The notes below the pieces were generated by a model. It saw only the letters and a list, made by a program, of their open reading frames with translations. It was not told where the DNA came from and ran no database searches. A program made the translations under genes and the position numbers. From Mediterranea sp. (in: CFB group bacteria) (lineage in GTDB: Bacteria; Bacteroidota; Bacteroidia; Bacteroidales; Bacteroidaceae), in assembly GCA_031287715.1 (NCBI GenBank), contig JAITSN010000068.1, forward strand, positions 1 through 37,386: a DNA stretch of 37,386 bases. The letters run 5' to 3'. Of this stretch, positions 1-37,386 are shown one piece after another. Numbering within the stretch: position 1 is the first letter of the stretch; every line of letters begins with the position of its first letter.

Positions 1-116
1 CATTGACTATTACAATAACAAGCGGATAAAGTCTGCTTTAAACAATATGAGTCCGGTGCAATATCGAACTCATGCAAGATAAATATTATTAATCCGTCCA
101 AACTTTAGGGTTCACA
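1..116 (+). mobile_element. 3' end of an IS3-family insertion sequence (cut by window edge)
   Basis: The first 82 bases encode the C-terminus of an IS3-family transposase. The following A+T-rich stretch ends in a sequence (about 93-116) whose reverse complement begins TGTGAACCCTAAAGTTTGGA, which looks like an IS3-type terminal inverted repeat starting with TG. The left end lies outside the window, so neither the matching terminal repeat nor a target-site duplication can be checked and the exact right boundary is inferred. The element abuts the 3' side of the polysaccharide export gene, so it may have interrupted a longer exopolysaccharide operon. Confidence 0.7.
2..82 (+). CDS. IS3-family transposase OrfB, C-terminal fragment
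   Basis: The frame from position 2 reads IDYYNNKRIKSALNNMSPVQ and continues with YRTHAR before a TAA stop at 80-82. The YYNN-R-(K/H)-x-L-x-x-MSP-x-Y pattern is the characteristic C-terminal end of the DDE integrase core (rve) of IS3-family OrfB transposases, which cut and join the insertion sequence ends. Only 26 residues are inside the window. None of the catalytic DDE residues can be seen, so whether the element is active cannot be judged. It is too short to be picked up by an ORF search with an ordinary length cut-off. Confidence 0.8.
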   Translation: MDYYNNKRIKSALNNMSPVQYRTHAR

Positions 117-160
117 TCAATCATTGTCCATTGTCTATGGTGCACGCGCTGAAATTAGTT

Positions 161-256
161 CTATAAAAGGAAATGAGATATCAAAATAATGGTTATGGCA
201 AGTAGCACCCACCACAACAAGGAGGCGATGATTCCTTCGTTCTTTCCTTTTGACAT
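161..256 (-). CDS. Possible 31-residue single-pass membrane peptide
   Basis: On the minus strand an ATG at 256-254 lies two bases after the TAG stop of the SLBB export gene and opens a 31-codon frame ending in TAG at 163-161. It starts MSKGKNEG, a short positive N-terminus, followed by an almost uninterrupted hydrophobic stretch of about 20 residues with WW and ILIS, and ends HFLL. That is the layout of a small inner-membrane peptide. The tight spacing argues for translational coupling to the export gene. I recognise no family. It could equally be the remnant of a longer gene lost when the insertion sequence arrived, or a chance frame. Confidence 0.4.
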   Translation of the reverse strand: MSKGKNEGIIASLLWWVLLAITIILISHFLL

Positions 257-258
257 GG

Positions 259-2631
259 CTATTTGCTTAAGTTAGCCATTGCCGCGACTATGGCGGCCAT
301 TGACGCTGCGGAGGTCGCAAAGCTCATCATTGCGGATAGGGCTTCGAAGCCTTTGGCTTTCTTTTTGGAGGGCACGATGATCTCGCATCCGGGCTGCACC
401 AGGCCCGGGCTGTATTTGCCGGCTTTGGAAACCATTCCGTTCATGTAGACGATGTAAACTTTGCTTTTCTTGGCCCGGTGCCCGTATCCTCCTGACTGAT
501 TGATGTAGTAGCCAAGCTTTTCCCCTTCTTTGTAAAAGACAGTGTTGGGATACATGACGACGCCCTGTATACGTACGGTGCTCTGAAATTCGGGGATGAT
601 CAGTTCGTCGCCTTCGCAAAGTACTACGTCGTAGTCGGAGCCTGGGTTTTTCAATGCGTTTTCCAGTTCGATACCTACTATATGTACTTCTTCGTCAAGC
701 AGCGGGTCGACAACGATTGAGTCGTTGCCCAGCTGCAGGGTGGCCATCTTCAGGGCCATGGAACGAACGAGCCTGTCTTTTTCGGTCATCTTTCTGAGCA
801 GGCGGGCGCCTTTGGGATAAGCGTCGGCGGTGAGGCCTTTTGCCCGTTTTATCAGATCGGAGAGTCTTTCGTTCTTTTTTATCAGGGTGTATGTTCCTTC
901 AAAAACGACTTCGCCGCGCAGCGTGACTTTCCGCTGCACCTGGTAGGCCGGGCTGCGCCTCACTACAATGTCGTCAAAGGGCTTCAGCAGGAATCCGCTG
1001 TCGCCTTCAATGACTAATCCGTCTTTGAGCGAAAAGGTGAATATTTCTGAGAGCATGTTGCTGGATTTGGTGCCTTTGGGGTCTTTGATGCGCCGCGAAA
1101 TATCTACCTGGATGGTTGATGCGGATTCCAGCAGTCCTCCTGCCTGGAGGATCAGGTCTTCCAGGGTGGTGTTCTCGGCATAGGGGTAGCGGTTTGGGCG
1201 GGCTACCATTCCCACTATGGTGAGGTATCTGTTTTCTTGTATCTCGTATATGCTTGATATGACCAGCACGTCGTTGCGCTTTAGCGGAATATCGTCGTTG
1301 GCACCGTCCATTAATGCCTTGAGGTTGATGGGGATGATCTCTTTTGTCAGGTCTTCGCGTTCGCGAAACAGTTGGGCGCGGTTGAGGAAGGCATCTCCCT
1401 TCAGCCCTTCGGCTTTTTGGATAAGTTGTTTGACGGTATTGAGTTTTTCGGATAATTCGTACATTCCGGTGCGGTAGACTGCTCCGCGGACTTCAACGCG
1501 GTTGTCAAAGCGGTCGAGGATGCCGTCTACGGTAACGACATCACCGTCTTTGAGTTTGAAGGTTTCGTAGTTTGCCTCATCTACCGTGTAGAGTTTGTAT
1601 TCGGTGTCTTCTCCGCGAACGACTCGAACCGAGCGGCTGTAGGCGTCTCCTGTAAAGCGTCCGGCATATCCGAACAGAGCGGCCAGGGTTTCGTCGTGCT
1701 TGACTTCGTAGTGCATGTCCCGTTTTACCTTGCCGGTTATCTGTACCATCATTTCGTAGGGTGGGACTAAGATGAGGTCGCCGTCCATCAGGCGTGTATC
1801 GTCGGCCAGATTACCGTCCATGATCATGTCATAGAGATCAAAAAGAGCTATGCGTTCGTTATTCCTGATCAGGGCGATGTTGCGCAGCGAACCGATCTCG
1901 CTGGTTCCTCCGGCGCTGTAAACGGCATGGAGGAGTGAGGCGAAGGAGGAAAGCCGGTATGTTCCCGGGGCAGCGACTTCGCCCATGACGTTGACTTGGA
2001 TCGTTCGTATCTTTCCGAGGATCAGCCTTATTTGCGAAGCGTCCTGGCCGGGGTCAATGCCTCCGTATATCTTGCTCAGTTCTTTGCGTATGTATTCGTT
2101 TGCTTCCTTGACCGTCATTCCGCTCAGATAGATTGGGCCTAAACTTTTGACGGTGATGTCTCCTTCCGGGGTTATGATGTAGTTCAATACGGCTTCGTTC
2201 ATACCCCAGATATGGATAATAACTTCGTCTCCAGGCCCCAGGCGGTAATTCTCGGGTGTGGCAATGTTCAAGTTCGGTTCAAAGGTGAGTTTTTTGCTGT
2301 TAAAGATGTTCCGGCCGAAGACTTGCTTGCCTCCCAGCCCGTTGTCTTCTATCGCTTCATGGGCGATAGAGTCGTAGGCTTCTTCTACGAAGTCATCCGC
2401 CCGGTTATAGATGCGGCCTTCTTCAATCCGGCTTTCTTCAATCCGGCTTTTTATTCGTTCTGCCTGTTCTTTAGTAACTCCACGGGCGGCCAATTCTTTT
2501 GCCAATTGCTCTTCCGTTTTTCCTGCTTTCTGTCCTTCCTTAACATACTGTATAACGTATGAATCGGACATCTGCGCTAAAGCAACACCACTACATATAA
2601 GCGCAATACTGATTAATAAACATCTGTACAT
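259..2631 (-). CDS. SLBB-domain polysaccharide export protein (Wza-like)
   Basis: A 790-residue exported protein of the Wza/polysaccharide export family, which forms the outer-membrane channel for capsule or exopolysaccharide. From the chosen Met a signal peptide (MYRCLLISIALICSGVALAQ) leads to a charged helical region with two copies of SRIEE/G (a 15-bp direct duplication near 2421-2450). The Poly_export domain starts near residue 129 (YRLGPGDEVIIHIWG). About six SLBB-like units follow (for example VMGEVAAPGTY, VRGAVYRTGMY, IVGMVARPNRY, LRGEVVFEGTY, IQGVVMYPN), then an Ala/Met-rich hydrophobic C-terminus. The open frame extends upstream to 2739, but those 36 codons precede the signal peptide and run through the recombination repeat, so they are 5' leader. 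No other capsule gene is visible because the window and an IS fragment end the locus. Expression probably depends on the invertible promoter just upstream, which points away from the gene in this assembly. Confidence 0.9.
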   Translation of the reverse strand: MYRCLLISIALICSGVALAQMSDSYVIQYVKEGQKAGKTEEQLAKELAARGVTKEQAERIKSRIEESRIEEGRIYNRADDFVEEAYDSIAHEAIEDNGLGGKQVFGRNIFNSKKLTFEPNLNIATPENYRLGPGDEVIIHIWGMNEAVLNYIITPEGDITVKSLGPIYLSGMTVKEANEYIRKELSKIYGGIDPGQDASQIRLILGKIRTIQVNVMGEVAAPGTYRLSSFASLLHAVYSAGGTSEIGSLRNIALIRNNERIALFDLYDMIMDGNLADDTRLMDGDLILVPPYEMMVQITGKVKRDMHYEVKHDETLAALFGYAGRFTGDAYSRSVRVVRGEDTEYKLYTVDEANYETFKLKDGDVVTVDGILDRFDNRVEVRGAVYRTGMYELSEKLNTVKQLIQKAEGLKGDAFLNRAQLFREREDLTKEIIPINLKALMDGANDDIPLKRNDVLVISSIYEIQENRYLTIVGMVARPNRYPYAENTTLEDLILQAGGLLESASTIQVDISRRIKDPKGTKSSNMLSEIFTFSLKDGLVIEGDSGFLLKPFDDIVVRRSPAYQVQRKVTLRGEVVFEGTYTLIKKNERLSDLIKRAKGLTADAYPKGARLLRKMTEKDRLVRSMALKMATLQLGNDSIVVDPLLDEEVHIVGIELENALKNPGSDYDVVLCEGDELIIPEFQSTVRIQGVVMYPNTVFYKEGEKLGYYINQSGGYGHRAKKSKVYIVYMNGMVSKAGKYSPGLVQPGCEIIVPSKKKAKGFEALSAMMSFATSAASMAAIVAAMANLSK

Positions 2632-2702
2632 CCTAAGTTTTGTTTGTTTTGTTGTACCTGAAAACCACATATAGAAGCCGGTTTCGCCGTATTTTCCATG
2701 TG

Positions 2703-2728
2703 GCTCATTAAACGTTCGTTTAATGAGC
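2703..2728 (+). repeat. Inversion site, left copy of cassette 1
   Basis: A perfect 12-base-arm palindrome around a TT centre. It contains AAACGTTCGT, which agrees with the core I recall for Bacteroides fragilis invertible-promoter repeats (ARACGTTCGT, from memory). It is an exact inverted match over 23 bases to 2892-2914. Confidence 0.88.
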
Positions 2729-2858
2729 GGGAGGTGCAACGGCGCTGAAGTCCTTGCCGTGCACTCCGAAAAGATTGTTTTTTATACTGAAAGAATGATT
2801 CGAAAATATCGATGAACAGGGATTATGCGGGCGGGCGGGATAATTATTTGTTATAGAG

Positions 2859-2889
2859 TTTGCACAGTTGGCCAAAAAGGATATATTTG
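2859..2889 (+). promoter_or_regulatory. Promoter inside cassette 1, pointing right (OFF for the export gene)
   Basis: A -33 box TTTG at 2859-2862, a 19-base spacer and a -7 box TATATTTG at 2882-2889 match the Bacteroidetes sigma-ABfr consensus (TTTG, 19-21, TAnnTTTG) exactly. The -7 box touches the right inversion site. No consensus promoter is present on the opposite strand of the cassette. As assembled, transcription would run rightward into 2921-3055, where I see no plus-strand gene. Confidence 0.85.
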
Positions 2890-2891
2890 TG

Positions 2892-2920
2892 GCTCATTAA
2901 ACGAACGTTTAATGTACCAC
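2892..2920 (-). repeat. Inversion site, right copy of cassette 1
   Basis: This is the inverted partner of 2703-2728, with centre AA at 2904-2905. Its outer arm differs from a perfect palindrome by two bases (2915-2916), after which CCAC again pairs with GTGG at 2889-2892. Confidence 0.88.
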
Positions 2921-3055
2921 TTTGCGTTTTATTTTCCTATATAATACATACACAGTTTTACCCCGCATCCTCTCCAAAGGAGGAAGGAAGAAATATGCAC
3001 TAAACGGGGATAGGGCGCGGAGCCTTTGAAGGGCGCGGGATGAGTTTGTCTGCGC

Positions 3056-4327
3056 TTAAATGAATGGGGTGAATAGATGGGCGAACCAGCCGGCAAAACG
3101 TTTCCATTTGGAGCGTTCTTTCCATCCTTCCGGCGTCATTATGCTGCTGCTTTCCTTGTCTTTTTCAAACATGTCGATCAGTTCCCGGGTTGTTTCCTTG
3201 TCGAAGATGAAAGCATTGGTTTCGTAATCGTAGCGTAGGCCGCGGCTGCTCAGGTTGGTGGAGCCGACGGTGCAGAAGGATTCGTCTACCATCATTACTT
3301 TGGAGTGGTGGAACCCGCCGTTGTACATATATACTTCGGCTCCCTGTTTCATGAGCTTGTGCGAAATGTAGAATGTGGCTTCCGGGGTGAAGGGGATGTC
3401 CGATTCGGTTGAGATCATGATCTCAACGTCTACTCCTCTCTGGAGTGCTTTCCGGATCTCTTTTTTGATGGATCTTGTCGGCACGAAGTAGGGGTTGATG
3501 ATCTGTAGTTTGCGTTGCGCCGCACGGATGGATCCGGCTAATACACGGCGCATCAGTTTGGGTGTTTTCCTTGGCCGGCGGTCGACGATGGCTATGTCTT
3601 TTCCGTCTTTATACGGCGGGGTGTACTGTGGGAAGTAGGCGTCTCCTCCTATCTTTTGTTTTGTTTCTTTCTCCCACATTTCCAGGAATACTTTTTGCAA
3701 GTTGTGCACGGCGCTCCCTTCGATGCGTACATGGACGTCGCGCCATTCTCCGATCTTGGGCAGCCCTTTGATGTAGTAGTCGGCTATGTTCATGCCTCCC
3801 GTATATCCGATGTATCCGTCGATGACTACAATCTTCCGGTGGTCGCGGTGGAATACGTGGTTGATGTAGGGGAAGTTGATGGGGTCGAACTTTATGATTT
3901 CGATTCCGCTTTCCCGTATGTCTTTGAGGTGTTTGCGGGTTAGCGGCCGGTTGTTTGAGATGTTTCCGAAGGCATCGAATATCAGCCGTACTTCGACGCC
4001 TTCTTTGACTTTCCCGGCAAGGATCTCGAAGAGCGCTCCGGAGATGGAGTCATTCCGGAAATTGAAATACTCGATGTGTATGTGGTGCCGGGCTTGTTTT
4101 ATCTTGAAGAACAGGTCGTTGAATTTCTCCGTTCCACTTTTCAGCAGTTTGACGGTGTTGCCTTGTGTGATTGATATGCCCGATTCGATGAGGTAGCGGC
4201 GAACGATCGAGTCGCTGCTTAATGCAATATGTTCTACCCCTTTTTGTGTCGCCAGGCTGTCTTGCGCCTGGATGGATATGGTAAAAAGGGGTAGAAATAG
4301 AAGGATAAATATTTTCAAGACTTTCAA
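3056..4327 (-). CDS. cls: Cardiolipin synthase-like phospholipase D superfamily protein
   Basis: A 423-residue protein with two HKD motifs: HRDHRKIVVIDGYIGYTGG in the first half and HHSKVMMVDESFCTVGSTN near the C-terminus. These define the phospholipase D superfamily, and the spacing and length fit cardiolipin synthases, which join two phosphatidylglycerols. The N-terminus is unusual: a cleavable-looking signal peptide (MKVLKIFILLFLPLFTISIQ, then AQ) replaces the two membrane helices of typical ClsA, so the enzyme may act in the periplasm or be anchored differently. The start codon is TTG at 4327-4325, one codon after and in the same frame as the TAA of the upstream small membrane protein, so re-initiation is likely. 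It is the last gene of the sigma-factor operon. The exact phospholipid substrate is inferred. Confidence 0.85.
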   Translation of the reverse strand: MKVLKIFILLFLPLFTISIQAQDSLATQKGVEHIALSSDSIVRRYLIESGISITQGNTVKLLKSGTEKFNDLFFKIKQARHHIHIEYFNFRNDSISGALFEILAGKVKEGVEVRLIFDAFGNISNNRPLTRKHLKDIRESGIEIIKFDPINFPYINHVFHRDHRKIVVIDGYIGYTGGMNIADYYIKGLPKIGEWRDVHVRIEGSAVHNLQKVFLEMWEKETKQKIGGDAYFPQYTPPYKDGKDIAIVDRRPRKTPKLMRRVLAGSIRAAQRKLQIINPYFVPTRSIKKEIRKALQRGVDVEIMISTESDIPFTPEATFYISHKLMKQGAEVYMYNGGFHHSKVMMVDESFCTVGSTNLSSRGLRYDYETNAFIFDKETTRELIDMFEKDKESSSIMTPEGWKERSKWKRFAGWFAHLFTPFI

Positions 4328-4330
4328 TGT

Positions 4331-4657
4331 TTAATCCGCAGATATTATTCTGCGCAGGCCGAAGAACAGCAGCACGGTGGTTGCTATCAGTATTGATCTT
4401 ATATCGAGGTTGGCTGTTCCGTATTGTATCATCGACGTGAATGTTTCGCGCAATATGCCTCCTATGGCTTGGAGACCACCTGTTGCAAAGAACAGGATGA
4501 AGGCCAGCGCTCCGCAGCATGTTGTCCATACGTTGGATATTTTCAGGTTGCGGTCCGGCAGGTTTTTCATTACCCGTCGGGAGAATCCGTTATCTTTTAT
4601 TTCCTGTTTATGCTCGCTGAAAAACCGTTTCAGGAGTTTATCGTTCATTTCCGTCAT
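4331..4657 (-). CDS. Small two-helix membrane protein following an ECF sigma gene (possible anti-sigma or DUF5056-like)
   Basis: A 108-residue protein with a charged N-terminal segment (about 1-40, including FFSEHKQEIKDNGFSRRVM) and two hydrophobic helices near residues 42-65 and 86-104. The N-terminal sequence resembles small proteins encoded immediately after ECF sigma factors in Bacteroides (I recall DUF5056; not verified). The gene overlaps the sigma gene's 3' end. Starts at 4657 or 4648 (MNDKLLK) are both possible. A cytoplasmic N-terminus with a membrane anchor, in this position, suggests it restrains the sigma factor, but there is no recognisable zinc anti-sigma motif (HxxxCxxC), so that role is inferred from context only. 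Confidence 0.75.
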   Translation of the reverse strand: MTEMNDKLLKRFFSEHKQEIKDNGFSRRVMKNLPDRNLKISNVWTTCCGALAFILFFATGGLQAIGGILRETFTSMIQYGTANLDIRSILIATTVLLFFGLRRIISAD

Positions 4658-5189
4658 AACCGTTCTGTTTTAAATATACTGCTAATTTTGCTTTTCCTCT
4701 TGACAGATGCGATTTCACCGTTCCTTGCGGGCATCCCATAATCCCCGCGATCTTGTCTATGCCGGCGCCTTCCATATAGAAGAGTGTGATGCAGGTTCGT
4801 TCTACGTCTTTGAGTGTTTTGAGTGCGTGATAGATGTCTTGCTTTTGCCCGAAGTTTTCCTGTTCGGTCTTATGCGTCTTGTCTATCTCGCAACTGTCTA
4901 AGCCGGCCGTTTCTTTTCGACTGCGAATGTAATCATAAAAAATGTTATGCGCAATTCTGTATAGCCATGTGGAGAAGCTGGACAGGTTTTTGAATGATGC
5001 TATGTTTGTGTATGCCTTGATGAATGTGTCTTGGGCCAAGTCGTCGCTCAGCTCGCCGTCGCCGCAGGTCTGGCTCAGAAAGAATCGCCTGATGGGCGCC
5101 TGGTATTTCTTTACTAATTGGTCGAAGGCCTTGGTGTTTTTGAACACTACGACTTGTGCGACTAACGATATGTCGTTGAGCTGACTCAT
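4638..5189 (-). CDS. RNA polymerase ECF-type sigma factor
   Basis: A 183-residue sigma-70 family factor of the extracytoplasmic function class. Region 2 is seen in LAQDTFIKAYTNIASF and STWLYRIAHNIFYDYIRSRK (core binding and -10 recognition). Region 4 is seen in LKDVERTCITLFYMEGAGI and IMGCPQGTVKSHLSRGKAKL (helix-turn-helix for -35 recognition). The open frame extends to 5336, but the conserved protein begins at MSQLNDISL. That ATG (5189) overlaps the TGA of the upstream gene as ATGA, a classical coupling signal, so 5189 is chosen. It sits in a four-gene operon with two membrane proteins and a cardiolipin synthase-like enzyme, which suggests an envelope-stress or membrane-composition regulon. 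Confidence 0.93.
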   Translation of the reverse strand: MSQLNDISLVAQVVVFKNTKAFDQLVKKYQAPIRRFFLSQTCGDGELSDDLAQDTFIKAYTNIASFKNLSSFSTWLYRIAHNIFYDYIRSRKETAGLDSCEIDKTHKTEQENFGQKQDIYHALKTLKDVERTCITLFYMEGAGIDKIAGIMGCPQGTVKSHLSRGKAKLAVYLKQNGYDGNER

Positions 5190-5773
5190 TCTCCGGCGGC
5201 GGTGTTGTCCTTGTTGTCCGGCTTCTTTGTTTCTTTCTTTTTGTTGCCTGTGTAGTGGATCACGACTTGCCCGAATCCCATAAACATGACCAGCAACCCG
5301 ATGCATCCGATGCTGAATTCTTCCGTTAAGGCCCACAGAAAGATGAACAGCCCTATGCCCATGAAGATATTGGTGATTCCTTTTTGCTGGATGCTGCTTT
5401 CGGCTTTTGCGTCAAGAAACTCTTGAGGTATGGGTTGTCCGGCCGCAAGAGCTTGTTCTACCAGCTTGTACTTGGCTTTTTTGTTCTTGTGTTTAAAATA
5501 GGAGACGATGAATACAATGAATACGGGCATCCCGAATACGCATATCAGGGCCATGATAGGTACCACCGCGTTGAAGTCAAACGGAATGCCGGACGAAAAG
5601 GATTCCTGGGTGTTTGACTTTCTGCTTCCGGTGTAGTCGGGATCGGCAGGCGTGTCGGTGTACTCAATTTGGGTGTCGGTCATCGCTGGTTTCCGAATGA
5701 CACTGGTATCGGTCTGCGCTACTATGACAAGACCGGCAACAATTGCAATAAATAATAAAATTATTCGTTTCAT
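5186..5773 (-). CDS. Membrane protein, DUF6249-like
   Basis: A 195-residue protein with a signal sequence (MKRIILLFIAIVAGLVIVAQ), a polar Thr/Asp-rich linker, a hydrophobic helix (VVPIMALICVFGMPVFIVFI), a basic patch with KHKNKKAKYKLVEQALAAGQ, and two further hydrophobic helices before a Lys/Asp-rich tail. The 'KYKLVEQALAAGQPIPQEFL' segment is typical of DUF6249 proteins of Bacteroidetes; the family name is from memory. The open frame starts at 5962, but the signal peptide begins at the ATG at 5773-5771, so that start is used. It is the first gene of the sigma operon, and its TGA overlaps the sigma ATG. Its function is unknown; a membrane sensor or partner of the sigma system is plausible. 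Confidence 0.8.
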   Translation of the reverse strand: MKRIILLFIAIVAGLVIVAQTDTSVIRKPAMTDTQIEYTDTPADPDYTGSRKSNTQESFSSGIPFDFNAVVPIMALICVFGMPVFIVFIVSYFKHKNKKAKYKLVEQALAAGQPIPQEFLDAKAESSIQQKGITNIFMGIGLFIFLWALTEEFSIGCIGLLVMFMGFGQVVIHYTGNKKKETKKPDNKDNTAAGE

Positions 5774-5829
5774 AATGATTTCTGGGTTTATTGTTTCTTT
5801 GCAATTAGACGCTGTTCGTTGTGTCGAAA

Positions 5830-5861
5830 GTTGCAAAGAGATGAAATTATTTTCATATTTG
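5830..5861 (+). promoter_or_regulatory. Probable promoter of the RsmF-like gene
   Basis: GTTG (5830-5833), 20 bases, then CATATTTG (5854-5861). Each box is one base off the Bacteroidetes consensus. The start codon is at 5884, giving a leader of about 15 bases. The sigma operon diverges from the same region; I see no clear promoter for it. Confidence 0.45.
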
Positions 5862-5883
5862 CATTTGTTATAAAGGGAAAAAG

Positions 5884-7158
5884 ATGGATTTACCTGCTGG
5901 GTTTGCAGAACTAATGCACGCATTGTTGGGAAAGGAAGAGTACGGGAGGCTGGTTGCCGCATTGGCGGAGGAGGTGCCTGCCAGTATTCGTCTAAATCCT
6001 TTTAAGTATGATAAGGTATGCCCGCCTCTTGCCAAGGATCAGTTCAAGCCTGTGCCCTGGTGCGGCAATGGTTACTATCTGAATCGCCGCCCGGCTTTTA
6101 CTTTCGATCCGTTGTTTCATGCCGGTTGTTATTATGTCCAGGAGGCTTCCTCTATGTTTTTGGAGCAGGTCATGCGGCAATTCGTTACCGATCCGGTTTG
6201 CGTGTTGGATCTTTGCGCCGCTCCCGGCGGAAAGGCTACGCATGTGAGGAGCTTATTGCCCGGGGGTAGTCTGCTGGTGGCCAACGAGGTGATACGTAGC
6301 CGTTCGCAGGTTCTGGCGGAGTATATGATAAAGTGGGGGCACCCGGATGTCGTGGTCACTCAAAATGATCCGGCGGATTTCAGGGAGCTTGAGGGTTTCT
6401 TTGACGTGATAGTGGCCGATGTGCCCTGTTCGGGTGAAGGTATGTTTCGTAAAGATCCTGATGCAATGGGCGAGTGGAGTTTGGAGCAGGTGGAAGTCTG
6501 CCGGCAGCGCCAGTGGCGTATCATTGCCGATATATGGCCTTGCCTTGGGCCGGGCGGCTTGCTGGTTTACAGTACCTGTACATATAATATAAAGGAGAAC
6601 GAAGAAAATGTGTCTCGAATGGTGAAGGAATTGGGCGCTGAAGTTCTGCGTGTGGATGTTCCGGTTGAGTGGAACGTCACGGGCAACCTGTTTAATGATG
6701 CGTTTCCGGTTTATCGTTTTCTGCCGCATAAAACGAAGGGCGAAGGATTCTTCCTGGCGGTTTTGCGCAAGGAGAGCGGGAAACCTTTTGACCGTTCGGG
6801 CAGCAGGGAGGCTGCCTTGCGCAAGTGGCTCCGGGTGATAAAACCTTCGGGCATTGAACCGGGAGTACGGAAGGGAGGAGATATTCTTCCGTCTCATGCG
6901 CAGGCTATGAGCCTGGCGTTGCAGCCCGGCTTGTATCCGGTTTGTGAGCTGACGTATGAGCACGCTATCGCTTACTTGCGCAGGGAGGCCATCGTGCTCG
7001 ACGCTTCGGTTGCCCGCGGGTATGTGCTTGTAACCTATCGGAGTGTTCCTTTGGGATTTGTGAAAAACGTATGCAACCGCGCCAATAACCTGTATCCGCA
7101 TGATTGGCGGATTCGCAGCAGGTTTTTGCCGGACGAGATTAGTGTGTTAAATATATAG
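5884..7158 (+). CDS. rsmF: RsmF/NOL1-NOP2-Sun family rRNA cytosine-C5 methyltransferase
   Basis: A 424-residue S-adenosylmethionine-dependent RNA (cytosine-5) methyltransferase. The N-terminus carries the family signature SIRLNP. The Rossmann domain shows the cofactor motif DLCAAPGGKATHV and motif IV DVPCSGEGMFRKDP. Motif VI, YSTCTYNIKENEENV, holds the catalytic Cys, while the Cys of PCSG releases the product. The last 150 residues form the PUA-like extension seen in RsmF (YebU). RsmF of E. coli methylates C1407 of 16S rRNA; the exact target here is inferred. Length and motifs indicate an intact enzyme. It is transcribed divergently from the sigma operon. Confidence 0.88.
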   Translation: MDLPAGFAELMHALLGKEEYGRLVAALAEEVPASIRLNPFKYDKVCPPLAKDQFKPVPWCGNGYYLNRRPAFTFDPLFHAGCYYVQEASSMFLEQVMRQFVTDPVCVLDLCAAPGGKATHVRSLLPGGSLLVANEVIRSRSQVLAEYMIKWGHPDVVVTQNDPADFRELEGFFDVIVADVPCSGEGMFRKDPDAMGEWSLEQVEVCRQRQWRIIADIWPCLGPGGLLVYSTCTYNIKENEENVSRMVKELGAEVLRVDVPVEWNVTGNLFNDAFPVYRFLPHKTKGEGFFLAVLRKESGKPFDRSGSREAALRKWLRVIKPSGIEPGVRKGGDILPSHAQAMSLALQPGLYPVCELTYEHAIAYLRREAIVLDASVARGYVLVTYRSVPLGFVKNVCNRANNLYPHDWRIRSRFLPDEISVLNI

Positions 7159-7183
7159 TGATTATTAATTAATTTATTTTTTT

Positions 7184-7912
7184 ATGAAAAGAACAACTTT
7201 GCTTTCAATACCTGTGGTATTGATGCTATTGATGACGACAACCGTATGTGCACAGCACAAAGTGGCACCTTTTGAACACTTGTCTGTTTCCGTCAATGCC
7301 GGAACCCTTGGTGTTGGTGTGCAAGTCGCCGCCCCTGTGAATCGATTCCTTTCGCTAAGAACCGGATTGATGATGTTCAAGTACGCGTATAGATATGAGT
7401 ACGATGGTGAATTAACCATTAACGGAGTTCGTGCAAACGTTCCCATTATCGATATGGAGGCGAGGGCCAATATGGTCAACGGGCTGTTGCTGGCCGATGT
7501 ATTCCCTTTCCCCAACAGGCGTATCCATGTGACCGGAGGCTTCTATATGGGAACTCCCGACATCGTTAAAATGAGTACGTTGATCGAAGTTGATCCGAAT
7601 CGTATCATCGAGATCGGAGACCTTATGATTCAGCCTGTAAACGGAAAGGTTTCCGCCCAGCTGAAGACGAGTAGCTTTAAACCTTATGCGGGTATCGGGT
7701 TCGGCAGCTCCGTGACGAAGCATAACCGGGTGGGATTCAAGTTTGAAATGGGAGTCATGTTCCATGGAAACCCCAAGTTTGAAATTATCGAAGGTAAGGA
7801 AGAAGAAGTAGACCGTACGATGGGCGATGAACTGAGCAAGTTCAACGATTTCCTGAAAGACTTCAGCCTTTATCCGGTAATAAACTTTCAGTTGAACTTC
7901 CGCGCGTTTTAG
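7184..7912 (+). CDS. Secreted protein, probable outer-membrane beta-barrel
   Basis: A 242-residue protein with a clear signal peptide (MKRTTLLSIPVVLMLLMTTT ending VCAQ). The mature part has alternating hydrophobic and polar strands such as LSVSVNAGTLGVGVQVAAPV and a PYAGIGFGSSV segment, and ends with an aromatic residue (NFQLNFRAF). This pattern suits an eight- to ten-strand outer-membrane beta-barrel of the kind common in Bacteroidetes. The VNGLLLADVFPF and MGTPDIVKMSTLIEV stretches do not point to a known enzyme. I do not recognise a specific family. It stands alone, 25 bases after the methyltransferase gene and followed by a hairpin. Function is unknown. Confidence 0.75.
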   Translation: MKRTTLLSIPVVLMLLMTTTVCAQHKVAPFEHLSVSVNAGTLGVGVQVAAPVNRFLSLRTGLMMFKYAYRYEYDGELTINGVRANVPIIDMEARANMVNGLLLADVFPFPNRRIHVTGGFYMGTPDIVKMSTLIEVDPNRIIEIGDLMIQPVNGKVSAQLKTSSFKPYAGIGFGSSVTKHNRVGFKFEMGVMFHGNPKFEIIEGKEEEVDRTMGDELSKFNDFLKDFSLYPVINFQLNFRAF

Positions 7913-7944
7913 CTCCCTCCGCAAACCCTATTTATTTGCAAAAT

Positions 7945-7982
7945 ACACCCGTTTGTCTTATACAATGATGATAAACGGGTGT
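7945..7982 (+). terminator. Stem-loop after the secreted beta-barrel gene
   Basis: ACACCCGTTT (7945-7954) pairs with AAACGGGTGT (7973-7982) around an 18-base loop. The downstream tract is only weakly T-rich (GTTTGCTT). The rest of 7983-8199 shows no gene. Confidence 0.5.
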
Positions 7983-8199
7983 GTTTGCTTACAAACCCAC
8001 GTTCGACGTTTTTCTTCTATTTTTCATTCAAGCTAAAGTGCGTCCGTCCCCCTGTCGTAGTATATAGAATCATTACAACGCTCTAATTGTTTAAGAAAAA
8101 AGGTTGTGCGAAAAAATATGGCTGTTTGCCCAAGCTTCTTTTTAGAAAAATTTCGTCGAACTCAGATTACTAAAAAACAAAGATGTAACTTATAAACAC

Positions 8200-8230
8200 A
8201 AAAAAGGCCGGAAGAAATTTTCTTCCGGCC
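8200..8230 (-). terminator. Rho-independent terminator of the aldolase gene
   Basis: On the minus strand a near-perfect hairpin of GGCCGGAAGAAA and its complement (8206-8230) is followed by six T (8205-8200). It lies about 45 bases after the aldolase stop. Confidence 0.85.
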
Positions 8231-8275
8231 GCGAGTGCCAATTAGGCTACTTTTTATAGTGATATCAAATGAGAA

Positions 8276-9277
8276 TCAATCTGCCAATTTGCCTGCAGAA
8301 CCAAGCACTTCGGTGATTTTGTGCATATACAGCTTTCTCATGCTTTCACGGGCAGGGCCTAAATATTTACGCGGATCAAATTCCCCCGGTTGCTTTGCAA
8401 ATACTTCACGCACGGCAGCAGTCATGGCCAAACGGCTGTCTGAGTCAATGTTGATCTTGCAAACCGCGGAAACAGCTGCTCTACGAAGCTGTTCTTCGGG
8501 AATACCGATAGCATCTTTTAAAGCGCCACCATATTTATTGATCGTAGCCACTTCTTCCTGCGGTACAGAAGAAGCGCCATGAAGTACGATGGGAAATCCC
8601 GGAAGTTCTTTTTCAACACCTTCCAGTACATCGAAACGCAATGGAGGAGGAACAAGAACGCCTTCTGCATTGCGCGTGCACTGTTCGGGTTTGAACTTAT
8701 TTGCACCATGGGAAGTTCCGATGGAGATGGCCAGGCTGTCACATCCGGTTTTGGTTACAAAGTCAACAACTTCTTCAGGCCTGGTATAAGTATGATGTTC
8801 AGCGGCAACGTCGTCTTCCACACCGGCCAATACACCAAGCTCGCCTTCTACTGTTACACCGAACTGATGAGCATATTCTACCACTTTCTTGGTAAGCGCC
8901 ACATTTTCATCATAAGGAAGATGAGAACCGTCGATCATTACAGAAGAGAATCCCATATCAATGCACGATTTACATGTTTCAAAAGAATCACCGTGATCAA
9001 GGTGAAGAACGATTTCAGGGTTCTTGCATCCCAATTCTTTAGCATAAGCAACAGCTCCTTCAGCCATGTAACGAAGCAGAGTCTGGTTAGCATAATTACG
9101 GGCGCCTTTCGACACCTGCAAAATAACCGGGGATTTTGTTTCTGCCGCCGCCTGGATAATAGCTTGCAGCTGTTCCATATTATTAAAGTTAAAAGCAGGA
9201 ATTGCATATCCGCCCTTAATTGCTTTTGCAAACATTTCTTTTGTGTTTACAAGGCCTAATTCTTTGTAGCTAATCAT
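8276..9277 (-). CDS. fba: Class II fructose-bisphosphate aldolase
   Basis: A 333-residue zinc-dependent aldolase that splits fructose 1,6-bisphosphate to dihydroxyacetone phosphate and glyceraldehyde 3-phosphate (glycolysis and gluconeogenesis, cytoplasm). The N-terminal YAIPAFNFNNMEQLQAII is the conserved first strand. The signature VLHLDHGDSFETC carries the first zinc His and catalytic Asp. VEGELGVLAGVEDDV, a second zinc His in the SIGTSHGANKF region, and LHGASSVPQEEV (phosphate and zinc binding) are all present, so the enzyme looks intact. The length fits the family. It is a single gene with its own terminator; a -7-like TATTTTTG lies on the minus strand at 9328-9321 upstream. Confidence 0.95.
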   Translation of the reverse strand: MISYKELGLVNTKEMFAKAIKGGYAIPAFNFNNMEQLQAIIQAAAETKSPVILQVSKGARNYANQTLLRYMAEGAVAYAKELGCKNPEIVLHLDHGDSFETCKSCIDMGFSSVMIDGSHLPYDENVALTKKVVEYAHQFGVTVEGELGVLAGVEDDVAAEHHTYTRPEEVVDFVTKTGCDSLAISIGTSHGANKFKPEQCTRNAEGVLVPPPLRFDVLEGVEKELPGFPIVLHGASSVPQEEVATINKYGGALKDAIGIPEEQLRRAAVSAVCKINIDSDSRLAMTAAVREVFAKQPGEFDPRKYLGPARESMRKLYMHKITEVLGSAGKLAD

Positions 9278-9666
9278 TATTTCTTTACTATTTATTTGTT
9301 AGTGAATCAAAAATTCCTCGCAAAAATAACGATTATTGTTTTAAATAGAGACTTGCTTATTAGAAATATCCGCCATCCTCAGGTGTTTTAGACAGAAAAG
9401 CAACAATGCAATTACAATTAAAGCCGGATCACAACTTCGATGTGACCATTTATTTTAAACACAGATCAACTGTGGATCAAGAATAGTGGATTGAACATGA
9501 TGGGTTTTCTTAAATAGCAAAATTCTAAAGAATAATCGAATAAGAATAATCCCTGCAAACTTTTTCTGATTAAAACAAAAAGATTATCTTTGTGCTCTCT
9601 AAATAAATCCATTACACTGTTTTTACCAAATAGTTCAAAAGAAGTAATAATTAAAACGCATAAAAA
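9278..9666. other. Divergent intergenic region between fba and rpmE2
   Basis: A 389-base A+T-rich spacer. It contains a -7-like box for fba (9321-9328, minus strand, no good -33 box) and a promoter for the L31 gene (9562-9592, plus strand). I see no RNA gene or repeat in the remainder. Confidence 0.6.
9562..9592 (+). promoter_or_regulatory. Probable promoter of rpmE2
   Basis: The -7 box TATCTTTG (9585-9592) matches TAnnTTTG exactly. A near -33 box TTTT (9562-9565) lies 19 bases upstream. The leader to the start codon is about 68 bases. Confidence 0.6.
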
Positions 9667-9921
9667 ATGAAAAAAGGCATTCATCCGGAAGCATATCGTC
9701 CAGTGGTATTCAAAGATATGTCAAATGGCGACGTGTTCTTGTCTCGTTCAACAGTAAACACTAAAGAAACTATTGAATTCGAAGGTGAAACATATCCAAT
9801 GGTTAAGTTGGAAATCTCTAACACTTCCCACCCTTTCTACACAGGTAAATCTAAACTGGTAGACACAGCAGGACGTGTTGACAAGTTTATGAGCCGCTAC
9901 GGCAATCGCAACAAGAAATAA
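9667..9921 (+). CDS. rpmE2: 50S ribosomal protein L31 type B
   Basis: An 84-residue ribosomal protein. It opens [20 protein letters not shown] and ends in the family's [20 protein letters not shown]. The [17 protein letters not shown] core (here [15 protein letters not shown]) identifies L31. It has no Cys pairs, so it is the zinc-free (type B, C-minus) form. It binds the central protuberance of the large subunit and contacts the small subunit. Its own promoter and a strong terminator make it a single-gene unit. Confidence 0.96.
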
Positions 9922-9960
9922 TCTGCATTAGTAGTGTAGAATTTGCGGCGGTAACTTTTA

Positions 9961-10000
9961 CCCGTCAGTGATAGTATCTCCTATCAGTGGCGGGATTTTT
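9961..10000 (+). terminator. Rho-independent terminator of rpmE2
   Basis: An imperfect hairpin CCCGTCAGTGATAG / CTATCAGTGGCGGG (9961-9994; one wobble and one mismatch) is followed by ATTTTT. Confidence 0.8.
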
Positions 10001-10152
10001 ATTTTATTGCCTTTTGGTTAACACTTTCGATCTTATATATTAAGTCGCTGCTTTGTTCGATAAACTTCCTGTCTGATAAGCCGGTGCAGTTCTATAGAAG
10101 ATTAAAACAATCTTATCTTCAGGGTTAAAAAGATTTTCCGGTCAATAGAACC

Positions 10153-10189
10153 AAAAGGGGCTGTCTCAAATGAATGAAACAGCCCCTTT
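10153..10189 (-). terminator. Terminator of the Exb operon
   Basis: On the minus strand AAAGGGGCTGT (10189-10179) pairs with ACAGCCCCTTT (10164-10154) and is followed by a short T run. It lies 23 bases after the last exbD stop. The same GGGGCT/AGCCCC stem type recurs at 18251-18285. Confidence 0.8.
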
Positions 10190-10211
10190 AAATTATAGTT
10201 TTTAACCCTTA

Positions 10212-10676
10212 CTACTGACGCGGTTGCGCAGAGTAGTTGATCTTCAATGCATAAGCCTGACGAAGAGCTTGTTTTATATCGGTTACGATACCCATCTTGG
10301 TATCCTGATCGATTTTCAACGACACAGTCATGTATGGCTGATCCTCTTCTTTCATACTTAATCTTTCCTGAGTGATGAAATCCTGAATTTCTGCAACTTC
10401 AGCAAACTGGTCGTTCAACTGAATACGGCTTTCGGACCCCATCTTCTTGCGGAATTCTTCATTAGGTCTACCTACATAAATGAAAGTTACCAACGATTTT
10501 TTTTCCAGTTTCTCAAGCTCTGTACCTGTAGGAACCTTAAACTCAACCTTCAATGTTACTTCACGCATAGTTGTTACGATCATAAAAAAGAACAACATCG
10601 TAAAGATAAGGTCAGGCAAAGAAGAAGTGTTCAATGCAGGCATTTCACGCTTGCCCGTTTTATTAAATTTTCCCAT
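10212..10676 (-). CDS. exbD: ExbD/TolR-family biopolymer transport protein (second ExbD)
   Basis: A 154-residue inner-membrane protein with a short cytoplasmic N-terminus, one helix (LPDLIFTMLFFFMIVTTMRE) and a periplasmic domain. The Asp in that helix (SLPDLIF) matches the proton-binding Asp of ExbD. ExbD works with ExbB to convert the proton gradient into motion of TonB, which powers TonB-dependent receptors such as the SusC proteins in this window. Its ATG overlaps the preceding exbD stop by one base (TAATG), showing coupling. It is the last gene of the four-gene exb operon. Confidence 0.92.
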   Translation of the reverse strand: MGKFNKTGKREMPALNTSSLPDLIFTMLFFFMIVTTMREVTLKVEFKVPTGTELEKLEKKSLVTFIYVGRPNEEFRKKMGSESRIQLNDQFAEVAEIQDFITQERLSMKEEDQPYMTVSLKIDQDTKMGIVTDIKQALRQAYALKINYSAQPRQ

Positions 10677-11266
10677 TACTTCCTTCCTCCATAGTTTTTA
10701 GGTTCAGCTTCGGAGATCTTTTGAGAATAGATCATACGAACTGCTTTCTTCTGTTCTTCATCCAAAGCATCATAGTTTTTCTGCCATTTTTCCTGAGCCA
10801 ATTCATTTCTCAACTCATTATAAGCAGCAACTAACTCATTCTGGACATCTATATATGCCTGATATGTTGTACCACGGTCATTCAGCAAAGATATTACATG
10901 ATTTTCCGTAACCATAACATTACCAAAGAAAGGCACGTCTTTTGCCTTCTTTTCCGGCATCTTTTCATCGTTGTACGGATTTGCAATAAATTCCTTCGCC
11001 CGCTTTCTCAAGTCAGAAATTCTAATATACTCACCTCCCACCATCAATTGGTTTTGAGAGTTCAAAAGAACTTGAAGCACATTTCTTTCCTTGATAATTA
11101 TATCCTCTATCTTCATATCCGGTTCCGGCGGAGGAGGCAGCTGACGCGCCAAACCTCTATCCGTATCCATAGATGTAGTTATCAGAAAGAAGATAAAAAT
11201 GATAAAAGCGATATCGGCCGTAGAACTTGAATTAATTTCAGGAACTTTTCTATTTCCTTTTGCCAT
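10676..11266 (-). CDS. exbD: ExbD/TolR-family biopolymer transport protein (first ExbD)
   Basis: A 196-residue ExbD homologue. After a basic N-terminus with NSSSTADIAFIIFIFFLITT, the helix carries the conserved Asp (STADIAF). A Pro-rich linker (LPPPPEPD) leads into a periplasmic domain that is longer than usual and carries an extra helical, charged segment with Q/E/N-rich stretches (QAYIDVQNELVAAYNELRNE). Two different ExbD paralogues in one operon are usual in Bacteroidetes. The pair may form mixed dimers inside the ExbB ring; that is inference. Confidence 0.92.
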   Translation of the reverse strand: MAKGNRKVPEINSSSTADIAFIIFIFFLITTSMDTDRGLARQLPPPPEPDMKIEDIIIKERNVLQVLLNSQNQLMVGGEYIRISDLRKRAKEFIANPYNDEKMPEKKAKDVPFFGNVMVTENHVISLLNDRGTTYQAYIDVQNELVAAYNELRNELAQEKWQKNYDALDEEQKKAVRMIYSQKISEAEPKNYGGRK

Positions 11267-11287
11267 TATATTCTCGTTTTAATAGGG

Positions 11288-11758
11288 TTACGATAATGCT
11301 TTTTTAATACTACTTCCAATCATTGCTAATATACAAACTGCAGTCATGAAATAAAGTGTAAAAAGGAACATATCTGTTAGCTTCAGCCAGAAAGGTACGT
11401 TTTCCGTGCCGTCGTAACCCGTCAGTACAAGTGCTTCTTCACTACCTGCAACCCAAGCTACAATCAAAACTACCGCTAACAAAACAACACCAAGTAATGA
11501 TTTCAGAGCAGCTACCGGATTATCTTTCAATGTTATACCAAATTGTGCAACAAAAGCAATCACAGTTACTACTACCGTAAAACCAAACAAGCCGTACATC
11601 AAATACAATAAAGTATCAGTATAAGCAGGATTAGCCATATCCGGAACAAGCGGCGCACTCATTTCGCCACCGAGATAGAACAGGCCCAACACTACAAATA
11701 CAACAGCAAATATTGCATACAGTACATAGTAGGAAACTCTATATGTTAACTTACTCAT
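11288..11758 (-). CDS. Conserved membrane protein of the exb operon
   Basis: A 156-residue hydrophobic protein with about four predicted membrane helices (YYVLYAIFAVVFVVLGLFYL, then LLYLMYGLFGFTVVVTVIAF, a third around SLLGVVLLAVVLIVAWVAGS, and FLFTLYFMTAVCILAMIGSS). It lies between the ExbB-type and the first ExbD-type gene with gaps of 8 and 21 bases, so it is surely co-transcribed. Its position is conserved in Bacteroidales exb operons as far as I recall. No catalytic motif is visible. A structural or assembly role in the energising complex is inferred from position only. Confidence 0.8.
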   Translation of the reverse strand: MSKLTYRVSYYVLYAIFAVVFVVLGLFYLGGEMSAPLVPDMANPAYTDTLLYLMYGLFGFTVVVTVIAFVAQFGITLKDNPVAALKSLLGVVLLAVVLIVAWVAGSEEALVLTGYDGTENVPFWLKLTDMFLFTLYFMTAVCILAMIGSSIKKALS

Positions 11759-11766
11759 TGTTATTC

Positions 11767-12540
11767 TTATTTTTGATATTTCAAGTTGTATTTAATCACC
11801 ATATCAAGCAGAGTAACGGAAGAATCTTCCATTTCGCTTGTAAGAGCTTCAACTTTTGAAAGGATATAGTTATAGAATAACTGAAGAATCAAAGCTGCAA
11901 TAAGACCGAAAATAGTTGTGATCAAAGCCACTTTCATACCGCCGGCAACAACTGTTGGAGAAATATCACCTACCTGTTGGATCTTGTCGAACGCCATAAC
12001 CATACCGATTACAGTACCCAAGAACCCTAATGATGGAGCCATAGCGATAAACAGCGTAACCCAAGAACATCCTTTTTCAAGGTAACCGGCTTGAACGCCA
12101 CCGTAAGCGACTACTGATTTTTCTACTACATCAATACCTTGGTCAACTCTCATCAAGCCTTGATAGTAGATCGAAGCTATCGGTCCTCTGGTATTGCGAG
12201 CCAGATCTTTTGCTGCTTCAACATCACCTTTTTCGAGGGCAGCTTCGATATTAGCAACAAATTTCTTGGTATTAATCTCAGCTAAGCTCAAATAAATAAT
12301 TCTCTCGATACAGAAAGCCAAACCAACAATCAAAGCAATAGCCACCAAACTCATGAATGAAGCACTACCTTCAATAAATTTGGTTTTGATTTCTTTGTGG
12401 ATACCACCAGTTTGTGCTGTATCAATTCCTGTACTTTGTTCTGTCTGCGCTGCTGCAGAAACATCCTGAGCCTGAGCAAATTGAATAGATCCAAAAGTTA
12501 GGATTCCCATCACAGCAACAATTGCAAATAACTTTTTCAT
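11767..12540 (-). CDS. exbB: MotA/TolQ/ExbB proton channel family protein
   Basis: A 257-residue ExbB homologue. A signal-like N-terminus (MKKLFAIVAVMGILTFGSIQ) precedes an extra helix near residues 58-82 (FMSLVAIALIVGLAFCIERI), a cytoplasmic stretch, and the conserved C-terminal part. This includes the MAPSLGFLGTVIGMVMAFDK signature and a final helix pair ending KVALITTIFGLIAALILQLF. ExbB forms the pentameric proton channel that drives ExbD and TonB. It is the first gene of the exb operon and lies just after (downstream on the minus strand of) tRNA-Ser. Confidence 0.94.
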   Translation of the reverse strand: MKKLFAIVAVMGILTFGSIQFAQAQDVSAAAQTEQSTGIDTAQTGGIHKEIKTKFIEGSASFMSLVAIALIVGLAFCIERIIYLSLAEINTKKFVANIEAALEKGDVEAAKDLARNTRGPIASIYYQGLMRVDQGIDVVEKSVVAYGGVQAGYLEKGCSWVTLFIAMAPSLGFLGTVIGMVMAFDKIQQVGDISPTVVAGGMKVALITTIFGLIAALILQLFYNYILSKVEALTSEMEDSSVTLLDMVIKYNLKYQK

Positions 12541-12627
12541 TGTGTGTCTAATTTTTAAGATTAATTAATTGATTATTATATATTTATAAATTTATTTGTC
12601 TATCTAATTGAATTTGAGTCTTGACGG

Positions 12628-12715
12628 CGGAGAAAGCGGGATTCGAACCCGCGATACGCTTTAGGCGTATACACGCTTTCCAGGCGTGCCTCTTCAACCA
12701 CTCGAGCATCTCTCC
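12628..12715 (-). tRNA. tRNA-Ser (anticodon GGA)
   Basis: An 88-base class II tRNA. The acceptor arms GGAGAGA and TTTCTCC pair with one wobble, and the discriminator is G. The anticodon stem CACGC/GCGTG encloses the loop CTGGAAA with anticodon GGA (plus-strand 12679-12681). A long variable arm (TATACGCC...GCGTAT) and the T arm GCGGG-TTCGAAT-CCCGC complete the fold. CCA is not encoded. The remaining parts of 12541-12884 are A+T-rich with no visible gene. Confidence 0.96.
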
Positions 12716-12884
12716 AATACTTCAAATTCTCTCTTAAAAACGGTCGCAAATTACAAAAAAAATGCGAACCGCAAGCGATTTCAGGTACAAATGTATCTTT
12801 TTTTTTCTTTTTCCCCAGAATTACCACTTTTTTCTATCCAATTAATCGATCGAATTAATAAACTTTAAAGCCTTATGCTTGTTT

Positions 12885-13661
12885 TTAGAATATCCCAAAC
12901 ACTTTTAAAGCATTCAAAGTACTTTGTTTCGCTATTAATTCAGGAAGCACACCATATATTTCGGATAACTTCATCAAAGTGTATTTCAAGTGGGCACTTT
13001 CATTTCTTTTCCCCCGATAAGGAACAGGAGTGAGGTAAGGTGCGTCGGTTTCCAGCACAACACGCTCTATCGGAATATGCTTCACTGCTTCAGGAAGGGG
13101 AGAGTTTTTAAAGGTCACTACTCCATTAATGCCCAACATAAAACCATCAAATTCCAGCAATCGATTCGCATCTTCAACAGAACCGGTAAAACTATGAAAT
13201 ATCCCTTTTAAAGATAAATCCTTATAAGGCTTCATCACTTCATATATCTGTTCAAAAGCATCACGGCTATGAATAATCAAAGGCAGATCATATTTCAATG
13301 CCCACTGTATCTGCGTATCAAATACAATAATCTGCTCTTTCAGATAAATTTTATCCCAATATAAGTCTAATCCAACTTCGCCGATAGCAATATATAAATT
13401 GGAAGTAGCCAATTCCTTTTCTATAATAGCCAATTCCTTTTCGTAATCCCCATCAACAGACGTCGGATGTAGTCCGATCATTGGATAACAGTACCCCTTA
13501 TATTCATTACACACTCTCAACAGTCGCTCTATAGTGGTACTATTCACATTGGGAAGAAGTATTTGAGTAATACCTGCCAGGCGTGCACGTTCAATTACTT
13601 CCGGTAGATCCGCATCAAATTCTTCCAAATAGATATGGGAATGAGTATCTATAAAGTTCAT
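12885..13661 (-). CDS. tatD: TatD-family metal-dependent deoxyribonuclease
   Basis: A 258-residue TIM-barrel hydrolase. The metal ligands of the TatD family are visible in order: DTHSHIY (HxH), IGEVGLDLYW (Glu), LPLIIHSRDAFEQ (His), GIFHSFTGSVEDA (His), and LETDAPYLTPVPYRGKRNES (Asp). TatD proteins are 3'-5' exonucleases linked to DNA repair and apoptosis-like DNA breakdown. The frame opens at 13730, but the conserved protein starts MNFIDTHSHI at the ATG 13661-13659, 20 bases after the preceding stop, so that start is chosen. It is the last gene of a three-gene minus-strand operon. Confidence 0.93.
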   Translation of the reverse strand: MNFIDTHSHIYLEEFDADLPEVIERARLAGITQILLPNVNSTTIERLLRVCNEYKGYCYPMIGLHPTSVDGDYEKELAIIEKELATSNLYIAIGEVGLDLYWDKIYLKEQIIVFDTQIQWALKYDLPLIIHSRDAFEQIYEVMKPYKDLSLKGIFHSFTGSVEDANRLLEFDGFMLGINGVVTFKNSPLPEAVKHIPIERVVLETDAPYLTPVPYRGKRNESAHLKYTLMKLSEIYGVLPELIAKQSTLNALKVFGIF

Positions 13662-13681
13662 GATTCGGATATTGTTTCCTG

Positions 13682-14377
13682 TTATTTCTCGTTTGAACGA
13701 TAATAATATATCAGCCCGTATTCCCGGCACATATCCAGCCGTTTTTCGTTGGGTTGTATATTTTCAAATTTCTTTTCTACCTGATTCCAGATATCAAGAA
13801 TTATATCATCGGCCGTATCCCGCATAGACGCCAATTCGTCAAGGCTGCGACTGGTAATTGACTGAAGTTCTTTTTGCCTTAAGTAACCTTCCATAAAAAT
13901 ATCATAGTGTACTTTTACCTTGGCAATCGTTGGATTATAAATAGGTGCGCCTCCGCCGGTACTCTGTCTTTCCTTTTCACCCCGGATTATTTTTTCTCCC
14001 CATTCTGCAATTGCAGATTCGCTGGTTAAGTCCGGGACATTAAAATTGTCCGCAGATAAGCCATACAATTCTTTATGCGACTTTTTTATCTCCGAACGAA
14101 GAACGGACATATTTAAAACCTGAATAAAGTGTGAGATAAACAATCGAGCCATCTTTACATTCGTTTGATGTTTGCGGCTTGATTTTGATTGGTTGTCGTA
14201 ACATTGCTTATAATACGCTTGTGCTCCTTCAAAGCGAAGCAGGAAGTTTCGTGCTTCGGTAAATGTTTTTAAAGAAATAGCCATATTATACACATTATAT
14301 TCTTCGCACCTCTCCACAGCTGACTTCAAAGTCCGAACCCTCGCCAGATCAGTATTGGGTAATCGTCTATAAGGCAT
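13682..14377 (-). CDS. Conserved protein of unknown function
   Basis: A 231-residue soluble, largely helical protein with no signal peptide. It begins MPYRRLPNTDLARVRTLKSA and contains long amphipathic helices rich in Lys, Arg and Gln (ARNFLLRFEGAQAYYKQCYD, for instance). Its end is acidic and aromatic (ILDIWNQVEKKFENIQP, LIYYYRSNEK). It sits between the polyprenyl synthetase and tatD with gaps of 17 and 20 bases, so it belongs to that operon. I do not recognise a domain. The abundance of helices suggests a four-helix-type protein-interaction module, which is a guess. Confidence 0.75.
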   Translation of the reverse strand: MPYRRLPNTDLARVRTLKSAVERCEEYNVYNMAISLKTFTEARNFLLRFEGAQAYYKQCYDNQSKSSRKHQTNVKMARLFISHFIQVLNMSVLRSEIKKSHKELYGLSADNFNVPDLTSESAIAEWGEKIIRGEKERQSTGGGAPIYNPTIAKVKVHYDIFMEGYLRQKELQSITSRSLDELASMRDTADDIILDIWNQVEKKFENIQPNEKRLDMCREYGLIYYYRSNEK

Positions 14378-14394
14378 ATATATCCTGTTATACT

Positions 14395-15369
14395 CTAATT
14401 GTTACGGTACATCAAACCCTGTACCAGATTTATTAATTCGTTTTTCTTCTCTTTCTCTACGGATACTTTTTCCAAACTACGTATAGCGTTATCATAATAA
14501 TCACGCATTTTATTTTCGCAACGTATTTTGACCCCTACTTCATTATATATAGCAACAACTCCGGAGATTTTATTTTCCGGATCAAAAGTTGTCGTTTGCA
14601 TCCATTTATGCAATTCCGCTTTTTGTGTGTCATTAGACAGTTCCAGCGTTTTGATCATCAGATACGTTTTTTTATTGCATAAAATATCGCCGCCAATATT
14701 TTTACCGAAAACAACCGGGTCGCCATATACATCCAAAAAATCATCTTTCAATTGAAAAGCCAGACCGATATTGATACCGAAGTCATACAACAGGTCGGCA
14801 TCTTGCTGTGAAGCCCCGCCTTGTATGGCACCCATTTTCAGGCATGCGGCAAGCAGAACCGCGGTCTTCAGGCGAATCATCTCCAGATAATCCCGTTCGG
14901 TTACATTATTCTGCTGTTCAAAGTCAATATCATATTGTTGTCCTTCGCAAACTTCCAGGGCTGTTATACTGAATAGGTCCAACATTTCTTTTAAGTGTTC
15001 CAACGATGTTTTGGCTATATATTGGTATGCAAGTATCAACATGGCATCACCTGATAAGATCGCGGTATTGTCGTTCCATACTTTATGGACTGTTTTCTTT
15101 CCCCGCCGCATATCCGCCTTATCCATCAAATCATCGTGCAGAAGCGTGTAGTTATGGAATATTTCTATTCCTGCAGCAGGCGCCAATGCCGCGGAAATAT
15201 CTTCCTTATATAAATTGTATGCCATTAACATGAGCACCGGACGAATACGCTTTCCTCCTATGGATAATACATAATCTATAGGGGCATATAAATCTTCCGG
15301 GGCATGTACGAAGCATAATCCGGATATGTAGTTATTTATTTTTTCAAGTATTTGGCCGACCGTGTGCAT
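14395..15369 (-). CDS. Polyprenyl (isoprenyl) diphosphate synthase
   Basis: A 324-residue trans-prenyltransferase that adds isopentenyl diphosphate to allylic diphosphates. It has both Asp-rich motifs: the first in HNYTLLHDDLMDKADMRRGK (DDxxD) and the second in LAFQLKDDFLDVYGDPVVFG. The basic GGKRIRPVLMLMAYN segment near residue 34 binds diphosphate. The family makes farnesyl, geranylgeranyl or longer chains; the chain length cannot be fixed by eye. In Bacteroidales such enzymes serve menaquinone and cell-wall lipid carriers. It leads the operon with the unknown gene and tatD. Confidence 0.92.
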   Translation of the reverse strand: MHTVGQILEKINNYISGLCFVHAPEDLYAPIDYVLSIGGKRIRPVLMLMAYNLYKEDISAALAPAAGIEIFHNYTLLHDDLMDKADMRRGKKTVHKVWNDNTAILSGDAMLILAYQYIAKTSLEHLKEMLDLFSITALEVCEGQQYDIDFEQQNNVTERDYLEMIRLKTAVLLAACLKMGAIQGGASQQDADLLYDFGINIGLAFQLKDDFLDVYGDPVVFGKNIGGDILCNKKTYLMIKTLELSNDTQKAELHKWMQTTTFDPENKISGVVAIYNEVGVKIRCENKMRDYYDNAIRSLEKVSVEKEKKNELINLVQGLMYRNN

Positions 15370-15397
15370 ATTAATTTAGACGAAAAAGGATATTATG

Positions 15398-15426
15398 AAA
15401 AAAGGCTGCTCTAAGCAACCTTTTTT
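15398..15426 (-). terminator. Terminator of tonB
   Basis: On the minus strand a hairpin with A/T-extended stem (AAAAAAGG...CCTTTTTT, one C-A mismatch) ends in six T, 16 bases after the TonB stop. Confidence 0.75.
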
Positions 15427-15441
15427 CACCTGTAAGTACGA

Positions 15442-16122
15442 TTACTGTAGTCTGAACATTACAGGCACAGTGTATTTCACACGTACTGTTTTACCTCTCT
15501 GCATACCGGGTTTCCATTTCGGCATCTGGCTAATTACGCGGAGGGCTTCTTTATCAAGATACGGGTCTACGCCACGTATGACAACGGGGTCAACCACAGA
15601 GCCGTCTCTGTTCACAACGAACTGTATAGTTACGCGACCCTGCGTTCCGTTTTCCTGTGCAATGGTCGGATACTTGATGTTTTTGGAAAGAAACTGCATC
15701 AGAGCCGCCTGGCCGCCCGGAAATTCAGGCATGTTTTCTACAACTTCGAAGATGGTTACTTCATCCGGTTCTTCTTCAACAACAACCGGAACATATTTCA
15801 CTTCTACTTTTTCACCTATATCTTCGGTAGATGCGATGGTTGTTTGTTCCACATTTGCATCGTCATCCACAATCTGCAATACTTCGGTTATGGAAGGTGT
15901 TTCAGGTGGTGGAGGAGGAATGTTTTCCGGCTGTTGGGTAAGAGGGATAATTTCTTCTTCAAATACAAGGTCGAGCACAGCCTGACTTGTGTCAATTACC
16001 TTGTCGCGTTCTGTCCATTCGAACGCAACAAACATAAAAGCGAGTACGATCACGTAACCAATCAACATCCATGTTGACTTTTTACTTTCCAGATCTGCCT
16101 TAGGTGATTTTTTAATTTCCAT
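15442..16122 (-). CDS. tonB: Energy transducer TonB
   Basis: A 226-residue TonB-family protein. The N-terminal cytoplasmic segment with KSPKADLESKKSTW leads into one membrane helix (about 19-40, MLIGYVIVLAFMFVAFEW), then a Pro-rich periplasmic spacer (PENIPPPPPETPS) and a C-terminal TonB domain. The domain begins MPEFPGGQAALMQFLSKNIK and includes the family motif GRVTIQFVVNRDGSVVDP. It transmits ExbB/ExbD energy to TonB-dependent receptors such as the SusC proteins here. It has its own promoter and terminator, so it is a single unit about 2.9 kb from the exb operon. Confidence 0.94.
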   Translation of the reverse strand: MEIKKSPKADLESKKSTWMLIGYVIVLAFMFVAFEWTERDKVIDTSQAVLDLVFEEEIIPLTQQPENIPPPPPETPSITEVLQIVDDDANVEQTTIASTEDIGEKVEVKYVPVVVEEEPDEVTIFEVVENMPEFPGGQAALMQFLSKNIKYPTIAQENGTQGRVTIQFVVNRDGSVVDPVVIRGVDPYLDKEALRVISQMPKWKPGMQRGKTVRVKYTVPVMFRLQ

Positions 16123-16153
16123 ATATATATATTTAAGTGTTCCTCATTTAGGG

Positions 16154-16186
16154 CAAATATAGCGCAATTTCAAATAACCTTCCAAA
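16154..16186 (-). promoter_or_regulatory. Promoter of tonB
   Basis: On the minus strand: TTTG (16186-16183), 21 bases, TATATTTG (16161-16154), an exact match to the Bacteroidetes consensus. The leader is about 25 bases. Confidence 0.8.
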
Positions 16187-16336
16187 TAACCTCCTCTTTT
16201 TCGCACTAATCCCCCGGTATTTTGTTTTTTTTAATCCTTCAAGCCTGATAAAACGGTTCATTTGTTACCGGATTCAGGTAAAGTGCAATCAAATTGGATA
16301 ATGCTACAAATGTAATTTAGATATTTCAAAATACCG

Positions 16337-16344
16337 TATATTTG
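16337..16344 (+). promoter_or_regulatory. -7 promoter element of cmk
   Basis: TATATTTG (16337-16344) matches TAnnTTTG exactly. No clear TTTG lies at the expected upstream distance, so only the -7 element is supported. Confidence 0.5.
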
Positions 16345-16390
16345 AACTCTTTTTTAATTGAAAAGGATGAAAAAGACACAGAAAGAGGAA

Positions 16391-17077
16391 ATGAAAAAAA
16401 TAACAATAGCAATCGACGGGTTTTCGTCAAGCGGGAAAAGTACAATGGCGAAGGACCTGGCTCAAGAAATCGGCTATATCTATATTGATAGCGGCGCAAT
16501 GTATCGGGCTGTAACTTTATATGCCATGGAGCACGGTTTATTTAATGGCGACGAGATCGCTGTTGAAGCGTTGAAAGACCGGATGCGGGATATCCGCATT
16601 TCTTTCCGGCTTGATCGGGACGCGCAACGGCCTGATACTTATTTGAATGGTGTAAATGTGGAGGATAAGATCCGCAGCATGGATGTTTCCGCAAAAGTGA
16701 GCCGGATCAGCACGCTTGGTTTTGTCCGCGAAGCCATGGTGGGCCGGCAACAGGAAATGGGAAAGGCCAAAGGGATCGTTATGGACGGAAGGGATATTGG
16801 AACAACTGTCTTTCCTGATGCCGAGCTGAAGATCTTTGTCACAGCTTCGCCCGAAACACGGGCGAAGCGCAGGTATGAAGAGTTAAAAGCGAAAGGGCGG
16901 AAAGCTGCCTACGACGATATTCTGAAGAACGTAATAGAGCGCGACCATATAGATCAGAGCCGTGAGATCAGCCCGCTGCGAAAAGCCGACGACGCCATAC
17001 TTTTAGACAACAGTGTCATGAGTATCCCACAGCAGAAAGAATGGCTGATGAAACAATACCTGCAAGCGATACAATGA
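16391..17077 (+). CDS. cmk: Cytidylate kinase
   Basis: A 228-residue nucleoside monophosphate kinase that converts CMP and dCMP to the diphosphates using ATP. The P-loop GFSSSGKST is near the N-terminus, followed by [16 protein letters not shown] (nucleotide-binding segment) and the family motif [20 protein letters not shown]. The C-terminal [20 protein letters not shown] is the lid and CMP region. The frame can be read from TTG at 16358 or ATG at 16367, but homologues start [10 protein letters not shown], which is the ATG at 16391. Its TGA overlaps the ispH start as ATGA. Confidence 0.93.
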
Positions 17078-17955
17078 CGGGGACTATGGTCGAAATGGAC
17101 GAGGGGTCGGGCTTCTGCTTCGGGGTTGTCAACGCCATCGTAAAGGCGGAAGAGGAACTTACTAAAGGAGAAACACTGTACTGCTTAGGCGACATCGTGC
17201 ACAACAGCCGTGAAGTGGAGCGCCTGAAACAACTTGGGCTGATCACCATCAACCATGATCAATTCAAAGAGCTGCATAACGCCAAAGTACTGCTCCGCGC
17301 GCATGGAGAACCTCCCGAAACATACGAGACCGCACGCAAGAACAACATAGAGATCATCGATGCAACATGCCCTGTCGTGTTGCGGCTTCAAAAAAGAATC
17401 AAACAGGAACAGCCAAACACCCAAACCGAAAACAGCCAGACCGTCATCTATGGCAAGGAAGGCCATGCCGAAGTCCTTGGGCTGGTAGGCCAGACGGGAG
17501 GCAAAGCGATCGTCATCGAAAATATGGATGAGATGAACAAGCTGGACTTTAACAAAAGCATCCGGTTATACTCTCAAACGACCAAGCCGCTGGTTGGCTT
17601 TGCCGCCATCATTGAAGAAATAAAGAAACGGATCTCCCCCGAAGCCACATTCGAATACTACGATACGATTTGCCGGCAAGTAGCCAACCGCATACCCAAC
17701 ATCCGGCAATTCGCCGCGGCGCACGAACTGATCTTTTTCGTCAGCGGCAAAAAAAGCTCAAACGGGAAAATGTTGTTTGACGAATGTCGCAACATCAATC
17801 CAAACTCCCACCTGATAGAAAGCAAGCAAGACATTGACGATTCGTTGCTGGAAAACGCAGGATCAATAGGAGTCTGCGGCGCAACCTCCACGCCTAAATG
17901 GCTTATGGAAGAAGTCTATACCTATATACAATTGAAAGCCTCATCGCAATTTTAA
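17074..17955 (+). CDS. ispH: 4-hydroxy-3-methylbut-2-enyl diphosphate reductase
   Basis: A 293-residue iron-sulfur enzyme (LytB) for the last step of the non-mevalonate isoprenoid pathway, making isopentenyl and dimethylallyl diphosphate. Three Cys that hold the [4Fe-4S] cluster are seen in [22 protein letters not shown] and [13 protein letters not shown]. The substrate-binding His residues occur in [11 protein letters not shown] and [11 protein letters not shown]. The chosen ATG (17074) overlaps the cmk stop in an ATGA, and conserved sequence ([10 protein letters not shown]) follows within a few residues; the upstream frame from 17041 lies within cmk. Its products feed the polyprenyl synthase encoded 1.7 kb away on the opposite strand. 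Confidence 0.94.
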
Positions 17956-17983
17956 CTCCAACGAACGGATATAAATCCTTCTT

Positions 17984-18175
17984 CAATTGAAAAAGGGTGT
18001 TACGAAAATGCCCTTTTTCGTTGACAAAAGCATAAAACGGGCAGCGAAAATGCTTTCTCATGGTAACAAAAGGGCAAAAAATGTTACGGAAATACTTTCC
18101 CCGTTTGGGAAAGTGCAAAAGGTACAGCGAAAGCAGTTTCGCACGTTGACAAAAGTACAAAAGGTGCACGCTACA
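17984..18175. repeat. Degenerate tandem array, period 41-42 bp (array 1)
   Basis: Four imperfect units plus a degenerate fifth follow the ispH gene. Anchored on CGAAAATGC-like words, the units start at 18003, 18045, 18087, 18128 and about 18169, spacings of 42, 42, 41 and 41. Each unit carries A-rich blocks (AAAAGGG/AAAAGGT, TTGACAAAAG) and a CGAAA-n4-TTT palindrome-like core. The plus strand has no long frame, and the minus-strand frame across it is not conserved at its ends. No other feature is seen between 17956 and 18250. The CGAAAGCAGTTTC word of the fourth unit also occurs in every unit of the array at 27892-28121. Confidence 0.7.
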
Positions 18176-18250
18176 TTGTAGTGAGCGATTTGAACAACGC
18201 TAAGGAAATGGGGGCAACGCTGACCGTAAACCCCACGAAAGAAAATACTT

Positions 18251-18285
18251 AAAAGGGGCTATCCAAAAAGTCGGATAGCCCCTTT
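18251..18285 (-). terminator. Terminator of the SusCD-1 operon
   Basis: AAAGGGGCTATCC (18252-18264) pairs perfectly with GGATAGCCCCTTT (18273-18285). On the minus strand the stem is followed by TTTT. It lies just after the lipoprotein stop at 18293. Confidence 0.85.
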
Positions 18286-18292
18286 CTTTCTA

Positions 18293-19543
18293 CTACGGAG
18301 TATATTGGAAAGTAGCATCAGCAGCTGCTTGTCCCTTATCGTCTCCGTATGCAACAGCAACGATGGTATAGCTTCCTGCGGCTGGCGCTGCGGTGAACGG
18401 AACAAGTACGGTTCCTGTTTTTGCCGGAGCTTCCACAGAATCGATATTGCCGCTCTTTATCTCTTCAATGGTTGCTTCCACATCGGTTCCTGCAACGACT
18501 GCAAGGCGAATGGTTTCTACATCTCCGCCTACCGCTGAGATTTGTACCAAAACGCCCGCTACTTCATTATTCGTATTCATATATGTGCCTGCGTAAGCAA
18601 TAGCAATGGAGTAGTCTGCCAAAACCACGCCCGGCATAACGATCTTGAATGCGCCGTTTGTATTGGCGGTATACAGACTGCCGCTATTATACTCTGCCAT
18701 GGCAATAAGCATGGTTCCCAAAGGGAAGGTGATCACTCCGTTTTCATAAGTTCCGGTATATCCGGATGCTTTTACTTCCTCCAGCGTTTGGCCTCCTGCC
18801 ATAAAATTCCCTGCCTTGCTGCCTACGGAGAACATTCCATTGGTCCATATCATACCGGTTTCCTGCACGTTGATGTAAACGGCCGTTGGATCTTCGGCGT
18901 GCACTTCAAGGTACCAGTCTCTTGAAGCATCCCAATCGCCCGGGTCGTTATAAGGATATGCTTCTCCAAACGGGTTAACCAGCCTGAAAAGCCCCGGTTG
19001 CAACTGGTTTTCCTGTATTTCTACCATATAAGGATCATTACCGGTCCCATAGAATGTCGTCAGGAAGTCTTCAGTAAAAGTACAATCGCCCAAAGACATC
19101 CATGGAGCAGGAATACCTACCGTGAAAACATATTCCGGAAAACCGTAACCGGTGGTGTATGAATCACCGCCAATACTCAGTTTCAGTTCGGTGAAATTGT
19201 CGAAGCCTACGGCATCCGGATCGTACGTTATAGTAATAACGGCTGTCGACGCGCCTTGTGCAAAGGCAACGGATGCAGGAACATTGTAAAGCCCGTTCGC
19301 GCCGGTTACTGTTAGCGGCACAGTCGTTGCCGCATCGGTTTTAATCCTGGCGATAGAGACCTCGAATGAGTTTTCCCGACTCGACAGAACAATGGATGCG
19401 CTGTTGGAGGAGGGGAAGTATACCTGTTCGGTATCGAGCTTGCCGGCCGGCGTGTATTCCGGTTCATCCTCTCTACATGAGTAGAAGGTTGTCATAGCAG
19501 CCAACGCCAATATAATAGCTGATATGTTCTTTATTGTCTTCAT
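18293..19543 (-). CDS. SusCD-associated surface lipoprotein
   Basis: A 416-residue lipoprotein, third gene of the SusCD-1 locus. The signal peptide ends in the lipobox FYSC, followed by REDEPEYTPAG, acidic residues compatible with surface export in Bacteroidetes. The rest is rich in short beta strands with Gly turns (ANGLYNVPASVAFAQGAS, VITITYDPDAVGFDNF), like a Calx-beta or Ig-like fold. The C-terminal part contains another Ig-like block ending ATFQYTP. The position after susD matches SusE/SusF-type accessory proteins, which bind the ligand at the surface, but the sequence does not tell the ligand. It starts 21 bases after the susD stop. Confidence 0.8.
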   Translation of the reverse strand: MKTIKNISAIILALAAMTTFYSCREDEPEYTPAGKLDTEQVYFPSSNSASIVLSSRENSFEVSIARIKTDAATTVPLTVTGANGLYNVPASVAFAQGASTAVITITYDPDAVGFDNFTELKLSIGGDSYTTGYGFPEYVFTVGIPAPWMSLGDCTFTEDFLTTFYGTGNDPYMVEIQENQLQPGLFRLVNPFGEAYPYNDPGDWDASRDWYLEVHAEDPTAVYINVQETGMIWTNGMFSVGSKAGNFMAGGQTLEEVKASGYTGTYENGVITFPLGTMLIAMAEYNSGSLYTANTNGAFKIVMPGVVLADYSIAIAYAGTYMNTNNEVAGVLVQISAVGGDVETIRLAVVAGTDVEATIEEIKSGNIDSVEAPAKTGTVLVPFTAAPAAGSYTIVAVAYGDDKGQAAADATFQYTP

Positions 19544-19564
19544 AATACATTTTCTGATTTTAAG

Positions 19565-21196
19565 TTACTTAGGTTTTGCATATTCGCCTATGGGGGTCGG
19601 TCCTGTAACCGTAGCCGTCGGATCGGGGTTATTAAGTCCTTTCAAGGCGGCATTTGCTTGTACCTCGTCAATAGGAATAACTAAGTTCCAGATAGGTTTG
19701 ATCCCTTCGCAATTGATCTTGAAAATGTCTGCCGGAGCATTGGTGTCTTGGTAGTTCTGTACCACGCCCGGCTTCAATCGTTTTGCCGTAGGGAATGCGT
19801 TGCCTTCGCCCCAGAATTCAATGCGCATTTGGGTAAGTACTTCCAATTGGAATTGATACAGATCGGTAAGGGTGCAATTGTAATCGGACTGGCGGTAAGT
19901 CTGCATGAAAGCGTTCAGTTTGGCAACGCCGGCAGCTACTCCCTGTGATGCGGCGACGGCTTCGGCTTCGATGAGATACATCTCTTCGATCCGCATGACC
20001 GGCACGTCAACCGCTCCTCCGACGCTGTACGTCTCCCAATCGCCATTCAGGCAGCGGAACTTGAGGGCAAGATATGCGGGTGCATCTTCGATCCATGCGG
20101 CATCACGCGACGTTTGATAATTATAGTAATCAAACTTCTGAGGGTCGAGGAACGAATATTTACGGAAATCCGTATCGGCGATCTTGTCATACAACGAACG
20201 GTCAATGCTCAGACACGCCAATGAAGAGTATCCCCAATCGGCTTCACCGGACATCCAGCCGGTAAAGTTAGCCAGGTTAGACATGTTCTCTGCCGAATAA
20301 TGAATGTACCACATCCAGGCCTGGTTGGCTGTGTTGAATCCGGTGTTTACATCATTCCATTGTGCTCCGGTGACGGGAGATCCCCCCGAAGTATCGATAG
20401 CCTTGCGGGCGTAGGTTGCCGCATTGGCATAATCTTTATCCCACAGGTAGACCTTAGCCTTCAGGCCATACACAACCGACAGGTCAGGGAAGAGTTTCGA
20501 TTTGGGCGTGTAATCTTTCAGGCATTTCTCGGCTTTGTCCAAGTCCGAAAGGATAAAGGCGATCATCTCCTGGTGGGAAGCGCGCGGATTGTTTTTGGCC
20601 ATATCGGCAGTTGTTTCTTCGGTTACGAACGGAACAGTCAGCCCCAATACGTCGGAGCAGTCCGTGTAGATGTTTTCAACCGGCTCGAAAAGAACAGTGA
20701 GCAAATAGTAGTCAAAGGCACGGCAAGCGTATGCTATACCGGCGCTTCCTTTAATGGCTGGTGTCAGGCTTTCGTCTTCGATATCGACCGTTGCGATTAT
20801 GTCGTTTGTCGATTTAATGAACTTGTACAGTGTAAACCATGGCAAGTAAGAGAAATAGCTGTTTTCGCCTACGTTGCCGTTAAAGGTATTGTAATTTCTA
20901 AACCAGTCATAACCGCTGTTGTCTCCAAGCGGGTATATGTCACCCAGCATTTCCGTCTGTGCGATCATGAATTGAGGGTAAGCTAAGTCGGTTTCGTGGA
21001 CTTGTCTGTCATAAACAAGATAGCCCTTGGCCATTTGCGAAGGGATGCCGTTCAGGGAAGCCTCCAAAGCCTCTGCCGAAGCACCGATCTGTTCGGATGT
21101 AGCAGTAGCTCCTTCGGGGAAAGTTTCTTCAATACAGCTTGTTAAGGTTACTCCTAACATAAGCAATGCGAAGAATATTTTAGTTAGTTTTTTCAT
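19565..21196 (-). CDS. susD: SusD/RagB-family nutrient-binding lipoprotein 1
   Basis: A 543-residue SusD homologue. The signal peptide ends in a lipobox (GVTLTSCIEE), so it is a lipoprotein exposed on the outer membrane, forming the lid over its SusC partner. The tetratricopeptide-like helical region (for example LSVVYGLKAKVYLWDKDYAN) is seen in the middle. The C-terminal half contains the family's RIEEMYLIEAEAVA segment and the LTQMRIEFWGEGNAFPTAKR segment before the end. It lies between susC-1 and the third lipoprotein gene with gaps of about 21 bases, so it is transcribed with them, and probably only when susC-1 is joined to a promoter. Confidence 0.92.
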   Translation of the reverse strand: MKKLTKIFFALLMLGVTLTSCIEETFPEGATATSEQIGASAEALEASLNGIPSQMAKGYLVYDRQVHETDLAYPQFMIAQTEMLGDIYPLGDNSGYDWFRNYNTFNGNVGENSYFSYLPWFTLYKFIKSTNDIIATVDIEDESLTPAIKGSAGIAYACRAFDYYLLTVLFEPVENIYTDCSDVLGLTVPFVTEETTADMAKNNPRASHQEMIAFILSDLDKAEKCLKDYTPKSKLFPDLSVVYGLKAKVYLWDKDYANAATYARKAIDTSGGSPVTGAQWNDVNTGFNTANQAWMWYIHYSAENMSNLANFTGWMSGEADWGYSSLACLSIDRSLYDKIADTDFRKYSFLDPQKFDYYNYQTSRDAAWIEDAPAYLALKFRCLNGDWETYSVGGAVDVPVMRIEEMYLIEAEAVAASQGVAAGVAKLNAFMQTYRQSDYNCTLTDLYQFQLEVLTQMRIEFWGEGNAFPTAKRLKPGVVQNYQDTNAPADIFKINCEGIKPIWNLVIPIDEVQANAALKGLNNPDPTATVTGPTPIGEYAKPK

Positions 21197-21217
21197 ATTT
21201 ATTTCCTTTCTTAATGA

Positions 21218-24200
21218 TTAGAACTTTAGTGTAACACCACCCGAGATGGTCCTTATAGGAGAATAGTAAGTGGCATTGGTCCTATCCTTGTAGGATTGGC
21301 GCGGGTCAAAGCCTTTGCGCTTGGACCAGTAGAACACATTTTCGCAAGAGACATAGAGTCTTAACGAATTGACAAACGCTTTTTTAGTCCACTTGGACGG
21401 GAAGGTATAACCCAAGTTGATGTTCTCAATATTCAGGTAGCTGGCATTGGTCAGGAAGCGGGTAGAACTACCGGTGCTATACGTATCGGCAAACATAAAG
21501 CGCGGAATATCGCTGCTGCTGTTCTCCGGCGTCCACGACTTCAAGACATCTGCGTGGAAATTATAGCCCGTATTGGAAGCTGTAGGCGATGACATGAACT
21601 GTGCATACGTGCCGTCGTACTGCTTGCCGCCGATCTGATAAGAGAGGTTGATGCTGAAATCTACTCCATAGGCTTGTATGTTCGTGCCGAAGCCGCCATA
21701 GAAGTCGGGGATGGAAGATCCGTTGCTCACATAATAATCCGCATCGGCATATTGGGTGGTCGTCAGGCGTTCGCGCGTTTCTTTACCGCTTGCGTCTGTT
21801 GCTACTTTATCGTAGTACCACATGGATTGTCCGTCTTCCGATACGCCGGCATATTCTTTTAACCGCCAGGTGTACATGGACAGACCCTCTGCTATGAAGA
21901 AGTTTTCATTGACATAACCTTTATGCTCCTTGCCCTTGAGGTCGTATAAGGAAGAAGTCTTTTTGTCTTCATGCAGCATTGTGATGCGGTTCTTCAAGGT
22001 AGAGAAGTTGAGGTTGACATCCCATGAGAAATTCTTTTCCTTAAAGAGGTTTATCCCAAGCTCCAGCTCAAGACCGGTGTTGTACATATCGCCCACATTG
22101 TCGTAATAGCTCGGATAGCCTAATGAAGGTGCCACCGAGAATGAAAACAGCATGTCTGTCGTCTTCCGGTAGTAGTATTCCAAGCTGCCCGATATGCGTT
22201 TGAACAATTGGAATTCGGTACCGATGTTGAAGTTGGTATTGGTTTCCCAGGTAATGTCCCTTGTTCCTTTGGTCGTAAACGAAGTGCCGACGTTGCCCGC
22301 CGAGTTGGTGATATCGAACACATCGGTATAGCGGTAGTTGCCTATATTGTCATTTCCTTGTTCGCCGATGGACGCTTTCACTTTCAGCTCGTCCACCCAC
22401 GAAACATCGAACCATTTTTCTTTATTGATGAGCCATGCTCCACCCACCGACCAGAAAATACCCCAGCGGTAATCAGGATGGAAGCGTGAAGAAGCGTCAC
22501 GACGGATGGATGCGGAACCAAAGATGCGCTGGTCGTAGTTGTACTGTAAACGGGCGAAGTAGCCTTCATTGTTACGGCGGGTGTTGTATGAGTAGGCATT
22601 CTGACCGTCGATCACCGCACCGCCCAACTCCTTGTTATCCTGCGAGAACATCTTCGACTTAGAAGCAGACAGCAGATAGTATCTGTAGTCGTAGTATTCA
22701 TGCCCCAACAGAACATCAAGGTTGTTATAGGCTCCTATATGGGTAGAGTAATTTACAAGCTGTTGTATGTTATAGTCATATTCACGGCTATGCTCCTTGT
22801 AGACAGTACCCCCGGTGGTGTCAAACTGCCCGTAATACGGATTGTACACATTGGTAGTGCGTGTCTCGTCCAGGTTGTAGGTACCGTTCAAGGTGATGAC
22901 AAGACCCGGTATGAATGTAAGATTCATAAATCCGTTTCCGGTGGTTGCATTGCCTTCCGCATTGTCTGTATTCAGCTTGTTGTCCATGATCGGGTTAGCA
23001 TCCGAAATGAACGGGCGCGACATGCCTGCGTTGGTGCCGTTGCCATAGTCCATCATGCCAAAGCCATTGCCGTCAATCTTCACTTTGCCGTCGGCCGTAC
23101 GGATATAAGCGGGATAAATAGGGGCCATTTGCGAGGTAAACGCCCAAACGTTGCCGGTTGAAGTGCTTGTGCCATTGTTGCCGAGCGAGTTCTGTTCAAA
23201 TCTTGTATAAGAAAGGTTACCGCCCACTTTCATCCATTCTTTTGCCTGGTAGTCGGCCTTCAAGCGGGCGCTCAAGCGTTTTATGTCGGAAGATTCGGTG
23301 ATACCTTCATTGTCCAAGTAGCCCAAGGAAGCATAGAAAGAAGATCTGTCGCCGGCTCCGCTGATAGACAAGTTGTATTCCTTGCGGGCGCCTGTCCGTG
23401 TTCCTGCATCTTCCCAGTCGTCAGGCGTCAGCAGATATTCTTCCCCCTTGTAAGAAACGACACGGCCCAGCGTCGCATTCGGGTTTAGCTTGCCGTTTGT
23501 GCCGATCAGCACCTGTCCGTCGGGGATGGTATATACGTTGTAACCCAAACCACCGTTTCCCTGGTCGCCGAACAAATTACTGTTGGCCTTTTTCCAGGCC
23601 TCCGTACCGCTCATTTTTTGATTGACATAATAGCTTTGCAAAGCGCCATAATGCATTTCATAATATTGCGCGGGATGGGTGATGATGTTGTACTGCTTCA
23701 ATGCGCGTGTGTTGAAACCATATTTGGCGTCAAACGTAACCACAGCATCACCACCTGCCTGGCCGGCTTTCTTGGTCGTGATCATGATAACGCCGTTAGC
23801 GCCCCTGGCACCGTACAAAGCATTGGAAGCCGCATCCTTCAATACCGTCATGGATTCCACATCATTCGGATTGAGGTTACTCAAGTCACCGCCATAAGGG
23901 GCGCCATCTACAATGATCAACGGATCATTCTCGGCATTTAACGAGCTGAAGCCACGGATCTTTATAGAAGAAGTAGCGCCCGGAGCACCATCGTTAGAAG
24001 TCAGCTGCACGCCGGGAACCGCCCCTGCCAATGCGTTTGTAATGCTTGTTACCTGCGATTTTTCCAGCTGCTTGGTGTCGATCACCTTAGCCGAGCCGGT
24101 AAATGCCGACTTCTTTGCCGTACCGAAGGCGACCACGATCACCTCCTCCAGCAGTTCCGTATCGGCCTTCAGCACCACGCGGACGGTGGGCGCGACGCCC

Positions 24201-24307
24201 ACTTCCAGGGTTTGCATACCGACAAAGGAAACTTGCAAAGTCTTCGCGGAACTTGGTACGTTTTTAGGTGGACGAGCGTTTGGATAAACAAAAGCCGGAG
24301 CATCCAC
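21218..24307 (-). CDS. susC: SusC/RagA TonB-dependent receptor 1, 5'-truncated (silent cassette)
   Basis: A SusC-family outer-membrane transporter whose 5' end is missing. Homology to susC-2 begins at NVPSSAKTLQVSFVGMQ (24262). The 15 or so codons before it come from the sequence after a transcription terminator and begin with a GTG, so the predicted start is artificial. Missing are the signal peptide, the start of the carboxypeptidase-D-like domain and any promoter. The remainder is intact: TonB-box region EEVIVVAFGTAKK, plug domain (KIRGFSSLNAENDPLIIVDG, VLKDAASNALYGARGANGVI) and a beta barrel to a terminal Phe (GGVTLKF). The open frame, kept over 1000 codons, suggests a functional cassette waiting to be joined to an expressed 5' end and not an old pseudogene. 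It leads into susD-1. Confidence 0.9.
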   Translation of the reverse strand: MDAPAFVYPNARPPKNVPSSAKTLQVSFVGMQTLEVGVAPTVRVVLKADTELLEEVIVVAFGTAKKSAFTGSAKVIDTKQLEKSQVTSITNALAGAVPGVQLTSNDGAPGATSSIKIRGFSSLNAENDPLIIVDGAPYGGDLSNLNPNDVESMTVLKDAASNALYGARGANGVIMITTKKAGQAGGDAVVTFDAKYGFNTRALKQYNIITHPAQYYEMHYGALQSYYVNQKMSGTEAWKKANSNLFGDQGNGGLGYNVYTIPDGQVLIGTNGKLNPNATLGRVVSYKGEEYLLTPDDWEDAGTRTGARKEYNLSISGAGDRSSFYASLGYLDNEGITESSDIKRLSARLKADYQAKEWMKVGGNLSYTRFEQNSLGNNGTSTSTGNVWAFTSQMAPIYPAYIRTADGKVKIDGNGFGMMDYGNGTNAGMSRPFISDANPIMDNKLNTDNAEGNATTGNGFMNLTFIPGLVITLNGTYNLDETRTTNVYNPYYGQFDTTGGTVYKEHSREYDYNIQQLVNYSTHIGAYNNLDVLLGHEYYDYRYYLLSASKSKMFSQDNKELGGAVIDGQNAYSYNTRRNNEGYFARLQYNYDQRIFGSASIRRDASSRFHPDYRWGIFWSVGGAWLINKEKWFDVSWVDELKVKASIGEQGNDNIGNYRYTDVFDITNSAGNVGTSFTTKGTRDITWETNTNFNIGTEFQLFKRISGSLEYYYRKTTDMLFSFSVAPSLGYPSYYDNVGDMYNTGLELELGINLFKEKNFSWDVNLNFSTLKNRITMLHEDKKTSSLYDLKGKEHKGYVNENFFIAEGLSMYTWRLKEYAGVSEDGQSMWYYDKVATDASGKETRERLTTTQYADADYYVSNGSSIPDFYGGFGTNIQAYGVDFSINLSYQIGGKQYDGTYAQFMSSPTASNTGYNFHADVLKSWTPENSSSDIPRFMFADTYSTGSSTRFLTNASYLNIENINLGYTFPSKWTKKAFVNSLRLYVSCENVFYWSKRKGFDPRQSYKDRTNATYYSPIRTISGGVTLKF
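24140..24262 (-). repeat. 123-bp inverted repeat, copy in susC-1
   Basis: Read on the minus strand this copy matches 29996-30118 with a single mismatch (GGTATGC against GGCATGC), then the two genes diverge. It encodes NVPSSAKTLQVSFVGMQ through LLEEV and contains the palindrome GTGGGCG-TCG-CGCCCAC (24186-24202). Identity stops exactly where susC-1 loses its 5' end. Confidence 0.93.
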
Positions 24308-24327
24308 GTTTGTCGATGCTCCGGCTT
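24292..24327 (-). terminator. Terminator of the surface lipoprotein gene, insulating silent susC-1
   Basis: AAGCCGGAGCATC and its complement (24292-24304 / 24315-24327) form an 11-13 bp stem. On the minus strand it is followed by TTTTGTTT. It lies between the upstream lipoprotein gene and susC-1, so read-through transcription into the truncated receptor gene should be low. Confidence 0.85.
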
Positions 24328-24348
24328 GCCTTCTTTATTTGCCCGGAA

Positions 24349-27300
24349 TCAGTTCGTTACCGTTCCGTAGCCGGAAATGAGAGAGACCGTTCCGCCGATG
24401 CCGGCACTGTTCGTGCCACATTCTACCGTTCCGTTGTTCGTTATTGTCTTGCCGCTTAGCTTGAGCGTCCAGTCGGCGGGGATCGTGAGCACCGCTCCGC
24501 TCGGAACCGTCAGATCACCCGTCAGGGTGATCGTCTTGCCCGATATAGTGAAGGCGGTGATCCGGCTGGAAAAATCGCTGCCGCTCATGCCTCCAACCTT
24601 TTTGGCAAAGACCATGGCAGTATTGGCGAATTTTACGGTTGTTCCCATATTCACTTCATCCACCTTGCCGATGAATCCTCCTGCCGACACGACCGTTCCG
24701 CCGTTGACCGTTATGCTGCCTGACTCCGACCCGCCGGATCCCGCGCCGAAAGCCGGACGGGTGTCGTCGTTCACGTTCATGAAGACGAATCCTCCGGTGA
24801 CGGTCATGTATCTCTCAGTGCCGGTGGGGCCGCCGCCGATACATGCCCCATAACCGCTGTCGGCATCGCCGGGCGCAGCTTCCACATAGCCGCCGGAGAT
24901 ATTTACGGTGCATCCTGTACCCTTCTTTCCACCGCCGATACCTGCGCCGCCCTTACTACCCTTGGCATATACTTCTCCGCCGGAGATATTGATGGTTCCG
25001 CCACCAACAGTTCCCGTGCCTTCATACAGGCCGGTTCCGATGCCGGCGCCTTGTGTGGCATCGTAAATGCCGTTCGCCTTAACGATTCCGCCGGAGATGT
25101 TGATGGTTCCCGCGCCGCCGCTACCAAAACCGCCCATGGCGGCGCCCGTCCCATAGATGGTCGCTTCGACTTCTCCGCCGGAGATGGTGATGATTCCGTT
25201 CTGACCGCCTTTACCGGCACCGATGCCGCAACCTTCCCCGTTGCTGTTTCCTCTAACCTTACCGCCGGTGATGGTGATGGTTCCGCCGCCGCTACCGTTT
25301 GCGCCGCCGATGCCGGCACCCGCTCCATGGGTGTTTCCAAAAACCGTACCGCCGGTGATGAGGATCTCTCCCGCGCCGTCGGAGCCATAGCCGCCGATGC
25401 CGGCGCCGCCTTTCTGGCTACCCGTGCCAGATACGTCTCCGCCTTCAATGACCACCTTGCCGTTCTTACCGTTATACGCGCCGCCGATGCCGCAACTGGC
25501 GCCATTGCCTTGACTTGCGTAAACCGTGCCGCCCTTGATGATGACGGTTCCGCTGGTGCTGTTCTCGCCCACGCCGCCGATGCCGGCGCCTAAGTAACCC
25601 CGTGCGGATAGTATGCCGTCTGTTCCTGTTCCGTCGCCCGCGGCGCTCTCGATAACAAGCTCTGCCGTTTGGGGAACATGCACGCCGGCCAGCCCGGACG
25701 TGTTCGTTATAGACATCTCGAACTCATTCCATCCGGAGAGCTTCATTGTTACCTTTGCGCCGGCACCAAGGGAGAACGCACTGTAAGCGCCTCCCATCTC
25801 GATTTCGGCGTTACTCGGCGTTACTTCGCAGGTTACATTCGCGGCCACTTCTATGCGGTAGGCTGTCGTCTTGTTGATGACCTTGTACTTGCCGTCTTTG
25901 GTGATGGTAAACAGGTTGCTCGCAAACGTCACGCCTTCCGGAAGCAGCGTGGCATTGGCCAAGTTGATCACCTTCATCCATTTGGCGTACAGGGTGATGT
26001 CTGCCGTATAGTCCGTCCCGCCCAGCTCCGTCACCGGTGTTCCGGTCGCATCGGAGGTGGCATACCATCCGCCAAACTCGGCATACTCCGTCGGCGTGGC
26101 CCAGGTGGCCGTCTTGAGCGTTGTTTCCACGCCGTAGGTGTGCACCGTGGGGTAGCCGGCTTCGTGCACGCCACCAAAGCCGCCTCCGGTTCCCATATCC
26201 TTATATATGATGTGGTATTGGGGTATCCATTGGGCATACAGATCGACGTTCCCCGTCCAGGCCGGGTAGTGGTCGCCGGCGTTGTAAACGGTTCCGCGGG
26301 CGTCTGCCTTCGTGTTCCATTCCTTGAAGATGTGCATCGGCCAGTTGAAAGTGCTGGGCAGTATGGGGCAGGACATGTTGGTCACCCACTGCTGCACCAT
26401 GGGTTCTATCGTTCCGTCGTCGTTGGGGCGATAGGTCATCGTACATGGATTGAACTTGGCGTCGTCGTCCCAAGGGTCTATCACTACGGGGTCGAGTGTT
26501 ATTTTCGTGAGCGACAGTTCCAGGTTGTATTCATAGTGTTTTCCTGCCAGCCAGTTTTGCGCGGGCAGACTGATCGTTTTCTTTTGCGAGACGGCGTCTA
26601 CCATCCAGGTCACTTCCATGCTGACGGCATCTGCTGCGATGGTTTGCGGCAGGAGCATCAGGTATCCGGCGTTGTTCACGGCTGCGGCTGTCGTGCCCAG
26701 TGTAACGGCTGTGGCCACCATTTCGTCTCCTGCGTTGGTCATGTATGTTTTTCCGCTTGCCGGGAATGTCCAGGCTCCCGCCGCATGGTCGCTTCCTCCA
26801 AAGGTGTAGGTGGCTTTGCTTTCCACGGCGTTGGCGGCGTAGATGACTTTCAGTGAGGTTACTTTTACGGTCGCGGCGTATGCTTCTTTCAGCCGTGCGG
26901 AGAATCCGATGCGCGACAGCTCGTGGCGCATACGGAACTTGACGTTTCCGCCGGCGACGGTCTCGTCTGTCACCACGTCCGCCACGAAATCTTTCTGGTT
27001 GGCCTGACTGTCGGCAATGGTGCAGGTCAGCGTGGGCGTTCCGGCCGTTGTGCTTGCGGCGGCGGTCGCTCCCGTCCCTTCGTTCCATGCGAAGAAAGAG
27101 ATCTTGCCGTAGTTGGTTCCGTCTACCATTCCGGGCCAGTATTTGATGGGGGAATAGGTCCATGCCGTTGCTGTTCCGTCCCACGTCACAAGCTGATTGT
27201 ACATAAATTCGGGTTTGGCAGTGGCTGCTGCGGCGCTCCAGTCTGTCGTTTCGGTGTAGTATGCGCTGACGCGGAAGCCCGAGGTCTTCAAGGCGTCGAT

Positions 27301-27483
27301 TTTCACTTCCGCTGCGCGGGTTGAGTCACTTCTCGAGAGCAGCGGGGTCACGTCCATTGCGTTGAACCCTATCGCACCGGCTGTTGCTCTTGTTTCTGCC
27401 GCCTCCCGATCATCCGTACAGGACGATAGTACAAACAGCGTGCAAAGCATAAGCCCAATTTTTTTATTCAAGGTATTTATCAT
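24349..27483 (-). CDS. Large surface lipoprotein: fimbrillin-like N-domain, InlB B-repeats, Gly-rich beta-helix
   Basis: A 1044-residue predicted surface lipoprotein. From the Met at 27483 the signal peptide ends in a lipobox (FVLSSCTDDREA). Residues of about 30-330 resemble the fimbrillin (Mfa-like) fold (VRHELSRIGFSARLK-like block: FRMRHELSRIGFSARLK). About 350-510 hold two InlB B-type repeats (NADLYAQW-like endings: GNVDLYAQW, ADITLYAKW). From about 590 to 960 come some ten repeats of roughly 30-40 residues built on GAGIGG-x(n)-G-x-I-x-ITGG-x-V-x-A, a right-handed beta-helix as in Cthe_2159-type carbohydrate-binding proteins. An adhesin or ligand-binding role is inferred. An invertible promoter lies upstream, currently pointing into the gene. 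The frame extends to 27543, but that part precedes the signal peptide. Confidence 0.85.
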   Translation of the reverse strand: MINTLNKKIGLMLCTLFVLSSCTDDREAAETRATAGAIGFNAMDVTPLLSRSDSTRAAEVKIDALKTSGFRVSAYYTETTDWSAAAATAKPEFMYNQLVTWDGTATAWTYSPIKYWPGMVDGTNYGKISFFAWNEGTGATAAASTTAGTPTLTCTIADSQANQKDFVADVVTDETVAGGNVKFRMRHELSRIGFSARLKEAYAATVKVTSLKVIYAANAVESKATYTFGGSDHAAGAWTFPASGKTYMTNAGDEMVATAVTLGTTAAAVNNAGYLMLLPQTIAADAVSMEVTWMVDAVSQKKTISLPAQNWLAGKHYEYNLELSLTKITLDPVVIDPWDDDAKFNPCTMTYRPNDDGTIEPMVQQWVTNMSCPILPSTFNWPMHIFKEWNTKADARGTVYNAGDHYPAWTGNVDLYAQWIPQYHIIYKDMGTGGGFGGVHEAGYPTVHTYGVETTLKTATWATPTEYAEFGGWYATSDATGTPVTELGGTDYTADITLYAKWMKVINLANATLLPEGVTFASNLFTITKDGKYKVINKTTAYRIEVAANVTCEVTPSNAEIEMGGAYSAFSLGAGAKVTMKLSGWNEFEMSITNTSGLAGVHVPQTAELVIESAAGDGTGTDGILSARGYLGAGIGGVGENSTSGTVIIKGGTVYASQGNGASCGIGGAYNGKNGKVVIEGGDVSGTGSQKGGAGIGGYGSDGAGEILITGGTVFGNTHGAGAGIGGANGSGGGTITITGGKVRGNSNGEGCGIGAGKGGQNGIITISGGEVEATIYGTGAAMGGFGSGGAGTINISGGIVKANGIYDATQGAGIGTGLYEGTGTVGGGTINISGGEVYAKGSKGGAGIGGGKKGTGCTVNISGGYVEAAPGDADSGYGACIGGGPTGTERYMTVTGGFVFMNVNDDTRPAFGAGSGGSESGSITVNGGTVVSAGGFIGKVDEVNMGTTVKFANTAMVFAKKVGGMSGSDFSSRITAFTISGKTITLTGDLTVPSGAVLTIPADWTLKLSGKTITNNGTVECGTNSAGIGGTVSLISGYGTVTN

Positions 27484-27551
27484 CTGATCCACTATATAAA
27501 ATCTATAATATATGTATAAAAGACAAGCCGTGTTGTTCATCAATTGTTTTG

Positions 27552-27766
27552 TCCCAAAAAACGTTGGTTTAATGACACAAAGCTATTCTTTTTGTTTAAA
27601 CAACGCAAGTTTCACAACAATTTTTTTTCAAAAACGTTTGTAGAGCCTATCAAGTCGGCGTTTACGATTTATTACTTAGTATTTTAAGTAACATTTTGGA
27701 GATGCGGCGCAGAGACATCATCGCCCCTGCACCTCCCGCTCATTAAACCAACGTTTAATGAGCCAC
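27552..27766. promoter_or_regulatory. Invertible promoter cassette 2 (phase switch for the surface lipoprotein)
   Basis: Two inverted copies of the same site family as cassette 1 bound this segment. The left copy (27552-27577, centre TT at 27564-27565) is more diverged. The right copy (27738-27763, centre AA at 27750-27751) has only one mismatched pair. The copies share 17 identical bases in inverted orientation (core AAACGTTGGTTT). The centres are 186 bp apart, against 189 in cassette 1. The flank inside the right copy (GCGGGAGGTGCA read leftward) is identical to the flank inside the left copy of cassette 1, so the two cassettes are homologous but in opposite orientation. The promoter sits at the left end and points left, into the lipoprotein gene. 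Confidence 0.8.
27578..27609 (-). promoter_or_regulatory. Promoter inside cassette 2, pointing into the lipoprotein gene (ON)
   Basis: On the minus strand: CTTG (27609-27606), 20 bases, TAGCTTTG (27585-27578). The -7 box matches TAnnTTTG and the -33 box is one base off TTTG. As in cassette 1, the -7 box is followed at once by TG and the inversion site. The predicted leader is about 85 bases to the start at 27483. Confidence 0.7.
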
Positions 27767-27891
27767 TTTACACAACACGACCCAACTGTCTTACAGATCT
27801 ATTCTACAAGCCTGCAAACTCATCCTGCAAGCCTCATCTTTATTATATAATGGATTGATTTCTTTAGGGAGCCTCTATGGGATCTTTTCAT

Positions 27892-28121
27892 AGCGCCCTC
27901 CGCAGCGGGGAGAGCGCAAAGTTTTTGTCGAAAGCAGTTTCCGCAGCGGGGAGAGCGCAAAGTTTTTGTCGAAAGCAGTTTCCGCAGCGGGGAGATCGCA
28001 AAGTTTTCGTCGAAAGCAGTTTCCGCAGCGGGGAGATCGCAAAGTTTTCGTCGAAAGCAGTCTCCGCAGCGGGGAGATCGCAAAGTTTTCGTCGAAAGCA
28101 GTTTCCGCAGCGCGGAGGATG
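27892..28121. repeat. Tandem array, 41-bp units (array 2)
   Basis: Five near-identical 41-bp units start at 27901, 27942, 27983, 28024 and 28065, with partial units at both ends. A unit begins CGCAGCGGGGAGATCGCAAA and ends GTCGAAAGCAGTTTC. Variants are confined to AGAGCG/AGATCG, GTTTTTG/GTTTTCG and one GTTTC/GTCTC. It contains the palindromes CCGCAGCGG and GAAA-GCAG-TTTC. Because 41 is not a multiple of three, frames through it shift at every unit, so it is not coding. It lies just after the recombinase gene and next to promoter cassette 2. Confidence 0.95.
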
Positions 28122-28243
28122 CTCTTCTTGTCTGTCCTTGAACTCTTCGCTTGCAATTTCTATTGTTGCCATAATGCTACTCTTTTAATGGGTTATAAAT
28201 GGATAATGGACCATTAATTCCACCGCAGAATAATTGTCCATTG

Positions 28244-29404
28244 TCAATTATTACTGTTTTCCAGGTCGCGTATGATGGTGATGTCCATGACGTTGGTGTA
28301 GACCTGGGTTGTCTTTATGCTTTTGTGTCCCAGCAGTTTTTGGACGGTGGTGATGTTTACACCTTTATATATAAGAAGTGTTGCGTTGGTGTGGCGGGCG
28401 ACATGGAATGATACGCGTTTGTCGATGCCTGCCAGGCGGGTGATCCGGACGAGTTCCTTATTGACGTTGGAGTTGTCCCTTATCTTGAAGAAAGCGGCGA
28501 GGTGTTTTTCATACCGGTGCAGTATGCTCAGCGCTTTTCCTTCAAAAAGGAGGTAGAGAGGCAGCCGCACTTCTATTTTTGTTTTGATGGATTTGTAGAC
28601 CAACCAGATTTCGTTATTCAGTTGTACGATGTTGGAAGGGTTGAGGCTGACAAAATCCGAGTAGCGCAGTCCTGCATAGCAACAGAACAGGAAGGCGTCC
28701 AGCGTCAGCCGCAGCTTCTGGTTGCGCCCTTTCAGTTCCAGGTTTTCGAGCAACGCGAGTTCTTCGGGCGACAGATGGATGTGTTTGTTGTCTATGGTTT
28801 TGATGCGGTACTTTCGGAAGGGGTATTGGTGAAGGCTCATATAGTCCATGTTGATAGCGATGTTGATGTAGCGTTTGAGGTGTTTCATGTGTTTGGCGAT
28901 GGTATTGACGTGATACCCTTCCATCCGCAGGAAATGGTCGAAGGAAGTGACGAACTCAAAGGTAAGGTCGGTGAAGGCGATGTTTCGCTTGAACCGGTTG
29001 AGTGTTTTCCAGGTAGACAGGTGGTTTTTCTTCGTGCTTCCCCTGAGGGATGCGTTTCCGATCTCGCGTTTGAGGAAAACGAGGAACGACGCGTTGTCTG
29101 TCGGCGAGTGAAGGGATTCTTTCAGGGCTTCCAAGCTAATGTTCCGGCCTTGTTGCCAGAGGCTCAGTTCTTTTTTTTCAATGGCGGAGATGTACTCGTA
29201 CAGCCTTCTGTTGAGCGCTTCGCTGTTGGGGTGGTTTTTGACAAGCTGCCTTTTCCCGTCCCATTGGTCGGGCAACAGATATATTTTGGTGGAGAAATAT
29301 TTCCTTTTTTTGTTCAGATATGCTTCTACTTGTACCAAGGCGGCTCCACGCTTGTTGAGTGTCCCTCTTCTGTTGAAAACCAGATTGTATGTGATTTTAT
29401 CCAT
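28244..29404 (-). CDS. Tyrosine site-specific recombinase
   Basis: A 386-residue tyrosine recombinase of the Bacteroidetes type, with an arm-binding domain (about 1-90), a SAM-like core-binding domain (about 105-200) and a catalytic domain. The active-site residues are visible: Arg247 in CCYAGLRYSD, a Lys in the VYKSIKTK hairpin, His334 and Arg337 in SFHVARHT, His360 in LLGHKS and nucleophile Tyr369 in TTQVYTNV. It breaks and rejoins DNA through a 3'-phosphotyrosine. Family members adjoining surface-protein loci of Bacteroides flip promoter or gene segments. Here it lies wholly inside the 5.7 kb bounded by the 123-bp susC inverted repeats, between the two receptor loci, so it is the natural candidate for that inversion. 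No phage or integrative-element genes are seen next to it. Confidence 0.93.
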   Translation of the reverse strand: MDKITYNLVFNRRGTLNKRGAALVQVEAYLNKKRKYFSTKIYLLPDQWDGKRQLVKNHPNSEALNRRLYEYISAIEKKELSLWQQGRNISLEALKESLHSPTDNASFLVFLKREIGNASLRGSTKKNHLSTWKTLNRFKRNIAFTDLTFEFVTSFDHFLRMEGYHVNTIAKHMKHLKRYINIAINMDYMSLHQYPFRKYRIKTIDNKHIHLSPEELALLENLELKGRNQKLRLTLDAFLFCCYAGLRYSDFVSLNPSNIVQLNNEIWLVYKSIKTKIEVRLPLYLLFEGKALSILHRYEKHLAAFFKIRDNSNVNKELVRITRLAGIDKRVSFHVARHTNATLLIYKGVNITTVQKLLGHKSIKTTQVYTNVMDITIIRDLENSNN

Positions 29405-29803
29405 GCTGTTTTAATTAAAAGTTAAAGCACAAATATGGAATAGAAAAGGATTGAAGCGCGGTTATTTTAGACTCGTTTAGAAAAATAAGATAAAATTGGC
29501 GGCAAAAACGAGACAAAAAAGCAAAAGGAACCTTTTTTTATTCTGTTTTTCTCCTCAAGCAAACGAAAAGAAGAAAAGAATAGCTTTTTGTTTTAGCGGA
29601 CAGCACTGTATAACCGTTTATCCTATCGGAATTTATGACTGATTGCGCGCCGAATAACAGAGCAAAGGGCTTCTTGATAACAAATCGTAACCGTTGCAAG
29701 GTTTTTTTTGGTAAACGCTTGTTTCTTTCAGCTTAATTGATATATTTGCAAAGTGTTAAAGTGAAGAAGAAACGATTTAATGTAAAGTTAAACTTTAAGA
29801 TTT
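29405..29803. other. Intergenic region between recombinase and susC-2
   Basis: A 399-bp A+T-rich stretch. It holds the susC-2 promoter (29718-29748) near its right end. I see no RNA gene, repeat or convincing promoter for the recombinase in the rest. Confidence 0.6.
29718..29748 (+). promoter_or_regulatory. Promoter of susC-2 (expression site of the receptor switch)
   Basis: CTTG (29718-29721), 19 bases, TATATTTG (29741-29748): the -7 box matches perfectly and the -33 box is one base off the Bacteroidetes consensus. The leader is about 50 bases to the ATG at 29804. It lies inside the putative 5.7 kb invertible segment, so it would move with that segment. Confidence 0.75.
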
Positions 29804-32800
29804 ATGAAGAGAAAATTTATGTTGTTTTTAGCCTGCCTGTTTATCGGTGCAGGTTTAGTAACCGCTCAGACTCAGACTGTAACAGGGATTGTTCTTTCTG
29901 AAGACGACGGCCAACCGGTTGTGGGAGCTTCCGTGTTGGTGAAAGGTACTACGGTAGGTACGATTACCGACATAGACGGTAAGTTTACGTTGTCTAACGT
30001 ACCAAGTTCCGCGAAGACTTTGCAAGTTTCCTTTGTCGGCATGCAAACCCTGGAAGTGGGCGTCGCGCCCACCGTCCGCGTGGTGCTGAAGGCCGATACG
30101 GAACTGCTGGAGGAGGTGGTGGTTGTAGCTTACGGCACGGCGAAGAAAGAATCCCTGACGGGTTCCGTGTCGATAGTAGATTCCAAGAAGATAGAGCAGC
30201 GCATCGGCAGCAGCGTAACCGGTGCCCTGGAGGGGTCGTCTCCGGGCATTCAGGTAAACAACTCGTATGGCGAGCCGGGGTCAAGCCCGTCCATTCGCAT
30301 TCGCGGTTTTGGTACGATGAGCACGACTGCCGGCGCAGCCGATCCTCTGTATGTTGTCGATGGTGTTCCCTACGACGGGAATATTTCCGGCTTGAATCCC
30401 GCCGATATTGAATCGATCTCGGTGTTGAAGGACGCCGCTTCTTCCGCCCTTTACGGCAACAGGGCGGCGAACGGGGTTATCCTGATCACAACCAAAAAAG
30501 GCAAGGAGTTTGGCAAAACAACGATTTCGTTGGCTATAAACCAGGGCATTTATAGCCGCGGCCTCGAAGAATACGAACGCTTGGATGCAGACCCCTGGAT
30601 GGAGGCCCAATGGATTTCCACAAAGAACTATGCAAAATCCCTTTCCGGCATAGGCAATGACGAAGCCAAAGCAGCGGCTTATGCAACGCAAAACCTTATT
30701 GCCGAGAGCGTAAAAAGAAACATTTACGATAAAGCAGACAATGCCCTTTTTGATGCAAACGGAAAGCTGGTTGCAAACAGATTGCCGGGCTATGACGACC
30801 TCGACTGGTTCAAGGCTTTAGAGAGAAGCGGCCATCGCCAGGAATATACGTTGTCTGCCACAACGGCCGGGGATAAATATAATGTGTATTCTTCGATCGG
30901 CTACCTGAAAGAAAACGGTTATATCATCAACACCATGTTCGAGCGTTTTTCGGCCCGCGTAAACAGTACGTTTAACCCGACGAAATGGCTGAAAGCGGGC
31001 ATTAACGTATCGGCTACCACCCAAACGCAGAACTATAATTCGACCGCATACAGTTCTTATTATGCCAACCCGTTCTATACGGCCCGTAATATGGCGCCTG
31101 TGTATCCTATTTATCTGCACAATGCCGACGGATCTTACGCCTTGGATAAAAGCGGCGGCAAGCAATATGACCTGAAATCGGATTACCTGAGCAACCGCCA
31201 TACTATTTACGAGCGCTACGCAGATAAAGAAGAAGGAAGGCGCAACACGTTGGGCGGCCAGGCCTATGCAACAGTGAATTTACCCTACAACATCGACCTG
31301 ACGGTTAAGGGCGACCTGAATCAGAGAACACGTAATATTAGCGATTATAATAATCCTAATATTGGCGACGGCGCAACGAACAACGGACGCCTGACCAATT
31401 ACGCCTATCAATATCAGACGGCCAACGTCCAGGAATTGATCAACTGGAATTATGATTCAGGGGCGCACCATGTTGATGTCATGGCAGGACACGAGAATTA
31501 TTCTTATGGCATGAAAGTCAACTATGGCATGAACACCAATATGATCGTTGAAGGCAGCTTTACGATGGGCAACTTTACGACCAATTCATACTATACAGGA
31601 TACGACCAGGATTATAAAACGGAGTCCTACCTGTCGCGCGCACGCTACAACTATGATGAGAAATACTATGTGGAAGCATCTTTCCGCCGCGACGGCTCTT
31701 CCAGGTTCCATCCGGACCATCGCTGGGGCAACTTCTATTCATTGGGTGCAAGCTGGAACATCAAGAAGGAAGCGTTCATGGACGCAACCGAATGGGTAAA
31801 CAGTTTGAAGCTAAGGGCTTCCTATGGTGAAGTGGGCAATGATGCTCCGGTTAATTTCTACGGTTATATGGCTCTTTATAACGTGGATAAAAACGGTGGA
31901 AACAGCGCGCTAACCAAAAAGTCGCTCAATGCGGACGATATTAAATGGGAAACGACCCAAACAATGGACTTTGCCGTAGAAGGGCGCTTGTTTGACCGCC
32001 TTAACTTTTCTGTCGGTTACTTCGATAGACGATCCAAGGATTTGCTGTTTGAAGTGAAATTGCCGCTGTCGGCGGGTTCGTATCCTTACAATTCCGACAA
32101 TACAAATATGACGCAATACAAAAACATCGGCACGGTTTCCAACCGCGGCATTGAATTGTCTTTGGATGCGGATGTTTTCAAAACAAAAGATTGGACTTGG
32201 AATTTAGGGGCGGATGCCACACTCCTCAAAAACAAGATCGTTAAATTGCCTGACGGGAACGACATTTTGAAGGGCTTGCAGAAATACTCCGAAGGTCATT
32301 CCATGTATGAATTCTGGCTTTACCATTTTGAAGGCGTAGACCAAATGACGGGTAATTCTTTGTATACACTCGACCCTGAGTTGAAGGACACGGCTGTGAC
32401 AAACGGCAAACTTGTTACGATCAACGGCACCGATTATACGATCGATACCACTTACGGCGCGAAACAGTGGGCCGGCTCCGGTATTTCCGACATCTATGGT
32501 TCGTTCCGTTCTTCATTAAGCTGGAAAGACATCACTTTCAATGCCCTGTTTACCTATCAGCTTGGCGGGAAACTCTATGATTCGAGCTACAGGAACTTGA
32601 TGCAGACTTCCGCCATCAATGCCGATGCGCTGCATAAGGATATGCAAAGATCATGGTCGGGCATACCGGAAGGCATGACCGACAATTCCCCGAACCGCAT
32701 TGACAAAGGGGGTATTCCGGTAAACAACAGCAAGCTCAGCGAGTTTACCAACGCCGGAACTTGCGACCGCTGGCTGACAAGCGCTTCTTATCTGATATTG

Positions 32801-33022
32801 AAGAATATTAATCTTTCATACCGTCTTCCGAAAAAACACCTGAATACCTTGGGGATTGAAGGGCTGACGATAACCGCCGGCATTGAAAATCTTTTCACCG
32901 CCACCTCGCGCAAGGGTGTGAATCCCCAAGCCACATTCAGAGGGTTCTCGGAATCGGGAGAAGAAGATGATACTTATGTGACACCGCGCATTTACAACAT
33001 CGGGCTGACACTTAAATTCTAA
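29804..33022 (+). CDS. susC: SusC/RagA TonB-dependent receptor 2 (complete)
   Basis: A 1072-residue outer-membrane transporter. The signal peptide (MKRKFMLFLACLFIGAGLVT, cleaved after AQ) is followed by a carboxypeptidase-D-like domain (about 25-100, TGIVLSEDDGQPVVGASVLV). The TonB box EEVVVVAYGTAKK lies near residue 105, then a plug domain (SIRIRGFGTMS, DPLYVVDGVPYDG, VLKDAASSALYGNRAANGVI) and a beta barrel ending NIGLTLKF. It imports a ligand bound by SusD-2 using TonB energy; the ligand, probably a glycan or peptide, cannot be read from the sequence. Codons 65-105 (29996-30118) are nearly identical in DNA to susC-1, whereas the plug and barrel differ. It has its own promoter, so it is the expressed copy in this assembly. 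Confidence 0.95.
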   Translation: MKRKFMLFLACLFIGAGLVTAQTQTVTGIVLSEDDGQPVVGASVLVKGTTVGTITDIDGKFTLSNVPSSAKTLQVSFVGMQTLEVGVAPTVRVVLKADTELLEEVVVVAYGTAKKESLTGSVSIVDSKKIEQRIGSSVTGALEGSSPGIQVNNSYGEPGSSPSIRIRGFGTMSTTAGAADPLYVVDGVPYDGNISGLNPADIESISVLKDAASSALYGNRAANGVILITTKKGKEFGKTTISLAINQGIYSRGLEEYERLDADPWMEAQWISTKNYAKSLSGIGNDEAKAAAYATQNLIAESVKRNIYDKADNALFDANGKLVANRLPGYDDLDWFKALERSGHRQEYTLSATTAGDKYNVYSSIGYLKENGYIINTMFERFSARVNSTFNPTKWLKAGINVSATTQTQNYNSTAYSSYYANPFYTARNMAPVYPIYLHNADGSYALDKSGGKQYDLKSDYLSNRHTIYERYADKEEGRRNTLGGQAYATVNLPYNIDLTVKGDLNQRTRNISDYNNPNIGDGATNNGRLTNYAYQYQTANVQELINWNYDSGAHHVDVMAGHENYSYGMKVNYGMNTNMIVEGSFTMGNFTTNSYYTGYDQDYKTESYLSRARYNYDEKYYVEASFRRDGSSRFHPDHRWGNFYSLGASWNIKKEAFMDATEWVNSLKLRASYGEVGNDAPVNFYGYMALYNVDKNGGNSALTKKSLNADDIKWETTQTMDFAVEGRLFDRLNFSVGYFDRRSKDLLFEVKLPLSAGSYPYNSDNTNMTQYKNIGTVSNRGIELSLDADVFKTKDWTWNLGADATLLKNKIVKLPDGNDILKGLQKYSEGHSMYEFWLYHFEGVDQMTGNSLYTLDPELKDTAVTNGKLVTINGTDYTIDTTYGAKQWAGSGISDIYGSFRSSLSWKDITFNALFTYQLGGKLYDSSYRNLMQTSAINADALHKDMQRSWSGIPEGMTDNSPNRIDKGGIPVNNSKLSEFTNAGTCDRWLTSASYLILKNINLSYRLPKKHLNTLGIEGLTITAGIENLFTATSRKGVNPQATFRGFSESGEEDDTYVTPRIYNIGLTLKF
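29996..30118 (+). repeat. 123-bp inverted repeat, copy in susC-2
   Basis: Partner of 24140-24262 with one mismatch in 123 bases, in opposite orientation, 5733 bp away. The palindrome GTGGGCG-TCG-CGCCCAC lies at 30056-30072 and is a candidate core for strand exchange. Confidence 0.93.
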
Positions 33023-33055
33023 CATTCAAACCACAGATTAATACAAAAGCAGATT

Positions 33056-34675
33056 ATGAAAAAATATATGAATAAATTATTCATGGGAAGCCTTGCCGGG
33101 GTAACGCTTTTGGTTGCTTCCTGTGCCGATGATTACCTGAATACGAAGCCAACAGATTCGGTGGGCGCATCTTCCACATTTGAAACGACCACGAATGCGG
33201 CAATGGTTATCAACGGTATTGCACAGATCATGACCACCCAACAGTATAGTTTCTCGCAAGGGTATTGCGGTGAGAACCGTATCAAAAGCATCTACGGGGA
33301 ATATATGGGGAAAGATTTCGTGTATAACCAGATGGCGCCGGGCTGGGCTGTTATCATGAACGGCGATTATTTCACAAGAAAAGCAACGGTGTACAGCGCT
33401 TATCCCTGGTATTACTATTATACAATTATCGGAAATGCAAATGCGGTAATTGTTAATATCGACGGAGCCGAAGGCACCGAAGAAGAACGGGCGTTTATCA
33501 AAGCCCAGGCGCTGACCTTCCGCGCTTATGCCTACCATATGCTGATGCAACTCTATACTTACCGCTGGCAAGACACCAACGGCGGAACAACGAACGGTGT
33601 TGTTTTGCGCTTGGACGAAACGACCGGCGATATGCCCCTGTCGCCGGTGAAAGACTGCTATGACCAAATTTATACAGACTGCAAGGATGCGATCGCATTG
33701 TACAAATCGTCGGGCCTGAACCGTAACGCATCCCATGTCTGGCTGCCGGATCTTTCTATGGCTTACGCCGTATATGCCCGTGCCGCCTTGACCCGCCAGG
33801 ATTACCAAGCGGCTTTGGACAATGCAAAACTTGCCCGCGCAAACCACCCGCTGATGACAAACGACGAGTATGCCGCCGGTTTCTGCAAGCCTAACAGGGA
33901 GTGGATATTGGGTAGCTACGGCGACCCTACCGAAAACCAATGGTATTGGACCTTCGGTACGCAGTTTGCCTGCAACGGCTATTACGCCGGCAATACACAG
34001 TATGGGGCAGGCGCCATTGACAAAGAATTAACGGACAAGATCCCCGATAACGACACCCGCAAAGCCCTGTTCTTAACGGTCGATAAGGTGGCGGGCTTTG
34101 ACCTGACAGACCCCGGGGTGATGAGCCAAACCCAAGCCTATTTCGTTGGTGATGATATTTGGGACAAGGCATCCGAATATATTCTTTCCAAGACCCCTTC
34201 GGGACTTGACGACGCATACCAGGCGGGCTATTTCTACTTGGGCGCCCAATTGAAATTCTGGGTATTCGACACTCCGGGCATTTCATACCTCTGCCACATC
34301 CGTTCTTCGGAAATGGTGCTGATTGAAGCGGAAGCCAACTATTTCCTGCAAGATCCTGCCAAGGCGCAAGCTGCATTGGAAGAGCTGAACGCAGGGTCGG
34401 GACGTAATCCGGCTTACACCTGTACAAAAACAGGCGACGGTTTATTGCAGGAGATCATCGACTACCGTGGCCTTGAGCTTTGGGGTGAAGGCTTCAGCTG
34501 GTTCGACTACAAGCGCTGGAACAGGGATATTACCCGTAAGAGTATCGCCGATGGCGGCAATGTTCACGTTGCCACAGCCGTTACCATTAAAGCGAACGAG
34601 AAAAACCGCTGGACTTGGGATATACCGGAAGCGGAAACGAACTATAACGGCGGCATTGACATTGCCGCAAACTAA
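33056..34675 (+). CDS. susD: SusD/RagB-family nutrient-binding lipoprotein 2
   Basis: A 539-residue SusD homologue. Its signal peptide ends in the lipobox LLVASCADDYLNTKPTDSV, where the N-terminal DYLNTKPTD is typical of the family. The helical tetratricopeptide-like part contains YAVYARAALTRQDYQAALDN. The C-terminal half has RSSEMVLIEAEANYFLQDPA and the classical closing segment IIDYRGLELWGEGFSWFDYK before RWNRD. It starts 33 bases after susC-2 and is co-transcribed with it. Unlike the SusCD-1 locus, no third lipoprotein gene follows; a terminator comes at once. Confidence 0.95.
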   Translation: MKKYMNKLFMGSLAGVTLLVASCADDYLNTKPTDSVGASSTFETTTNAAMVINGIAQIMTTQQYSFSQGYCGENRIKSIYGEYMGKDFVYNQMAPGWAVIMNGDYFTRKATVYSAYPWYYYYTIIGNANAVIVNIDGAEGTEEERAFIKAQALTFRAYAYHMLMQLYTYRWQDTNGGTTNGVVLRLDETTGDMPLSPVKDCYDQIYTDCKDAIALYKSSGLNRNASHVWLPDLSMAYAVYARAALTRQDYQAALDNAKLARANHPLMTNDEYAAGFCKPNREWILGSYGDPTENQWYWTFGTQFACNGYYAGNTQYGAGAIDKELTDKIPDNDTRKALFLTVDKVAGFDLTDPGVMSQTQAYFVGDDIWDKASEYILSKTPSGLDDAYQAGYFYLGAQLKFWVFDTPGISYLCHIRSSEMVLIEAEANYFLQDPAKAQAALEELNAGSGRNPAYTCTKTGDGLLQEIIDYRGLELWGEGFSWFDYKRWNRDITRKSIADGGNVHVATAVTIKANEKNRWTWDIPEAETNYNGGIDIAAN

Positions 34676-34696
34676 TCCGGCCGTACTTAAAAACAG

Positions 34697-34731
34697 AACG
34701 GGGGCGTACTTTCCGGTACGCCCCCGTTTTT
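34697..34731 (+). terminator. Terminator between susD-2 and tdh (probably bidirectional)
   Basis: AACGGGGGCGTAC (34697-34709) pairs perfectly with GTACGCCCCCGTT (34716-34728) and is followed by a T run (34727-34731). On the minus strand the stem is followed by CTGTTTTT, so it can also serve tdh. Confidence 0.9.
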
Positions 34732-34744
34732 GTGTCCTCCCGCA

Positions 34745-35770
34745 TCAATCCCAATCGAGGATCACCTTTCCACATTCGCCCCCGTCCATGACGTCGAAAC
34801 CTTTTTGGAATTCGTCTATGGAAAAGCGGTGTGTGATGATGGGCGAGAGATTGATTCCGGAGATCAGCATTTGCTCCATCTGATACCAGGTTTCCCACAT
34901 TTCGCGGCCGTATATGCCTTTCAGGGTTAGGGCTTTGAAGATCACCTTGTCCCAGTCGATGGCTGTTCCGGCGGGTTGGATGCCAAGCAGGGAGATCCGC
35001 GAGCCGTTGTACATGCTATCCAGCATCTCGTTGAATGCCCTTGGGGAGCCTGACATTTCCAGGCCAACGTCGAAGCCACTCATATTAAGTTGCTTGACGG
35101 CCTGGGCGATTGTCTCCCCCTTCGCCGGGTTTACGGTCAGCGTTGCCCCCATCTTCCGCGCGATGTCCAGGCGGTAGTCGCTCAAATCGCTCACCACGAT
35201 ATAGCGTGCGCCTGCAAAGCGGCAGATAGCGGCGGCCATCGAGCCAATCAGTCCGGCACCGGTAATCAATACGTCTTCGCCGATAACGGGAAACGAGAGG
35301 GCGGTGTGCGTTGCGTTGCCGAAGGGATCCATGATGGCGGCCATCTCATCGGGGATCCGGGGGTCGAGGCGCACAACGTTCTCGGCCGGAAGCGAGAGGT
35401 ATTCGGCAAAGGCGCCGTCGCGGTTTACGCCCACGCCAACGATGTTTTCGCAGACGTGTTTCTTTCCGCGGCGGCAGTTGCGGCAATGCCCGCAGGCGAT
35501 ATGCCCTTCGCCCGTCACGCGGTCGCCGGTCTTGATGTTCTTGACTCCTTTTCCTTTTTCGACAACCTCGCCCACGTATTCGTGCCCGATGATCATGGGC
35601 GTCTTGATGGTGCGTTGCGACCAGTCGTCCCAGCGGTAGATGTGCAGGTCTGTGCCGCAGATGGCGGTTTTCTTTATCTTGATCAATACGTCGTTGACTC
35701 CTGTTTGGGGCATGGGGCGGTCTTCCATCCACAGCCCTCTTTCGGGGCGGAGTTTTACTAATGCTTTCAT
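34745..35770 (-). CDS. tdh: L-threonine 3-dehydrogenase
   Basis: A 341-residue zinc-dependent medium-chain dehydrogenase that oxidises L-threonine to 2-amino-3-oxobutanoate with NAD+. The catalytic zinc ligands are in [13 protein letters not shown] and [14 protein letters not shown]. The structural zinc Cys cluster [15 protein letters not shown] is intact. The nucleotide-binding turn is [17 protein letters not shown]. The [10 protein letters not shown](R/K)WDxW signature is typical of Tdh as opposed to sorbitol dehydrogenase. Length matches E. coli Tdh. It stands alone, with aroA upstream on the same strand. Confidence 0.93.
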
Positions 35771-35811
35771 AATTGGCAGCGTTTTAATGGTTTATTTTAA
35801 GTTGATTCGAA

Positions 35812-35819
35812 CAAATGTA
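35812..35819 (-). promoter_or_regulatory. -7 element of tdh
   Basis: On the minus strand TACATTTG (35819-35812) matches TAnnTTTG, 42 bases before the tdh start. No good -33 box is seen at the right spacing. Confidence 0.4.
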
Positions 35820-35844
35820 TACCTTCCTTTGGCCGGCGGGCGGA

Positions 35845-37089
35845 TCAATGAACGGTTTGGATATGCGCTCCGGCTTTTTTCAAGTCTTCCCAATAGGCGG
35901 GATAAGACTTGGTTACGACTTGCGGCTCGGCAATCGCCAGTTGCGGGAGGCGGATGGCTGCCGGCGCAAAGGCCATCGCCATGCGGTGGTCTTCGTAGGT
36001 TTGGATGAGGGGCTGTTCTTGCGGCGGGATGCGTTCGCCGTTCCAGAACAGCTCTGCGTTGTTTCTTTCGCCGATGGCATATCCCAGCTTTGCCGTTTCG
36101 GCGATGAGGGCGGCCATGCGGTCGGTTTCTTTTATCTTCAGGGTTTGCAGCCCGCGCAGGCTGAAGGGTATGTTGAGCAGGGCGCAGGTGACGGCGATGG
36201 TTTGGGCCAGGTCGGGGACGCCGGTCATGTCTTCGTCCAGACGGGCGGTGCAGCAGCCGGTCTTTTTCAGTAGCGCCCCCCTATCGGTAAAGGTGGTGCT
36301 TACGCCCAGGCGGGAGAAGATCTCCGCCCCGCGGCTGTCTCCCTGATGGCTGTCCGGCAACAGCCCGCGGAGTTCAACCTCGCCCGATTGGGCCAGCGCC
36401 AGCAGCTGGTACCAATAGGAAGCGGCGCTCCAGTCGCTTTCTACGGTAAACGGCGTGCTTCGGTAGGGCTGGTGCCGGATGGACAAGCTGCTTTCGGAAT
36501 CCCAGCCGGCTTGCACGCCGAACGTTTCCATCAATTGCAGGGTCAGGTCGATATAAGGGCGGGAAATGATCTCGCCGGCTAAGGACAGCCGAAGCCCCTC
36601 TTGCAGGGTGGGCGCAATCATCAGTAAGGCCGAGATGTATTGCGAGCTGACGTCGCCTTTGAGGCTGATCGCTTGTCCGGCCAGCGCCTTGCCGGTGATG
36701 CGCAGCGGCGGATAGCCGTCGTTTTCCATATATTCGATCGCCGCGCCCAGCTCGCGCAAGGCGTCTACCAATATCCGGATAGGGCGTTGCCTCATGCGTT
36801 CGGTGCCGGTAATGACGTGCACGCCGGGCGTCACGCTCAGGTAGGCTGTAAGGAAACGCATGGCTGTTCCGGCCGCCATGATGTCGATCACGCCCTCCCC
36901 TTCTCCCCGTCGGCGGCTCAGCGCCTCGACCATCACACGGGTATCGTCGCAGTCCGAGAGGTTGGCGGGCAGGCAGTTTCCGCCGGCCAGCGCATGGATA
37001 ATCAGTACGCGGTTGCTTATACTTTTGGACGGGGGCAATGCCACGGCGGCATGTATCCGGCGGGAGGGGAAGGTCAGTTGGTAGTGCAT
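35845..37089 (-). CDS. aroA: 3-phosphoshikimate 1-carboxyvinyltransferase (EPSP synthase)
   Basis: A 414-residue EPSP synthase, sixth step of the shikimate pathway: shikimate 3-phosphate plus phosphoenolpyruvate to EPSP. The N-terminal LPPSKSISNRVLIIHALAGG carries the substrate-binding Lys, Ser and Arg. The family's NAGTAMRF motif appears as MAAGTAMRFLTAYL, with the usual Asn replaced by Ala. RQRPIRILVDALRELGA, the catalytic Asp in GVPDLAQTIAVTCALL, LKIKETDRMAALIAE and YEDHRMAMAFAPAAI are all conserved. The last line starts MHYQLTFPS at 37089. It is followed by tdh on the same strand after 74 bases and preceded by a 41-bp repeat array. Confidence 0.94.
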   Translation of the reverse strand: MHYQLTFPSRRIHAAVALPPSKSISNRVLIIHALAGGNCLPANLSDCDDTRVMVEALSRRRGEGEGVIDIMAAGTAMRFLTAYLSVTPGVHVITGTERMRQRPIRILVDALRELGAAIEYMENDGYPPLRITGKALAGQAISLKGDVSSQYISALLMIAPTLQEGLRLSLAGEIISRPYIDLTLQLMETFGVQAGWDSESSLSIRHQPYRSTPFTVESDWSAASYWYQLLALAQSGEVELRGLLPDSHQGDSRGAEIFSRLGVSTTFTDRGALLKKTGCCTARLDEDMTGVPDLAQTIAVTCALLNIPFSLRGLQTLKIKETDRMAALIAETAKLGYAIGERNNAELFWNGERIPPQEQPLIQTYEDHRMAMAFAPAAIRLPQLAIAEPQVVTKSYPAYWEDLKKAGAHIQTVH

Positions 37090-37158
37090 AGCTGGTTTTT
37101 GCTTTAATAATGAACAGGTGCAAAGATAGAAGTTCTTCTTTAATCCCTGATAATGATA

Positions 37159-37386
37159 CTGCGCCGGCGCAGCGGATTCAAAAAAGAAATTTAGAGCTTC
37201 TGCGCCGGCGCAGCGGATTCAAAAAAGAAATTTAGAGCTTCTGCGCCGGCGCAGTGGATTCAAAAAAGAAATTTAGAGCTTCTGCGCCGGCGCAGTGGAT
37301 TCAAAAAATAAATTTAGGGCTTATGCGCCGGCGCAGGGGATTCAAAAAATAAATTTATGGCGTCTGCGACGGCGCAGGGGGTGAAA
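37159..37386. repeat. Tandem array, 41-bp units (array 3, cut by window edge)
   Basis: Six 41-bp units start at 37159, 37200, 37241, 37282, 37323 and 37364, and the window ends inside the sixth. Each unit begins with the 14-base palindrome CTGCGCCGGCGCAG, followed by (C/T/G)GGATTC, a run of A, then AAATTTA and a short tail (GAGCTT). Units drift steadily from left to right: AGCGG to AGTGG to AGGGG, AAAAAAG to AAAAAAT, and the last palindrome is broken (TGCGACGGCGCA). No frame spans it. It lies upstream of aroA. Confidence 0.95.

Follow-up and report, generated by a model that had tools for sequence, protein, structure and literature searches.

Shufflons of SusC/SusD receptors run by the recombinase Tsr0667 were reportedly described in Bacteroides fragilis by Nakayama-Imaohji in 2009, and Porter in 2020 is said to have described nutrient-receptor shufflons of Bacteroides thetaiotaomicron. 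Recombinase-driven SusC/SusD inversion is already known from B. fragilis, both for Tsr0667 and for region EE. In PMC4747536 and PMC11852207, Tsr0667 appears as a master invertase that generates alternative SusC/SusD receptors by DNA inversion, one enzyme being reported to serve nine further regions besides three SusC/D clusters. PMC5729914 presents region EE as an intergenic shufflon over the start of ragA/susC genes; an invertible promoter lies upstream of its repeats, which overlap with the start codon, and it comprises three gene pairs or six genes depending on the strain. Nutrient-receptor shufflons of B. thetaiotaomicron are mentioned in PMC12548429.

The locus analysed here lies in a stretch of 37,386 nucleotides, referred to as the window (Table 1). 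It is very probably a two-state receptor switch, in which a recombinase is predicted to invert its own 5.7-kb segment and thereby choose susC-2 or susC-1. In anatomy it shares two features with the Tsr0667 systems: a predicted inversion site at the 5′ end of each susC, with susD following, and a tyrosine site-specific recombinase. Unlike the Tsr0667 shufflons, the window has two receptor bodies only, and the recombinase and a fimbrillin-like gene lie inside the segment. As in region EE of PMC5729914, inverted repeats at the susC 5′ end would bring alternative receptors behind one promoter, whereas the predicted exchange point of the window is 67 codons into the gene and the promoter-like site lies within the invertible segment. 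A phase-variable choice of nutrient receptor, predicted for the window, would be common to it and the B. thetaiotaomicron shufflons. Two core sites were counted in the window, which is below the three or more inversion sites of a shufflon in the strict sense; several relatives have three.

Table 1. Features of the receptor locus, with positions in the window
Feature	Position	Strand	Basis
lip1, putative system-1 partner protein	18293..19543	-	ORF; G032 orthologue 58%, adjoining susC-1/susD-1 orthologues
susD-1	19565..21196	-	SusD-like_3, SusD_RagB
susC-1, headless (plug and barrel, without head); predicted silent in present orientation	21218..24307	-	
Left arm, 123-bp inverted repeat	24140..24262	.	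Repeat detection and own-genome match
Predicted recombination core AGTTCCGCGAAGACT, encodes SSAKT	24239..24253	-	Core comparison and genome pattern scan
Terminator-like hairpin in segment, upstream of headless susC-1	24293..24330	-	Fold
Cargo: fimbrillin-like (Mfa_like_1) protein, Flg_new and glycine-rich repeats	24349..27543	-	Domain search
Gene-side arm, invertible-promoter-like element; 20/26 to consensus	27552..27577	.	
-7-type box TAGCTTTG, directed at fimbrillin-like gene	27578..27585	-	
Far arm, invertible-promoter-like element; 26/26 to consensus	27738..27763	.	
Tyrosine recombinase, here called Tsr	28244..29404	-	Arm-DNA-bind_5, Phage_int_SAM_5, Phage_integrase
Bacteroides-type -7 box TATATTTG, putative susC-2 promoter, within segment	29741..29748	+	
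Portable head: start, signal-peptide-like stretch, first 67 codons	29804..30004	+	
susC-2, complete	29804..33022	+	ORF and domain searches
Right arm, 123-bp inverted repeat	29996..30118	.	Repeat detection and own-genome match
Predicted recombination core AGTTCCGCGAAGACT	30005..30019	+	Core comparison and genome pattern scan
susD-2	33056..34675	+	SusD-like_3, SusD_RagB

The 123-bp inverted repeat with one mismatch, reported in an earlier note on this DNA, was recovered by a search against the own genome (99% identity, E 7e-58). Including a weaker tail the repeat measures 152 bp at 94% identity, and 5733 bp separate the arms. The abrupt onset of receptor homology claimed at the repeat was also found: the protein alignment of susC-1 and susC-2 (35% identity overall) starts at NVPSSAKTL, and homology begins at a single 15-bp site, AGTTCYGCRAARACT, which is identical at both segment ends and in the same reading frame. 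Outward from this core, ungapped identity per 20-bp step was 19-20/20 in the first five steps and 17 and 15 in the following two, and dropped to 2-12 within the bodies. Inward of the core it collapsed, with 11/20 in the step that contains the last 9 bp of the arm and 1-7 thereafter.

Both receptors matched TIGR04056 (SusC/RagA TonB-linked outer membrane proteins), scoring 693 and 753 bits against a cut-off of 368. In domain searches susC-1 had the Plug and beta-barrel, with the CarbopepD_reg_2 head absent; susC-2 had the head. The part missing from susC-1 amounts to 67 codons before the core, close to the truncation of about 60 codons that had been proposed. susC-1 had also been described as keeping over 1000 open codons and its partner genes, and we counted 1029, with the frames of susD-1 and lip1 open as well as that of susC-2. 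Profile searches matched lip1 to no Pfam or NCBIfam family. The signal-peptide-like start of susC-2, MKRKFMLFLACLFIGAGLVTAQ, lies within the segment. With one head, two bodies and an in-frame joining at the core, it follows from the sequence that inversion would put the head in frame onto susC-1, as the note had argued. Its claim of a terminator directly upstream of susC-1 fared less evenly. Folding found a strong minus-strand hairpin followed by T's (-32.3 kcal/mol, z -5.7), but a simple consensus scan, which gave 7 terminator-like sites versus 8.5 in shuffles, did not list it. The 38 bp separating hairpin and core contain no TAnnTTTG box. Since the hairpin is within the segment, it would move along with the switch.

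We propose that the recombinase would cut at the core AGTTCYGCRAARACT, and that the segment with the recombinase gene, the promoter-like site and the shared head would invert between the facing SusC genes in the source organism. Expression would be limited to the headed receptor, and the in-segment hairpin may hold the headless gene silent. If this is true, a cell makes a heritable commitment to one of two systems for nutrient uptake by means of a single promoter and protein head, and a defined site and enzyme become available for testing. The 15-bp core together with the head would provide a sequence readout of on and off receptors in Bacteroides genomes or metagenomes. The switch would also account for many database SusC genes that appear 5′-truncated yet intact.

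The switch reading of the earlier note was largely right but required correction: the probable agent, a recombinase that it had not mentioned, sits inside the segment, with an intact frame. The catalytic-type residues R247, K274, H334, R337, H338, H360 and Y369 were invariant in 26/26 aligned recombinase sequences (both B. salyersiae copies included, the broken frames L045 and L065 left out). Pfam and NCBIfam give it general names only, and the solved structures that match are distant tyrosine recombinases (XerA, IntI4, XerD and others), aligned mostly in the C-terminal part. Among the protein matches was a B. fragilis integrase with 60% identity.

Recombinase orthologues were found in 36 of 60 sampled Bacteroides genomes, the own genome included; the others were 56-69% identical, and the next matches reached at most 141 bits. 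The remaining 24 genomes were without one, a fragment being present among them in one case. At 26 relative loci (B. salyersiae counted once; entries P0340 and P0341 reassigned by hand from headless to headed, the head being present), a SusC head lay beside the recombinase in 23, at 442-713 bp from its start and in 22 of these at 442-454 bp. A headless SusC lay on the opposite side of the recombinase in 25/26, the single-contig genome G021 among them. Both regularities argue against an integrase of a mobile element located here by chance, with ordinary paralogy behind the SusC likeness. Paralogues of about 30% identity are plentiful in the genus, and scores to XerD-type and integrase models are far below cut-offs, as for many mobile-element integrases; we nevertheless give this explanation almost no chance. 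The window does come from a draft genome (121 contigs, 84% complete), and inverted repeats are difficult for assemblers, which could have merged two strains or miscollapsed the repeat. Such an artefact is very unlikely in view of the headless partners in relatives, and a mis-join at the repeat would merely swap the two predicted states. One orthologue, L056 in genome G030, had no SusC nearby. In that genome the 17-bp strict core was absent and the 15-bp core had no perfect match; at up to one mismatch it gave 13 matches, compared with 6 for the backward pattern.

Core-bearing headless copies start at the core with unrelated DNA ahead, save that in L058, L063, L064 and the window a few further bases are shared. 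The core was identical between headed and headless copy at 16/21 loci, the own included, versus 3.7 in shuffles (p 1e-4), with the first core positions partly fixed by selection as copies were chosen by protein pattern and required to begin AGTTC or GGTTC. Loci missing either state were dropped, and L043 was omitted as a second view of L044. At the other five loci the core differed at position 1, 12 or 15 only, and its centre always matched. Head distances correlated with recombinase distances (Mantel r 0.67, p 0.0005) while body distances did not (r -0.08, p 0.72), in 19 of 28 oriented loci, after loci had been dropped in which the headed SusC was incomplete or the recombinase frame was under 300 aa. 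By these distances, heads evolve together with the recombinase and bodies do not. The split suggests that receptor bodies are exchangeable or replaceable between species behind a resident head.

These results also bear on whether inversion is real but proceeds by general homologous recombination at the 123-bp repeats, with the recombinase a bystander. Near-identity over 123 bp suffices for RecA-type exchange, and where listed, inverted repeats between headed and headless copies in relatives measure 35-173 bp. Against such a route stand the onset of homology at the same core in relatives, the constant match of the core's centre, and a recombinase that is linked to the head and co-evolves with it; moreover, L045, L049 and L057 show both states with no inverted repeat of at least 30 bp among those listed. 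We consider it quite improbable.

The opposite state to that of the window was seen in genome G032, where the orthologues of susC-1, susD-1 and lip1 are headed and those of susC-2 and susD-2 headless, on one contig. The earlier note had asked whether susC-1 is a complete gene in sister genomes; in G032 it is, but there it carries the head that is linked to the recombinase, in a locus of the same kind, which is what a flip would produce. The G032 state may be old and frozen, because stops interrupt its recombinase, two positions are mismatched in the core of the headless susC-2 orthologue, and a third SusC, also headless, lies between that orthologue and the recombinase. Among the best 120 relatives listed for each receptor, headed partners whose bodies match at 99.5% identity or more were found for 18/32 headless susC-1 relatives (100% in 10) and 45/69 headless susC-2 relatives (100% in 8). 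The relatives supplying these pairs share 60-89% identity with the query, the pairs do not count as independent, and gene calling or contig ends may have produced some of the headless entries. No flipped copy from the source species was among the matches listed, in which the best susC-1 relative after its own entry is 80% identical. This would suit a flip in the past, with susC-1 now dead, the remnant of some old rearrangement, and the repeat likewise left over, as would the recombinases with stops or in pieces in four of the 36 genomes (G032, G063, G079 and G083). Such a relic is unlikely for the window given the open frames of susC-1, susD-1 and lip1, the intact recombinase and repeat DNA that is 99% identical against receptor proteins at 35%.

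A 15-bp pattern scan of the own genome found four perfect cores, forming two inverted pairs on two contigs. The second pair, at C71:67728-68072 on another contig, consists of a solo head adjoining a headless SusC, without a recombinase, and the same recombinase may serve it. For the Tsr0667 site consensus, which we take to be AGTYYYN4GDACT, the C71 solo-head core fits at 15/15 positions and the window core at 14/15. Thirteen candidate places, each a head with a short open frame, were hand-picked from the head matches listed. At least 11 solo heads were confirmed, in seven of 60 genomes; all seven have a recombinase orthologue (broken in G032), numbers too small for testing an association.

The domain search bore out the presence of a large adhesin-like gene inside the segment. 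The earlier note had suggested that the arrangement may be undescribed. This can hold for details only, namely the cargo gene and the solo heads, since SusC/D inversion is established in Bacteroides and the module occurs in many sister species. No description of the module with fimbrillin-like cargo or solo heads was recognised in the literature searched; key papers of 2009, 2020 and 2024 were outside that search, and absence from print is not claimed. Beyond the two-state switch, we tentatively consider a broader picture, which is possible but somewhat short of probable. Throughout Bacteroides, the recombinase family would carry a portable head (promoter, signal peptide and N-terminal domain) for interchangeable SusC bodies; the home locus would pick the body, solo heads would be flipped in trans by the enzyme so that single receptors are switched on, and the fimbrillin-like gene of the window with its invertible promoter would be a nested switch tying adhesion to nutrient choice. 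The unusual part of the locus is this gene in the segment, together with its own invertible-promoter-like element. From the sequence, the gene likely starts at the ATG at 27483, ahead of a lipobox-like LSSC.

From the sequence, the predicted two-state SusC switch in the window is very likely real. The earlier note had linked a headless receptor gene, susC-1, to the complete susC-2 through a 123-bp inverted repeat, and both arms were found, at 24140-24262 and 29996-30118, with 1 mismatch. The two proteins share 35% identity in an alignment that begins at NVPSSAKTL. Outward from the predicted 15-bp recombination site (the core), in ungapped 20-bp steps, the DNA of the two genes agrees at 19-20/20 positions in the first five steps, then at 17 and 15, and then at 2-12; on the inner side, identity is 1-7/20 past the step holding the last nine bases of the arm. 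A chance origin of the repeat is excluded.

The predicted switch would work like the SusC/D inversion systems of B. fragilis, as described in three reports (PMC4747536, PMC5729914, PMC11852207), but with two sites it falls short of a strictly defined shufflon. According to another report (Carasso 2024, PMC10939037), the invertible regions whose differences between inflammatory bowel disease and controls are largest are those in or near susC/susD genes, along with upxY genes, so an orientation-aware reading of such loci should be useful.

A fimbrillin-like gene and a tyrosine recombinase gene, the latter absent from the earlier note, are located between the arms (see table). Residues R247, K274, H334, R337, H338, H360 and Y369 of the recombinase, which form the known catalytic set of this family, are invariant across 26 aligned sequences. 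The gene is transcribed away from susC-2, with a divergent intergenic region of 399 bp between them.

Features of the window and of contig C71, another contig of the same genome
Feature	Position	Strand	Remarks
Polysaccharide-export gene	259-2739		SLBB/Poly_export
tRNA-Ser (GGA)	12626-12715	-	
Fimbrillin-like gene	24349-27543		between arms
41-bp tandem array	27899-28117		5.3 copies; within invertible segment
Tyrosine recombinase	28244-29404		between arms; Arm-DNA-bind_5, SAM-like and Phage_integrase domains
Bacteroides-type -7 box	29741-29748		TATATTTG; in recombinase/susC-2 intergenic region
41-bp tandem array	37159-37377		5.3 copies; unit differs from that of the other array
Core pair on C71	67728-67742, 68058-68072		inverted; perfect matches to AGTTCYGCRARRACT

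Strand exchange by a tyrosine recombinase requires a matched centre of the site. Headless copies bearing the core start at AGTTC, with unrelated DNA upstream, except that a few extra common bases precede it in the window and in three relatives' loci (L058, L063 and L064); in L048, masked bases lie ahead of the core of the headless copy. The core was the same in the headed and headless copy at 16 of 21 loci, our own included, compared with 3.7 expected when headed copies were dealt among loci (p = 1e-4), in a test where the selection of copies partly fixes the first core positions. The remaining five loci mismatch only at position 1, 12 or 15, so that positions 2-11 match in all 21.

The opposite state, which the earlier note proposed to look for in sister strains, was found in a relative, on contig C29 of the sampled Bacteroides genome G032. 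There a susC-1 orthologue (80%) has the head and is accompanied by orthologues of susD-1 (83%) and lip1, the putative partner protein of system 1 (58%), while the susC-2 orthologue (74%), beside a susD-2 orthologue (74%), is headless. However, the recombinase at this locus is broken by two stops, the core of the headless copy is mismatched at two positions, and the intervening DNA holds further genes, among them a third SusC, also headless. We also compared the best 120 of 7995 and the best 120 of 7979 protein-collection matches for the two receptors. Among these best matches, 32 of 119 listed susC-1 relatives lacked a head, 18 of them with a headed partner of at least 99.5% identical body (10 at 100%); 69 of 120 susC-2 relatives lacked one, 45 with such a partner (8 at 100%). 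One headless susC-2 relative (P0307, B. cellulosilyticus) occurs on 293 contigs, the longest of 605 kb, and has a headed counterpart that it matches over 957/957 residues. These pairs come from relatives; among the matches listed, the best susC-1 entry apart from the window's own is 80% identical.

Recombinase orthologues were present in 36 of 60 sampled genomes, own included, with a fragment in one more. All named loci with an orthologue were from Bacteroides, and the window's genome groups with this genus. Four of the 36 have stops or are in pieces (G032, G063, G079 and G083), and their switches may be frozen. Across 26 relative loci, 6 of them named and with two views of B. salyersiae counted as one, a head sharing 69-86% identity with that of the window stands beside the recombinase in 23, with 442-713 bp between their starts (442-454 bp in 22), and a headless SusC lies on the opposite side of the recombinase in 25. 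No head was listed for the remaining three loci: B. salyersiae, whose record is short, L058, which lies where a contig ends, and L056 (G030:C1:1156207-1157364). No SusC was found within ~9 kb of the last, a full-length orthologue (65%), nor any strict core match in genome G030; perhaps its enzyme acts purely in trans. In B. salyersiae NZ_KB905466.1 (L043/L044), two inverted recombinase genes encoding identical proteins bracket one headless SusC, and an 890-bp inverted repeat is present.

Over 19 loci, own included, mean identity was 83% for heads, 66% for recombinases and 30% for bodies. Head distance tracked recombinase distance (Mantel r 0.67, p 0.0005) whereas body distance did not (r -0.08, p 0.72), which suggests that head, promoter region and recombinase act as a single unit with bodies replaceable over time.

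Exactly four perfect matches to AGTTCYGCRARRACT occur in the assembly, two in the window and the inverted pair on C71; at up to one mismatch there are 13, versus 4 for the backward pattern. The C71 pair includes a head, preceded by no complete receptor body of its own: it carries a TATCTTTG box, runs into a dead end after its core, and stands back to back with a headless SusC of 1040 codons. A search of this contig for relatives of the recombinase found none, and the window's enzyme may act on the pair in trans. At 11 of 14 candidate places (our own and 13 picked from the genome match list), a solo head adjoins a headless SusC of opposite orientation, and the stretch of DNA retrieved around them contains no match to the recombinase; of the other three, two are recombinase-linked and one is a tandem head. 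The core was the same at both ends of five solo heads, differed by one base in two, and was missed by the pattern at one or both ends in four.

No match to the fimbrillin-like gene was listed among the other 27 locus records; the window's recombinase lies 3994 bp from the headless SusC, compared with 33-1728 bp in relatives. Palindromic arms at 27552-27577 and 27738-27763 bound a TAGCTTTG box directed at this gene. Pairs of such arms, with a spacing of 178-190 bp and a TAnnTTTG box close to the inner edge of one arm, occur at 15 of the 18 loci surveyed, including two in the window. The gene-side arm, 27552-27577, is the weaker (20/26), a variant seen again in L070 and L081; the gene's promoter may be locked on, or may not. 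A hairpin 3′ of the gene lies within the segment and so would face susC-2 after a flip. Three details may be new: the in-segment recombinase with a portable head, the fimbrillin-like cargo under a promoter element of its own, and the solo heads. At loci L060 (G007) and L064 (G033), different cargo separates the recombinase from the headless SusC: a member of the choloylglycine-hydrolase family and a protein that matches ATPase domains weakly.

Upstream of the polysaccharide-export gene, an invertible-promoter-like element (2700-2920) has palindromic arms GCTCATTAAACGTTCGTTTAATGAGC 189 bp apart and a TATATTTG box directed away from the gene (OFF). Its arm includes GTTCGTTTAA, described in one report as the repeat at invertible capsule promoters of B. 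intestinalis (PMC12118408).
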